Assembly (NCBI GenBank): GCA_948146395.1
Contig: OX411543.1
Location: 72,716,948 to 72,780,947 of the forward strand
DNA length: 64,000 nucleotides
Direction: 5' to 3'
From: Fragum whitleyi
Lineage: Eukaryota > Mollusca > Bivalvia > Cardiida > Cardiidae
This document shows, one piece after another, positions 1 through 64,000 of the stretch (the first letter of the stretch is position 1; every line of letters begins with the position of its first letter). The notes beneath the pieces are model-generated. The model was not told the DNA's origin. It did not search any database and worked only from the letters and a program-made list of their open reading frames with translations. The position numbers and the translations under genes are program-made.

Positions 1-460
1 TAAAATTGAATTAACACTTATCCTGGTGAATTATGTTTTACACAAATTGTCAAAATTTCAGACATTTGAACCAATTTTGTACATGTTTTTTGCATTAATA
101 ATTAAGTAGAAAGCAAGCAGCACAGGCTGATGTCTGTCTTCAAAAGCTTTGTTTACAGCATTTTGTGTCAGGAAAAGGGGATATAACTAAATATTATCGG
201 CGTGCATAATTACAATAATTGAGGTTATCGAAGCTTGTTGTATCTCAAATTAATTCCGCAAAAAAGAAACAATAATTTCTTTAATTACTTCACATGAAGT
301 AATTTTCATCTACAGAAAAGATGCATTTGCTCAAAGAGCATTTTCTGCTTGAGACGGGCGAGCGAAAGGGAGGTTATTCCTCAGAGTCAACACTAAATTC
401 ATTTCCAATGTATATCTCGTCAAGAGTACTATTGTAATTGAGTTTTTTTAGAATGCTAGA

Positions 461-650
461 ATACATAGAAGATAATCGTTTGTTTCTATATATGATCGAT
501 TGGTGTCTTTCCAATGCTCACACGGTTAAAATATAGCTTTTGTTGTTCACGAAATGAAATATAAATCGTTCCTACGCGAAAAACAAACGATTATTCTATT
601 TCTTTAATCTAAAAATGAGACAAAATGTGACCATTTTGGAACCATTTTTT
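461..650. repeat. Dispersed palindromic repeat, family A (short copy)
   Basis: This stretch matches the longer copies at 3170-3600, 49490 and 50206. It shares the block AATCGTTTGTTTC, the block GCTTTTGTTGTTCACGAAAT and the closing AAACAAACGATTATTCTATT. The two outer blocks are inverted relative to each other, as in a MITE. No coding sequence is seen from 1 to 460 or from 650 to 763. Confidence 0.6.
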
Positions 651-763
651 CTTAAAGTGTGTCATTTACACATTATAGTGCACATGAACGTCTTTGATAA
701 TTTAACCGATTAGGCTACGATTCAAGAGCAATTTAGTTTTTCTGGAAAGTAAGCAGGAATCAG

Positions 764-991
764 GGACCCGTTTTACTAATCATCAATCGTAAGTCAAAAT
801 CACAAATCGTACCTGGTGTTTTCATCCCTTGTTAGATTCTGCCTTGCAATATCTCATTGGAATCGTCCTTAGAGGGCGATTCCAATGAGATGATGCATGG
901 CAGAATTCCATATTTAGTTACTATTGTAGGAGCAACTTTAATTTTTGACTTACGCAAAAAATGATCGTAAGATGTTTAGTAAAACTGGCCC
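764..991. repeat. Palindromic MITE, family C
   Basis: The ends are inverted copies around GTTTTACTAA...TTAGTAAAAC with GTAAG/CTTAC just inside. The centre is a hairpin on ATCTCATTGGAATCG and CGATTCCAATGAGAT. Other copies lie at 9668-9902, 34812-35062 and 52798-53037, which proves it is dispersed. It has no ORF. Confidence 0.7.
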
Positions 992-1424
992 ATGGAGAGG
1001 TTCATCTCAGAAGGTCCCCCATGCCATTCATAACTGTTACTCAGATACCTTTAGCTTTTTTCTGCACCAAATATTAAAATACGATATGGTAATTCATAGA
1101 GCCACAACTAACATTCACCAGTGATATCCAAACTAACAATACAAACTTGTAAAGGCAAGATAATCTGCGGAGGTATTTAACTTTTACTCTGTAGTTAATA
1201 GTCGAAAATGTCGTTCGACCTTTTGTCGTAGTAGGCGAAATGTCCATTCGACATAATTTCATTCCACGAAATGTCGTATCGACGAAGTGTCGTGCACCGA
1301 TAAAATGGATTGCCATTGTTTTATAGTCGTGGTAAGCATATTTAGGAGCGTAGCTTTCTGAAGTTACAGTGAACAAAAGTAGAAGGAAAATGGTTCGTCA
1401 TACTGTCTGTCTGTATTACTGTTT

Positions 1425-1522
1425 CTGTCTGTCTCCTCTCTCGCTCTCTCTGCCTTTCTCTCTTTCTTTCTCTCTGTCTCTCTCTCTCCCTCCTTCTCTA
1501 TCTCTCCTTCTCTCACACACAC
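1425..1522. repeat. (CT)n microsatellite ending in (CA)n
   Basis: Long pyrimidine tract of CTCTCT, interrupted by CTTT and CCCT, followed by a short CACACA run. The Ser/Leu-rich and Arg/Glu-rich open frames across it are artefacts of the repeat. Confidence 0.9.
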
Positions 1523-1751
1523 GATTACTACGCATCAACATTTTTGCGCACAGGTTGCTACACCATAGATACGTGCGAAAATTTAGGCTGCGTGATCGAC
1601 ACATACAGGTCAAAGAGGATCTTATTAGTCTGGATATTCAATCATTTTGTCCGGAACTATTTACGAGTAGTTGATCGATTGTTTCGTGCTTGCATCCCTG
1701 ACAAGATAGAACTTCCCCGGAAATAAAACACACACGGGACTTTCCGTATGT

Positions 1752-1910
1752 TTAAGGTAGTGGACCCGTAATAGTTCCGTAATGTTTCGGCGGCAATGAA
1801 CTCTAACAGTGTTAACCGACGTTTCATAATGATTTCATGAGGAAACCTCGGTCAGCATTGTTAAAATCATGAGTCCCAAAATGTTGATGTTAACGGGTAC
1901 ACAACCTTAA
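1752..1910. repeat. Palindromic MITE, family B
   Basis: The ends read TTAAGGTAGTGGACCCGTAA and, inverted, ACGGGTACACAACCTTAA. The centre is an inverted pair on GTTAACCGACGTTTC and GAAACCTCGGTCAGC. Four more copies are at 9443-9588, 10443-10583, 10581-10744 and 13801-13910. Confidence 0.65.
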
Positions 1911-2099
1911 TTCTATTACACCAAACACTCCAAAAAACGTTACAATTTCATTAATGAACACGCTTCAGAATAGGCAAAACACTTATTTTCTAACTAATCA
2001 AGTTATCCTATCACAATGTTGAACGTACTGTGTGGTCACGGTACTTTTGCTTTAAGCCTGTTGCATCATAGGGCCTACAAGTGCATTATTTCGCTTCAG

Positions 2100-2289
2100 G
2101 ACATTCCAACTTGCTCCTCCCAGAATAAATTATGTGACGTTTCCTTTGAGGTAAAGACAGAGGAGTCGGGACCAAACCCAATAGCTTTACCCAGTAACAT
2201 TCCAATGTGTCGATGTCCGGGTTCCAGAACGTGTCCGAATTCTAGGCATGACCCGGCGCGTGTGTTTTATCAAGAAATGACGTCACCAG
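2100..2289 (+). CDS. Argos/giant-lens-like secreted protein, exon with cysteine module 1
   Basis: First visible exon of a cysteine-rich gene whose other exons are 2937-3151 and 6162-6359. It follows the acceptor TTCGCTTCAG and ends at an excellent donor CCAG/GTACGT, leaving phase 1. The 63 codons hold C-x6-C, then a CRCP motif, then TCP. This is the order in module 1 of Argos (giant-lens), the secreted inhibitor of EGF-receptor ligands described in Drosophila. The next exon joins in frame with a split glycine codon. The signal-peptide exon is not visible upstream; it may lie in 1-2099 or outside the window. Family assignment comes from motif order only, so another secreted small-module protein is possible. 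The open frame runs past the donor to 2333, but that tail is intronic. Confidence 0.6.
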
Positions 2290-2477
2290 GTACGTTCTTT
2301 GAATTTTTTAATCGAGTGTGCAAAACGAATTGATCAATTTGTTGTAAATAAATAAATAAACATGCACTTTGTACATGCAATTCGTATTGAAATATATGAG
2401 TAACTTGGTTAAATTCAACGTTGATTGTGATTTAAATATACGGTTTGAAGTTTGACTACAGTTCAAAGTAATCTAAA

Positions 2478-2836
2478 TAGAGGATATTGAATGACTGGTC
2501 ATGAAATACTGAATTTATTAAACGAGTCATCTATAAACAGATAAAAACGAGGCTGCGTCGAGTTTTATGTTTTAGATGGCGAGTTTAATAAATTCTGTGT
2601 TTAATGAGAACGAATTCTATATTCTATTCATAATATGACCCGAATTGTGGCGAAAAAAATGTCAAAATTATTGAAATTCAACATTTCAATTTTCCGCGAA
2701 ATTTATAACGCTGTTCAAAATAGCGTTGCTATCCGTTTATAGCTCATTTGCATAGTTTTTCCACTAGTGTAATAAACACTAGTGTAAAATAAAAAAATAT
2801 TCAACGGGTTATTTCACTCTCGCGACGTAGGTCATA
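2478..2836. repeat. Dispersed repeat, family G, inside intron 1
   Basis: Contains the pair CAGATAAAAAC and GTTTTATG flanking GAGGCTGCGTCGA, then AATATTCAACGGGTTATTTCACTC at its end. The same order recurs at 11098-11505 and, inverted, at 18908-19320. Non-coding, MITE-like. Confidence 0.6.
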
Positions 2837-2936
2837 TTATAAATAAGATTTAAACACTCACGTTTTTTTAAAAGATGTTCGTTCTTAAGTAACTGATTAA
2901 TAGGTACATGATTTTTGTTGATATATTTTGTTTCAG

Positions 2937-3151
2937 GAATGACCATAAATACGAAACTTAGTTTTTGTGATGAAACTTCTTTGCCCAAGAGATTGTGTAA
3001 AGCAGGTGAGGTGGCCATTACACTTCGCGGCTTTGGTCCCATCTTTACGCAAGTTGTTGGAAGAGTTAATTGTATATGCAGGGAACCACTGGTGCTTCGA
3101 AAAGCTTATCCTTTCGGAATGCTTTCAGAACGACAGTACACATGTGGACAG
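2937..3151 (+). CDS. Argos/giant-lens-like secreted protein, exon with cysteine module 2
   Basis: Internal exon bounded by the acceptor TTTTGTTTCAG and the donor GGACAG/GTAAAT. It is 215 nt: two bases complete the split glycine codon from exon 1, then 71 codons follow and the exon ends in phase 0. It encodes five cysteines in the pattern C-x8-C ... C-x-C ... C, with the C-x-C written NCICRE. In Argos the second module likewise has a paired cysteine start, a C-x-C and a late aromatic-plus-cysteine segment, here QYTCG. The frame agreement across both introns and the regular module spacing support a genuine gene. No stop or frameshift lies in the spliced frame. Confidence 0.62.
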
Positions 3152-3169
3152 GTAAATATAATTCAGAAT

Positions 3170-3600
3170 TACATAGAGGATAATCGTTTGTTTCAGTGTA
3201 AGATCGATTTATATTTCATAGAGTGAACAACAAAAGCTTTATTTTCACGAGTGGCAGAGCCACGAGTGAAAATATTGCTTTTGTTGTTCACGAAATGAAA
3301 TATTAATCGATCTTACACGAAAAACAAACGATTATTCTATTTCTTTAATGCAAAAATGCGACAAAATGTGACAATTCTAGGACATATTTTCGTAACGCGC
3401 GTCATTTTGCGCGTGATTACTATGCAAATTTCATTTTGACGTCACTTATTTCGCCCCGCATAGATGACGTCAGATAGGATGAAATGCACAAAAGCAGGGT
3501 ATAAGTTTTTGATAATTTCACTGCTTTTGCGGTGAGATTATCAAGTGATAATCTACCGTTATTTCTCGATAAACCACCGAAAAACATTAAAGAAATTTAA
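3170..3600. repeat. Palindromic repeat, family A (long copy), intron 2
   Basis: The inverted arms centre on CACGAGTGGCAGAGCCACGAGTG. The outer blocks AATCGTTTGTTTC and AAACAAACGATT close the arms. A tail containing two TGACGTCA-like sites and a repeated GATTATCAAGTGATAATC-type palindrome follows. It is nearly identical to the first ~430 bp of the tandem units at 49490-50920. Confidence 0.7.
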
Positions 3601-3610
3601 ATATTGCTTT

Positions 3611-4590
3611 TTAGCTCACTCGGGACGAAAGTCTCGGAAGAGCTATTGTCATACGCTCGGATTTCGGTGTCGGCATCAGCGTTTGGTTGAAGTTTTTTTT
3701 TATTTCTATCAATATTCATCCTAAAGGCTTTATACTTCACAGAAACACTTTTTAGGGTATTGGCTTTCATTTTAGAGAGGTATCCTTGTCAAAATGACCT
3801 TGGGACAGTAACCTTGACCCTTTTGAAAAAAATCTATCACCAACACTTTAACCGAAAAACTCCATATACATACTCACTAGGTGATAGGCTTTCACCTTTT
3901 GGCTCCTTGACATTTTGACTTTGACCTCGACCTTTTATGGACTTAGAAAATCTTTTACAAAAAAAAGCATGCTTATATTTTCTGATTTCTTTTACCTAGG
4001 GACATCTCAACCTCATGCACTCACCAGATAATAGGCTTTCACCCTTTCAGCAGTTACAAAGGTCCTTGATTATTTGACCTTGATCTACAATGGACTTGAA
4101 CAAATAATAAAAAAAATAACCTTGCTTATATTTTTTGAGTGATTCTACCTATGTCTATCATACTTAATATCCTTACTCAACAGGTAGAATAAGCTTTCTC
4201 TTGTGATCAAGTCCCTTATGTTTGTGACATTGACCTTGACTTTTGAAACTTTGGCATATTGCTTAAAACTTATATCTTTTTAATGCTTGCAGCCAGGAAA
4301 ATTTATACTTCATAAACGTACTGATTACATTATCAACCTTATATTTCATAAAATGAAATTACATGAGCTACTTAATCAGGCTGTAGGCTTTCACTTTACC
4401 TAGCCTTTTTACGCACTTGAAACAAAATTTTTTATAATTCTTTCTAACATCTAAATCAGACTGATGTAGACCATGGACTTTTACGTTGAAAAAAAAATGA
4501 CCTTAAACTTTGATTGTTGGTCAAGTGCTGTTTGTGACAAGCAGCAGTTAGGGCGAGCTACTTTGTCCGCGGACAAGCTCTTGCTATAAT
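3611..4590. repeat. Dispersed non-coding repeat with CTTGACCTT-rich body
   Basis: Begins TTAGCTCACTCGGGACGAAAG and ends GCGAGCTACTTTGTCCGCGG. The body repeats CCTTGACCTTT, CACC and AGGCTTTCAC in staggered ~120-150 bp steps. This looks like a non-autonomous element. I see no coding capacity. Confidence 0.5.
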
Positions 4591-4931
4591 ACCAATAGCC
4601 TGCCTTGATATAAGAACGCACCCTGAACGAAGGGATGGTAATTATTCATAACCTTAAATAAAGTTTTATCTAAGCTTTGTCCATCAACACTCCGATTGGC
4701 TTAAATTTAGTTTTGTACCTTCATTATCAACTTTAGGTACGCAGCTATTTTCCGAGCTTGCAATAAACAAAATAAATGGATAAATGAAAAAAAAAACTAT
4801 TCCAAAACGAATCAGTCTGTTACTGGTTGAAGCTTGCTAACATTAAGTTAAAAGAAATGTAGAGAAAATTTGTATAATTCATGTAGAAATGAAACTAAAG
4901 ACCACATAAAATTTCAGTTTGAAAAGGCTTC

Positions 4932-5130
4932 GCGTAATTATACCCCACCTACAAAGTAGAGGGGACAAATTGGTTTCAACATGTCTGTGTGACTGTCTGT
5001 CCGTGTGTTCGTTTTCGTCCGTCCATAGACTTTTTTTTGTTTCCGGACTCATACTTCTAAAAACCAAGTGACTCGAATCATCAAACTGTATACAATTGTT
5101 GCCCATGGCCCGAGGGAGTTCCCTATCGTT
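4932..5130. repeat. Dispersed repeat with CTGTCTGTCCGTGTG block
   Basis: Begins TTATACCCCACCTACAAAG, then GAGGGGACAAATTGGTTTCA and a TGTCTGTGTGACTGTCTGTCC run. From general knowledge this is a frequent repeat type in bivalve genomes, which contributes to the organism guess. Confidence 0.45.
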
Positions 5131-5211
5131 TTTAGGTATCGAAGGTTAACCCTTTGCTGTTTAATCCCCGCATTTTACGTGTCTGTGATTTTATGATTGA
5201 GAAAACATTGT

Positions 5212-5655
5212 GAAAAAAGGAAGAAATTGCTTCTGGCAAGCAATTTCTTCTTTTTCCACACTATTTCTAACCTACAGAATAGTCATTTTTCAAATTAAAT
5301 CCACTTTAAATTTTCGTCTGCAAAACCTTTGAATTTGGACAGGTCCAAAATTTTGTAAAACAGGAATGGGTTAAGGTCAATGTCACAACTGAACTTTGTC
5401 CGAAAACCGTTCCTTGGCATATAAGTTCTATAGCATTCGTAACATCACTCGGCCATTTCCGTAAACTGCAACAGACCTCGGATGTATGTAAAGCGGATGG
5501 GTATGTAACAAAACCATGCATTTTGTTAGGCGGAGACAGTGCAAGAAAAACGAGCACTGTAGATTTATATCTTTTACAGTAAATAACGGCTGAAAAATCT
5601 TAATTTTTGAGAACGACGAATCATTCTCAAAAAAAATAAGATTTTTTCAGCCGTT
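5212..5655. repeat. Two intronic hairpins
   Basis: 5212-5262 folds on GGAAGAAATTGCTT and AAGCAATTTCTTC with a 5-nt loop. 5584-5655 folds on AACGGCTGAAAAATCTTA and TAAGATTTTTTCAGCCGTT around a TTTTGAGAA/TTCTCAAAA inner stem. Between them lies unremarkable intron sequence. Confidence 0.6.
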
Positions 5656-5689
5656 ACTTTTAAATCTAAAGATATTTACATAAGGATAC

Positions 5690-5890
5690 AATGGTTTCAC
5701 GCCAGTGACTTGAACGAGTAGCGTTGGCGACGTCGAATGTTTTCACTCAAAGTTTCAAGTGTTTACGCCATTTTAACTGACGTCATCGAGTTTGTCCAAG
5801 GTTTTCCCGTAATTTTTAAAAATAGTCCGTCTACGTACATCCGAGGTTGATCGTGAGATTGGCCGAGTGGTGTTCCGAAAGAGTTCTATA
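5690..5890 (+). repeat. Dispersed repeat, family I
   Basis: Carries GTTTTCACTCAAAGTTTCAAG, then GACGTCATCGAGTTTGTCCAAG, then GATCGTGAGATTGGCCGAG. Inverted copies lie at 34142-34440 and 34530-34740. The short open frames in those copies are by-products of the repeat. Confidence 0.55.
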
Positions 5891-6161
5891 GATAACTTCC
5901 TATTACTTCAAGAACCTGTTAGACGCTTACAATTTGAATTAAGTCAGTGAAATCGCGATTGTTCTCTATCCAAATTTATTTTGTATAACGTTGTTGATTC
6001 TATATTTTTCAGTGGATTTGGGCGTTTTTGAATGGTTTGAGTGAGCGTTTGCAATGAATGAATGGAGTGCTGAGTGAGCGATTCAGAATGATTTTGATTG
6101 AGGCGAATGTCAATTTCACGATGTAACTAACTGTAACTTGGATCAAATTATTTTTTTACAG

Positions 6162-6359
6162 AAAACCTGTAGAGTGAACAGTAGTGCCCGGCCAGTCTGC
6201 GAGACGGTGATTCCTACAAAATATGGCATGGATAAAATATCCGAGATACCCTGCCGCTGTCCGAATGATTTCTTCTGTGATGTTAGTGGGGTGGGGCTAG
6301 AAAGACTGAATAGGCGGACCGAATTTTATTGTGAGCCAATCAGAAATTGGAAAAAATAA
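6162..6359 (+). CDS. Argos/giant-lens-like secreted protein, last coding exon (module 3)
   Basis: Terminal exon after the acceptor TTTTTTTACAG. It starts in phase 0, matching the end of exon 2, and runs 65 codons to TAA at 6357-6359. It has six cysteines: C-x8-C near the start, a CRCP motif, then FC and a final FYC. The CRCP-centred layout repeats module 1 and matches module 3 of Argos-type proteins. An AATAAA overlaps the stop codon at 6355-6360, so the 3' UTR could be extremely short, although a later polyadenylation site is equally possible. The ~3-kb intron before it is filled with repeats. The spliced open frame is continuous over all three exons (about 200 residues). The product is probably secreted and binds an extracellular ligand. 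That role is inferred from family resemblance only. Confidence 0.62.
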   Translation, partial: KTCRVNSSARPVCETVIPTKYGMDKISEIPCRCPNDFFCDVSGVGLERLNRRTEFYCEPIRNWKK

Positions 6360-6418
6360 AAACGCATACAACACACCATATACAGAGTAATTCAGCATTA
6401 TTCTGCGTAATAAATGAA

Positions 6419-6774
6419 CTGGCAGGGCGGGGCTAAACTGTGACGTAATTTGGCGAGTTTACTTTTCAATTGTTCGGGGTTTTTTTTCAAATTTTAGTTG
6501 GTAATCAATGTTAACGCGTGTAAATAACTGTATCCTAAAATCTAAACGATTCACGTGCTTTGAGAGAGTGAACACATTTCATCCTTTGGTTACCAATACC
6601 TCGTAACTTCAGCTTGATTAAGCTGAAGTTACGAGGATTTGGTTACCAATCCACGATTTAAGGTCTCAAGTTATTTATGTCGACTCTCTTAGGAAGTAGG
6701 TTATTTTTTAGATAAAAGCTGATTTCCCTTAACCTTAAGTGCAACGACCCGTTACTTAGGCCCCGCCCTGCCAG
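6419..6774. repeat. MITE, family D, with TIR CTGGCAGGGCGGGGC
   Basis: The ends CTGGCAGGGCGGGGC and GCCCCGCCCTGCCAG are perfect inverted repeats. The centre is a 38-nt perfect palindrome built on CCTCGTAACTTCAGCTTGA. A close inverted copy is at 31863-32213 and a diverged one at 8593-8960. The three copies share outer flanks such as AATAAATGAA and GGCATTAAT, so the true ends may lie slightly further out. Confidence 0.75.
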
Positions 6775-8592
6775 GGCATTAATCAAGGATAAAACTTTTC
6801 ATCTGCCTTGTGTTCAGGATGTAAAAGCGTTTCGCGAGCGCTTTGAGATGATATCCCGCTTTGCACGGCTCAAGTTTATATTGTCGGTAAACTATAAAAG
6901 TGACTATACATATATACCCTTCAAAAACAGTTCTTTGACATTTGATCTATATGCAGATATTAATTTCGACATAAATATCTATATGTATGAGCAAAATCAA
7001 TCAATATAGGTGAAGTCAATGCATCTACACACTGTATTAAAACAAAATAACCTTTTTTGATCAAAGGTTTGTAACAGAGACTTTGATTAAGGACGTTACG
7101 TCGCACGTGTCTTATAGTGGCAAACTTGACCTCTCTTATCTGGTTCCACACTTTCTCACCAGAGAGCCTACTTAGACTCGAGACCTAGGTATTCATTTGA
7201 CGTAGTAGTAAGATTGAAAAATCCCAAATATCGTTACGTCATTCGACGTCCTGGACGAACGTTGTCATCCAGCGTCAGTTGGATCTTACTCTATACATAA
7301 CGATGTGAGGCATGTTATATCGGTGCCAGAGGTACACGATAGTCTATCCGGAAACAACAAAATCATTTACAACGGCTTGCCTTATAGAGCCTGCTTTGTG
7401 GCGACCAAAAACTGTATGACGTTGTTCCTCCGATCGCTTGTCATGTTTTCATTACAGGTTTGTGCCTAGACGTTCAATTTCAAAAGCAATCAAGCAATGG
7501 CATTTCATCCACAATACAATGGAGAGCTATCAGGACTATTCAGTTAATCTGGAACTGCACGTGCTGAATGAGAATTCAGATTTTATGTTATTTGACGTTG
7601 ACGTCTCTATCGAGAAACGTTGTCGAGTAACTTATCACGATAACATGCGATATTCTTACATCCTAATTACTATTCACAAATCAATCAAAATTTATCGAAG
7701 TTTTGTACATGAACTCAGAAAAATCGCATGTTTAATCAGTGTCAAAAAAACTTTTTTTGAAAAGTATATTTATAAAAAGCTTATTTACCTTAACCTTACG
7801 TAGGCTCTACTATTTTCTATTAGTTAAGACACTCTACTTGTGGCTTGCTTAATACAAATTGTATTCCCTAAAACCAGAAGGCAGGCGGCTAAGCAATCGG
7901 AATATCGATCAGACTTTCCGTAAATTGGAAAGTACCTTGAACGCAAGTGTAGTAATTTTGGGTATTTCATTTTTCAAGTAATTCGGCTTCTAGTTGTACT
8001 TTGGTCAAAACGCTAGAAGTAAAGCAAATTCCTTTGATGCTTTCTGATCGTCTCTGGAGATCTTTTGGTACGTTATAACTGGAAAGTAAAAGCGCAGTTA
8101 AAAATGTGCAGTAAAACAATGTGTTTCGTTTTCAAATCATAAAATGTCCAGTTTTATCTGTTGTTGACTTTGCTTTTCGCAACGTCATTACAGTATTTTT
8201 ATGACGTCATATCAACCCACGTGCGACATGACGCGCTTACATGGCTGCGATCTTAATATCCCCGAGGTCTATTCCGTAGCATCGCCGAAGGTTGTCGATT
8301 GGGGACTAAGATGTCTTCTGTAGTATCATCACAAATTTAGGGTCTACTCAGCCCTGCGTTTAAGATGGCAAAACGGTGTAAACTGTTTGAAAATTATACA
8401 CCGCTTTGCACGAGCCCTCAATGATCACTTTCAGCTGCTTCTTTTCCGGCATGTTAAATGCAAAGAATCTTCTTTTATCATATATATGAAAAGATGTTTT
8501 CGAATTTTCAGAATACAGATAATTTTTCTTACTAAGCCTAGTAAAGAGCACCAATTTCCAAAAGGCACCCGGTATTATCCACGATTTTTCCC
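6775..8592. other. Intergenic; no gene seen
   Basis: Contains a degenerate copy of a CGCTTTGCACG-type palindromic repeat (6795-6870) and otherwise unremarkable AT-rich sequence. The 121-codon plus-strand frame at 7438-7803 has no recognisable domain, no splice-site support and host-intergenic codon use, so I do not call it. Confidence 0.5.
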
Positions 8593-8960
8593 CTGGTAGG
8601 GCGGAGCCTAAGTAATGGGCTCCGCGATAACATGTGTTTTAATGCACTTAAGGTTAATGGAAATCGGCATAAATTCTTCGTTATTTACTCCTCAAGATAG
8701 TCATAACATAATTAATTTGGGACCGTAAATAGTAGGTTGGTAACCAAAACCTCGAAGCTTCAGCTTGGACAAACTGAACTTACGGAGCTTTAGTAACCCA
8801 ACGATGAAAGGTGTTCACTTTCTCCCAGCACGCGAATCCTGGGTTTTGGATACAGTTACATGTGTATTTGAACGCGATCACCATTATTTCCGACTAACTT
8901 TCCAATGAACCCAATATAATTAAAAGTTAACTCGCCAAATTACGTCACGGCTAAGTTCAT
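8593..8960. repeat. MITE, family D (diverged copy)
   Basis: Starts CTGGTAGGGCGGAGCCTAAG and ends near AATTACGTCACGGCTAAG. The central palindrome is degraded to AGCTTCAGCTTGGACAAACTG. Same family and orientation as the copy at 31863-32213. Confidence 0.6.
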
Positions 8961-9442
8961 TAATAACTCAGAATATCAGAAGAACTCCATTTGTTGTTGT
9001 TGTTTTTATTGATAAAAATAAACTCAATATTTTAAAAGAAATGTCACCAGAATAATAATAAAGAGAATTAACCCACAATTCACGTTCTGTCTAAAAAACA
9101 ACATATGTGATTGTCATACAGAATTTTTTTCTTTTAAATCTTGATTCAGAAAAAAATACTTTCTTCTAACCGGTTTGAACTTGTCTTCTCTTGTATCAGA
9201 GGCAGATGCCTTAACATTTACAACACAATTCTGAGTAATAAGCATGCTTCCAGTAAACTTATAAATCTTCATGCAAATTGGCGGGAATCGCCGATCATCG
9301 GTGATTTCCCTATTTCACTCACAAAAAATAAAAAAAAGTTCCCGGCGAAATTAGCCATGGAATATCATGGGTCCATAAGTATTTTTTCTCTTCTCAAGAA
9401 CATAATTCAATATCCGTATTTAAAAGTTGCGATTATGGAAGT

Positions 9443-9588
9443 GAGCTGGTAATACTTCCGCAACATTTAGGATGTCGTGATCTTTCACAATATTAACCTA
9501 AGTTTCCTAATGAAATCATTAGGAAACCTCGGTTAACATTGTTAAAGTAAAGGACTTCTGAAACGTTCTGGAACTATTACGTGTCCAA
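9443..9588. repeat. Palindromic MITE, family B
   Basis: The centre is a perfect inverted pair GTTTCCTAATGA/TCATTAGGAAAC. The arms carry CTTCCGCAACATTT and GAACTATTACGTG. No ORF. Confidence 0.65.
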
Positions 9589-9667
9589 AACCTAAAGATA
9601 TTCATTGGGTTGCATTGTCTCGCTTGGTCGTCCCTAGAGAATAAACCAAGTTTTTATTCAATGACCA

Positions 9668-9902
9668 GGGGCATGTTTTACTAAGCATCTTACAAAAAAT
9701 ATCGTAAGTCAAAATTCATCAAATTGTACATGGTGTTTTCATTCATTGTTAGATTCCGCCTTGCAGTATCTCATTGGTATCGTTTTTAGAAGACGAATCA
9801 ATTGCGATGATGCATGGCATAACTCGATATATAGTAACTACTGGAGAAGTAACTTTGATTTTTGTCTAGCGCAAAAAATGGTCGTAAGATGCTTAGGCCC
9901 CA
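9668..9902. repeat. Palindromic MITE, family C
   Basis: The outer inverted blocks are TTTTACTAAGCATCTTAC and GTAAGATGCTTAG. The core has TATCTCATTGGTATCG. It lies directly upstream of the minus-strand exon at 10091-10398 without overlapping it. Confidence 0.65.
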
Positions 9903-10090
9903 GGACTATTTACCGGAGTATAGGTCAACATGTTACATCGTAACAAACAAAATTAACAAAACATGTGAAAGAGTTGATGAAGGCTCAAAATGAAGCTGAC
10001 AAGGTTTAACTTACGACAATCCAGCGATATGACAAAGAATGAAGAAAAAAAGTGCAGATAAGGCCCTAAGTTGAAAAATTTTTTTCTAGA

Positions 10091-10398
10091 TTAGCGAAAT
10101 TCGAAACCAAAATCGCAATTTTTAACGAAAAAGGCAACGCAAGCTCCGAGGTTTTCGAAGAAACTGAATTGACCTGGTCGACTTCCGCCATCAGTGTAGT
10201 CTTCGAGCGGGTCGCAGTAGTGATTCAAACAGAAGCCATTGCTTGAATCATAGGAACCGCTGATGCACGTGGGATCTTCACTGCAGTATTCGATACATGA
10301 AGCGAGGTCCGGCCTAATTTCAAATTTCTCTTCGGCGCATATAACATCGATGCCCGTATAAAACTGGTAAGTTGTGTCATAATTATCTGGAGTACAAT
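10091..10398 (-). CDS. Cysteine-rich PAN/apple-like extracellular protein, terminal exon
   Basis: Minus-strand exon after the acceptor ACCAATTCCAG. Two bases complete a phase-1 codon, then 101 codons run to TAA at 10091-10093. The frame contains DCTPD, a central C-x3-C-x5-C block (CIEYCSEDPTC) followed by an FC about 13 residues on, and later AC and NC. The C-x3-C-x5-C ... C pattern is characteristic of PAN/apple modules, which are extracellular protein- or carbohydrate-binding folds. Its phase matches the donor of the exon at 16065-16260, giving an aspartate at the junction before CTP. A third exon at 31112-31157 begins with the same (D)CT motif. I recognise no orthologue. The 104-codon frame on the same strand at 10225-10539 is a shadow. 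Confidence 0.5.
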
Positions 10399-10442
10399 CT
10401 GGAATTGGTTATATTGTGGATAATTTCTTTTCAGGAAGCAGA

Positions 10443-10744
10443 ATCGCAATAGTTCCGCAATGTTATGGTACTTATGATCTTTCACAATGTTTTCCAATGA
10501 AATTTTTTGGAAACAACGTTTGGCACCGTTAAGGTTCATTTTTCTCCGAAATGTTGCGAAACTATTACGGATCGACTATCTTAAGGTAGTGGAACCGTAA
10601 TAGATCCGCAACATTTCAGCACTCATGAACTTTCACAATGTTGACCAAGGTTTCCGAATGAAAATCATTCGGAAACCTCGGTTAACACTGTTGAAGCTCA
10701 TTACTTCATAAATAGTGTGGGCTATTACGGGTCCACTACCTTAA
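10443..10744. repeat. Two adjacent palindromic MITEs, family B
   Basis: A degraded copy (10443-10583) abuts a nearly complete one (10581-10744). The second copy has ends TTAAGGTAGTGGAACCGTAA and ACGGGTCCACTACCTTAA and the core GTTTCCGAATGA/TCATTCGGAAAC. They share the TTAAGGTAGT junction, suggesting insertion of one into the end of the other. Confidence 0.7.
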
Positions 10745-10844
10745 GTGTAAGAGCGATTTACCCTTCATTTTGCCAACAACCAAAGTTAGTTTGCAATGAA
10801 AGGATAAACCTTGAAATGAAAGATGAATCGATATTACTCGAAAA

Positions 10845-11505
10845 ATAATTTTTTTTTTTTCTATTTCTTGTCTGCAAAAATGAGAAAAAATGTCAATACG
10901 CTCTTTACGCATGTGCTTTTTCTCATGGTTACGTGGAAAACGTCGTGACGTCATGTTTTTAACGAGCCCGGTTTAGTAAGCGTCAAATATATTGAAACGA
11001 ACGGAAGCTTGGTATATTTCACTGACTTGACAAAAAAGATACCTATTGATAATCAACCTACATTTCTCGATAGCCTATCGAAAAGCATTAAAGAAATAGA
11101 GGACAATGAATGAGTGGTCATTGAATACCAAATTCATCAAACGAGTCACCTATCAACAGATAAAAAAGTGGCTGTACCGAGTTTTTATCTGTTTTAGATT
11201 ACGAGTTTAATAGATTTGGTATTTTATGAGCACACATTTGATATCCTTTTTTTGATATGACCTATTTTTTTGGCATTAAACCAATATTTCGATTCTAGTT
11301 ATTTAGAGATATATAAATAACGCCGTTTGCGATATGACGTCAGCATTCATTATGACCTCATATATACAATAAAAAACGTAAGTTTGCTTTACATTCTTCG
11401 CTCATTTGCTTAATCATTACACTACGATAATAACACCCGTGTAATATCAAAAATATTCAACGGTTTTTTTTTCACTCCCGTCACGTAGGTCATATTATAA
11501 TGTTT
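10845..11505. repeat. Fragment of repeat A followed by repeat G
   Basis: 10845-11097 retains the TTCTATTTCTT...AAAAATGAGA and GATTATCAA/TTTCTCGATA parts of family A. 11098-11505 is a family G copy, running from GAATGAGTGGTCATTGAAT to ATTCAACGGTTTTTTTTTCAC. A similar A/G relationship does not occur at the other loci, so the fusion is local. Confidence 0.55.
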
Positions 11506-11703
11506 GTTATTTGTGCATAGAAGGGACGAGGTTTAACTTTCACGTAGTTTAGTAAGTTAATATTTTTAATGTAATATACCTGTCAAGCCGTCGCTCTTTG
11601 TGTGCAAAGTTTGCCATTTTTGCAATTCTGGTGCGCAGTTTTGAACCCCTTGACCTAGACAAAGAGACCCGGAACTCGGACCGTGGCAAGTTAGAGTGGT
11701 CGC

Positions 11704-12280
11704 TTAAGCCTCGTTTACATTTGGCCTACGGAGCCCGTACGGCGCCCGTATCTCGCCGAAAGCATAAAATCGTGCGGTGCCCGTGCGGTGACATACGGTG
11801 CCCGTGCGATCATCGCACGGTCTTACGGGCACCGCAGACACCTGCGATCTCGTTTAAAAAAATGTTATACACATCTTTAAAAATCGCAAGCCCGTAGCCT
11901 TGTGCGGACACCGCACGGTCGCCGCACGGACGCCTTGCGATAATCGTACGGAAATCGTACGATATCTTCACTATCAAACATCCAAAATAAAACCCGTAGA
12001 ATCGTGCGATGACCGCACGGCATCCTCTCGATATCCGCACGGAACCCGTACGATCTCCGTACGGGAATCTCACGATTACTTTGCGATATCGCACGGGACC
12101 CGTACGGTCTCATTAAGGTATGTTCCCCCTCAAATATTTTTAAAATCGCACGGTCACCGTGCGGCATTGTGAACACATACGCCGCAGACCGTAGCTGTCT
12201 GCGATGTCCAAAAAATCTTAAGAAAAATCGCACGCTACGATATCGTACGGCGACCGTGGCAAATGTAAACTAGGCTTTAA
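11704..12280. mobile_element. 577-bp TIR element packed with CGTACGG/CGCACGG motifs
   Basis: The ends TTAAGCCTCGTTTACATTTG and CAAATGTAAACTAGGCTTTAA are inverted repeats. The interior holds dozens of 7-9-bp words of the type ATCGTACGG, CCGTGCGG, CGCACGG and CCCGTACG on both strands. It is CpG-rich against an AT-rich background. Open frames across it (for example 11877-12233) are low-information repeats of Arg/Gly/Cys and are not genes. Confidence 0.65.
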
Positions 12281-12494
12281 GGCACATGCGAGTACCTTAT
12301 ATTTTTATATTTTGAACTGATACAAATTCATTTAATCCTTCTCAAATTAAAAGATAATTTGTATTTGGGTTAGATTTTCGTAAATTTCAATCACGTCAAG
12401 TCAATATTTTTGGTCAAATTCGACATCGTGTCATAATCAACCCTAATATACAAATATTTTACTATAAAATATACACTTCAGGAGTTTTAAAATA

Positions 12495-13273
12495 CAGTAA
12501 AATCTCAGTCGTTCGCACGCCGGTGGTTCGTAGGTATGTGTTGGTTCGCATATATTCTATGGTCCCGATTTTCTTCCTTCTTAATCTTTGTAAGAAGGCT
12601 CGGAGTAATACGCACGTCGGTGGTTCGTAGTTCGTAGCCCGTGTAAAGTCCCGAGGGTTTCCAAATAACACAAATTAATATGTTTAATGAGTAGGTGTGA
12701 ATTGTGCGATCAATAGTTGTCCTAGTTGTAACAATTGACATTTACCTTGATTTTCACATCTGTTGATTGGTATTAATAAGTTATAGTTTTGCGTCAATAT
12801 TTACAGGCATTGTTTGATTTGTAATTTATGGCGGGTTTAATAGAATTAAGGATCAATCAGTGACCTTAATTATTGTATTGAATCTGGCTTTCTCATATCG
12901 GTCATGCATAAATGAGTGTAAATATCTTCGTAGACTTGATTGTCAACATGTCTTCCACACAGATTCATCGTAATGCCGAGATTTCATCGTCTACTGAATG
13001 TGTACTCAAAGTAATTTGATCCAAAGGGAAAACACTCTGATTTAGTTAATAATTGACATGTAATTAATTGCCGAAATTACTTTATTTAGGATTTAAATAT
13101 GGACGAAACGAAAGACGATCATTTTTTCAAGTGCAAATATAGGGTACCTTTAGACCATGTCCGATCTGAGCCATCAAAAACTATCGACCGCTTGACATTG
13201 GTTGGTTCGTACTACATTTAGTTCGTATAAATTGTCCCGGTCCCTTGAGATACGAACTACCGAGACTTTACTG
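12495..13273. mobile_element. Non-autonomous pogo/Tigger-like DNA transposon
   Basis: The ends are CAGTAAAATCTCAGTCGTTC and, inverted, CAGTAAAGTCTCGGTAGTTC. Both sit next to a TA dinucleotide (12493-12494 and 13274-13275), the target duplication of the Tc1-mariner/pogo superfamily. Sub-terminal GGTTCGTA words repeat several times. No transposase is present. A 40-codon plus-strand frame from 13099 is too short to interpret. Confidence 0.65.
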
Positions 13274-13800
13274 TATATGATTTTAAGTTTTGAACTTGAG
13301 ACCTACCATGACTCCCCAAACCATTGGCTGTAAGTAAAGCATTTTTTTAAATCCCTGAAAAAAATCGAAAGACTAACGGGTAGGAGAAGGCATTTAGGCA
13401 TGTGTAACGCATATAAAATTGTAACTTTGAGGTAGTGAGTCGTCGTTTGAAATTGATGAGGCATTTAACATTTATAACCGGAAATTGAAAGTAGCTTTTT
13501 TTGAAAGTATTGCTCAAAATAAATTAATGTTGAACATTTCATGAAAAGTTTGATGTTACTTTCAGAGAGTTGTAGTGTTTTGACCACCGAGATTATTTAC
13601 TTCGTATATCGCAATTAGGGCTTGGCTTTCAAATACGCAAACTGCATATGCCAGTGAAATAGTCAAATAATTTTAATCATTAAATAGTTACTAATCCGGT
13701 CTTGTTATCATTTGTATAGTTACCTATAATTTAAGTCTGGTCGCATAAGATCGGTTACAGATATTTAAGCCCCACACATTTCACGGGTAATTATACATAT

Positions 13801-13910
13801 ATAGTTCCGCAACATTTCGAAAATGAACTTTCACAGTATTAACCGACGTTTCCTAATGAAGTTCATGAGTGTCCAAATGTTACGGAACTATTACGGGCTC
13901 ACTACCTTAA
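13801..13910. repeat. Palindromic MITE, family B (short copy)
   Basis: TAGTTCCGCAACATTTCG at one end and ACGGAACTATTACGGGCTCA at the other; part of the centre is deleted. Confidence 0.55.
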
Positions 13911-14610
13911 TTACTTTGTCAATATCTTCCGCTATCAATCAAGATAAAGGCATCATCCGAGAAAACTCAAGTAATGCACATGTCAACATTTCATTTCATT
14001 AGAGTTTGACTACCTTAAGCACCAATTTTCTAATTCGATGTATTTGAAACATCGTCATACATATTTTTTTCTTGAATGATCTTAAACTTCTTATTTGTAA
14101 ATTATGCTTTTCAAGGTGCCAAGACATATAGAATGATATGTTAGGGTCTTAAAATATCAATGTTATCTGCTTAAGGTTGGTAGACTTTATCATGGCGAGG
14201 CTTTGCCGAGTCATGAAGAATTCTCGCAGCTGAGACCAGATATCATTAATATTCTAAGACACTAAAATATTATTCTTTTTATAATACAATCGTTTTTCAG
14301 TCTTAAAATCGTATGAAACCTTTAGAATCAAAACGATTCATGGGAAGGTGCTATACTCATTAGGTTCATGAATATGCGAATCGTTATTTGAAATTAGAAC
14401 CCCTGATATCATTCTTTGTTATCAGACATGTGATATCAGGTCAAAACAAGCTTTATTTTATGATACATCATGAATGAAACAACATTCCTGTTTCGTTGAC
14501 GCAATGCTACTTTTTTACACTTACAAAGAATAGAGCATGGAGAAATATTATGGGGGGAAAAAAAACCCCAAAAAACAAAACAACAACAACAACAAAAAAA
14601 AAAAAACAAA

Positions 14611-14641
<31 letters not shown>

Positions 14642-15142
14642 CTGGACAGTTTCTTCGTTGTCCACTATGTTTTCTAGCCCAAATATTTGCGAAAATGTCA
14701 CTCACTAAAAATGTCGCCCGTAACTTTTTTGATTTTTTATCACCAGAGTAGGATTTAGTCGGCTGGTAATTGGTATCTGACATCAACTACCTGGTACATA
14801 AATTGAAATCAAACGGTCTTTTTTTAGAAACAGTGTGCATTTTACGATCATACCAACTTTCACATGAACTTCTTTGATTTATATGCAGACAGGCTTCGGC
14901 TGACTCGCATATAGCGATCGGCGCCAATCGTGATTGTCGGAATCTAACATCACCTTAAAAATGTATCGCTGCACGTGAAAAAGTAAGTCCATGTCAGACA
15001 CATTCCGAGACACCCATGATTAGTTAAGGGAATAGTTAAGTAACAATTTATTTGATTATAACGATTGATATGCGAAGCAGTCTTTTATAAATGCGCAATT
15101 GGCGTTACTTCATTATTTTTATTCTTTTAACCCCCCCCCCCC

Positions 15143-15175
<33 letters not shown>

Positions 15176-16064
15176 ATCGGATAAATACCTCAGATGCAAC
15201 ATTTTGGTCTTTTACCATTTTCAGAATTGGTCGTATATAAGGTTTCTGTATAGGACAGTAATATCATTTGCACGAGTCGGATGAGTTCAAAGTGCTACGG
15301 AGGAAATGTCCAATATAATGGATATATGGGCATGGCCCTAAAAGTTTTTCTAACTTTCGATATCAGCCAATATTTACATTTAGGATACCCCATAACGATC
15401 TTTGCAATTTCAACTTCTCAATCAATCTGTCGTACCTATGATGTTTTATACCACCCATAGGTAAAAAGTTTTGAAAATGTCCTGCGGCAAATCCAGGGTT
15501 TCTCTAAAGGGGCCGACTGCACAAACGAGGAGGTTCGTTCTCCTGTTAATATTAACAGAGCTTTCAAATTGGCTCCTTTATTGGAAAAGTACCCCAACAA
15601 AACAAAACCCGACAACACTACGGATCCTATTATAGTTCTTACCATCTCGGGATAAAAGACACGGCTAATACTCCGTTTCGTGACCACCCTGAAATTCATA
15701 GGTTTATTTGGTGTGAATCGTACAATAATCTAGGAAAATTCGAAATGGTCTCACTTTGAACAAAAGCCATTGAACTGAAGGACTTAGCCCTAGCTGCCCG
15801 AAAGTCTCTCAATTTTTGAATTATAAGGAAATAAATGTTGTTCAGTCCCGACTACAGTTCAGGCATTTTAGTCCTTTGATTAAGGTTTCATAAAGTTTGA
15901 AGATCCGAAAAAGGATTGCATGCTAAATAATGTATCAGTGTCTCAAAATATCAATGCTATCCGGTATCGGCTTTGAGAAATTATCGTTACTCGAAGCTTC
16001 ATCATGATAAATAGATAACGTTTATATTTCAAGACACTATCATATTATACTATATTTATCTCAC
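13911..16064. other. Intergenic or intronic; homopolymer tracts only
   Basis: Holds an A-rich tract with scattered C (14557-14640) and a C13-A30 run (15131-15173). Several long Lys/Phe frames are produced by these tracts. I see no supported exon. The minus-strand frame at 15436-15699 has an acceptor-like and a donor-like site but no recognisable protein. Confidence 0.5.
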
Positions 16065-16260
16065 CTCTTATGCATTCCGAGGTAAACGGATCAATGTGGA
16101 ACCCCAAGTCACAAACTGCATTTTCCGTAAATGTTTCGCAGTCTGGTTGGGATAACCTGGCTAAATGACATGGAAGAAAATGTTTATTATCATGAGCAGA
16201 GTAAGTTTTCATAACAGCAACAATATGCTGCCAAAATATGCGTCCATCATACAAGTCCAT
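16065..16260 (-). CDS. Cysteine-rich extracellular protein, internal or first coding exon
   Basis: Minus-strand exon that ends at the donor AAGAG/GTGAGA. It begins with ATG immediately after an AG (16261-16262), so it could be a first coding exon or an internal exon in phase 0. The pyrimidine tract before that AG is poor. The frame codes about 65 residues with C-x10-C-x8-C-x13-C spacing and ends in ECIR plus one base. That phase is the one needed by the exon at 10091-10398. The cysteine spacing is consistent with a small secreted module. The intron to the next exon would be about 5.7 kb and is repeat-filled. Assignment to the same gene as 10091-10398 is inferred from strand, phase and cysteine content. 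Confidence 0.42.
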
Positions 16261-17284
16261 CTTATTTTTTTGTTATTTACGGAAAGGCAGATTTGATCAT
16301 CTTTGAAAAGTGGACGATCTTAAACTAAAAAAAGTTTATAAGTGAATCTTATACTGTTGGAACAAACAAACAAAACAAACAAGCATAAACAACAAAACAA
16401 GACATGTATGTTCCATTTAGGAAAAATCGTAAAATTGACATTCATCTAGACCAAAACGTTTCCAAGTCACTCACTCATCGCCCAATTCATTCATTCCAAA
16501 ACACTCACTCCAATCACTCAAAAACGCTCCAAAATCGTGCAATAAACGATCAAAGTCTAGAACCCAAACCGCTCTATCTCACAAAAAAAGGTTGGAGGTG
16601 ACACCCTCTGTTAAAGTTGGCTTGATGGTATCGATGTAATGCTTATCTTCTCAGGAGCTAGGAAAAGATGTTCTGATATTCCATTTCTCTTGTCACATAT
16701 TCCTACAGACCCTTTATTTGAAGGTACCCTTAACACAAAAGAATTGGCTTGACAAATTGAATTTTCATAGTACTTCATTTAAATGCTTTTCCAAAAGCAG
16801 AAACAGGGTCTATCATTTCTTACTTAAATTTCATACGACAGCATATGTTAACTGAATAAAAAATTCAGACAAAAGACGAAAATATCCATAAGAAAGGCAA
16901 GTGTACGCAGAGAACAATGGAATATACATTTGATGATGAAATGACAAAAGAAAAAGAGGAAAAATTCTTGCTTTATTAGCTTTCAACAATTTATTTCAAC
17001 TGATTTCGTCTGTAAACATAAGTTAAGTCAATTTTAAATAACTTCAGTTCGTTCCATTGAGGAAAGCAGTTGCTTAGAGAATATGACAACGGAATTAACA
17101 GGCATGTTATGTGAGCATCCAATGATATACATGTACTAAAATATTCTTAATCTCTACATATTTATCATATTAAGAATGTTTGTTATTACATATTAGCCCT
17201 TTGCAAATGTAATAAAAGACGGCCTAAATGCGTGTGGCATAAAGGTGAACGTAGAGTCACAATACACATTTCTTTAAATTGATT

Positions 17285-18640
17285 ACATATCAAACTTTGC
17301 TCGAACCTATAATACCAACAATTCCCAAGTCTATTGACAAAAGGTTCGAATTACCATTACTTACACACCTTTTCATAAGTTTACCCACACCTGATAATGC
17401 TTTTATTAAAAAAATTTGCAAGAGTCTTTCAATAATTACATTTGGGATGGTAAACCCAAAATAAAAAACACAGTTGCTATTAAAGATCACACAGATGGGG
17501 ACTAAAACTACCTGAAATTGAAAGTTTTATTCATTCAATGAAAGTGAAGTGGTTGAAAAATATATTATTATTTAGTGAAAATACTTGTTATCGCCTTGCC
17601 CAAAACATTATTGATTTGGAAAAAGTAATAAACTTGGGAAAAGACTACTGCAATGGATTAATAAAAAAAAAATAAAAATATGTTTTGGCAAGATGTTTTG
17701 AAAGCGTATGCTATCTACATGGACAAATTCACATTTAAAGACTACCAGGAAATTCTCCTATTTTCTTAAACAGGCATATACTTATTGATTCAAAGTCAGT
17801 ATATTTTAAAATTCTTTATGAAAAGGGTTTCCATTAATTAAAGACCTACTGCTTCCTAATGGTAATTTTGTGAGTTTAGCTACTGTAATAACCAGACAGG
17901 TACTAAAGTAAATTATTTAACCTACATAGGAATTAAGAAAGCTATTAATTCCTTTTTATGTAAACATAAATTTGAAAAAAAAAACCTAGCATTCTCAAAG
18001 AATATCACAATCCTAGTATAACCTGTTACTTTAGACCAATATTAACTATTAAAAAATGCCAACGGTACGTTTACAAAATATTAATAGATAATGTTGAAAT
18101 TCCCACAAGCAAAAGTAAATGGCTTTCAATTTACTCAGATATAAAAATAGTTGGAATAATATATAAACAAATGTTTTTCAAATAACCGAATATAGATATC
18201 TACAGTGGTTACAGTTAAGAATTGTCCACAGAATCCTACCCACAAATACACTTCTCTTTAAAATGAAATTATCAGAAACTAATATGTGCAGTTTCTATGA
18301 ATTGTGTTGAATCCCTAATCCACTTGTTTTATGAATGCATTAAAGTTAAACCTTTGATCATTGAAACAATCAGAAATATAAGGCATTTTTACCATAATTT
18401 CCATCTTAAAAGTCAAGACGTCATGTTAGGATGTGGTGAAAGACTAGTGAAAATCGATATCACTTTTCTCTTATTTAAGAAATATATATACACTTGTAAA
18501 CAGAATGGAATAACCCCTTCTATAAGAGGATATAGGAAAAGTCTAACACTGGCCTGGACTATTCTAAATCATACCGAAGCTAACACAGCAGAGAAAGAGA
18601 CTTGGGCAATTGTGAGAAACATAGCTGAGAGTCAATAATT
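17285..18640 (+). pseudogene. Dead LINE (non-LTR retrotransposon), C-terminal part of the polymerase ORF
   Basis: Plus-strand relic with several frameshifts and stops. Near its start the frame reads LPLLTHLFISLPTPDNAFIK. Further on, in another frame, come YIWDGKPKIK and DGGLKLPEIESF. Together these are the conserved post-thumb motifs of L1/Tx1-like LINE polymerases. The last open stretch (18297-18638) carries ESLIHLFYEC, the cysteine motif typical of the C terminus of these proteins, and ends with TAA before an AT-rich tail. Endonuclease and catalytic reverse-transcriptase motifs are missing, so this is a 5'-truncated copy. It lies in what may be an intron of the minus-strand cysteine-rich gene, in the opposite orientation. 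Confidence 0.75.
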
Positions 18641-18907
18641 GGATGAGGTTTGAAGCAATTCTATTCAATAAATAACTAAGTTAGTTTTTACTTAAAACAT
18701 TAAAATATTGTACTGTGGAATTTCTGACATATATCGGCGGGATACCCACTTATTTCTTTTGTATTTTTTATGTTATTTGTTGTTGTTATTTTGGTAAAAA
18801 ATCAAACATTATGAAAGTATGTATGTATAAACCATGTTTACTCAGTAAATAGTATATATAAATCTATGATTTTACCCAGTAGATATGTAAACCCTTGTTT
18901 ATACATG

Positions 18908-19320
18908 TTTATAATATGACCTACGGAGTGAAAAAACCTCGTTGAATATTTTTTTATATTACACGGGGGTTATTACACTAGTGGAATAACTATGCAAATG
19001 AGCTAAGAACAAATAGCAACGCTGTTTGGTAACCGCGAAAATGACCTTATAATGTGTATATTGTGACGTCAGTTTTAAACGGTGTTACATGTTTCGCGGA
19101 AAATTGAAATGTTGAATTTTAATAACTTTGACGATTTTTCGCAAAATATAGGGTCATATTATAAATAGAATATAAAATTTGTGCTCATCAAATACCGAGC
19201 TTGTTAAGCTCGTCGTCTATAAACAGATAAAAACTCGGCGTAGCCTCGTTTTTGTCTGTTTATGGATGACTCGTTTGGTAAATTCGGTGTTCAATGACCA
19301 CTCATTCAATATCCTCTATG
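18908..19320. repeat. Dispersed repeat, family G (inverted copy)
   Basis: Mirror of 2478-2836. It begins ATGACCTACGGAGTGAAAAAAC and CGTTGAATATTTTTTTATATT and ends CAATGACCACTCATTCAATA. It follows the LINE relic closely. Confidence 0.6.
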
Positions 19321-19867
19321 TATCTATTTATATAAAATAGATTTTTTTGGATGTATCTTTTATAGATTCAGAAAACAATCTCTATAGTTCAATCTCTGAC
19401 TTAGTCAATTTATAATTAAAGTGATGGAAGGCTTAGAACTTGATGCAAAGTATCTTGAAAAATAGTGTTTATGTATTGATAACTGATTGGTATGAAAAAA
19501 AATTGGAATAGATCAAAGAGTGAAATACATTTCAAGCTATGATAAAACTGAAATCCTGTTGAAAGTTCTTGCTTTATATTGAATACTAGATGCTTGCTAA
19601 TTGTTCCCAATGGACTGTTTTTCATCTAAATGCCTATGTAGTTTAAGATTATGACCATAATGAATATTCTCCAAGTATATTGACCTTCTTCAGAATACAA
19701 CATAGCTAAATTTGCATAAAAAAAATAAAAAAAACCCACACAAAATATTTTTGAAATAGATACAAAAACTGACACTTATACTTTATCATACGCTCCAATT
19801 AAAAAAGAAAATATAGCTAATTTGAGAAAAACTAAATAGATCTATAAACCTTTAAGTAGAAAAAAAG

Positions 19868-20005
19868 GGAACCTGCCCTGCGTTCGGGATGGGAACGTTA
19901 GCGAAGCGCTTTCGGGATGGTGCCTCGCTTTGCACGTATGTGCACGTGCAAAGCGGGGTATCGTCTGATGACCCGCGAAGCGTTTTTACATCCAGAACGC
20001 AGAGC
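19868..20005. repeat. Palindromic element with GCAAAGCGGGGTA core
   Basis: Inverted arms on CTGCGTTCGGGATG/CATCCAGAACGCAG and on TCGCTTTGCACG/CGTGCAAAGCGGGG. It is related to the larger palindromes at 20695-20933 and 53484-53762. A poly-A run follows at 20133-20160. Confidence 0.55.
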
Positions 20006-20128
20006 TGATGAACAATGAAATGAAAATAGATTAAAAATAACAAATAGGTCAATATGCTCTATGGAATAAGCATAAAGCGTTTCTATGTTCCAGTGACTCT
20101 GTTAAATTATATACTTATCATATGTTGG

Positions 20129-20161
<33 letters not shown>

Positions 20162-20694
20162 ACAAAAGGTTCGAATAATTCATGAAAATCGTGTACGCAG
20201 AGAAATTAATTAATACTGTATAACTGTATAGGGCATTGTCAAAGATTTGGTGCTGTCAAAGTTTTTCTTTCTTTGAATGAAAACATTCCTTATATGAAAC
20301 AGATGTATCTAAACATCAATGCCGTCACTAGAAAAAAACTTTCTCTACAAGAACTTTAGTCCGAATTTCTTTTGCGAGTAAGCATCACTTGAGAAACTAA
20401 ACAAACTCTTATAATCTTATTAAATGATAAATTTCGACATTGTTTACGTGGTGTCTTTTTGATTGAGTTTATTTATATATGAATTACAATTTATTTCACT
20501 TAGAGCGTTATGTTTAAGCCATATGCTGGGGCAATTGTTGTTTATACTTCAACGCAACCAAAAGGACACAGGTCCTATGTATTACAATCCTAATGACTTA
20601 AGATACGATGAAAGTATTCGGTTAGATAATAAAACTGCAAATCTACTTTCTGTTCGTAATGATCATTAAACGAATCAATTTTAAGGAAGATATA

Positions 20695-20933
20695 ATTGGA
20701 CCAATTATTTAAGACCCGGCTGGGGCCCGTTGTATTGTTTTTCAGTCGGAGACATATCTGCGCTGAGTCTGAAAAGATGTTACAAACCTTTTTCAAATTT
20801 AAACCGATTTGTACGCAAAAGCACGTGTAAAAAGGGGCATAACTTGAACCATTTAGTCATCCTGAACGCAGGGCTGATTTCCGACTGAAAAAACAACAAC
20901 GAGCCCCGTTCGAGCCAGAAATAAGTTGGCCCT
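20695..20933. repeat. Palindromic MITE, family P
   Basis: Arms on GGGGCCCGTTG and CGAGCCCCGTT, then TTTTTCAGTCGGA and TCCGACTGAAAAA. It ends GAAATAAGTTGGCCC, like the better preserved copy at 53484-53762. Confidence 0.6.
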
Positions 20934-23890
20934 ATATCTTCTGTATCGCTATCTCGCTGTCGAAGTATGCTTGTTTTACAATATAGTAGTTTTACATATA
21001 GCATTTACACAGACGACAATATTGACTATCGTTTCAAATAAGGGCGGGATCGAGCGAGGGATTTTATTGACTTATTTACTAAAATTTTACAGTCATTATA
21101 TCAAAATCTAGGGACATCTTTCGTTCGTTTTCATGCTACAGAACTTTATCTGTCGTTGCATACAGTTTCCTACTGTATATTTTTTAATTAATGTTTTTAT
21201 TCGCTTTATGATTTTTATGCAAATAAGCTCGGTGCAAGCTGATCGATATTTAAGGGTTACTTTTGATTCAAATTAGAAAGTTTTTTGGTTATTTTATAAT
21301 TTAATCCTAATGCAATGATATTTCTGACTTAAATATTTATTTATTATTATTATTAATAAATTTAATTTCCTTCAGTAGAATTTGGACACCTGGTCTTTTC
21401 AACTACGCCTAAGCTAAGCCATGAAATAAGCAAAACCTGCTTCTGGTAAAAAGATTCAGGAGGCCAATTTCCATTGAGATCAGTATAATTATATATCAGC
21501 AAGCCCACTTTTATGCACTAAATAATGTTATGGTTAAGGAAATTTTTGTCTTTCGAGATTGGTCATATGTAGGGTGGATTGGATCTTAGCAACATACTCA
21601 TATTAAAAGTGATTTAGATTTTCGCCGCACTAATTCAACGTTATCTGAGATATCTCTAGGACAACCCTGCCTCCACCCATTAACAGATGCCATGAATGAG
21701 CAGGAGCATTACCTACGGGTGCAACACTCGGCTGCAGGTGCTGAATTATTAAAAAAAAGTATAAAAAGGCATAATTCTTACAAAAAAGCTTCCTGGATTG
21801 TCCCTCTTTAGAGTCTGGATAGCTCTTATAATGGTGAACACATATACCAAGTTTCATTTAGATATCTTTGACATAAAAGAAATAGGACTAAGGATAAATT
21901 TTGTCACGACTACGCCAACACCAAAACCCACGCGAACGACGCAAAGGTGATAATTATACCTCGGGTTTTCCCCGAAAACAGTCAAGCAAAACAACAGTAC
22001 CAAGAGGAATTTCTTCATTTATGGATTCTCCAATACTACTATAATCTGGTCGTTGTATCACTTAAAAAAGTCAACGAAGAAGCTTATGAAGTAACCTTAA
22101 ATTGGTCTGTCTTATTTTTCAAAACCTTTTCGTACAAGAGTGGCTTGAATCTAAAAATATTTATTTAGAATATAACCATTGAATCTAGAGGTCGTCAAAT
22201 GAGTTTGAAATAGGAAAACATGTTTATGCGCATGCGTTCTTGCAAAATTATCCCAGAACATCAGTTGGCTATCGTTATAACCTACAAGGCATTTTCTTTT
22301 TCGAAAAGCTTCAAAATGTGTTGCAAGTGCTCTATCTTCATTGCTCGTTAAAATGAATAAAAACATCATTATGATTCCAGTTAGACAAAATTAATCTTTG
22401 TTGCTGTAGCTATTCTATACATTTATAATTAAGCTATTCAAATATATCATTTGATTCAAAATGAGGTAATTGTTTGGAGCTGATGTTCTTGTGGAACTGT
22501 TCGTGCATTGCTATAAAAAGGTACCGTGGAAAATTCTGGGAAGATGCTGATAGCAGAAGAAATTATGAATTATATTTAATGAATAATCGAAATAAACAGT
22601 TGTTCTGTCAAATATCTGTGAAAAGCACAGGTTCATTATAAAAGCATCAAATAGATTCACAAATACAATCTTTACTTAACTATTTACTGTATCCTCTGTT
22701 TACTCACTTTAGAAATTGTGAAAAGTAAAGGATCACGAAATTCAATTACATCGATATACATGTATACGAAGAAGCAATACTTCAAGAATAGGAAAAAATG
22801 CAATAAAACTTTTAATGAGAATATCAAATACTCATCAAATAATCTAACCAATTCAAATTTAGTAGCAGGATTTTATAATATGCGGTGCAATCCAGTTTTG
22901 CTCAGTAGTTAAGTTATTTGAACTCATTAAGAGAGAGAATTCGAATATTACTTGCTCGAATCATTGTATCACCTCTGGTGACAGCACTAGGTGCGGTAAG
23001 GTATATCAGAGCTCTAGCCTAGCACTGAAAAGACCATGAAATACGGAGACTTAATGAATAACTACTTCCGGGATCGATCTCCGTTAGCGGTTCTCATCTT
23101 TCCTAACATTTTCCCCACAAATAGATGGATATTCTAAAGCCTTTATGGGATGTTTAAACGAAATCTCACAAAGGATGCCGTTGTAGTGCAAATAAGAAAA
23201 TAAACAAGAATCTTTTGCTTCAGTCAACGCAATATGGCTGAAAAATTTGTAAAAAAAAACTATTAAACTCCTTTTCCATAAGCAAATCAGTATTTCTGTT
23301 GTAATGATAAACACGTTATAGAAAGACAGGGCAATTTCTACACATAAAAACGCACTCAGCTAGAAAATTGTCCATCCAGTACCATTGAAAGTTCTTGTAC
23401 CTTAGAATATGTCAATTTTTCCTTGTAAAAAGATAGAAAACCAACCAAACGTACAGATATATTTTACTTCTCTGCGTACACCTTATCTTTCTAATTTTTT
23501 TGAAAAAAAAAAGATTGACACGATACAATATGTTTTTTACTGTTTAATAAAAGAAGAAAAGTTTAAAAAGAATTCTATGAATATTTTAGGAATGAGATAC
23601 ATGTAGGTTAATTAAAACACGTCTGAAAATATCTATATACACAAGACTTTACTCCTCATGTAGATCTTATTGAGTAATCGAACAGCAGAAGAACTGTTTC
23701 TATTTCTTGGGATACTAAGCTCCACCACTAAACCAACTATAGCATAAAGGGGTCACCTCTTTCGAATTTTCGCTGAGCTGCCCCCTGACTATAATCCGAA
23801 TTCGTTCAAAACGATTAACATCAAATGAATCGACGAATATATTGGCTTGTCTGCGTCATTGATTTTCTAATTGGTCCGTGAAAACACACA
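20934..23890. other. Intergenic or intronic; no gene seen
   Basis: AT-rich sequence. A dispersed-repeat-like block at about 21480-21980 has AGTTTCATTTAGATATCTTTG and TATACCTCGGGTTTTCCCCG, a type common in bivalve intergenic DNA. The short open frames show no domain, signal peptide or splice-site logic. Confidence 0.45.
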
Positions 23891-26800
23891 GACAGGAGGC
23901 CTTCCCTAACCAGGATCTGACTGATGCCATCTTGTCATCATTGAGCATTTTGAGAAAATCGAGATGGCAGCCAGGATTATCGAATTATAAGCCAACAGCT
24001 CGGTAGATCACTATGACGACCTTTGAAATGGGTGTTTTGTGTCTTATTTAAAAAAAATGTATGGAATAATCCATGCTTATAATGACATTAGAAATTAGTA
24101 AAGTAGTCAAGATGGCAGCCAAATTGAACTATCAAATGGCATTTAAAGTATTTCTTGATCCAAGTGACATAAGAATCCTAGGAAAGGGTTTTAGGGCTTA
24201 TTCAGTAAATATTTATAAGTGGTTTTGTGCCTTCTAAATATCAGGGTAATGACAACCCTCATCTGTTGATACATTAATTCTTGATTTGAAGATGGCAGCC
24301 AAAAATGAGAAGATTCTAAGTTAATTGTGTTTAATCGGAATTTTGCAAATTTTGCGCCTACCTTCATGGTTCCAAGGCCAATTTCAAAGTTGTTTTAAAA
24401 ATTGATGCCTTAAATGATAGATAGCATTGAAAATGGCAGCCAAAAATTATACCTGAAAAAAGTTGCAAATTACATCATTTGTGGAATTCATGTGTAGACA
24501 ATCACTTTAACTTGAATTATCTCTTCCGGAAAGACAAAAAGGAAGCCAGTTATGCCAGTTATTCATCCTATAAACATGAATAATTAAATAGAAGTCTTAC
24601 TTTCACTTTTAGCATCATTACATATACGTATTCTAGTAAACAAAGCAAAGCACTTACGTTTCATGGTAATTGAAAAAAAAATTCTATTAGCTTTGAAACA
24701 AAATCATTGCACAACAAAATATATTCATCTCATATCGATAGATTGACACGAAATAGTTGTATCTCCAAACAAACATTTAGGCAGTTTGAACTGTTAAATG
24801 CTGGATCATCGATATGGTCAAATACTGACAGAATATTCTTTATGAATATTTTGGAAAATTGTAGTTGTTTTATTGAATATAATTTCTTTATCTGAATTAT
24901 TATTTCTATTTCGCTAGTTTAAAAAGATAATGCTACGTTGCATTTAAGAATGTCAATAATATTTACATTATAACCATTACATATAATCGCCAGAGTTTCT
25001 TCATAAATTAATCTGATAAATTCATTGTAGCTGGAAAATGACTTATTTAGCACTAAATTTAAATTGCATGTTCACAACCGTCCAACATGTCATGTTAGCA
25101 TGATGATTGACTTTTCTGACTATTACCCTGGTGTATTGGGTTATGCTTGAAAGCATGCAATGTACTCCATGAAATTGTCTTCGCGACGATTGCAAGCTTT
25201 GTCCGAACTGCTTGTTTGTGGCAAAATACTAGCGCACAGTGACTAAAATGCTGATTAATGCACGAATCTCACATCCTCGAAATCGCAGTTGATATATTCA
25301 AATCGTGACCAAAAGTTGATGATTCAGTGCGGACATAGCAGGGAAAAGTTTTCAATAGTGTTTATTCTAAAACACCCTCTTCCTATTCATATCTTCTTTT
25401 TCATTTTGATGGCATTTGATATATGGCGATTCGGCAACAGTATTGTATCTTTGCTGTACGGCTATTATTGTTTTCATATTAGCGCGCAGAGTGACTTAAA
25501 TGCTGATTTATGAACAAACCTCACATCCTCAAAATCGAATGTGATTTATTCAAATCAGCACCAAAAGTCGGTGCGGATATAGCATCGAACGTTTTTCAAA
25601 AATGTTAGTTCAAATGGCTCTTTTGCATGTCCTTATCTTCAATTTGTTGGCTTTTGATATACGACGATTTGGTAATAGAATTGTAGCTTTTCTGTACTGC
25701 TATAATTGTTTTCATCGTTTTTGTAAATGTTCATTTGGGATTAATTATCAAAGGAGCCGGCTAACACAATTATGAGCAAATTGGGCAAATGTAAAAAGGA
25801 ACAATAATGATAATGATAATTCAAAATATATCTATATTGCCAAATTCAAAATCATTGAATCAAGTAGTAAACAAAATAACCTTTAACAAGACTTTGTCGG
25901 AAGACAAAGAACCAACTTTTTTTTAGAGAGTGACTGTTTTTGTCTATATTGTCAGGGCAAATTGATACTCAATTTTATACTCTCACACAATAAAATTGCA
26001 CCATATGATATTTTTGTATATTTATTCAATGTACCAGAACTTCAGATTTGATTATCAATTTATAAGGATCTATAATAAAACTAATAATACATGGCTTTAC
26101 CCTTAAACAAGGCTGTAGGTTTCTGCACCTAAGACTTTTAAGGAAAAAGTAAGAAATCTTAGTCTTGTAATCGTATTTGCAATAAAGGTTCGGAAAGATT
26201 TGCCACCATTCAATTTATCACTACCGCTTACAGAACAATACATTTGTAACAACTTTATTGAACAGTTGCCGTAGTCCGGCTAGCGCTCATCATCTTTTTT
26301 GTCTACATTTTACCATTAACGCCTCTGGTGGACCGAAACATGTCGCTTCAGGTTCAAATCACATGGAATTCTAGTAACAGGCTACTTATATTACTTTGAA
26401 TGCCATGAAAAATAAAATTGAATACGACTCTAAGTAAATACCCCAATGTACTTATGTTGAAAGCACTTTCATGCTTTATGCTTGAAACGAATGCGATCAA
26501 GAATCTTACATTTTCATGCTTTAAGAAACCGTACTTATATTGACATAAATCATTTTTAAAGCGAATTTAATAAGCAAGCAAAAGGGTTCTTTTAAAATAC
26601 AATGGTCATTTCGAAACGACATGTTAAGTATAATTATACACACATGTTTTGACAACAAGTTCCTTGCGTTGCCGCAATAGTTCAAATAAATTTGATGATA
26701 ACTGGAAGGAAAAACAGCGAGGCTGCCATCTTCAAAATAAGATGTTTTAATACTTTACATCTGAAAAAAGTAATCAAAAGTCGGATTTTTAGCTGATATG

Positions 26801-27756
26801 TTTGGCTATAGGAAAATTCTCGTGCATATCATGTATTTATAATTCATACACTCACTTAACAGACTGCCATCTCCAGTACCGAACTGGATTTTGCTGTAAG
26901 ATATTTGATAAGATATTTGCTCGATTAACTTATCTGAAGAAAACTTTTTTAGTTGTACTTTTAAATGATTACATATACACCTACGCTAGTAATTAAGCAG
27001 TTTTTCCATTTGGCAGCTATATTGACAACTATACTTATTCTAAATTTCATTCAATGTGTTCATTATACCAGGAAACGTCAAATTAGCACCTTGTCAAGTA
27101 AATTAAGTAAAAAATTTAGATGAATTGCTAAATCATAGCAGCAAGTACATGTGTGTTTTTAGTAATCTTTTTAGTAATCTTGGGTGCCATCTCGCCTTTT
27201 TTTCAGACTATTCTATGATGGAATAGCACTATCATATAGATTCTACCATATATGCTTGGCTTTAGCTTATAGAAATATAGTTTACTGTGAAATAACTAGC
27301 AAACTTTAGGCATGAAAAAAAATCTTGTGTTTCCTGGCTGCCATCTTCAAATTGAATATTTTCATAGCACTAGATGAAAGGTTTAACTAGTCATATATTT
27401 TGAGGTCATAAATAAGCTTATAAAAAGTTTATTTAGAAATAAACATTTCTTAGATTCTTATATCTCACATGGATCGAGAATTACTTTAAAAATATTCTAT
27501 AATTCGATTTGGCTGCAATCGTAATTACCATACTCACATCTAATGTAATGTTCTGCTTTTATTTTGTTACATAGCTTCAGGTCAATATCTTAACAATAAA
27601 AAAACACTCAAATCGGTTTTTACATTTCAAAGAGAGTGATCTACGGAGCCACTGTCTTGATTTTTGATAGTCCTGGCTGCCATCTCGATTTTTTCAAAAT
27701 GCTAAATGATGACAAGATGTAATCTACCAGATTCTGGTTTGGGAAGGAATTGTCTA
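23891..27756. repeat. 3.9-kb foldback with GATGGCAGCC-repeat arms
   Basis: The left end reads CTTCCCTAACCAG...CATCTTGTCATCATTGAGCATTTT and GATGGCAGCCAGG. The right end is its diverged inverse, with CCTGGCTGCCATC, then AAAATGCTAAATGATGACAAG, then GGTTTGGGAAGG. The word GATGGCAGCC recurs every 140-180 bp in the left arm (23963, 24111, 24291, 24432). Its inverse recurs in the right arm near 26721, 27185, 27336 and 27671, with weaker versions between. Each arm is therefore itself a tandem array. The ~2.1-kb centre has no transposase. Confidence 0.6.
25229..25735. repeat. Two tandem ~253-bp units inside the foldback centre
   Basis: The unit beginning GCGCACAGTGACTAAAATGCTG (25229) is repeated from 25482 as GCGCGCAGAGTGACTTAAATGC. 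TCACATCCTC, CAAAAGT and GCTATTATTGTTTTCAT sit at the same offsets in both. Confidence 0.65.
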
Positions 27757-30700
27757 CCAGAATCAGTCAAGAAAAAAACTTTGAACCCTACTTCCAGGTT
27801 CAGCTAAAATATGCCATATTTCTGCCGGACTATTAACTGTAAACCCCATTGTCAAATCAATGAAAATGTCGCCAGCGTCAAAGGCTTAATTTTACAAAGT
27901 GCTATTATAGTTTTAGCATTTAGCTCGACAACGACTGTGAACAGTGAAGTGTGAACAAAATAAGGGGGTAATCTCGTAATGCTCAAAATCGAGTAAGGCC
28001 AAGCTAAGCAAAAATTTGGGTTCTCGCAAGATAATTTAGCTAATTAAACGCCATTGATTCATTATAAAAAACATCCTAATGAATAACATATTTAAGGTTA
28101 TTCCATAAGGCAGTATTATGCACCAACACTCACGCGCGCGCACGCACACAAGCATGTATGTCTCCTCACACACACACACACACACGCACCCCTATCAACA
28201 CATTTAGATATTTCTTAGTCTACTGAGATGAGTTGAAACATAAGCAAATAATAAAAAAAAAACCTTGCAATTAATCATCTTAACGTGATTTGTCTAGTGT
28301 TAAATTGATCAATGTTATATATGGCATTAACATATATTTCTGTCCGTTAATTCAAGCAAAGGTAACAAAATATGGATTCATATTATGCCTTCATACAGTT
28401 TATATCTTCGTAGTTTCAGGAGTTTCATAGAAATTTTGCCATCATCATGTGTCACACAAACAACGAACCAAAAATCTATTTCTCTATCATTTCTAACACC
28501 AGTATGTTCGTGAACAGTATTCATTTCAGTATCTTCTTTAAACTTCATTTAATAGAAAATCTTCCTTCTCTAAGTTTTTGAATGGATGTAGCCTTTTCAA
28601 TTTATTTACAGTAATTAAAACCATTCGTTTAGAATTAAATTGTTAGGGGATAACTGATGAAATTATAAATTTATTATTACATATGTTTTGTTAATACATT
28701 ATTAAAAAAAAAAAATAGATTCTAGATTTGCCGAAAATGTCGTCAACGGTCCTCTTTAATTTAAATACTTGAAATAAAGGGAATTGCAATCCATCCTTAT
28801 CGTTTCGCAGAAAAATATTTTCTTGAAGTAAAAACTGGCTCTTACAGATTCTTTCTTTGTTCAAAGAAACAATAGACATATATATATAGGTTTAGATAGA
28901 GGTTATTTTGTAAGTCCATTCGGCTTCAAAGAATAATACGAAATATATATTAACGTCAAACGACTCATTTATTCAAAGCATTGAAATTCAGTAGACCTGC
29001 AGAGGCGGGAGGAAATATACTCAGTTCTAAAAGAACCAGTAATATTTCAGAACTTACACAACCAACCATCACAAAATTTGACAAAACTCGAAACTATTGA
29101 CCATCGATTCTCTAATAAATAAAGCACACGACACTTATTGGTTTTCGGTTAGTGATGGATCTTTGATTTTGAGTGATATGCTTGTGCATCCTACAGTTGA
29201 TTAATAATTATTGTGGAATTGCATTCAGTTTAATTATTGCGCCCTAACTTGCAATAAATTCATACCTGATTGACAAGTGTACACTATGGAACAACCTAGA
29301 TTGACCTACAAATTTCGTGGTTGTGCCAAAATAAACCCACGCGGGGAAAAATCTCCACAAAATTTAATCAGTATTTATTATCTAAAAGAAATCCTATGTA
29401 GCCGCTTGCAAGCCCTCTTTTAAGTATAAGAAGATGTTGCAACACGCCATTGTATTATTTGAGCTGACGATACTGATCAATCAACGTCACGATTTCAAAC
29501 GTTGACCATGTGTAATGTCTGTATGTAAAGTCATTCTTTTGTTTGGAAATGTGAGGGAATCCCTAGTCAAACACGGAAACGCCGTATAAGGACATAACGC
29601 CCTCTAGAAAAGAAAGTTTTGGAGAATAAATCTTAGCACCTTACGTGCTGACCATGTGCCCGCAGTGTATTCAACTTTAGAATTGGATTTGGAATTACGC
29701 TTGGTTTCTAAAGGGTCATATCTAAAATATTGAATTGTTTTAATAAGCAGGTGCTTCCCGAACTTTAAAAAAAAATAAAAAAAAATCAAAGGGTGAAAGT
29801 TCATACTTTCTTTTGGAACCCAGTATAAGTTAAATTTTCCAAATTTATCCTAAAAATAGAAAAAGAAGATCGGATCCTTCATTTTGTACATATTCTTCTC
29901 ATCATGTTTTTAATATCTCTGGCAAAGTGTCTTAGACAGAGTTTGGATCGCAATTTAACATTATATTTTCAGCAGTTATAATTGTACTTATTTTTTTAAA
30001 TACCCGGTAGTGATAAAAAAAAACTGTACAAGAACGAAACTCAAAGTTCCAAAAGGTATGCCTTTGATTTGTGAGCCTCCCTAAATGAAAGATCCACATA
30101 TGTGTAAGTTCCTTTTGAGACGACCCCTTTTTGTTCATAGTTCACACTCCAAGTTAACAGTCGCAGTAAATAATAAAACTCTAATAAAACTGAACGTGGT
30201 ATTAACTGATGACATTGACCTTGAACAAATGTCTTATCACAAGTAATATATCTAAGAAATAAAAAGACTTAGCAATCAAATTCCAAATGTCAATATTAAT
30301 ATTTTAGGCTGAATAACTGACAAATGGACCAATGCAAAATCAGTGTGCCCCAAATCACAGGCAATTTTTCATAATCTGATTTTGTCATACAGGTTATAAA
30401 ATAAGATAGGGTGTCAAAATCATTCTTTTTATCAATCCCGTCATCAAAATACTTTTTAATTCTATTGATACGGCTGGTTATTGTGAGAAACTGACAGTTG
30501 TGGCTGGTTTGCGACAACCACGTATTCTTAAAGGCTATTTACGGCCTTTCTTGCGAAAAAATTAAATGGTTTTTTGTCTGCCTTCGCGAACATCTACGAA
30601 TCAAAAAGAGCAGTTTACGGACGCGGACATGTTATTTACGGTTATTTGCGAATGCTTGCGAATAACCCGTAGACGAGTTGCAAAATTGTTGCAACCCGTA

Positions 30701-31111
30701 AGAAATCTTGAGAAATTTCCATAGGTGTGAACCCGGTATAAACGATTGTCGAAAAGTCAACACTCATTACGAATCACTGTTTTGACTGATTAATCAGTTA
30801 TTGGTTGATAGTCCAAAACAGTGTCTGACAGCGCAAATGTTCAACGTTGGCTAAAACAATAAATTGTTACCCGTCACGTGAAAAGGGACCATCCGGGAAT
30901 TCTGTAAAATGAATTATTGAAAAAGAGATTGGATCCAGCATTGGTCAACCAGAAGTCGCATTTCAAAAATTCTTTCACTGGAAGGTAGATTGATCATTCT
31001 AGATTTAGAAAATAAGCCCGGTACAGTCCGCGCAGTCTAACTGGGTCGACACTTTACGCACTACTAAGATGGTCCCTTTTCGCGTGACGGGACACAATTA
31101 AATTTTCTTAC
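27757..31111. other. Intronic or intergenic; repeats only
   Basis: Contains a (CG)n/(CA)n microsatellite at 28131-28190. At 30530-30735 a block rich in TTACGG, TTGCGAA and AACCCG words resembles a decayed MITE. No exon could be supported. Confidence 0.45.
30867..31088. repeat. MITE with TIR TTACCCGTCACGTGAAAAGG
   Basis: The ends TGTTACCCGTCACGTGAAAA and TTTTCGCGTGACGGGACACA are inverted repeats. Related ends occur at 50083, 50790 and 53095-53130. It lies only 24 bp from the exon at 31112-31157. Confidence 0.6.
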
Positions 31112-31157
31112 CTGCAGCGCATGTACACTCGTCTGCCATCGTCGAATGAAGTACAGT
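31112..31157 (-). CDS. Cysteine-rich extracellular protein, 46-nt exon
   Basis: Minus-strand micro-exon with a strong acceptor (TCTCTCTTACAG) and a strong donor (TGCAG/GTAAGA). In the phase used by the exon at 10091-10398 (two bases completing a GAC or AAC codon) it reads CTSFDDGRRVYMRC. The initial CTS resembles the CTP that opens the terminal exon. It ends in phase 2, whereas the visible exon at 16065-16260 starts in phase 0, so at least one further exon must lie between. It is called because both splice sites are good and the cysteine framing matches, but a chance match is possible. Confidence 0.35.
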
Positions 31158-31862
31158 CTGTAAGAGAGACAAATGTAAAATCACGGCAAAAGGGCGTATG
31201 AGCCATTTTCATCTCAATCGGAAACAAAATCTAATAGACTTTAGAACACCAGCGCATGCTCATAAACAACTGAAACAGTTGACCATATTCCTGTGTCTGT
31301 AAATAACATACTATAATTAGAAAGGTCCACGTTTTGAATTTGAGAGACAGCACGTGGCCATTTTCAAAGGCCAAGTGTCCAAAAAGGCCAAGTGTCAAAC
31401 AGCCCAAGGTAAAAATGGCTCACAATCTCAACTGACCAAAAGAGCCAGTATGAAAGTAGACCACCAAATGTTAAAGTTATCGTTAGTCGAAATGTGACAG
31501 GGTAGATATAAATAAAACGTACTTAGTGTTTTGTATGAAAAAAATATCTAACGAGGTCGGGGTATTGATAATTGTCGAGGCTCCCACAACCGAGTTAGAT
31601 ATTTTTTCCATATTAATATTTTTCGTATTATATTTATCTTATAGATTACAGCCTTGTTTTCTTCGATGGTTTTAACAAAAGTACAATTCTTTTGTCATGT
31701 TGTTAAGAATAGCCGTATTCTGTCATTGTTCTAAAAATATCCATTTGATATCATGAAAAATATCTTATGGGATGTTATCACACAGATATCTGTAAAGTTA
31801 TAAGATTGACAATTTTTCGCAACTTGAGTGGTTTACCCAGGTTATTATCCATGATTAATGCC

Positions 31863-32213
31863 CTGGCAGGGCGGAGCCTAAGTAACGGGTCGTTGCACTT
31901 AAGGTTAAGGGAAATCAGCTTTAATCTAAAATAACCTACTTCTAAAGAGAGTCGACATAATTCACTCGAGACCGTAAATCCCAGATTGGTAACCAAATCC
32001 TCGTAACTTCAGCTTAATCAAGCTGAAGTTACGAGGCATTGGTAACCAAACGATGAAGTGTGTTCACTCTCTCAAAGCACGTGAATCCTTTAGCTTTTTG
32101 GATACAGTTATTTGCACGCGTTAACGATGATTATCGACTAAAACTTGAAAGAACCCAAAGTATTGAAAAGTAAACTCGCCAAATTACGTCACGGTTAAGC
32201 CCCGCCCTGCCAG
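31863..32213. repeat. MITE, family D (well preserved)
   Basis: TIRs CTGGCAGGGCGGAGC and GCCCCGCCCTGCCAG, central perfect palindrome on CCTCGTAACTTCAGCTTAA. Inverted relative to the copy at 6419-6774. Confidence 0.75.
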
Positions 32214-33364
32214 TTCATTTATTACGCAGAATACCCTTGTCAATGTCAGCATACCCGCATAATTGCGTATTTGCAACGCCTATCAAAACTTTATTTTGCT
32301 TACACGCATTTTCAAAACAATAAATCAAAAGATTAAAACATATGATAAATACATAAATAGATAAAATAGTATATTAAGATTCTCTAATTGTTGGATTCAG
32401 TTGTATTGTTTCAAACAACTAAAACACCTTTATATTGCATAAAGGCAAAATAAATATAAGTCAAACCTATGTATATATCTTTTTAATATACTGAGTTCCA
32501 TAATCAAGTGTGCACTTTTACTTTTGCATTTTCCATGATTTTTGAAAGTTGGAGGAAAATTATGGAATAAATTTGATACCATACTTTAGTCAAGACCTTT
32601 TGTAATTAAAAGTGAAATCAGTATTAGATAAAGTATCGCATGCTGCATACGCACAGGCAGAACTTAAATTGTTGAGATTCGACACCCATACAACTTTTTC
32701 TTTGGTAAGAGTTATGTGTTGATGTTGCATTATAGAGTTTTAGAAGCCATTTCAAGCCATTTCCAAACAAAAGTTTTCATATTTAAGCAGACGTTACGTG
32801 TACGTCAACGTTAGAAATTCCTACGTTGTTATACCAGTAACTTGTCATTGAATGGTGCTATAGCGTTCTATGACATCTAGATTTGCTTATTAAAGGCCTT
32901 ACAAAATGATGATCTCGATTTCTATTGGAACATAAATGATCAATCAATGTTAATGACGTTCTAAATCTGACAAGGTTCGATTTTGTTCAAATAACGTTTA
33001 TTGGTAGTCAAATTGCGCTGTAGCATCATGCATAATTGTATTGAAGATATGATTTTATGCTTAGGAAAGCCGCAAAGATTCAAATGAATGAATTTTCAGA
33101 ACAATTAATCGTCTAACGCGTGATGCACATGCAAAATATGCAAAATCAAATGTCTCAATTTAGCAGAAAATGTTTGCTCAACATGCGATTTTTGTTTCCA
33201 AATATCGTTTACACATACTCTTGGGGATAGTCATACGACGTTTCATGACGATAGATTGTGTAATTTCAGAGATATTCAAAATTCAAAAGTGCACACTTTC
33301 TTTTGGAACTAAGTATATAACTAGATGTAACGTAAACATACATCTCCAGTTATTGTGTGTAAAT

Positions 33365-33832
33365 TTAAGGTTCATGTAAAGTGTTTGAGACTCAATTCTA
33401 AGGGCGCTTCATTAGCCAAGAAAATCAGTATGTCTAGGTATATTGTACATCAAAATGAAGCTATTTATGAGCACAAGCAGCTGAGCATTATAGGGCCGCA
33501 ATAGCTATAGCGGTCAAGCAAAAGCATTGTGGAAAAAGGTCATTTTGAACAGAACAAGCAACTGCATGACGGTTGGATAAAATTGGCTCATAAGTTAACA
33601 ATGTTCAGTCTAAAGTACTACCCAGTTACTTCTACAACCTTAGATATAAAACTCTCACCGAAAACGTAGTCATGCAAGCAATTTAGCAATTTATTTTGAC
33701 TTATTTTATAACACATATCGAGGGCTCAGCGTGAAACGGTTGTAACTCCCTATAAAGATATAGGGAGTTACAACTGTTTCGCGCTGAGCCATCGATATGT
33801 CAAATATGTCATTCTAATTTTGTAAACGTGTA
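33365..33832. repeat. Half of foldback family E carrying a nested hairpin
   Basis: One arm of the 975-bp foldback found complete at 62141-63115: TTAAGGTTCATGTAAAGTG to GTAAACGTGTAGATC. It is interrupted at 33715-33798 by an 84-bp near-perfect hairpin with arms GGCTCAGCGTGAAACGGTTG and CAACTGTTTCGCGCTGAGCC, flanked by ATATCGA/TCGATAT. The uninterrupted sequence is seen in the other copy, so the hairpin inserted later. Confidence 0.65.
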
Positions 33833-34141
33833 GATCTGTGTAAGGTTGGGTGTGTTCCGTGAAGTCTTCATCGCATCATCCTAATGTTCCCGTGCCGTCA
33901 CCACAAGGAGACCTTACGGCGGTTGTTTGATCTACTGTGCATCCTCTTGAAATGTTCATTGCTTGAACTTGCTTCGCACGTAAGTTGTGCTTTCATTTTA
34001 ATGAAATTCGACTTCTAGCTGTTGAACTGTGGTTAATACGCTCGAAGAAAAACAGTTTTCAGAAATCATGCTTTCCGATTGTCTGTAGAGATACTTTGGG
34101 AATATTACTTCATTTTTAATCAAATTTTACTATGCTCAGAT

Positions 34142-34740
34142 TTAATCTTTCGTTGGTTTTGTATTACACATTATCTTTAACGGAAACGTTGGTGCTTTAG
34201 TCGACATATAATCCAATGCGAAACGACGCCTATTCAAGGGTGCGTCTGCATTTTTCCCACGCTCTGAACAACACTCGGCAAGTCTAACGATCACCCCGGA
34301 TGTACGTAGGAGGAATTTTACGAAAACTATGGGAAAATCCGGAAAATCGATGACGTCTGTTAAAACGGCGTAAGTTCGAGAAATTTTGAGTGGAAACATT
34401 CAATGTCGCAAAGGCTACTCGTTTAAGACAATATGTTAAGTCTTCGTTTCCTTATTCAAATATCTTTAGATTCTTAAATAACGCACGGACATTCTTAATT
34501 TTGAAAATACGTCTACTTTAAAATCTCAATTATACTCTTGAAAAATATGAGTCATAACATCCTGCCTGCGGAGAAGCCATTCGGAACACCTCTCGGCCAA
34601 TCTCACGATCAACATCGTACATAGACGGACTATTTTTAAAAATTACGGGAAAACCTTGAAAAAACTCGATGACTTCAGTTAAAATGGCGTTAGCCCTCGA
34701 AAATTTGAGTGAAAACATCCGTCGTCGTCATACTTTTAGA
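34142..34740 (-). repeat. Two inverted copies of dispersed repeat I
   Basis: 34142-34440 and 34530-34740 share GGCGTAAGTTCGAGAAATTTTG-like and CGATCAACATCGTAC blocks with 5690-5890. Open frames of 62-85 codons arise from the repeat and are not genes. Confidence 0.55.
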
Positions 34741-34811
34741 GGCAACTTCACTTTTTGGCTAACGAAAAAAAAGATCATAAGATGTTTAGTAAAACAAGCC
34801 TTTTGCGACTG

Positions 34812-35062
34812 TTCTATTAAACATATTATGATCACTTTTTGCGTGTGTTAAAAATTAATGTTTTTTTTTCTACAGCAGTGACTAATTATGGAATTTGGTC
34901 ATGCTTCTACTCATTGGAATCGTCTTTTAAAGGATTTCAATGAGATATTGAAAGGCAGAATCTAACAATGAATAAAAAAAAAATTAAAAAAAATCAGGTA
35001 CGATTTATGATTTTGATTTACAATTAAATTTTTCGAAAGAAGTTTAGAAAAAAACGGGCCCA
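34812..35062. repeat. Palindromic MITE, family C
   Basis: Ends ATTAAACATATTATGATCAC and, inverted, TTCGAAAGAAGTTTAG. Core CATTGGAATCG with TTTCAATGAGAT. From here to 35445 nothing else is recognised. Confidence 0.6.
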
Positions 35063-35445
35063 GCTCTATCAACTGCTTGATCCGAGTTAGGATTAAGGAC
35101 CTCGGGCATTTCTACCATTCTATGATTACTAATTTCGTCATCGCCATAATGATAAATTACAAGTAGATAATGTGTTAGTTACAAGGAACTATTACATTTC
35201 CCGTTGCCGACCATGATTATAAAAGTCTACATATTTTCCTCAAAAATTGATAAGGGTACATTCTTATATCAAATTGATGAAACATTTGATGCGCATAAAA
35301 AATTCTAATTAGAATACCTTATGAGCCCTTTAATCAATGAGTAATGATTTCGTTTTCAAGATAGCCTTCCCTACCCGCCAAATAGTACAGCCTCTTACAA
35401 CGAATACACTGTTTGCTAGAAATTGTCCATTTAAGAGCCTGAATA

Positions 35446-35451
35446 TACCAA
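35446..35451. repeat. Polinton target-site duplication, left
   Basis: TACCAA directly before the element. The six bases after the element (48579-48584) are TACAAA, five of six identical. Polintons are known to make 6-bp target duplications. Confidence 0.7.
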
Positions 35452-35460
35452 AGTAGTAAT

Positions 35461-35498
35461 GGACGATACCCTACGGACTGGTCCGTAGAGTGTCGTCC
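35461..35498. repeat. Sub-terminal hairpin in left TIR
   Basis: Arms GGACGATACCCTACGGAC and GTCCGTAGAGTGTCGTCC pair at 16 of 18 positions around a TG loop, 9 bp from the element end. The right TIR copy (48532-48569) pairs at 17 of 18. Conservation at both ends suggests a role at the termini, such as integrase or replication-protein recognition. Confidence 0.75.
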
Positions 35499-35523
35499 AG
35501 ATTTTGGGGTGGGTATTTGTGGA

Positions 35524-35700
35524 TTTGGACTTAGTCTTTTCACAGAAATGTTAACTTAGGCTTGTAAGGAATATGCGTGCGGACTTAGTATTTTTACGAA
35601 ACATGTGAAACTCGGCTTGTGAGTTATTTGCATGTGGACTTGGTCTTTTTACAAGAAATGCGAGTTGGTTTGTGAGAAATTTACATGTGGACTAAGTTCC
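35524..35700. repeat. ~54-bp iterons in left TIR
   Basis: Successive units each contain GTGGACTTAGTCTTTTTAC-like, GAAATG, AACTCGGCTTGTGAG-like and a closing TTTGCATG-like segment. They start near 35524, 35579 and 35633, with a partial fourth at 35687. The mirror set lies at about 48330-48506. Confidence 0.65.
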
Positions 35701-35830
35701 TATCTTACCGTTCAAAGACGGAAAGATAGGGACTTGGTATAGGGACTTTGTCTTTGAAATAAGTGGTTGAATGTATTGTGAAAGTGAGGAATGCAAAGGG
35801 GACTTTGACAATTTGCGAAAGAAAATGAAT

Positions 35831-35864
35831 TCTTTCTTGATGTTGGGTGGTCCTGAAAAGGATC
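35831..35864 (-). terminator. Histone-type mRNA 3' processing signal, left TIR
   Basis: Read on the minus strand: GATCCTTTTCAGGACC (35849-35864), then ACCCA, then CAAGAAAGA (35831-35839). This is the order of metazoan replication-dependent histone genes: a six-base-pair stem with a TTTC loop, the cleavage context ACCCA and the U7-binding downstream element. One stem position is A opposite C, where the right copy has a proper pair. It lies 33 nt after the stop codon of the 115-codon gene, the usual distance in histone genes. Confidence 0.85.
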
Positions 35865-35897
35865 GTTTTTGTTGATTGATAGTTCTACTATCATATT

Positions 35898-36245
35898 TTA
35901 GAAGTGACTGCAACCGAATCGTGCATTGCAAATTGGACAATGTCTCCTCATTCTTTTCCTCATGACCAATGTTTCTCCATTCCATACCACTCTTCTCCTA
36001 AATTGAGTACCCATGTAAATGACATCAGGTAGTCCTCTGTTTAGTTGTTCTGTTGTCCTACCCAAGATGGGTCTATCCAAGTAAATGACATCTTGCAGAT
36101 CATTCGTTGGTGTCTGCTCAACGGCATTTTCTTGTGGAGAAATGATTTGAGTATCTCTAATCATTCCCTGCACGCGATACAGTCGCTCAGCAATGTTCAC
36201 CAATTCCTTTGCTATATCGGTGAGTTCTCTACGAATCGGTTCCAT
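35898..36245 (-). CDS. Left outward-facing terminal gene, small Zn-knuckle-like protein (115 aa)
   Basis: Intact minus-strand frame of 115 residues, the last gene before the left TIR. The N-terminal half is helical (about residues 1-30). The middle repeats DVIYLDRPILGR and DVIYMGTQFRRR about 22 residues apart, also visible as a DNA repeat around ATGTCATTTAC. A basic stretch MRKRMRRH leads into CPICNARFGCSHF, a C-x2-C-x5-C-x-H arrangement that could bind zinc. I do not recognise the family. A TATA box (36281-36288) and an upstream module shared with the 214-codon gene precede it. The stop is 33 nt upstream of a histone-type 3' stem-loop. Position and signals suggest a regulatory protein made separately from the capsid genes. 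That role is inference. Confidence 0.75.
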   Translation of the reverse strand: MEPIRRELTDIAKELVNIAERLYRVQGMIRDTQIISPQENAVEQTPTNDLQDVIYLDRPILGRTTEQLNRGLPDVIYMGTQFRRRVVWNGETLVMRKRMRRHCPICNARFGCSHF

Positions 36246-36280
36246 GATCTAGAATGTTAAAGAGTGGAAAATCTGCTATG

Positions 36281-36288
36281 TATTTATA
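36281..36288 (-). promoter_or_regulatory. TATA box of the 115-codon gene
   Basis: TATAAATA on the minus strand, 36 bp upstream of the ATG at 36245, immediately downstream of the shared upstream module at 36296-36369. Confidence 0.6.
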
Positions 36289-36295
36289 TTGACGA

Positions 36296-36369
36296 CGCGG
36301 ACCTTGCTGGAAGCACCTCTACTTTGAATTGAAGAAAAGGATGCCGAGATGGAAATTTGTGTTTTCTCC
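36296..36369 (-). promoter_or_regulatory. Shared upstream module, left copy
   Basis: Read on the minus strand it starts GAGAAAACACAAATTTCCAT, continues CTCGGCATCC, CAAAGTAGAGGTGCTT and ends CAAGGTCCGCG. The same order with few changes is found at 47341-47411 upstream of the 214-codon gene. These two outward-facing genes are the only genes with it, so it is a candidate activator or replication-coupled element. Confidence 0.75.
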
Positions 36370-36500
36370 AAGCATGAAAATATGAGATTACTCATTATTC
36401 TCTATCATGAAACCGATTCTCTTTACCTTTATCATGAACAATCATGAGAAGGATGGAATATTTAATGACAACAAAACACAAATATTTACATTTTCTATAT

Positions 36501-36506
36501 TTTATT
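36501..36506 (-). terminator. AATAAA polyadenylation signal after the minus-strand capsid array
   Basis: CAATAAAATA on the minus strand, about 80 nt after the apparent true end of the protease gene (36584). It shows that the array has an ordinary polyadenylation signal, unlike the outward-facing genes. 36370-36500 holds no ORF, only repeats of ATCATGA. Confidence 0.55.
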
Positions 36507-36583
36507 GAACAATGAACTGTGAACTAAGAACAAAAATGAACAATCATGAACATATTTACAATCAATTTTATATTACAAAATGT

Positions 36584-37062
36584 CTATACAATTCTGCTAA
36601 ATGTCTGTATGAACCACGATGTGACTACTCTGTCATTTTTGTGTAAGTTCCTTGTGCTGAATGTCTTTCTTAGAAGTTTTTTAAAGTTGTATCCTCTTGC
36701 TACCCCATCCAAGGCAAAAATACAATAGTGTCCACAAACTTTTCCAAGGATGCTTTGAATAGGTTGGTTATTATAAGTCCATAACGTGAATTATTTTGGA
36801 TAAAATGAGATATTTCCCTATAAAGTGGAGGAAGACCGTATGAGTCAAAGTACATTGCTTTACCATTTGGATAGAATATAACTGCTACCCAATGTTCTCC
36901 TGAGTTGTGTGAATCTGCTGTATTGATGATATAAGCCTTCACATATGAAGGTTTTCGCTTTGGTAATAAATCCTTTGCACACACTCTTCCATTGAGTTTT
37001 TTAATCCACACTCCACGATCCAAGATTTGTTGAATTTCACTGGTGTACATTATTGATCCCAA
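36584..37062 (-). pseudogene. Adenain-type cysteine protease (Polinton PRO), frameshifted
   Basis: Maturation protease related to adenovirus adenain, expected to cleave capsid precursors. The first ~100 codons (37062 to about 36775) are open and contain SGEHWVAV, with the catalytic histidine, and YFDSYG, with the acidic residue. That frame ends at 36700 without a catalytic cysteine. Beyond about 36,775 the neighbouring frame carries the expected cysteine box (CGHYC) and a basic tail, ending at the TAG at 36584-36586. A single-base frame difference near 36,768-36,778, beside a short homopolymer, accounts for this. As read, the product lacks its nucleophile and would be inactive. The start overlaps the upstream gene by 13 nt. 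Either true decay or a sequencing indel is possible. Confidence 0.85.
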
Positions 37063-37502
37063 GACTGCTTTACTTTCTCACTCCAACGTTCTAGCCATGT
37101 ACCTGTGAATCCACACAAAATGTTCTTTTTTATACTTTGCCATAGTCGATACGCTTCTACTGATTCTTGTTCGTTTAGTTTTAATTCTTCAAGTTGTGGA
37201 TACCATGCCTGCATTATTTTGTATGGATTTACTTTAAGCATTGCTTGCTCAATGAACAAGTCTGTATGTTCTTCTCTACTTATGAATAAGCAAACAGGGT
37301 GTTCTATCTGACTCGGATGATCTATTTGACACCCGTTACAATTGTTATGAACTTCTTCTTTGATAAGTTCTTGCAGTTGATCCACCATACACTTTTGAAA
37401 ACTGTTGTGAAAGTCATTTTTACGAACTGGTTCAATGTTTGATGAATATTTCACTTTCTCTGCTTCTTCTCTAAGTTTTATTGCGTACTGGTATCCAAGC
37501 AT
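37050..37502 (-). CDS. Conserved Polinton protein with C-x2-C/H-x2-C cluster (150 aa)
   Basis: Intact frame of 150 residues between the major capsid and protease genes. At residues ~53-72 it has NNCNGCQIDHPSQIEHPVC, a probable zinc-binding cluster of two cysteines, two histidines and a further cysteine. The N terminus is a charged helix (LREEAEKVK). The C-terminal third is rich in tryptophan and aromatic residues (AYRLWQ, GTWLERWSEKVKQSW). Similar small proteins with a cysteine/histidine cluster occur beside the capsid genes of other Polintons as I remember them. The function is unknown. It starts 6 nt after the capsid gene and its end overlaps the protease start by 13 nt, so the three are tightly packed. 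Confidence 0.75.
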   Translation of the reverse strand: MLGYQYAIKLREEAEKVKYSSNIEPVRKNDFHNSFQKCMVDQLQELIKEEVHNNCNGCQIDHPSQIEHPVCLFISREEHTDLFIEQAMLKVNPYKIMQAWYPQLEELKLNEQESVEAYRLWQSIKKNILCGFTGTWLERWSEKVKQSWDQ

Positions 37503-37507
37503 GATGT

Positions 37508-38851
37508 TTAGTAATCAGTGATAACTTCTCTAAGACTGTTGATTTCGATTTGATTATCGAATTCAGCGAAAACAATAACGTTGATGACTCTAGCAAGGTT
37601 AGATCCAAACTGAAGTTCTATTCTCATGCCTCCAGTTTTTATGGGATGCAATTGTCCTTCTTCACTGCCTTGATCTGGTGTGAGATCAAACCCCCAAAGA
37701 GCGAATCCAACATCATATTCCTCTTTTGTTATACCAAATGATTTGTCAGCACCAATGGATTTTGTGGCATTGAACAAAGACAGATATGATCTCAGTGTTA
37801 GTCCATTTGTGAAGTTAGGTTCAAATGGTTTACCATGAATACTGTGTCCGTTGCATGATACGCCTATTTTTCTTACGTTGAAATGGGAAAAGTTGAATGG
37901 GTTTGATGTATAAGTTCCATTGGAGGCCCCATTTGTTACCATTCCAATAAAAACACGTTTTGGTAACTGTCCTTGGAACAAATGATCTTCCACTTTTGAT
38001 AGAGTACCGTCAGTGATTGAAAATGTTTTGACTTCTACTCTACGAATAGGGATTTTCATGTTATTCTGTGCTATAAGTTGGTTCAGATTATTTGCAACTA
38101 CTGGTGACAATTCAACATTTCTTACATGGAAACTTACTGATTCAAACTGAATTTCGACTTTTGGTTCACCTGCATGTTGAATAATGCAAAATTCTGGACG
38201 TGACTTTTTTAATCTTAGTCTGATTTCCACTCCATTGGGAAGATATTTTTCCTGGAGAAAAACATCTAGATGAAGACGACCAAATAATTCCACTGTCTTA
38301 CTTTCTGCAATAGCAGCTATTCGTTGTTTAGTCCCTTCGTTATTTCCCTCGGCTTGAGCATCGTTCATATGTCCTGCTGTGTCTTTAATCCAGAGTTCTC
38401 CTGCTCTCAAATGAGTTCTCTTGCTTTCTGGACTATATGACAAAAGGTTTTCAATGTAGCCTCTGTATGGATAATTATTTGATCCACTGGTTATTAGTTT
38501 GTTATTCAGGTACAGATCTATGTTACTGAACATACTATGTAAGAAATTATTGACTGGTGCAATGTTAGCACCATCTGCTAAAGGTGAACCATCTGCTGCT
38601 TGGATAATTTTAAAGTTAACATACAGAAAGGACTGTGATAAATCCGTCCAAAACTCTGTCTGAGGTGGTATAATAAATTCTATTGGTGAAACATTTGCAA
38701 TTGATGCAACTGGAAAATGTTCAACCCATTGAGATTCCTGCATGCTTGTCATGGTAGGAGGTACTGATAATACATCTAACTCAGTTTTACTACACTCACA
38801 TGATCCACTTTGCATCATCTTTTTTGGACTTTTTACAAAAATGTTAATCAA
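37508..38851 (-). CDS. Major capsid protein, double jelly-roll (Polinton MCP)
   Basis: Intact 447-residue frame, the right length for the Polinton major capsid protein, which is predicted to form hexon-like trimers of two jelly rolls. Family-typical segments are IIPPQTEFWTDLSQSFLYV (about residues 60-78), NFLHSMFSNIDLYLN (about 102-116), PYRGYIENLLSYS (about 127-139) and NPFNFSHFNVRKIGVSCNG (about 316-334). The frame overlaps the upstream basic-protein gene by 8 nt. Methionines 12 and 13 are alternative starts that would remove a basic N-terminal segment. It has no stop or frameshift although neighbouring genes do. Its product would assemble with the minor capsid protein and be filled by the packaging ATPase. 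Confidence 0.93.
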   Translation of the reverse strand: MINIFVKSPKKMMQSGSCECSKTELDVLSVPPTMTSMQESQWVEHFPVASIANVSPIEFIIPPQTEFWTDLSQSFLYVNFKIIQAADGSPLADGANIAPVNNFLHSMFSNIDLYLNNKLITSGSNNYPYRGYIENLLSYSPESKRTHLRAGELWIKDTAGHMNDAQAEGNNEGTKQRIAAIAESKTVELFGRLHLDVFLQEKYLPNGVEIRLRLKKSRPEFCIIQHAGEPKVEIQFESVSFHVRNVELSPVVANNLNQLIAQNNMKIPIRRVEVKTFSITDGTLSKVEDHLFQGQLPKRVFIGMVTNGASNGTYTSNPFNFSHFNVRKIGVSCNGHSIHGKPFEPNFTNGLTLRSYLSLFNATKSIGADKSFGITKEEYDVGFALWGFDLTPDQGSEEGQLHPIKTGGMRIELQFGSNLARVINVIVFAEFDNQIEINSLREVITDY

Positions 38852-39224
38852 AAATGTCTAATGGTCTGGCTGACTTTTGGTTAGTTTGATGTTTCTTTGA
38901 CGTGATCTTACCACGGCGAGGTCGAGAATGAGAATGATGTGCATTGCTTGATTCCTTTCCATTTATACTCGATAACAACTTGTTAGTCAAATGTTTCAAG
39001 GATTGTTTTCCTCTTGACATGAGAACTTTCTTGGGCTTTTTACGATGCACTAAAATGTCTTTCGCTATTCCTAATCCTTGTTTAATACCTTCATCTTTTA
39101 TTGCATGTAGTCCTGATTTCACTCTAGGTTTTATTAGTGGTGTTACTGATCTTAATGCAGATTTAAACAAAGACCCTAAGCCAGAACCATATTGATGTTG
39201 AACGCCTCTATAAACAGGCACCAT
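38844..39224 (-). CDS. Small basic virion protein (126 aa), adenovirus pX/core-like
   Basis: Intact frame between the minor and major capsid genes. The N-terminal part has YGSGLGSLFKSALRSVTPL, a glycine-rich amphipathic helix, followed by KSGLHAIKDEGIKQGLGIAK. The C-terminal half is strongly basic (HRKKPKKVLM, SRPRRGKITSKKHQTNQK). A short protein with a GLGS-type amphipathic helix and a basic tail next to the capsid genes is usual in Polintons and adintoviruses, where it has been compared with adenovirus core peptides. DNA condensation inside the capsid or membrane activity are both plausible. A poly-T run (39226-39237) separates it from the minor capsid gene. Confidence 0.7.
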   Translation of the reverse strand: MVPVYRGVQHQYGSGLGSLFKSALRSVTPLIKPRVKSGLHAIKDEGIKQGLGIAKDILVHRKKPKKVLMSRGKQSLKHLTNKLLSSINGKESSNAHHSHSRPRRGKITSKKHQTNQKSARPLDIFD

Positions 39225-39235
39225 GTTTTTTTTTT

Positions 39236-40147
39236 TTATTTTTGATTTTCTTTGCGCTTACGAAAATGCAACTTTACTATTGTCTTGCCAATGACAAACT
39301 GAATAGGATGACCAGAATCACCTGTTATATTAATGTGAATGGAATCAAAATCTGATTTTGAAACTGGGAAATAATGTGGAGCAATAATTTCATGATTAAT
39401 ATGTTGACTTCCATTATCATTTTCAATGGAATTAGATGTTTTAAAAGGTACAACTCGAAGTATTGGAACTAATGTATCACCAACAATGGAATATTCAACA
39501 ATGTCTGAATATACAAATAAATGATTATAACCTGCATCAATGTTTGGTGAATATTTAAACATTTCAAAAACACTCTTTCGCTTGTAAATTGTTTTACCAT
39601 CAAAAATAGGATCACCACCAAGTTTTTGAAATAATGATTTATTGAATTCTATTCCAGTTTTATTAATATTTCTGAATTCAAACTTTGGACGTTTTGATGA
39701 TTCAGAATATCCAACATGAATAGTTGCACTACTATCATGAAGCACTTTTCCAATTTCATCATCAATGCATTCATTGACTACATCTAACACATGAGATGGT
39801 GAATTGTAAGATCCAGGTGTGAAACGAAATTTGATTGCCCATTTCATATCATGGCCTGTTGAATTAGTTTTAAGGGCAGTGATTTCTAATGAAGAGGGTT
39901 TTCTTTTATTTTCTTCAAAAATCTTTTTGTAGATACCAGTATCTGTCGTAATGATATCAAACCTTGCTTCTTCTTCACTGATATTTAGGAATTGACTTGG
40001 TGTTATCAATTGTGCAAGTGCAACTTCCCAATCTTCCTTATCAATATGAACAGTCTTAGGCAATTTAACTTTAAAACAACATTGAGTGTTTGTAGGAAAA
40101 TAGTTCAAAGAACTATCACTAGGCAAAGTTATGTAGAAGGAATTCAT
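39236..40147 (-). CDS. Minor capsid protein (penton-type, Polinton mCP)
   Basis: Intact 303-residue frame. It opens MNSFYITLPSDSSLNYFPTN and continues CFKVKLPKTVHI and WEVALAQLITPSQFLNI. This is the family-typical start of Polinton minor capsid proteins, predicted to be penton-like single jelly rolls at the five-fold vertices. The C-terminal part has YSIVGDTLVPILRVVPF followed by SDFDSIHINITGDSGHPIQF, also conserved. It starts within the stop codon of the membrane-protein gene (ATGA, 40144-40147). No breaks are seen. Together with the 447-residue protein it supplies a full capsid shell. Confidence 0.9.
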   Translation of the reverse strand: MNSFYITLPSDSSLNYFPTNTQCCFKVKLPKTVHIDKEDWEVALAQLITPSQFLNISEEEARFDIITTDTGIYKKIFEENKRKPSSLEITALKTNSTGHDMKWAIKFRFTPGSYNSPSHVLDVVNECIDDEIGKVLHDSSATIHVGYSESSKRPKFEFRNINKTGIEFNKSLFQKLGGDPIFDGKTIYKRKSVFEMFKYSPNIDAGYNHLFVYSDIVEYSIVGDTLVPILRVVPFKTSNSIENDNGSQHINHEIIAPHYFPVSKSDFDSIHINITGDSGHPIQFVIGKTIVKLHFRKRKENQK

Positions 40148-40431
40148 TTTTTACCATCAATGAAATCAAATGCTGAATGTTTATTCTGTTTTGTGAATTT
40201 TAATCCGGATGATGGTAAAATGTAGCCTAAGGAACTACTGAGAAGAATTAACCACAATTCACGATTGTCACTTTGAATACTGAGATGTACTATAGATGTA
40301 GCAATAATGGCATAAATGACTATGATTTGTGAAACATAAGTAAACTGATTTTTAGGAACACGATTTCCAAAACATGTAAAAGGAGTTGACTGACTGACAC
40401 TGTCACCTCCAGATTCCAACTGAGATTGCAT
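40144..40431 (-). CDS. Small membrane protein (95 aa), conserved in Polintons
   Basis: Intact frame with an N-terminal polar part (residues 1-30), then two hydrophobic stretches: FTYVSQIIVIYAIIATSIVHL (about 30-50) and LWLILLSSSLGYILPSS (about 59-75). The signature TYVSQIIVIY...LW-LLSSSLGYILP recurs in many Polintons next to the minor capsid gene. The stop overlaps the ATG of the minor capsid gene by 4 nt. A role in virion membrane association or cell exit is possible, but nothing in the sequence proves it. Confidence 0.8.
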   Translation of the reverse strand: MQSQLESGGDSVSQSTPFTCFGNRVPKNQFTYVSQIIVIYAIIATSIVHLSIQSDNRELWLILLSSSLGYILPSSGLKFTKQNKHSAFDFIDGKK

Positions 40432-40440
40432 GATAATTAC

Positions 40441-41560
40441 TTAAGTTTTTATAAGTTTTTTCAAATCACATTTAATATGATTCTGGTATCCAACTCTGAA
40501 ATTTTTAGGATAACCTTTCCAATTGACTTTGATTTCTTTGATTATGTTTTTACCTTCACGTCTCGTTCGCTTATCAAGAACTAAATCTATTTCATAAACT
40601 TCATCATCTTTTATAAGTTGTAATTCTTGTTCATAAAATGACCCAAGGATAGGTTCATTTGCTAGATCTTTAATTTTATATGTGATTGGAGATGTTTTTG
40701 AATTCACATAAGTGATTTCAAATAATTCTTGTGTCCAATTTGGAAGATATCCTTTCTCAAATGTATGTTTTGTTTTATTGATACGAACACGATCACCTTT
40801 CTTTAATTTTGGTTTCCTTTTTATCTTTTTGCAAACTTTTGTTTCACTTTTTGCATATAAGTTCTCTGAAATTTTTGCTTCATTAGAATGATTAACATCT
40901 GATGGGTTTGCTTTAATGCTCCGGTGAAAAGTATTGTTATAATTATTCACAAAGTTCTGAAGAACATCAATATATCTTCGTGTTTTTTATGAGTGAAATA
41001 TTTCCACATTCTAGTTTTCAACGTACGTTGAAATCTTTCCACAATACTTGCTTTAGTCTCTGGATTATCTGTAGTGAAATAATGGATCTTTTTCTTTTTC
41101 AAAAACTTTTGAACGTCTTGGTTTTTGAACTCACTTCCTTTATCTGTTTGTAATGATAAAGGTTTTCTTGATTTATCAGTGTTTTCCCCATCTTATTTTT
41201 GATAGGCACAACCCATGCAAATTTTGAAAAGACATCAATAACACAAAGTAAATATCTAAAATCATTATTATGCTTTGAAACTTGTTGCATGTCTGCTAAA
41301 TCAGCTTGCCATTGGTGATCAATTCCTGTTATAATTGTTTTACGTCTATGAAATTTTCTTCGAATCGGTTTATGTAAGGTGTATGTTGATTCCCCTTGTA
41401 ACCATTTTTTAACATCTTGATATGATATGTTTTTCAAAATGGATTTCGCTGCTTTGTATAATTCTTTTATGCTTGAATATGCAACTTTATTTTTATTTAA
41501 TCCATAATATAATTTTCTCAACAGTGCATCTTTGGACTTACGCTTCAGTATGCCTCCCAT
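40441..41560 (-). pseudogene. Retroviral-type (rve) integrase with C-terminal chromodomain-like segment, two frameshifts
   Basis: The Polinton integrase inserts the linear element and makes the 6-bp duplication. The gene is read in three pieces. 41560 to about 41175 gives an N-terminal helical and HTH-like part, then DHQWQADLADM, with the first catalytic aspartate, and CVIDVFSKFAW. A one-base shift near 41,175 moves to a frame with the TDKGSEF box (second aspartate) and the glutamate helix around VERF. A second one-base shift near 40,975 leads to the open 40950-40441 stretch with an SH3-like part and a chromodomain-like end (EIDLVLDKR ... VNWKGYPKNF). Both shifts sit beside A runs. All catalytic residues are present but not in one frame. 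Confidence 0.88.
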
Positions 41561-41709
41561 GACTGAAGACTTTTAGAAATTGAATCTTTTTTTATAGGAC
41601 TTAAAAGTTGTTGAGTGTAAAGATCTTTTCTTTTTTCTTTTTCATGAGTCGTGGCATATGGTGACATTTTTCTTAAGTGGCTTAAGGTTTTCTTCTTTAT
41701 GGTTTTCAT
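41545..41709 (-). CDS. Small basic ORF (54 aa) before the integrase
   Basis: ATG at 41707-41709, TGA at 41545-41547. The frame begins MKTIKKKTLSHLRKMSP and contains KEKRKDLYTQQLLSPIKKDS. It overlaps the integrase start (41560) by 16 nt in another frame, the same compact style as the other junctions. No family is recognised. It could equally be the leftover end of a longer gene. It is reported because a ~170-nt gap would be unusual in this array. Confidence 0.35.
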   Translation of the reverse strand: MKTIKKKTLSHLRKMSPYATTHEKEKRKDLYTQQLLSPIKKDSISKSLQSWEAY

Positions 41710-41727
41710 TTTGGTTGGAGATCTTAC

Positions 41728-42401
41728 TTAACTTCTGACGGGGGATTTAAAGGGTGTACTAAAACTTATTTCTGATTCACTAGATTCACTTTCAGGCTGA
41801 TATTTTTGCAACCATTGCCATCTTGACATGTTTCCAACTACTTCTTGTGGAACATTGCTTTCATGTAAAGCTTTAGAGAATACTTCCCAACCTCTAGGTT
41901 CAATTCCTTTTGTCTTACGTAATGAATCATTTATGAGATCAATGATATTTGAACCTGGAATAGGTTTTCCTTTATATGTTACCATACCTTGATTATCCCA
42001 TGATATGCTATCATTATCTCTAAGAATATTTAACAGAAGCTTAGCTTTTCTCTGCATGGTTTTAGGTACACTTTCTAGGATACGATCATGCAATGAAACA
42101 CATTTATTAAATCTGATTTTGGATCCACCTCTTGAATTTTTGAAGATTGGGGTAATGTCGGATGTTTCACCTTTTCAAATGAATTTTGTAGTTTGAACAA
42201 TGTTTCTCCATACTTTTGTGCTTTATCTGTTTCAGAGATATCAGTTCTTTCTAATGTATTTTTCATATCCTTATATAGGTGGATATCATTGGTTACTTGT
42301 GGATTTTGTGGTAAAATAGGTGTTTGATTTTGTTCATCCCTCCATTGCTTCATATCATTAAGTACTTGAAAAGGAACAATGACCATTTTTCTTACTGACA
42401 T
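41728..42401 (-). pseudogene. Conserved Polinton protein of unknown function, one frameshift
   Basis: Two frames that belong together. 42401 to about 42095 opens MSVRKMVIVPFQVLNDM and has a coiled, charged middle. After about 42,090 the other frame continues with VPKTMQRKAKLLLNIL, then ISWDNQGMVTYKGKPIPGSN, IIDLINDSLRK, PRGWEVFSKALHESNVPQEV and a Ser/Glu-rich end. The pattern W(D)-x-G ... G-x-x-I-x-GSN ... GW-x-x-F ... NVP is familiar from Polintons, where this protein of about 220 residues lies near the GGFL protein. The function is unknown; a scaffold or virion role is possible. A one-base shift in the AATAAATGTG context breaks it. The second piece alone begins with ATG at 42093. Confidence 0.75.
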
Positions 42402-42414
42402 TTTTATCCTAAGA

Positions 42415-42786
42415 TTATAAGGCTTTTAATGCACCACCATTACCTCCAATGATAGCTTTACCTAATAATGGTATTAATGCAGACCCTAACAATGGGAGAA
42501 ATCCTCCCTTCTGATTCAAAATGCGTTTCTTCTTTTTTACAGACACTGATTTTGAAGCAAGATTTCGAAGATGTTGACGGTTTGAATACAACTTCTTCTT
42601 CTGAGCATCTGTTAGGTGTATATTGCCTTTTAAAACATTGTGACAACATTCTGATATACATCTTATCACTGGAGATGATCATTTTTTAACTAATTTTTTT
42701 CTTAGCTTCGGTGAAGATTTCATTAATGCCATGACCATATGACCATGTTTCCTAATTAAAGGAACTTTCTTTATTTTTTTCACCAT
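42415..42786 (-). pseudogene. Polinton GGFL small virion protein, interrupted by an in-frame TGA
   Basis: From ATG at 42784-42786 the frame encodes 35 basic residues (MVKKIKKVPLIRKHG start, KLRKKLVKK end). It meets TGA at 42679-42681 and continues in the same frame with CISECCHNVLKGNIHLTDAQ, RQHLRNLASK and QKGGFLPLLGSALIPLLG to the stop at 42415. Polinton relatives are continuous over this position and have the same ending: helix, 'LR-LA', lysines, then GGFL plus a hydrophobic tail. The protein resembles adenovirus small capsid-interior proteins in size and amphipathic tail. A start at GTG 42669 is unlikely in a eukaryote. The break looks like a single substitution. Confidence 0.75.
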
Positions 42787-42846
42787 GTTATCACTTCTTC
42801 AGATAAATCATAAATGATAAAGAACGTGTAATATCAAAAGTATTTA

Positions 42847-43740
42847 TTAGGTAGAAAATTTTTCTCGTATTGCTGTAAGAGCTATTCTAGCTGGAGAAGA
42901 TACATTTCTCATATCCAAAGTTGTTAAGGGTGAAAAAAGTGCAATTCCATATTTTCTGTTTCTAAGTTTCTGCTGACTTGATTTTGACATACGTTGTGGT
43001 GAAATGAAATCATTGTCATAACTTGAATCAGAGGTTGAACTTGAGATCGGGGTTGAAAAACGGGCAGATGAATTCGGAGACAAAGAACTTGATAAGAATG
43101 AAGGTGGAGACATATGCATTGGTGTTTGTGGTGAATGAATTGATGAAATGGGGGAAACATTTGGTGTAACATTTGTTGATGACATTTTAGAAAAAGGTCT
43201 ATGTGATCTTCTCATTGTAATGAACCTTTCATCAATTGAGAATTTGTTTTTTGATTTCTTTGGAGAATTTTTCTTTTTTCTTTTAACAGAATTTTTCTTT
43301 GGTGATTTTCTTTTAACAGGTTTTTTATCATGTCCAAATTTTCTTGCAGTTCTTTCCCCATCCCATCTAAGAAGACTTCTACTTATTACACCACCAAGAA
43401 AACCACCACCACCGGGTCTCAATATGATTCTACGTTTTACTTGTTCATTAATGTTTGGATCTGCAAGCTTGGCTACATCATCTCTATGTTTATTCATATA
43501 TGTAACAAAATGCTTTGGTAGCTTGATTCTATTTTCAATGATATTTTGTGCTGCCAAAGAAAACCATTTCAATATTTCCTTTAAACCAGCATTCAATAAT
43601 GCTTCTCTTTCACACTTTTTTGTCTGTTTTCCTAAATTCTGTAAAGCTTGAATCACTGATGTAGATGTTCTCGGTAAGGCCATCTTCACACAATGCCATA
43701 GATCGATAGACTGGACTTGAATGATCATAAGATCACCCAT
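42847..43740 (-). CDS. GGFLG-domain protein fused to an SPKK-rich basic tail (297 aa)
   Basis: Intact frame just downstream of the ATPase; its ATG directly abuts the ATPase stop. Methionine 20 (MALPRTSTSV) is the likelier start. Residues ~35-130 carry a helical segment (LKEILKWFSLAAQNIIENRI), charged MNKHRDDVAKLAD and then KRRIILRPGGGGFLGGVISR. This is the same helix-basic-GGFL layout as the neighbouring 42415-42786 gene. Residues ~140-170 are histone-tail-like (KRKSPKKNSVKRKKKNSPKK). Then come ~100 Ser/Pro-rich residues and a basic end (SPARIALTAIREKF). It is probably an internal virion protein that binds DNA. The SPKK motifs are potential minor-groove binders and CDK sites. The link to histone tails is by motif only. 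Confidence 0.7.
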   Translation of the reverse strand: MGDLMIIQVQSIDLWHCVKMALPRTSTSVIQALQNLGKQTKKCEREALLNAGLKEILKWFSLAAQNIIENRIKLPKHFVTYMNKHRDDVAKLADPNINEQVKRRIILRPGGGGFLGGVISRSLLRWDGERTARKFGHDKKPVKRKSPKKNSVKRKKKNSPKKSKNKFSIDERFITMRRSHRPFSKMSSTNVTPNVSPISSIHSPQTPMHMSPPSFLSSSLSPNSSARFSTPISSSTSDSSYDNDFISPQRMSKSSQQKLRNRKYGIALFSPLTTLDMRNVSSPARIALTAIREKFST

Positions 43741-44406
43741 TTATACAGGTGAATAAATAATTGGACCTTGATCTTCATTCTTTGTATACCATCTATGAAA
43801 TATATCAGTTCTTAACCTCAATACTTTTTGAGTTCGAGAATGAAAATCAATGACCAAATAACCATGAGGCGAGGATGTTGCATCATTGTACGCAGGAATC
43901 AAGTGTGGGGCTTGCATTTGATTTGCTAGAGTCTTTATTTGGTTATTATCACGTTCATTGCGATAAAATATCATATACATTGTATTTAAACTAATGGTTC
44001 TACTTGATTTTGACTGTGAAAAAATGTTTTGTGTTATATAGATGACACTTGCATTACGATGATGACCTTTTCTAGTAAACCATAATTTAATTTTCTCTTC
44101 ATCCTTTTCTCCTAACATATCATCAAATATTACCAAATGTGGTATAGATGCATCACTTACAATTTCATTTTCATCTTCAGGTATTCCGTCAATGAAAGTA
44201 ATGAAATCAAGTTTTTCTTTCATGATACTGTATGCATTTTGCCATTCTTTATAACACCAAGTAATTCTTTTTGGTGCAATGGTAAATAAGTCTTCACGAT
44301 AATCTATCAGTTTATGAACGAATTCTGTTTTACCACATCCACTTGGACCAGAAATGAAAATATTACAAGGATGGTTAAACAAGAGGGAGAAAATATCTTC
44401 ATCCAT
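43741..44406 (-). CDS. FtsK/HerA-type DNA-packaging ATPase (A32-like)
   Basis: Intact 221-residue frame. Walker A is GPSGCGKTEF at about residues 19-28. Walker B is HLVIFDDML at about 89-97. A sensor-like YITQNIF follows at about 123-129. The SGPSGCGKTEFV start, the KEWQNAY segment and the MQAPHLIPAYNDATSSPHGYLVIDF region are typical of Polinton ATPases, which pump the genome into preformed capsids. It is complete, so the element retains packaging capacity on paper. It is the first gene after the AT-rich tract (44460-44760). Its stop is contiguous with the next ATG. Confidence 0.93.
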   Translation of the reverse strand: MDEDIFSLLFNHPCNIFISGPSGCGKTEFVHKLIDYREDLFTIAPKRITWCYKEWQNAYSIMKEKLDFITFIDGIPEDENEIVSDASIPHLVIFDDMLGEKDEEKIKLWFTRKGHHRNASVIYITQNIFSQSKSSRTISLNTMYMIFYRNERDNNQIKTLANQMQAPHLIPAYNDATSSPHGYLVIDFHSRTQKVLRLRTDIFHRWYTKNEDQGPIIYSPV

Positions 44407-44459
44407 TTCTTACGTCCTTACCATTCAATGGGTAGAAATAAAATGACAAAGATATATTC

Positions 44460-44765
44460 ATTTTTATAACTTTTATTAAATTTTTTTTTGAAACATAAAA
44501 CATTCTTTTACAACATTTTTTACAATTACATATTTACAATTTCATTTTTTTTTTATTTTCTTAAAAACATTTTTAAAAAAAAAAAAATTCAAAAAACATT
44601 TTTGAAAAATATTTTTCAAAAAATATTTTCGAAAAAAGTTTTTTGAAAAATATTTTTAAAAAAATATTTTTAAAAAATATTTAAGAAAAATATTTTCAAA
44701 AAAGTTTTTTTTTAAAAAATCACAACTTTTATTTTTCAAAAAACAAAATCAACAACAAGTTTTTA
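44460..44765. other. 300-bp AT-only palindromic tract
   Basis: Almost pure A/T, with staggered inverted words AAATATTT, GAAAAATATTTTTC, TTTTTTGAAAAA and AATATTTTCGAAAA. An AATAAAA on the minus strand (44471-44477) could polyadenylate the 129-codon gene. It separates the 45.5-44.8 kb genes from the ATPase. Terminator, origin or slippage-expanded spacer are all possible. Confidence 0.6.
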
Positions 44766-44774
44766 AACAGTTCG

Positions 44775-45164
44775 TTAGTTATGATTAAATTCACCTTTAA
44801 GTCCACTTATCCATTTCAAATAATGATTCAATATTGATTCGGATAGTATAATACTTGTCTTTCCTACTTCACGATTTCCTAATTCATATGGAAAGAAGAA
44901 TGTTTTACTATCCGTTTTGTAATTCACTTCATTGACAGGAAGCACTCTACATGATGAAACTGTGGAGGCCACTATTTCTTTGCTAACATCTCTGTCAAAT
45001 ATGACGATTCCCTCTATTGCTTTAACTTCTTCAACAGTAGTTGGAGTAGTTCGATAATTCACATGATCAATCCATGTCTTTCTATACAACATGTAAAAGT
45101 TAAATTGTTTAGCTTTTCTTTCAAGTTTCTCAATGAATTCACTACATGTTCTCCCATTTCGCAT
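44775..45164 (-). CDS. Unrecognised element gene (129 aa)
   Basis: Intact minus-strand frame, 18 nt downstream of the F-box-like gene. It has an alpha/beta look: a charged helix at the start (CSEFIEKLERKAKQFNF), the hydrophobic strand EEVKAIEGIVIFDRDVSKEIV, and later TFFFPYELGNREVGKTSIIL, then a helix SILNHYLKWISGL. I cannot assign a family. There is no signal peptide or membrane segment. Codon use resembles the flanking Polinton genes. It lies between the polymerase remnant and the ATPase, a place where Polintons often carry lineage-specific genes. An AATAAA lies about 300 nt downstream. Confidence 0.55.
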   Translation of the reverse strand: MRNGRTCSEFIEKLERKAKQFNFYMLYRKTWIDHVNYRTTPTTVEEVKAIEGIVIFDRDVSKEIVASTVSSCRVLPVNEVNYKTDSKTFFFPYELGNREVGKTSIILSESILNHYLKWISGLKGEFNHN

Positions 45165-45182
45165 TGGTGTTTTAAATGTCCA

Positions 45183-45485
45183 CTAATATGTATCTCTATC
45201 TCTCCAAAAGTAGAAGTTATTAAGTAAGACACTTGTCAACACTTTTATTTCACTATCGTCGAACTGTGAATCGTTTATCATGTCCTGTGTATATGCTCTC
45301 ATTTTAAACAGTTCTATTGCAGGCTGATCTTTCGTGATTCCATTTTTCATCTTTCGAATCCACATTGATATACAAACTACTTTCATTCTTTCTTGTATAT
45401 CTTTATCCAATGTATGATATCCGATGAATATCTTGTAGATCTTTTCACGTAACTCAATTGGTAGTGGAAGTTGATAAGGCAACAT
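45183..45485 (-). CDS. F-box-like small protein (100 aa)
   Basis: The open frame runs from 45539, but the methionine at 45485 (MLPYQLPLPIELREK) is preferred because a TATATAC-like TATA box lies about 30 bp before it. Residues ~5-42 read LPLPIELREKIYKIFIGYHT, then LDKDIQ, then MKVVCISMWIRKM. The spacing LP-x2-L-x3-I ... L ... VC-x3-W matches the F-box, the ~45-residue motif that recruits substrates to SCF ubiquitin ligases. The rest is helical without known repeats. DNA viruses often carry F-box proteins to redirect host ubiquitination, so this is a reasonable guess. The match is by eye and other helical proteins could imitate it. Confidence 0.5.
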   Translation of the reverse strand: MLPYQLPLPIELREKIYKIFIGYHTLDKDIQERMKVVCISMWIRKMKNGITKDQPAIELFKMRAYTQDMINDSQFDDSEIKVLTSVLLNNFYFWRDRDTY

Positions 45486-45559
45486 TTTGAAATTTACCGT
45501 AGATAAATAGTATATAATAGATGTCAGAAATGTTATCATCTTACAGTTCTTTAATCATT

Positions 45560-45738
45560 TTTCTCATTTATAGAATTGTCTATAAGATGTAATAATCGTG
45601 AAATCTCTTTTTCTAGTTCATTCCTAATAATGTTTTGTCTTACAAAATCATGTGATAAGTACAATACCAAATGAACTAAAACAATCAATGTTTTCTAAGA
45701 GACAGGATCAATATCTTAATGTACAGTGTTCAGCTTGT
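45560..45738 (-). other. Short open stretch without ATG between polymerase remnant and F-box-like gene
   Basis: A frame reading LIVLVHLVLYLSHDF then NELEKEISRLLHLIDNSINEKND ends just before the F-box-like gene. It has a hydrophobic segment and a heptad-like helix but no start codon. It may be the end of a deleted gene. Confidence 0.3.
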
Positions 45739-46440
45739 TCACAAGAAATGATATCCCTCTAAAAGTTTTATTTTTTTTATACTCCTTATGCTTGAATGTC
45801 CAAATGGGGCAGTATCTATATCATTGCCAATTACTTTCTTTGTATAGACCGATCCGTACTTTGATCCTGCATACATTTTGTAAATGCATCGAAATTGACC
45901 AACTTGCAAGTTTTGTAGTCTAAGGTTATGCCCTTGACTTTACATTTACTTTCAATATCACAATCTTTGGTAACCAATTGATATGCATAGTTTTTTGGAC
46001 CCAACCCTCTGAACTTTAAAATTTGTGATTTGGATTCTTCATCGATCCATTTTCCCAATCTACTATTGATAATTGGTGGATTCCATAACTGTGGGTCATG
46101 AATGTACATGCAACTATCAGTTTCAAAAGTACAACACTCTATCATTCAGTTTTTCTAGGATGCTATACAATTCAAGTTTAGCATAGGCCGTAACAAATGA
46201 TCCAACAATGACATTGGCTGTACCATAGGTCTCAACATGATCCAACTTGATTCATAGTTGACCAGAATGAATGAACATTCTTCATTGAATATTTCTACAT
46301 GTTAAATAATACAGTTATGGTTGTTGATCAGTTCAAAGTATTTTGATGGTTTTGATATATACTCTGATTGAGTCAATATCTCATTTTGGATATAAAAGAG
46401 GTCAGTTTCAAAAAATTCATTCTCTGAAACCCAAACATGG
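45739..46440 (-). pseudogene. Remnant of Polinton protein-primed DNA polymerase B, C-terminal part
   Basis: Only the last ~230 codons remain, in several frames. From upstream: YFELINNH; after a stop and a shift, ANVIVGSFVTAYAKLELY (the helix before motif C) and RVLY. After a one-base shift near 46,133 comes FETDS at the motif C position, then GPKNYAY and VKGITLDYKT. After another shift near 45,850 comes a C-terminal end at the TGA 45739-45741. GPKNYAY and KVKG are hallmark C-terminal motifs of Polinton polymerases. Motif C is normally Y-x-DTDS, so the first aspartate is replaced by glutamate. Exonuclease, TPR1/TPR2, motif A and motif B regions are absent. The open frame 45831-46145 is part of this relic, not a separate gene. 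Confidence 0.85.
46391..46398 (+). promoter_or_regulatory. TATA box for the 46,437 plus-strand gene
   Basis: TATAAAAG followed 12-17 bp later by GTCAGTTTC and 46 bp later by the ATG at 46437. It overlaps the antisense polymerase remnant, so the promoter was built into, or survived within, old coding sequence. Confidence 0.6.
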
Positions 46441-46674
46441 ACTCTGAAAAAAATTCGATCAATTGCGATCATTTACACCAGGCACCCTCCACCATCGCAA
46501 GTTTTGCTTCTTGAGCAAATCCAGTATAGCGCTAGGAAGGGGCCGTGTGCTTGGACACCGAAAATGACAGATGACTGGGTGTGGTATGAATTCATGGCAC
46601 CCATTGGACAGCCAAGGAGAGAGAGAGTTCACCCAAACATTCCTGATATTTACAGGGAAGAATACTGGGATTAG
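46437..46674 (+). pseudogene. Short unknown gene with histone-type 3' end (about 79 codons, one frameshift)
   Basis: A TATA box leads to ATG at 46437. The first frame reads MDSEKNSINCDHLHQAP and meets a stop at about 46513. From the CAGGCACCCTCCACC stretch onward another frame is open: PPSQVLLLEQ, then ARKGPCAWTPKMTDDWVWYE, MAPIGQPRRER, PDIYREEYWD and TAG at 46672-46674. The distance is one base off a multiple of three, so a one-base shift explains it. The tryptophan/aromatic- and proline-rich C-terminal part matches nothing I know. The stop lies 24 nt before a perfect histone 3' stem-loop, which is the main reason to regard this as a gene. The frame may have been intact recently. Confidence 0.5.
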
Positions 46675-46697
46675 AGTCTCTTTCCTCTAGAATAAAC

Positions 46698-46713
46698 GGC
46701 CCTTTTCAGGGCC
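46698..46713 (+). terminator. Histone-type 3' stem-loop (perfect)
   Basis: GGCCCTTTTCAGGGCC, identical to the metazoan histone consensus GGYYYT-THTH-ARRRCC, 24 nt after the TAG of the preceding short gene and preceded by AAAC. Unlike the TIR copies it is followed by AATCC rather than ACCCA, and I see no CAAGAAAGA within 30 nt. Confidence 0.8.
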
Positions 46714-47062
46714 AATCCTTATTGCATGAATGCATCCATTTCTCAAATTGTCACATTTAAAATACACCGAACATAACCCGTATAAAGTATTCAGGATGTA
46801 TTTACAGGATTTCATAGACCCAATATCGCATTTTCAAATAAATTCAACAATACGCTTAGTCAAGTAAAACAATGCTTCACTTGCGAGTTTAATCCACCCA
46901 TCTACATTAAATATCGATTTTTATCTGACATGTACACCGATACCAATTTCATATCGGAGTTTACATTTTAAAGCGATAGGCAACCGGTTTTAAATCAGCG
47001 TGTTTCAAAAAGTCGCGTTAAGATTGAATAATGATAAGATTTCAACTCTTTTTCAGTCGAAA
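46714..47062 (+). other. Gene-free spacer in the right part of the element
   Basis: Begins with the palindromic words TTGCATGAATGCATCC. A TATAAAG occurs at about 46775. No open frame of interest and no clear match to Polinton polymerase on either strand; the deleted polymerase presumably lay around here. Confidence 0.5.
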
Positions 47063-47341
47063 ATGATAAAAATGACAAGTAATACATCTCAGCTAACATT
47101 ACCAGTCATCAAAATAGAAATAAAATCAGTTAAAAGTAGAAAACAAAGGAAAAAACATTGGATCTACAGCAGAAATTCACCGTCAATTTCGAAAGTTTAT
47201 GCGAATTTATTCCTCACGTTCAATAATTGTGCGAAGAACTTAATGGAAATGATAAAAGAAAAGGTTAACAAAACGTTTGAGATAGAAAATATTTACGTTT
47301 TCTTCATCATAAAGAAGAAATTTGAGAAAAATCATCACTGA
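47063..47341 (+). CDS. Basic helical ORF (92 aa), faint H2B-like pattern
   Basis: The frame is open from 47000 but its first ATG is 47063. The N-terminal half is basic (IKSVKSRKQRKKHWIYS). Then comes a long amphipathic stretch SPSISKVYANLFLTFNNCAK followed by NLMEMIKEKVNK. Lys/Arg-rich start, a Ser-rich turn with ISK and a long alpha-2-like helix recall histone H2B. The region equivalent to H2B alpha 1 is missing and identity is low, so this is a weak suggestion. It ends exactly where the shared upstream module of the 214-codon gene begins and has no stem-loop of its own. It may be non-coding. Confidence 0.3.
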   Translation: MIKMTSNTSQLTLPVIKIEIKSVKSRKQRKKHWIYSRNSPSISKVYANLFLTFNNCAKNLMEMIKEKVNKTFEIENIYVFFIIKKKFEKNHH

Positions 47342-47411
47342 GAAAACACAAATTCCCATCTCGACGTCCATTTTACTTGTCAAAGTAAAGATGCTTTCGC
47401 CAAGGTCCGCG
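47341..47411 (+). promoter_or_regulatory. Shared upstream module, right copy
   Basis: GAGAAAACACAAATTCCCAT, then CTCGACGTCC, CAAAGTAAAGATGCTT and CAAGGTCCGCG. It matches the inverted module at 36296-36369 with about ten substitutions and one small indel. Between it and the TATA box the right copy has an extra CCTACAATGTAGG palindrome. Confidence 0.75.
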
Positions 47412-47434
47412 CGCCCTACAATGTAGGCTAACAG

Positions 47435-47441
47435 TATAAAA
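47435..47441 (+). promoter_or_regulatory. TATA box of the 214-codon gene
   Basis: TATAAAA, 51 bp upstream of the ATG at 47486, leaving room for a short leader of about 20-25 nt. Confidence 0.65.
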
Positions 47442-47485
47442 CTTCATCAGTCGTTCGTCAACCTCCGAAGCGAACACACGCAAAA

Positions 47486-48130
47486 ATGAATTCAGATTTC
47501 AATTTACAAGAAATCATGTCTCAGGCAAATATCACACACGATGATTTGCTAGCATCAGCCATGGATTCAACATTTGGATCGCAGAGTTGTCAGATACTTG
47601 GACCTCAGGAGAATTCATCAACAATTCAACAGAATTACCAACCAGTGAGTACCAATGATGTTGTTCTTCAAAACATCCTAGCTGAATTGAAAACCATGAA
47701 TTCGCGACAAGAAGCTATCATGATAAAAATTATTGCGGAGCTGAATACCTTCAACAAATCTTTTTTGGATTTCAAGTCACTGACGGAGAGAATACAGATT
47801 CTTTACCAAAATGTTCAAAAATTGTGTCAACAATCATCATCTCCAGTCACATTCAGACCAACACCGGTGAAGATTCCAGTTGAATTTGACTTCGAACAAA
47901 CGAACTTTCACAAACTCGCAGATAGTATTATGACTGTGATGAAAAAGAAGCAATCGTCACACACTTCATCCACCAAGAGATCATCATCATCAACGGAAAA
48001 TGTTCGTCCAAGTAAAAGACATTGTTCAGAAAAAGAGAGGGGATACAAAATTCCTACAATGCCAGGGATGGGTGCCTGCGGCAAAAACATCGATAACTTC
48101 AAGAAACCAAAGACCAAAAAGAAGTGCTGA
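47486..48130 (+). CDS. Right outward-facing terminal gene, coiled-coil/basic-tail protein (214 aa)
   Basis: Intact plus-strand frame, the only sizeable rightward gene of the element. Residues ~1-40 are acidic and polar. Residues ~55-115 form a likely coiled coil (VVLQNILAELKTMNSRQEAI ... FKSLTERIQILYQNVQKLCQ). Residues ~150-214 are Ser/Lys-rich with NLS-like groups (STKRSSSSTENVRPSKRH, KKPKTKKKC). No family is recognised. The layout suits a nuclear oligomeric DNA- or chromatin-binding regulator, which is inference. The promoter comprises the shared upstream module and a TATA box. The stop codon is at the inner edge of the right TIR, 33 nt before a perfect histone 3' stem-loop. The mirror gene at 35898-36245 has the same upstream module and 3' end but an unrelated protein. 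Confidence 0.8.
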   Translation: MNSDFNLQEIMSQANITHDDLLASAMDSTFGSQSCQILGPQENSSTIQQNYQPVSTNDVVLQNILAELKTMNSRQEAIMIKIIAELNTFNKSFLDFKSLTERIQILYQNVQKLCQQSSSPVTFRPTPVKIPVEFDFEQTNFHKLADSIMTVMKKKQSSHTSSTKRSSSSTENVRPSKRHCSEKERGYKIPTMPGMGACGKNIDNFKKPKTKKKC

Positions 48131-48162
48131 GATGAATAGCAGAACAATCAACCAACAAAAAC

Positions 48163-48196
48163 GGTCCTTTTCAGGACCACCCAACACCAAGAAAGA
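48163..48196 (+). terminator. Histone-type mRNA 3' processing signal, right TIR
   Basis: GGTCCTTTTCAGGACC (48163-48178), a perfect six-base-pair stem with TTTC loop, then ACCCA, then CAAGAAAGA (48188-48196). This agrees with stem-loop, cleavage context and U7-pairing downstream element of animal histone genes in sequence and spacing. It sits 33 nt after the stop of the 214-codon gene. Confidence 0.9.
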
Positions 48197-48531
48197 ATTC
48201 ATTTTCTTTCGCAAATTGTCAAAGTCCCCTTAAAGCATTCCTCACTTTCACACATACATTCAACCACTTATTTCAAAGACAAAGTCCCTATACCAAGTCC
48301 CTATCTTTCGGTCTTTGAACGGTAAGATAGGGACTCAATCCACATGTAAATTTCTCACAAACCAACTCGCATTTCTTGTAAAAAGACGAAGTCCACATGC
48401 AAATAACTCACAAACCGAGTTTCACATGTTTCGTAAAAAAACTAAGTCCGTACGCATATTCCTTACAAGCCTAAGTTCACATTTCTGTGAAAAGACTAAG
48501 TCCAAATCCACAAATACCCACCCCAAAATCT

Positions 48532-48569
48532 GGACGATACTCTACGGACCAGTCCGTAGGGTATCGTCC
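48532..48569. repeat. Sub-terminal hairpin in right TIR
   Basis: Arms GGACGATACTCTACGGAC and GTCCGTAGGGTATCGTCC, 17 of 18 pairs plus one G-T, loop CA, 9 bp from the element end. Confidence 0.75.
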
Positions 48570-48578
48570 ATTACTACT

Positions 48579-48584
48579 TACAAA
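48579..48584. repeat. Polinton target-site duplication, right
   Basis: TACAAA, versus TACCAA on the left. Confidence 0.7.
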
Positions 48585-49489
48585 TACTTATCCCATTTTG
48601 CTTCTGAATTGTGAAATTAATGTAAATCGCCTAATCCTAATGAATAAATCTGATCTGGATATGTTATTGACCAATCAGGGGCTGTTCCTATCTTTTTATA
48701 CACCCGTCGAAGACTTTTTCAATGTCCGATTTTCTTGAAACTTGGCAGTTATATTTTTACTTTACCGGTCACTCCATAGACAAAATGTGACAGATGGTGT
48801 GAGATAAGGTTAGGAACATCGTTAAATTTACGAGTTGAATGAATTGGGAATGGTTTAGCATTGAAATAATAAGAACGCGGAGCGATTTTTGTGTGATTTT
48901 CAAAGGAGGTAAATCGTAATCTATAATTTCGTCAGATGTTTTACCTCCCTTTGATAAAAATCTACTTATTTTTCTGATTTTTAGGTCTTCGCAGTCAAAC
49001 CAGTCGTTTGAAAATTATCATTAGCCAATAAAATCATGCATTAACTGATCGATTTGATTAAAATATTGACAATTTTGAACGGTTGTGGTGTTTTTTTGAA
49101 CGATTTTGGAGCGTTTCTAAGTGGTTTGAGAATGCTTACAGATGCGTCAAGCCATTTATAGTTCTGTGACTGTGATTCATTGTAGAAGACAAGCGAGCAG
49201 TTTGTTTAAATCACATTTTGATAGCATCGGAAGGCTTGTTTAAAGGCTTAGAAGCCGCTCTTGATCTCAAATCCATTGAAAGAACCTACGCAAGCAATTG
49301 TTCGGTCAAATTAAGTCAAACTTCATCATTTTTTAGAGCTAAATGCATCTTCCACTTCGAGTTATCCCGTATTATTGCCTCCGCAAAGTTTAAAGCACTG
49401 TTCCGCTTCAATGGCTCGTCAAGCCCATGCTATTTTAGCATAAAATATAATTAAATGAACAGTTTTTCTGAAACAAGGCAAAAATCATA
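48585..49489. other. Host flank; no gene seen
   Basis: AT-rich. Contains a 12-bp inverted pair AAAGGAGGTAAA/TTTACCTCCCTTT (about 48902-48955). The 78-codon frame at 49218-49454 has no recognisable features. Confidence 0.45.
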
Positions 49490-50920
49490 TAGAGGATAAT
49501 CGTTTGTTTCAGTGTAAGTGCGATTTATATTTCATTGAGTGAACATCAAAAGCTATTTTTCACGAGTGGCAGAGGCACGAGTGAAAATATAGCTTTTGTT
49601 GTTCACGAAATGAAATATTAATCGATCTTGCACGAAAAACAAACGATTATTCTATTTCTTTAATGCAAAAATGAGACAAAATGGGAAATTTCTAGGACAT
49701 ATTTTCGTAAAGCGCGTCATTTTGCGCGTGATTGCTATGCAACGTTCATTGTGACGTCACTTATTTCGCCCCGCATAGATGACGTCAGATAGGATGAAAC
49801 GCACAAACGTAGGGTATAAAATTTTGATAATTTCACTGCTTTTGCGGTGTGATTATCAAGTGATAATCTACCGTTATTTCTCGATAAACCACCGAAAAGC
49901 ACTAAAGAAGATATTTCATTTCAGGGTAAAAACTACCCACAATATTATATGTGGTCCTTATCAAATTTCGAGAAGGATAAATTATCGTAGCACGGGTTAG
50001 GAATTCAACAAACCTTTTAAAATTCTAAATAAGCTACTAGAAAAAAGGCAATTATCCAGGACACCTGCTACATCAGTATAATTTTGTTACCCGCCACAGG
50101 AAAAGGACCAATCTTGGCACTCCATAAAAATATTTGAGAAAAGGATTGGATCAACCATTCGTCAACCAGAAGGCGTATTTCGGAACTATTTAATAGGAAA
50201 ATACATAGAGGATAATCGCTTGTTTCAGTGTAAGATCGATTTATATTTTATTGAGTGAACAACAAAAGCTATATTTTCACTCGTGGCAGAATATAGCTTT
50301 TGTTGTTCACGAAATGAAATATCAATCGATCTTACTCGAAAAACAAACGATTATTTTATTTCTTTAAAGCAAAAATGAGACAAAATATGAAATTTCTAGG
50401 ACATATTTTCGTTTAGTGCGTCCTTTTGCACGTGATTGCTATGCAACGTTCATTGTGACGTCACTTATTTCGCCCCGCATAGATGACGTCAGATAGGGTG
50501 AAACGCACAAACTTAGGGTATAAAATTTTGATAATTTCACTGCTTTTGCAGTGAGATTATCAAGTGATAATCTACCGTAATTTCTCGATAAACCACCGAA
50601 AAGCATTAAAGAAGATATTTCATTTCAGGGTAAAAACTACCCACAATATTATATGTGGTCCTTATCAAATTTCGAGAAGGATAAATTATCAAAGTACGTT
50701 TAAGGATTTCAACAAACCTTTTAAAAATCTAAATAAGCTGCTAGAAAAAATACAATTATCCAGGACACCTGCTACATCAATATTATTATGTGACCCGCCA
50801 CAGGAAAAGGACCAATCTTGGCACTCCGTCAAAATATTTGAGAAAAGGATTTGATCATCCATTGGTCAACCAAAGGGCGTATTTCGGAACTATTAAAATA
50901 GGAAGATACATGTAGAATAA
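49490..50920. repeat. Tandem duplication, two ~716-bp units containing repeat A
   Basis: AGAGGATAATCG begins at 49491 and again at 50207. Each unit contains the repeat A palindrome, TGACGTCACTTATTTCGCCC, the block ACTACCCACAATATTATATG, then TTACCCGCCACAGGAAAAGG-like and GGCGTATTTCGGAAC. The units differ by scattered substitutions and by a shortened palindrome centre in unit 2. Short open frames recur at the same offset in both units and are repeat-derived. Confidence 0.8.
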
Positions 50921-51365
50921 TCATTCTACTTAGCAAAAAATAAAAGGAGACTTAATATGGCTTACTGAGGGTTGTTGTGTAGCTTTGGAACCATATGGAA
51001 TAAAAAGCTTAGTATAACATGAAACTTGAAAGCAATATCTGTCGGTTTATGGAAGGGCCAGCACCGGATGTTTTATTGGTGGACAATGGACAAAGGGATC
51101 GATTTCTAAAACACAGAAAGGAAAAATAGAATCGGTGATGCTTCGAGTATCGGTCCTAGAAGTTTTCGTGCTTAAAAGTGTTCTTATTTCACTAGTGGCC
51201 AACGTCTGAGCTAAACACCAAAAATTATCCCGCAGTTACCCTTCCTGCGATGAAATAAATGAGAAAATATGCGATAGTAACAACGCCTCTACAAGACGTC
51301 ACACGGTGCCTATCTCATCTCAATCGGCACTTTTAGTGGTTGCGAACCGATATTGTATTTCATAT

Positions 51366-51585
51366 TTTGGGTTTAAATGTCGCTTTCAATAGTTTTAAAT
51401 CTAGAATGCGACGGCTGGTGCACCTATCCGTAGTATTTTTGTCATCTGAGCCACCAGACACTCTTCTGTCCCATTCTGTGGGAGACAAATAACACAAGAA
51501 ACGATGACTTTTGTCGGAGATCGAACCCACTACCCAATGACTGAAAGCCAGGCGCGCTACTGACTGTCCTAACCGAGCATTTCTA
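51366..51585 (-). mobile_element. tRNA-derived SINE
   Basis: On the minus strand a tRNA-like head has the B box GGTTCGATCTC (near 51520) and an A-box-like TTAGGACAGTCAGTAGCGCG. The 3' part ends TTGAAAGCGACATTTAAACCC. The same 3' words occur in the SINE at 60621-60897. Confidence 0.6.
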
Positions 51586-52797
51586 AACAAGGATGTTACC
51601 ATATGAATTGCCTGTCCCTTGTAGCAAAACATAAGGGTGGCGTTGTAAATAGACATACAAGCTCTATGCATACCCTTAGTCTGATTTCTGCCTCATTCTA
51701 TTGCTGTGACACACCCGTTTCAACAAAAATGTGCAAACATTTTTTTTCGTGAGGCAAGGTGACATTTGAAGGCATGCACTCCAATTTTTTAAATCTTTTT
51801 AGAAAGGCTATATTAGGTGAGTGAAACCAAGGGTTCGATTTATCTATAAGGATCGTGAGCCTCAATTCGATCTCCCTTTAAACGAAATATGTCGAGCGGT
51901 ATGCTCAATATATAGCGCAGTGTCCGCCAAAACCAACTAATTCCCGAGATATAGATTACTACGCCCGATACCGCTTTGCTGACAGGAGCAACTCGCGTTT
52001 ATAAATTTTAGTCGAGTTGATTGGTTTGCTAGTAGTCAGTCAATTTATCCATTCGATCATTCCGTCTAACAATCGTAGTAATGCTGTTTTTCTAGGGGCA
52101 CAAGTTCGTCGGCTCTTTCTTTTACATTGAACTGCCTTCCATAAAGAAGTTGTATTTTACTATGGGAACACAAGAAATTGGTAGAGTCAATTTCCCACAA
52201 TATTATCCACCCTATCCTCATACCCCATTATTTTTTTTATTTCTACCCTAGATATATATAAAATTGCACTCATGTTGATTTATTGTCTGCAACCTGTTTC
52301 AAGATGACCCTGTCTAAAATTTTGTCGTTTGTTTAAGGAATGGAAAAGGCTTTTAAATTTAAATTTTAAAAGTTGATGACGTATTCTAAACATAGTATAC
52401 ACGTTGTTCAGTTTTTGACTCGATTATCTATTTCCGAATCAATTTCCAGGATACAGGGTTGTTTCCTATGGCCTGCTAAACCAGGACAAAGATCACTCAA
52501 ATTGAACAACGGATAGCTCAACATGAGTATGTGACCAAAAGCGTAAGTGACGTGCACAATAGCAATCGCGCGAAATCTTGCGCCTGTGTATTTTTTTTTG
52601 TAGTAAACACGACAAGAATGTGCCAATTAAGTTGACATACAGTTACAGTAAAAAAAACTTTACATACATGTACTTCTTTTTCTGTTTTGAATGACATACA
52701 GTCACTGTTAGTCATTCAAAACAGACCAAGAAGTATGTATTTTTTTTGCTAAGTAAAGATTCAGAAAATGTGTTATTTGCGAAAAGTTTCGATCCTG
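51586..52797. other. Host flank; no gene seen
   Basis: Unremarkable AT-rich sequence. An inverted pair near 52675-52735 (CTTCTTTTTCTGTTTTGAATGA against TCATTCAAAACAGACCAAGAAG) forms a hairpin. Confidence 0.4.
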
Positions 52798-53037
52798 GTT
52801 CCCGTCTTACTAAACATCTTACGATCACTTTTTGGGTGAGTCAAAAATGAAAATTTCTTCTACAGTAGTAACTAAATATGGAATTTGTCTACGCTTCACC
52901 TCATTGGAATTGTCTTCTTAAGACAATTCCAATGAGATATTGCAAGGCAGAATCTAACAAGGAACGAAAACAACAGGTACGATTTGTGACTTTGACTTAC
53001 GATTAATTTTTTCGTAAGAAGTTTAATAAAACGGACC
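52798..53037. repeat. Palindromic MITE, family C
   Basis: Outer TTACTAAACATCTTACGATC and, inverted, TTTTTTCGTAAGAAGTTTAAT. The core CATTGGAATTGTCTTCTTAA/TTAAGACAATTCCAATG is a near-perfect hairpin. Confidence 0.7.
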
Positions 53038-53483
53038 CTGGTCAGTCTGCGCAGATTGCGCAGTCTGACCAGGATCCATACAAAACGCTCAACCTAGATG
53101 GTCTCTTTTCGAGTGACGGGTCTCATATACTAATTAAGCGCGACAGTTGGTTCGCTATGATTTAAACCAAGTTTTTTTTTATTCAAATTTACCAAATGTT
53201 AACACCAATCTCTTTTTCTCTGAAATGAAGAATTATTTAGGTCAAGTTAATGACAATGTGAAAATAACATAGCCAATATTTTCGAAATTAAAAGAAAATA
53301 GTGAGATGAGCAATTAGAAATTAAATACGACAATTCACAAAGATCACATGTATGCGTTCATGTAATAGTTAAACGCTTATAATTGAAAATTAAACGATTT
53401 AAACAGCCAAAAGGAGGGAGCGTAGCGACCGACTGAGGCTGTTTAAATCGTTTAATTTTCAATTATTAGCGTTTAACTCACTT

Positions 53484-53762
53484 AGGGCCAACTTATTTCT
53501 CGCCCGAAAGGGTCCCGATTTTGATGTTTTTCAGCCGGGCCACAATTTGAAACCCGGCCCTGTGTTCCGGCTGACAAGATGCTACAAACTGTTTTCAAAT
53601 TATACCCGTTCTTGCAAGTATGTGCACACGCAAAGCGGGGTATAATTAGAAAACGGTTTGTAGCATCTTGTCAACCGGAACATAGGGCCGGGATTCTAAT
53701 TGTGGCCCGGCTGAAAAACAACCAAATCGGGCCCCGCCCGGGGGAGAAATAAGTTGGCCCTT
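53484..53762. repeat. Palindromic MITE, family P (best copy)
   Basis: Ends AGGGCCAACTTATTTCTC and GAGAAATAAGTTGGCCCT. The inner inverted pairs are GCCGGGCCACAATT/AATTGTGGCCCGGC and CAAGATGCTACAAACTG-like sequence with its inverse. Confidence 0.75.
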
Positions 53763-54780
53763 AGTCTTTTTCCCGCCTTTTATATCATTTGCATCATATT
53801 GCACGATTTAAACGGAATAAGCCGGATACATTTATAACAAGGAAACGCCTCTCTCGTTCCAAATATGGGGTTGTTGAAATATGCACGCAAATATTGAGTC
53901 TTTATTAAGAGCTTTTACAAAAGATAAATATGAAGTATAATTTGGTTCTATTTACCCGACAATATAGATGAACGAAAATCTAATACTTTTTCACTATGTT
54001 TAGCACACATCTTCGAAAGAATAAAATACTTAACGGAATCGTATTATCGTATGTAATAAAAAGTCTCTCTATTGAATAAATGTGCCAGTAATTGTTTACG
54101 AACTTACGTATAAAGGGCAATCTAAGGACATAAACAACTAAGCAGTTTATACTATTCTTAGAGATAAAAGGATGTTATATAGTCCACCACACCTTGGATA
54201 TATGCACATGCAATGACCCCTCTTCGTGGACGTTTTCTTGTGTCATCAACTAAATTAATTGTCTTTGTTAGTTTTGGTGGACTGTGATACGCACATCTAT
54301 AGCCGATCATGAAACGAGATTAAGCCAAATTTAGAAAGGGACCAAAAGTAATTAAACGAGAAGTTTATTGGAAAAAACGTTAAGAAAGAAGTATAGGATA
54401 TATTGCACTTTTTAATTAGATCTCATTAGTTAGCGTTATTATTTACACAAGTTTACTTTATCCTGATGGATTGATATATTAAAAATGTACTTTACTCGAC
54501 TGAGGAGTATTTTTAGAGACAGAAATTTTGAATGTAGTCGTAATCTATGTTCACCTTGTGATAAATAACCAGGATGACATTGAATTGATGTTTGCTTTTA
54601 ACTTCACAAAAACGGAATCGTGAAAATAAAGTGGAGATGGGCGATCGACAAGAAAACCCATCGCATTTGTTTTCCAAAGGTATGATAACTTCGTAAGTTC
54701 GTTAGATAGTTTATTTGATTGTTAAATACTCTTTCTTATTTAGGCATATGAGGTTCTTAGCCGTTAGCATTTAGGCTTTA
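53763..54780. other. Host sequence; no gene seen
   Basis: AT-rich without recognisable repeats or coding signal. Confidence 0.4.
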
Positions 54781-54785
54781 TCCTA

Positions 54786-55280
54786 CCTCTTACCTACGCC
54801 CCCACTGAAGTTTACGGTAAAAAATGAATCCCTGGTCCACTTGAAATTTTGGATTGAGGATAGCTTGATAGATGCGTTCATGCACAGTTTTGTCAACCTG
54901 ACCGCAAAGCAGATTTTTTGAACTAGATAAAGCTTCTAAAGAATCATCGATGTAAGTTAAAGGTTTGATATCTTTTATTGTCAGATCATTTAGCTTTTTA
55001 AAAATCACATCAAACTCTTACACTACCATTTCCCCTAGCAAGCATTTCGATGGGGCTGCTCCAAGGGCTGCAAGACTGTTCTATTATACCACTTTCCTTC
55101 ATTTTTTTTTATTTCCTGCCGCGCAATTATCAAGGACTTAGCGTGTCAACGGTATGTATAATCAAGTAAGTACGACATATGACGTCTGCATCTTTTGAAA
55201 ACAAGTTCTGATGCTGCACGGGCAATTGTTTGACAGTGCAAATTTGAGTTTTGTCAACTCTATCGCAAACGATAGTAAAG
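54786..55280 (-). pseudogene. Ty3/gypsy retrotransposon relic (reverse transcriptase fragment)
   Basis: Read on the minus strand, the segment near 55,250-55,150 resembles the pre-RT region (LFSKDADV). 55,080-55,050 gives PWSSPIEMLA, the SPW-SPVVLV box. 55,000-54,930 gives KLNDLTIKD followed by YIDDSLEALSSSKN, the conserved first RT blocks. Instead of the rest of the RT the frame continues ILNPKFQVDQGFIFYRK, like the start of the integrase zinc-binding region. A large internal deletion probably joined the two. Stops and frameshifts are present and no LTR was recognised. Confidence 0.65.
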
Positions 55281-57879
55281 TAGTTCGGAATGGACTCCTG
55301 TTTTGATAAGTAGTCAGCCTATATGGCTTCGAAAAATGGAAAGTTTTCTTCAGAAATAGATTCATAGATCGCAACCACATTATCTTTGTATACGTTGCAA
55401 GATATGAATAATTAATTACTCGCAGAGTAATTTTACCGTTTCAAGATCTATCACGCTAAACGCGATCAATACTTCACTTTTAGTGACAATTTTTTTTTTC
55501 ACGTATTCAGTGATATTTGCCTGGTAACATCATTTCTGATTCAGGGGGAATAACAACGTTTTTCTTCAATGTTACACGAAAACAGTTACAGTTTGAACAA
55601 TGTGTAGCAAGATATGCGTTCCCGCACGATTCCTAAAAATTATTTCACATTCATAGAAAATATATGCATAAATTTTCCTTCATTGTTAATAGTTTCTAGA
55701 TAAGGCCTTTGTTTAAAACTTTGAGTGCCAAATATTAAAGAATTATATGCCTTGCTATGCAAGAGAGTAACGGTCAGCATAGATTTGTAGACTGGTTCAG
55801 TTTCACTCTTATTTGACCATAAATCGATAATACTTCTTTTTTTTAGATTATACTTATGTTTGAACCACTGACAAACTAGAAAGATAATAGTTTTTCGTGT
55901 ATCAGTCCATCATCTTGGTATAATATATTGAACTAACAGGGATCGGTTTTCGGTGGACGTTTACGTTCACCCGTGTTACTGCGTAGGAACATTCCAGTCA
56001 GATATAAATAGCCTTCCAAAAAAGAAGTGCTCACTAAGGTTCAATTTTGTCTTTTTTTAAGAATTCTATCCGTCTGACAACTGTGCATTTTGAAAATGGC
56101 GTGATACAAGAATTCTATATAATTTGTAGATAGAACAAAGACATCTTTTAAATGTGAAACCATATACAATTGAGAGGCCCTGCGAAAACTTGGTAAATGG
56201 AAATACTGGAACGGTAACCTCCCCTCATACTACAGTACATAAAACGGTAGCAAGTTCATGGAAATACCGGAATACACTTGAGTACATCTCGTAAACAGGT
56301 ACGTAGTACTGTTATGTAGTAAAGTCATGTGATAATGGTTTATGCAATGGGGTGTACATTCTTTTCAATACGCGACAGTCAATCTCGAGACGAGTGTCTG
56401 CAATTTTTGTACGTGTTTATATAAATACTAACTTGATACTAATTTGAGAATGAAAATATCCAAACAATTAATTAATATACTTATATTGAATTTTCCATTC
56501 AGATAATAAGATAAGAATTTTAATTGTGACCATGGAGAAACGTTAAGAGTTACAAAATAGGAATAATACCCAGATAATCTAATTGTCCTTCATTCCATAC
56601 ACAAATAAAAAGGCAATGGTTCTTTAACTACACCAGTTATAATGCTGACAGTAATAGAAACATTTTAATTACAGGATTATGGGACTCGGGTTGACGGTAT
56701 ATGTTTAAAAAAGAAAAAGTCAAGATTGTTTATAATTTGTTTCTCTCCGATGTGAATCGGTAGTCAAAGAGCGTTCTTTCAATCTGAGGGGGGAGATGCG
56801 TACCATTTAGATTGTATTTTTTTCGGGGGGTATCCCGATCAAATTATTTGAAAAGTCTAGTTGACTATCAAGTCTGTCAGACCCTCCACTCCTCTTTCAT
56901 TCTTTATCTCTGTCCGTCTCTCCCTCGCTCTCTCCCTCACCCCTCTCTCTTTCTTTCTCCCATCTCTCTCTTTCTATCTCTTTCTTTCCTGTTCTCTCTC
57001 TTTATCTTAAAAAATAATTTTAAAATTACAGGCTTATGTTGTAATATTTGAATACACGTAGCACAACGCTGACATTCCGTCCATATATAACTAATGAATT
57101 TAGATAATTCAAGTACTAAGTATTCAATTAATAATACCAAATTCAATCTGTAATATCAACATCAAACATAATATAAGTAAAAGGTATGATTTCTGTAGAT
57201 CATTCTACAAAATATTTTTTCTTTTGTAATGTTTTATTTTAGAATAATTTGGAAATGCAAAAAGATAGGGAATTTGCGAATCTGGGTCAACTCATTTTCT
57301 GTTTATCGTATGTTTACATGTACTATTACTTATTTAACATTGAATGGATGAATCACTTCAGTTTACCAACAGAAACGTCCACCATCTGTACTTTCAGTGC
57401 TTTGATTGACTTTTGTCGACCTTCGGTCCCCGACAAACTCAATCCTTGTCCGTTTTTTTTTATTTATTTAAAATTCCTTAATCGGGTAACTAGCGATTGT
57501 TATCTACACTTGAATTAAAATGCGCTGCCATTTCTTGCACCAACTCAGATATTTTATTTAAAAATAGTTTTTTCTCCAGTCATCGGAAATTGAGTAACAT
57601 TTGATTCAATACTGCAAACGTGACATTCGAACGGCGATTCTGAAGGCTTCTAGCGACGACTCAATACCTCTAAATGCGTCCTCATAAAAAAAATCTATGG
57701 GGTAATATGTGCTTAGCGTTGTAAAAATTCCAACATTTTTTTTAATTTCTTCAGACTACTTGATCTATCCAATTAATTGGTGAATTATGGATAGTGGGGT
57801 CTGAGAACCATCCCTACTTCCCCTTTCAAATATGATTCACGAAATCATCGCAATTTCCATAAGAAAGTTATCAACGTGT
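55281..57879. other. Host sequence with a CT microsatellite
   Basis: CT-rich tract at 56885-57005. The word GGTGGACGTTTACGTTCACC at 55952-55971 recurs with one change at 63257-63276. The plus-strand frame at 57249-57518 shows no domain. Confidence 0.4.
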
Positions 57880-57918
57880 ATCAACGTACACCGGATATAG
57901 CGATTAGTGAGTCGAGGG
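57880..57918. repeat. 39-bp inverted repeat, left partner
   Basis: ATCAACGTACACCGGATATA...GTGAGTCGAGGG, a perfect inverse of 61811-61849, 3.9 kb away. Confidence 0.75.
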
Positions 57919-60620
57919 AAATATCTACGAAGTGGGATCCATGGTTAGTATTTCTTTTATTATTTCTGTGTTTGTTGTGATTTTACTTAGTGAAAAACGA
58001 ATTTACACCACCGAGGTAGTCGGTTATGTTTGTCTCTTTGGAAAACATGAAATAATTTGTTTCTGTCATAGAATAAAGGAAAAATTACCCGTCTAATCAC
58101 TGACAATTTTCTTGGCCTTCTGCGAAATCGAATGAAAATCATCATATTTTACGTAACTGGCCCACGATTTACTTTGCTATACTTTCTTTGTTGTCCAAAG
58201 ATTTTACATACTAAATTTTACTGCGAGATTATTTTTTGTTTTTGGAATATTTAGATAGGAAAAAATCTACCGGTGTACGGTCTATAGCAGACATTTTCAA
58301 ATCAGTGTACGAACGATAGAAAAAATAGTGTACGAATATAGCTCAAGGGAAGGGTAAAATATCCTTACTTAAACGAGCGCAAAATAAGAAATTATGTATG
58401 AAAACGCCTACATGACTCTGTAGTAACATTTTGGCGTTTTCGATTAGGATTCTTTTCTAATTTTTTGCGAAAAACGGGGGAATCGTTAATCATATTGATT
58501 ACAAAATATAGATGATAATCATTCACAAAACTTTATGAACCTCTTAACATAATTATTCATTACATTGATTGTAAACATATTTTTAGCATGGTTTTCTTAG
58601 ACAACGGCTAGTCCTGTTGCAGAAGACAACTTCCTGTGAAACCAAATTGTTTCGTTGAATTCAATTTATAAGCTAAAATTTCGCATTTTTACATATTAAG
58701 CGTCAGGTTAATGTCAGACTAGTTTTACGAACTGTTTCAGAATCGGATAGCAGGTCGATTTCTTGTAATATATCAGAATACTATCATTTAATGTTTACCC
58801 TATCGTCCTATGTCATTGAATAATCGCGGCGTGTTAACCATGGGGTCTTTGATTTTTACAAGATACCTTTCTACATCAAAATATTAACAGATAGAGAGAA
58901 AAAAGATGTGATTTTTAACAAGGTTGTTAAAGAATCACGATTCCCCCCAAAACATTTGAGCGGCCTCAGACGATTTATGATATTCACATGGTAATGATTA
59001 ACGCGTATTTTCGAACTATGTTTATTCACGCACATCAATATGACCGATAACAATATTGAATTGACATATATTTCCTATATCCAATATCCCCGAAAAATAA
59101 GAACCAACGAATACGTTAGAAAAGACATTATCAAAATCTATTTTAAGGCTGTCTCAATTGTGGTTCAAAATGGAAGCGCTTGGGAACGATTTGATATTCG
59201 AAACGCATGACTGGTTGAAATGCCGTTTACCTACATCATGCAAACGTTCCCAGATAGGTAGGGGTATACAATAATAAATATAAATCAGATTGGTCTCTTT
59301 ACCGTTTTGAAATTGATAGATTAGCCGAAGCCACATACAATTGTTTTACAATCCAATTTCGTTTTGTAGATTAGTATAGTAAACCTACTACACAAAATCA
59401 AGACACAATCTCTTGCAGTCGAAGGCTGTTGCTGTAAGAAGTTCTTGATGACAAAAGCTAGCTTAGTTTTAGAACGGATCTCCACATGGGGAATTCCGTT
59501 TAGCATGGTACCGTTGCTTTAACGATCTGCAAACGTTTTAATCGTAAACATATGTCAGGGTTTGGCCAGTTAGTGTATACAAATTTATCGTAATCACAAG
59601 TCATGATACAAGGATACTAGCAAAAGTTTAATTACGAATCTCAGGCCTCGAGGTCCGCTCTGCCTTCTGAATGAAAACGTTCGAGAAACAATTTGCAAAT
59701 TTTGCCCAACACAAGCATTTGCGTGCAAAGCGCGGTATCGTTTTCGAAAATAATAGGCGTTTTGGTAACTGAACGCAGGGCTGGTCTGACTGCCAAACAG
59801 GGACAAGGGGTGTGCAAAACGGACACGGCAGAAGAGCAAAGGTTTAGAAAGCGCTCAAAACTTTCTGAGCGGACGAAATTTGAGTAGGTGGGCCCTCGAA
59901 GTAAAGAGCGTATGCAAATCCTATGCACCGGGTACAAAACAAATTCATGGCGTCTTTTCAGCGTATGTAACAATTTTCGTAAGTTTAACATCCTCAATTC
60001 ACCAGTAAGTGTAATGCGTCCGTACCTTGTAGAAACATGTTTAAGCAATAGGCTATGTTATAGTAATCAAGCCGATGCTGTAATATTCTTAACTTAAATC
60101 GAAACCCAATACAATGCCTAGATAACCTTTTCATCAACGTTTAAATTTGTAGAACTGACCTTTACCAGAGTGAAGATTATTTTGTGCATAAAGATTTGCC
60201 GAAATTATCACCATCGCATTCGAAAAATATATTGCCGAATTAAGGGTAAAATAGACCCTCGTTGCAGACAGTTCACCAGACTCGATATGACGTCACTGTC
60301 TGGATTTCACAGTCATTGCCCCCTATGACCCAATTACTCTAGACTTCACTTGGTTGAGCAGAAAGTGGGATGGATATACTTTTTGAATAGTTAAGTTTCA
60401 TTGGCTAAAAAGCAAAGGCGATCGATAGAGACTTTGTTGTGCGTCTCAAACACCCAGAGCATTTAAATTGTAAAAGACCATCAACATAACAATACATGCG
60501 CATGTTAAGAAAATTTAAGGGTAAGAATACGTATAATTCATAGGGTTATTATTTATGTAATAATTTGTTGTTGTGTGTGTGTGGGTGGGGGGGGGGGTAT
60601 GGATTCTAACGTATTTAAAA
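57919..60620. other. Spacer between the 39-bp inverted repeats; no gene seen
   Basis: Includes a palindromic fragment around 59690-59800 (GCGTGCAAAGCGCGGTATCG) of the 19868 family and a GT/G-run at 60567-60598. ACCGGTGTACGGTCTATAGC near 58270 echoes GGCCGTACACC words near 61395 and 61445. Confidence 0.4.
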
Positions 60621-60897
60621 TCGACTGACTGACTGAATGGGGGGTTTAACGCCGCTTTCAACATTATTGCAGTGATATCGCGGCGGCTTGAGCACCTAAC
60701 AATGGATCCCTGGTATTTCTCACACCAGTACTACCATTACATTCTTTCCTGTCTTTAACTGCTATCTCACATAGGTTTACTATTATCAACCCATTGGTGA
60801 GAGGCAGTCGGAAAGAATGAATGCCGCCGTCGGGAATCGAACCCGGGACCTTTAGATTGACAGTCCGACGCGCTACGAACTGCGCTATGACGGCGGC
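60621..60897 (-). mobile_element. tRNA-derived SINE with intact-looking tRNA head
   Basis: Minus-strand order: tRNA-like head (60823-60897), a central body ending TGAAAGCGGCGTTAAACCCC, then a (GTCA)n-type tail ATTCAGTCAGTCAGTCGA. The 3' domain with GTTAAACCC is shared by molluscan SINE families. Confidence 0.7.
60823..60897 (-). tRNA. tRNA-like SINE head (Asp GTC-like), pseudogene
   Basis: The acceptor arms GCCGCCG and CGGCGGC pair perfectly. The T arm is CGGGTTCGATTCCCG. The anticodon loop reads CTGTCAA, giving GTC. The D arm TAGCGCAGTTCGTAGCGC is acceptable, but the anticodon stem has mismatches and it continues directly into the SINE body. Treated as a SINE promoter, not a functional tRNA. 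Confidence 0.5.
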
Positions 60898-61810
60898 TTC
60901 AATTAAAATCGCGTTAAGCTCTAATGATAAAATGTGTTAATCTTATTATCAACCTATAACTCTCTTAAATAGCGTACATATTTAATGTAATATGTAATAT
61001 TTAGGGATAAGAGAGCAGTGACAGTACGACTCGTCTGATCTTGATATCCAAAATTTGGAAAGGATGAAAGAGATACCAGTAATGCTGAGTTTCTTTGCTC
61101 TTTAAGTCGAGACAGAGAAAATGACAGCGAGGATCTCGCTGATCCCAATTTATACATATCGTACTTGTCTAAAGCCTGTTTAAAAGCACACAATTACCAA
61201 GGTTTGATTATAACATTATACTGAAACAGGTATTCATTTGTGGTAAAGATTAAATTAGTCATGACAACTGCATTGGTAAGGGGAAAAGGCTCCATCGAAT
61301 GCACAAAAGACAAAAAGATAACTTTATCCATCAAACACGTTTTAATTTAGCGCTAGACAATCCATTTAAGAAATATTTTTTCTTGCTATAGGCCGTACAC
61401 TATTAACTGGAGATTTGCTATACGACGTACACCATCTCCCTATAGGCCGTACACCGGGAGAAGAAACAACATGTGAATTTATCGGTAAATTCACTTCATA
61501 CAAAAGGCAGGAGTGTTTCTAGCGATTTTCTGTGTTATGTTAGGCAATTTATCATGGGTTTTAGTATGAGAAACTCTAAAAATTCAGTCAAAACAGTATT
61601 TTCGCGATGGACAAACGGAAATCATCGGTGAATAGGGGGGTATTTTTTTTAATTGTAGCCGCTTATGGATGCTAACCAATAATTTGATACGGGTTGACAG
61701 CTACATGATTATATCAGTAACGCCTGTCTCGTATGCTTACAGGAAAGTTTTACGTGATTAAACAAAAAAAAGAGAAAAAAGCTCACCTTGTACAACACCC
61801 CGTGACATTC

Positions 61811-61849
61811 CCCTCGACTCACTAATCGCTATATCCGGTGTACGTTGAT
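61811..61849. repeat. 39-bp inverted repeat, right partner
   Basis: CCCTCGACTCACTAATCGCT...GTACGTTGAT, a perfect inverse of 57880-57918. Confidence 0.75.
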
Positions 61850-62140
61850 GCACGGTGGTTATTGAAATTATATATCTACGATGTGCGACCATAGATTCTT
61901 TTCAAGCAGTAAGTGACACAACGATATGAGGAATTTGATTATCAATTAATCTTATTAAAGTAGGTCAATAAGATAAGATAGAAATAAAATATTTTGAACA
62001 ATAAACATTTTTTTCTTCTGAAGTTGTAAAAAAAATCTTTATTATCCAATATGAAGATTGTTTGCATTCGAAGGAAATTCAATAATAAAAGCAAAGGTGC
62101 AATTGAACCCATGCTACGAGAGATACATTGTAAATGCTTG

Positions 62141-63115
62141 TTAAGGTTCATGTAAAGTGTTTGAGACCCAATATTTAGGGCACTTCATTAGCCAAGAAAA
62201 AGCAGTATGTCCAGGTGTATTATATATCAAAATGAAGCTATTCGTGAGCACAAGTAGTTATGCAACATAAGACCGCCATAGCTATAGCGGTATAGCCAAA
62301 ACATTGTGGAAAAGGGTCATTTTGTACAGAACAAGCAATTGCATGACGGTTGCATAAAATCGCCCCATATTTTAACAAAGTACAGTCTTAAGTACCATCC
62401 AGGTAGTGCTACAACCTTAGATATAAAACTCAGTCTCAAAAGGCTCTTTTGAAACAATTAATTTCCATTTATTTTGTCAACATACATGTCAAACCGGTTT
62501 GGTCTGTTTTCAAAATAGATGTTAGGTATGGTGCAATATCATACCATAATATTGTGAAATATTTTCTGCGATTTATTTCAATTAAATGTTTTTTTTAATT
62601 CAATGATCTACAATATTACAATATATTTATCATTCTGTGAAATAGAAATTGATTTATTGCTAAACAATCTTACAGGTATATAAACAATTAATGTCTATTT
62701 ATGTTATGATAACACACCATACCCCAAAAAGATCTACACATTTACAAAATTAGAATGACATATATGACATATGTGTTTATAAAATAAGTCAAAATAAATT
62801 GCTTGCATAACTACGTTTTGGGGCTGAGTTTTATACCAATGGTTGTAGCACTACCTGGATGGTACTTTAGGCTAGACTTTGTTAAATTATGAGCCAATTT
62901 TATCCAACAGTCATGCAGTTGCTTGTTCTGTACAAAATGACCCTTTTCCACAATGTTTTGGCAATACCGCTATAGTTATAACAGTCTTATGTTTTTCAAC
63001 TGCTTGTGCTCATAAATAGCTTCATTTTGATATATAATATTCCTGGACATACTGCTTTTTCTTGGCAAATGAATGTCCCTAAAATTTGGTCTCAAACACT
63101 TTACATGAACCTTAA
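62141..63115. repeat. 975-bp foldback element, family E
   Basis: The left arm starts TTAAGGTTCATGTAAAGTGT and the right arm ends with its inverse. The arms match over ~330 bp, including AATGAAGCTATT, GACCGCCATAGCTATAGCGG and ACAACCTTAGATATAAAACTC-like blocks. The centre is AT-rich without ORF. A single arm is at 33365-33832. Confidence 0.75.
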
Positions 63116-64000
63116 GGTACTAAATGTAGTTACTTGAATGACACAAAAATAGCACCAAACAGCTAAATCAATGAGGAGCAAATCAAATATCGCAAATGTA
63201 GCTATAGATAGGAGGTTTAAATTGTCTAACGTTGATCAATGTTGAATCCAGTTTTTGGTAGACGTTTACGTTCACCAGTGTGCCGACAGACGACTATTTA
63301 TTTGGATGACGGTGTCATACACGGATTATATACTATATGTAGAATATCTAAATACCCCTTTTAATTACGAAAGGGCTCGCAAATGTTTACCCACGCGTTT
63401 TGAACTTTCGCGCAAGAAAAATAAGGGCAAGGCTGTGATTCGCCTATTGTGTTTTCTCTTTGTCTAAGGGAGACAACAGCTCACTGGCTTTTTATAGACT
63501 GGTTACTGCCCCCAGTACTACTTCAAGTCATGCCCGGTTTATACAGTGTTGACCAGTTCAGCCTCTTTACTTGTACCACTTTAAACTTCGACCATTCCGT
63601 CATGAAATAAGACTGCATGTTGGAACCAGGGTCACCTTGGTGATTATAGGCTATAGTTTTCCCCACGGTTTTACCAGACTAGCCGTGCAGTGAAAGGACA
63701 AAAAGAAACAGATGACACGTTCGCCTAAAATTACAATTCATTGATATACACGTATATTTTAAGATAAAATCTGAATAAAAAAGCTGAAAGAAATCAAATA
63801 TAATTTCTAATTTATAAATTTTTCCATCAATTTTATATAGGTATTTGTTAGAACTTCGTGTTTTTTCACCCATTCACGTAAACATCCAAATTTCGATTCG
63901 TGTACCAGTTTCTTTACTTCCAAGACGGCGATGCTAAATTTTGGAGCTTAACGGGAAGTAATGTCATAAGAGAACGTATTGACGCGTTTAATTGTAATTA
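63116..64000. other. Host sequence; no gene seen
   Basis: Short frames at 63255-63467 (plus) and 63679-63873 (minus) show no domain or convincing splice sites. Confidence 0.4.

Follow-up and report, generated by a model that had tools for sequence, protein, structure and literature searches.

The 3′ ends of replication-dependent histone mRNAs are formed at a stem-loop, to which SLBP binds, and a downstream element, to which the U7 snRNP binds, with CPSF73 cutting between the two; the resulting mRNAs are non-polyadenylated and present mainly in S phase. In metazoans they are held to be the sole class of mRNA without poly(A) tails, according to the abstract of PMC12775136. Hairpins also set the mRNA ends of a virus, Mimivirus, but there, as described in the abstract of PMC4402537, a viral enzyme cleaves the transcripts and the ends are polyadenylated, whereas the signals described here, from a Polinton of a clam, match the histone system of the host.

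The window analyzed in this study is a stretch of 64,000 nucleotides (64 kb) from the bivalve Fragum whitleyi. It contains an element that shares with Polintons/Mavericks (adintoviruses) its terminal inverted repeats (TIRs), AGT...ACT ends and an A32-type ATPase, along with putative adenain-like protease and rve/chromodomain integrase pieces and a capsid candidate (Table 1). What distinguishes the family from the descriptions of these elements that we surveyed is a set of accessory genes with histone-type promoters and 3′ ends. Our data, drawn from a single genome, indicate that the small accessory genes of this Polinton (adintovirus-like) family very probably resemble replication-dependent histone genes in their promoters as well as in their 3′ ends.

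Table 1. Features of the Polinton-type element in the window (positions within the 64-kb stretch).
Feature	Position	Strand	Evidence or remark
Polinton-type element, 13.1 kb	35452..48578	.	termini AGTAGTAATGG...CCATTACTACT; shorter than other copies
Left TIR	35452..35891	-	about 440 nt
Right TIR	48136..48578	+	about 440 nt
Terminal hairpin, left end	35460..35499	-	one unpaired position in window copy
Terminal 18-bp hairpin, right end	48531..48570	+	8 nt from element end
Major capsid protein candidate	37508..38818	-	603 homologues; Mercenaria 62%, oysters about 44%
A32-type packaging ATPase	43741..44406	-	Pfam Pox_A32 25.1 bits, cut-off 22.8
Adenain-like protease fragment	36700..37077	-	Peptidase_C5 E 0.0013, below cut-off; frame broken downstream
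Integrase pieces, interrupted	40441..41572	-	rve E 0.0018, chromodomain E 0.0087; both below cut-off
115-aa gene, CPIC...C-x-H C-terminus	35898..36245	-	ORF
79-aa gene relative	46437..46674	+	frame broken in window copy; intact in other copies
214-aa gene	47486..48130	+	pI 9.3, basic C-terminus
M1 (TGCTTCC-N5-GGTCCGCG)	36296..36315	-	TATA 7 nt on; 115-aa side
M1 (TGCTTTC-N5-GGTCCGCG)	47392..47411	+	TATA 23 nt on; 214-aa side
Stem-loop of 115-aa gene, left TIR	35849..35864	-	one broken pair; Rfam match 35823-35869, 28.2 bits
Left-TIR downstream element CAAGAAAGA	35831..35839	-	sequence
Internal stem-loop GGCCCTTTTCAGGGCC	46698..46713	+	Rfam match 46693-46739, 27.3 bits; AATAAA at 46691
Histone-type stem-loop of 214-aa gene	48163..48178	+	Rfam match 48158-48204, 37.5 bits
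Downstream element CAAGAAAGA	48188..48196	+	9 nt past stem; same spacing at host H2B and H2A and at the histone gene preceding H4

The element, its copies and its small genes

The TIRs of the window copy are ~440 nt long and align in two blocks, 35451-35776/48254-48579 (97%) and 35796-35891/48136-48231 (95%). The flanks of this one copy, TACCAA and TACAAA, are identical at 5 of 6 positions and may represent a 6-bp target site duplication. The protein that we take to be the major capsid protein (MCP) has no Pfam or PDB match. Among 120 listed of its 603 homologues most were unnamed, and the named ones were from Mercenaria and oysters, besides one bacterial bin and “hypothetical” entries, in keeping with a bivalve as the most likely host. 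For the protein-primed DNA polymerase B, a comparison with one polymerase-like tubeworm ORF gave no significant match in the window copy or in the end pieces of longer copies (best E 0.36). In a scan of prokaryote genomes, an MCP relative was found on one tubeworm-symbiont contig of 3.6 kb, on which a polymerase-like ORF was recognized by eye and a Histone3 match was absent. Five scans of viral contigs, three with protein queries (the MCP, the ATPase and an alignment of the MCP) and two with stem-loop patterns, found no relative.

The family has more than 100 copies in its own genome (1.22 Gb), where at least 96 places encode the capsid candidate with 94–100% identity, 89 of them without an internal stop (96 of 324 candidates were scored). 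Five pairs of outward-pointing Histone3 matches were 17.8 kb apart; the window pair, at 12.3 kb, is a shorter member. Within C1:72752398-72840277, both TIRs and the capsid gene of the window element are present a second time, shifted by 74,751 bp, with the right TIR and the capsid protein 100% identical, representing a duplication. Eight nucleotides in from each end of the element is an 18-bp hairpin whose arm letters vary widely between the window copy and L011, L014, L017, L039, L050, L051, L056 and L107 while complementarity is complete or nearly so, a pattern that reflects either strong covariation or a fold-back in which one arm is copied from its partner. The element also contains A/T-rich tandem repeats (44504-44767) of ~13–14 nt, with palindromic units.

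In the end pieces of longer copies, four small genes (115, 214, 79 and 122 aa) were found, each consisting of a short, continuous ORF followed by a histone stem-loop. The 115-aa gene is at one TIR and the 214-aa gene at the other, and the 79- and 122-aa genes are internal and divergent. The 122-aa gene was not seen in the window copy, and the 79-aa frame is broken there, yet its stem-loop is kept. The 214-, 115- and 122-aa proteins are basic (pI 9.3–9.6) and the 79-aa protein is not. In the protein collection no homologue of the 214-aa protein reached E<=1e-3, and the 115-aa protein had two homologues. Values of pN/pS, calculated from full-length ORFs only, a choice that favours low values, were 0.17 for the capsid candidate (20 copies), 0.27 for the 115-aa gene (14 copies), 0.39 for the 214-aa gene (8 copies), 0 for the 79-aa gene (3 copies) and 0.77 for the 122-aa gene (only 4 copies, near-identical). 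The small proteins could be early regulators of S phase, or DNA-binding proteins whose production scales with DNA synthesis.

Histone-type 3′ signals and their conservation

The initial annotation of this DNA described a perfect stem, a loop and a downstream element, in the right order and spacing, in the TIR after the 214-codon gene. The sequence bears this out: the stem-loop GGTCCTTTTCAGGACC starts 32 nt after the stop codon and is followed by the 9-nt spacer ACCCAACAC and the downstream element. A covariance search with Rfam RF00032 (Histone3) returned a match in the right TIR (E 2.4e-7 in the 64-kb window) that exceeds the gathering score of 34 bits. When the whole of Rfam was compared with the window, only two matches were above gathering score, this one and one tRNA. 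A relaxed-threshold Histone3 search of 35001-49000 revealed two further matches, both below the gathering score. One is in the left TIR, points outward and has one stem mismatch; the other is outside the TIRs and has a perfect stem (GGCCCT/AGGGCC). These two signals, as well as the matching promoters described below, go beyond what had been claimed. In longer copies (L040/L044), the signal of the 122-aa gene scored 34.6 bits, above the gathering score, and the TIR signals of the 214-aa gene scored 32.0 bits, below it. Perfect stem-loops with a strict histone-consensus loop numbered two in the window, versus one in total across 400 dinucleotide shuffles of the 64 kb.

The canonical core histone genes of the host are in arrays on C6, C8, C12 and C22. 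The element shares with them and with replication-dependent histone mRNA 3′ ends in general a 6-bp GC-rich stem, a 4-nt U-rich loop, flanking A/ACC and a purine-rich downstream element 9–10 nt on. The distance from stop codon to stem-loop is also similar, at 23–33 nt across the four small element genes and 37 (H4), 32 (H2B) and 30 nt (H2A) in the host arrays. Stem and downstream element are 9 nt apart in the TIR signals and in three of the four host histone genes seen (H2B, H2A and the gene upstream of H4, which is H3 by position), and the TIR downstream element matches the host CAAGAAAG elements at equal spacing. Host H4 had no clear downstream element; at the 79- and 122-aa genes the element is weaker and lies 10 nt past the stem. 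At the level of sequence, then, the histone-type 3′ end proposed in the annotation agrees with the host histone genes in loop type, downstream element and spacing. The element genes differ from histone genes in having no histone match and in being inside a mobile element, within whose TIRs two of them end. A search for U7 snRNA with Rfam RF00066 gave no match in this genome and none in control genomes either.

None of the hexamers AATAAA, ATTAAA, AGTAAA and TATAAA was present between the stop codon of either terminal gene and the end of the element. At the internal gene an AATAAA starts 7 nt before the stem-loop, and given this adjoining signal its transcript could be polyadenylated.

Related TIRs without stem-loops had been named as one observation that would speak against the annotation. 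The exact pattern of TIR stem-loop plus downstream element had 249 matches in the same genome and none in the reversed control; the pattern left the fourth loop base free and accepted either of two letters at both positions of the third pair, and it counts intact signals only. Among 100 listed of the 249, inspected by eye, the third pair was U-A in 93 and U-G in 7 with no mismatches, and the fourth loop base was C, U or A. When left TIRs were retrieved on the basis of their spacing from the capsid gene, the signal was present in 38 of 40 pieces, with the stem fully paired in 37, and in the remaining two it is located just outside the fetched piece according to the coordinates of the genome-wide pattern. 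Thirty of the 38 had enough flank for comparison (the string used to select them contains the left stem arm). In these, minority letters numbered 1 over the 6 sites of the right arm, 0 over the 9 of the downstream element and 6 over the 4 of the loop, with 1.8 per site in the upstream and 0.8 in the downstream flank. Across 16 distinct stem-loops from the element, other repeats and the host, 97.9% of cells were paired, which was equalled in 3 of 500 shuffles, and one stem pair was C-G in 8, U-A in 6 and U-G in 1. Of five measures computed on these stem-loops, two were not above shuffles (both-side pair changes, 369/500; pair types, 498/500).

Promoter elements shared with host histone genes

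Two promoter elements were found in common between the small genes and host histone genes. The element M1 is defined as TGCTTYC-N5-GGTMCGCG. It is common to the 115-, 214- and 79-aa genes, 7–24 nt before a TATA box, and is also present at host H2B and H1 (the gene after H2A), with the TATA box 22–43 nt on. In the loci analyzed, all 33 occurrences with distinct flanks had a TATA box within 43 nt downstream. M1 is at both terminal genes of the window copy; the internal gene there has neither M1 nor M2, the second element.

Genome-wide (1.22 Gb), M1 with its 5-nt spacer had 401 exact matches and none in the reversed control, and a variant with a 6-nt spacer had 0 (reversed control 1). Among the first 100 listed (C1-C3), 88 had Polinton-type spacers; 84 of these formed 42 outward pairs, 31 of them 16.3–16.6 or 10.7–11.7 kb apart, and one further pair, on C2, consisted of non-Polinton sites. 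The other 12 of the 100 were non-Polinton occurrences, 3 at H1 genes and 9 with no assigned gene. The three at H1 genes are on C1, ~160–230 nt upstream of a linker-histone domain, and they mark all three dispersed H1 genes found there; an H1 match at C3:57.93 Mb had no M1 among the matches listed. Two inverted M1 pairs with no gene assigned, each ~160–200 nt apart (C2:39674337/39674537 and C2:39685236/39685394), are possibly further histone-type genes. A role of M1 as an snRNA element was considered and was unsupported for U2, as nine U2 matches at C2 2.45–2.48 Mb were without a listed M1.

The host H4 promoter and the divergent promoter between the 79- and 122-aa genes have a 36-nt stretch in common, identical at 31 of 36 positions, a score reached by none of 300 shuffles. 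The best of four control promoters of the element was equalled by 37 of 300 shuffles. Local alignments of whole Polinton promoters with those of H2B and H2A ranged from weak to suggestive, with 4 to 206 of 300 shuffles scoring at least as well, and the H4 comparison was the only one to stand out. The core 21-mer of the 36-nt stretch, M2, had 25 exact matches in the 1.22 Gb. Of these, 23 fall in histone arrays (C6, C8 and C22; H4 promoters by spacing) and 2 inside Polintons; exact M2 was absent from the C12 array. With up to one mismatch there were 175 matches (control 0). Among 100 listed of these, 31 were in arrays, 66 in Polintons (63 placed through neighbouring sites of the capsid, TIR, M1 or stem-loop type and 3 by the TIR-signal pattern) and 3 were unassigned. 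The distance from M2 to M1 was 1,105–1,118 nt in 29 of 31 pairs. In the H4 promoter (L024 1-176), M2 consists of direct repeats of AGGTCA-like half-sites, with both orientations present, whose likeness to nuclear-receptor sites is presumed.

Interpretation and further carriers of the signal

The two terminal genes share one signal because their stem-loops are inside the TIRs, and the terminal signals may be kept alike by whatever keeps both TIRs alike. Transcription of the small genes also appears histone-like, because their promoter elements are shared with H2B, H1 and H4. Host histone transcription factors would express the small genes in S phase, and the SLBP/U7/CPSF73 machinery would process their mRNAs into non-polyadenylated ends. 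The mRNAs would be made when the DNA of the element can replicate and be lost once replication stops. We infer both the non-polyadenylated ends and the coupling to S phase from sequence. Such a signal is lacking at the capsid and ATPase genes of the window copy, whose transcripts presumably carry poly(A).

An alternative is that flanks of histone genes were captured by recombination and persist as neutral passengers, with transcripts reading through to poly(A) signals in host DNA. An AATAAA is indeed found outside the element at 48643, and the signals are in young, similar copies, in which some of the conservation may be due to descent. This explanation would, however, require the capture of two types of promoter and of three distinct 3′ regions, and it is at odds with the U-A/C-G exchange at one stem pair, the low variability of the right arm and downstream element relative to the flanks in the 30 left-TIR pieces, and the near-constant distance between M2 and M1. 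We consider it unlikely. The hairpin might instead act on DNA in the TIR, in replication origin function, packaging or integration, its likeness to histone signals being a coincidence. Its location and the presence of the terminal hairpin in the same repeats would fit such a role, but the signal is also found after two internal genes outside the TIRs, and the SLBP-type loop, the distance from the stop codon, the downstream element and the histone promoter motifs would be left unexplained, which makes a DNA-level role extremely improbable.

The sharing may also have run in reverse, with the histone promoters of this lineage having received M1 and M2 from the Polinton. The direction of transfer is not readable from one genome, but M1 is also at dispersed H1 genes and histone promoters are old, and for these reasons the host-to-element direction is simpler and the reverse one very improbable. 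Shared regulation would hold whichever way M1 and M2 were transferred. Small genes built like histone genes at both ends are the reading that we prefer. More broadly, a family of animal endogenous viruses has probably built a complete histone-type regulon, in which several non-histone genes combine promoter elements of the H2B/H1 and H4 types with SLBP/U7 3′ ends and, through the histone transcription and processing machinery, would give S-phase mRNAs that are invisible to poly(A) RNA-seq.

If this is true, the terminal repeats of the element double as histone 3′ ends, and an element that copies both promoters and 3′ ends would show that the histone pathway can be hijacked. It would hint at the way in which a Polinton coordinates its genes with DNA replication and explain why transcripts of the element would be missed in poly(A) RNA-seq. 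The features shared with the host would help to identify the core promoter code of histone genes in this bivalve lineage. We know of no virus or transposon that runs on the histone mRNA pathway, and this one would be the first. The annotation likewise knew of no description in Polintons or adintoviruses, and among the listed titles and abstracts of the open-access literature on Polintons/adintoviruses, on histone stem-loops and on SLBP with viruses none reports histone-type signals in these elements. In PMC11071296 and PMC11071308, “stem-loop” and “polyadenyl” do not occur; “histone” appears twice in PMC11071296, one passage being on a histone-like protein in other viruses.

Histone-type stem-loops were also observed outside the Polinton family and the histone genes. 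A second repeat family (L016, L019-L023, L054) has the histone stem-loop GGCCCTTCTTAGGGCC after an ORF, which we take to resemble KptA/Tpt1 2′-phosphotransferase. In four copies the end of this repeat is CGGTCATACTAAACTATGCCCCACGG or nearly so, and several copies have another stem-loop ~60 nt on. At L010 1501-1546, a Histone3 match of 39.7 bits, as strong as any among the matches listed, follows an unidentified ORF.
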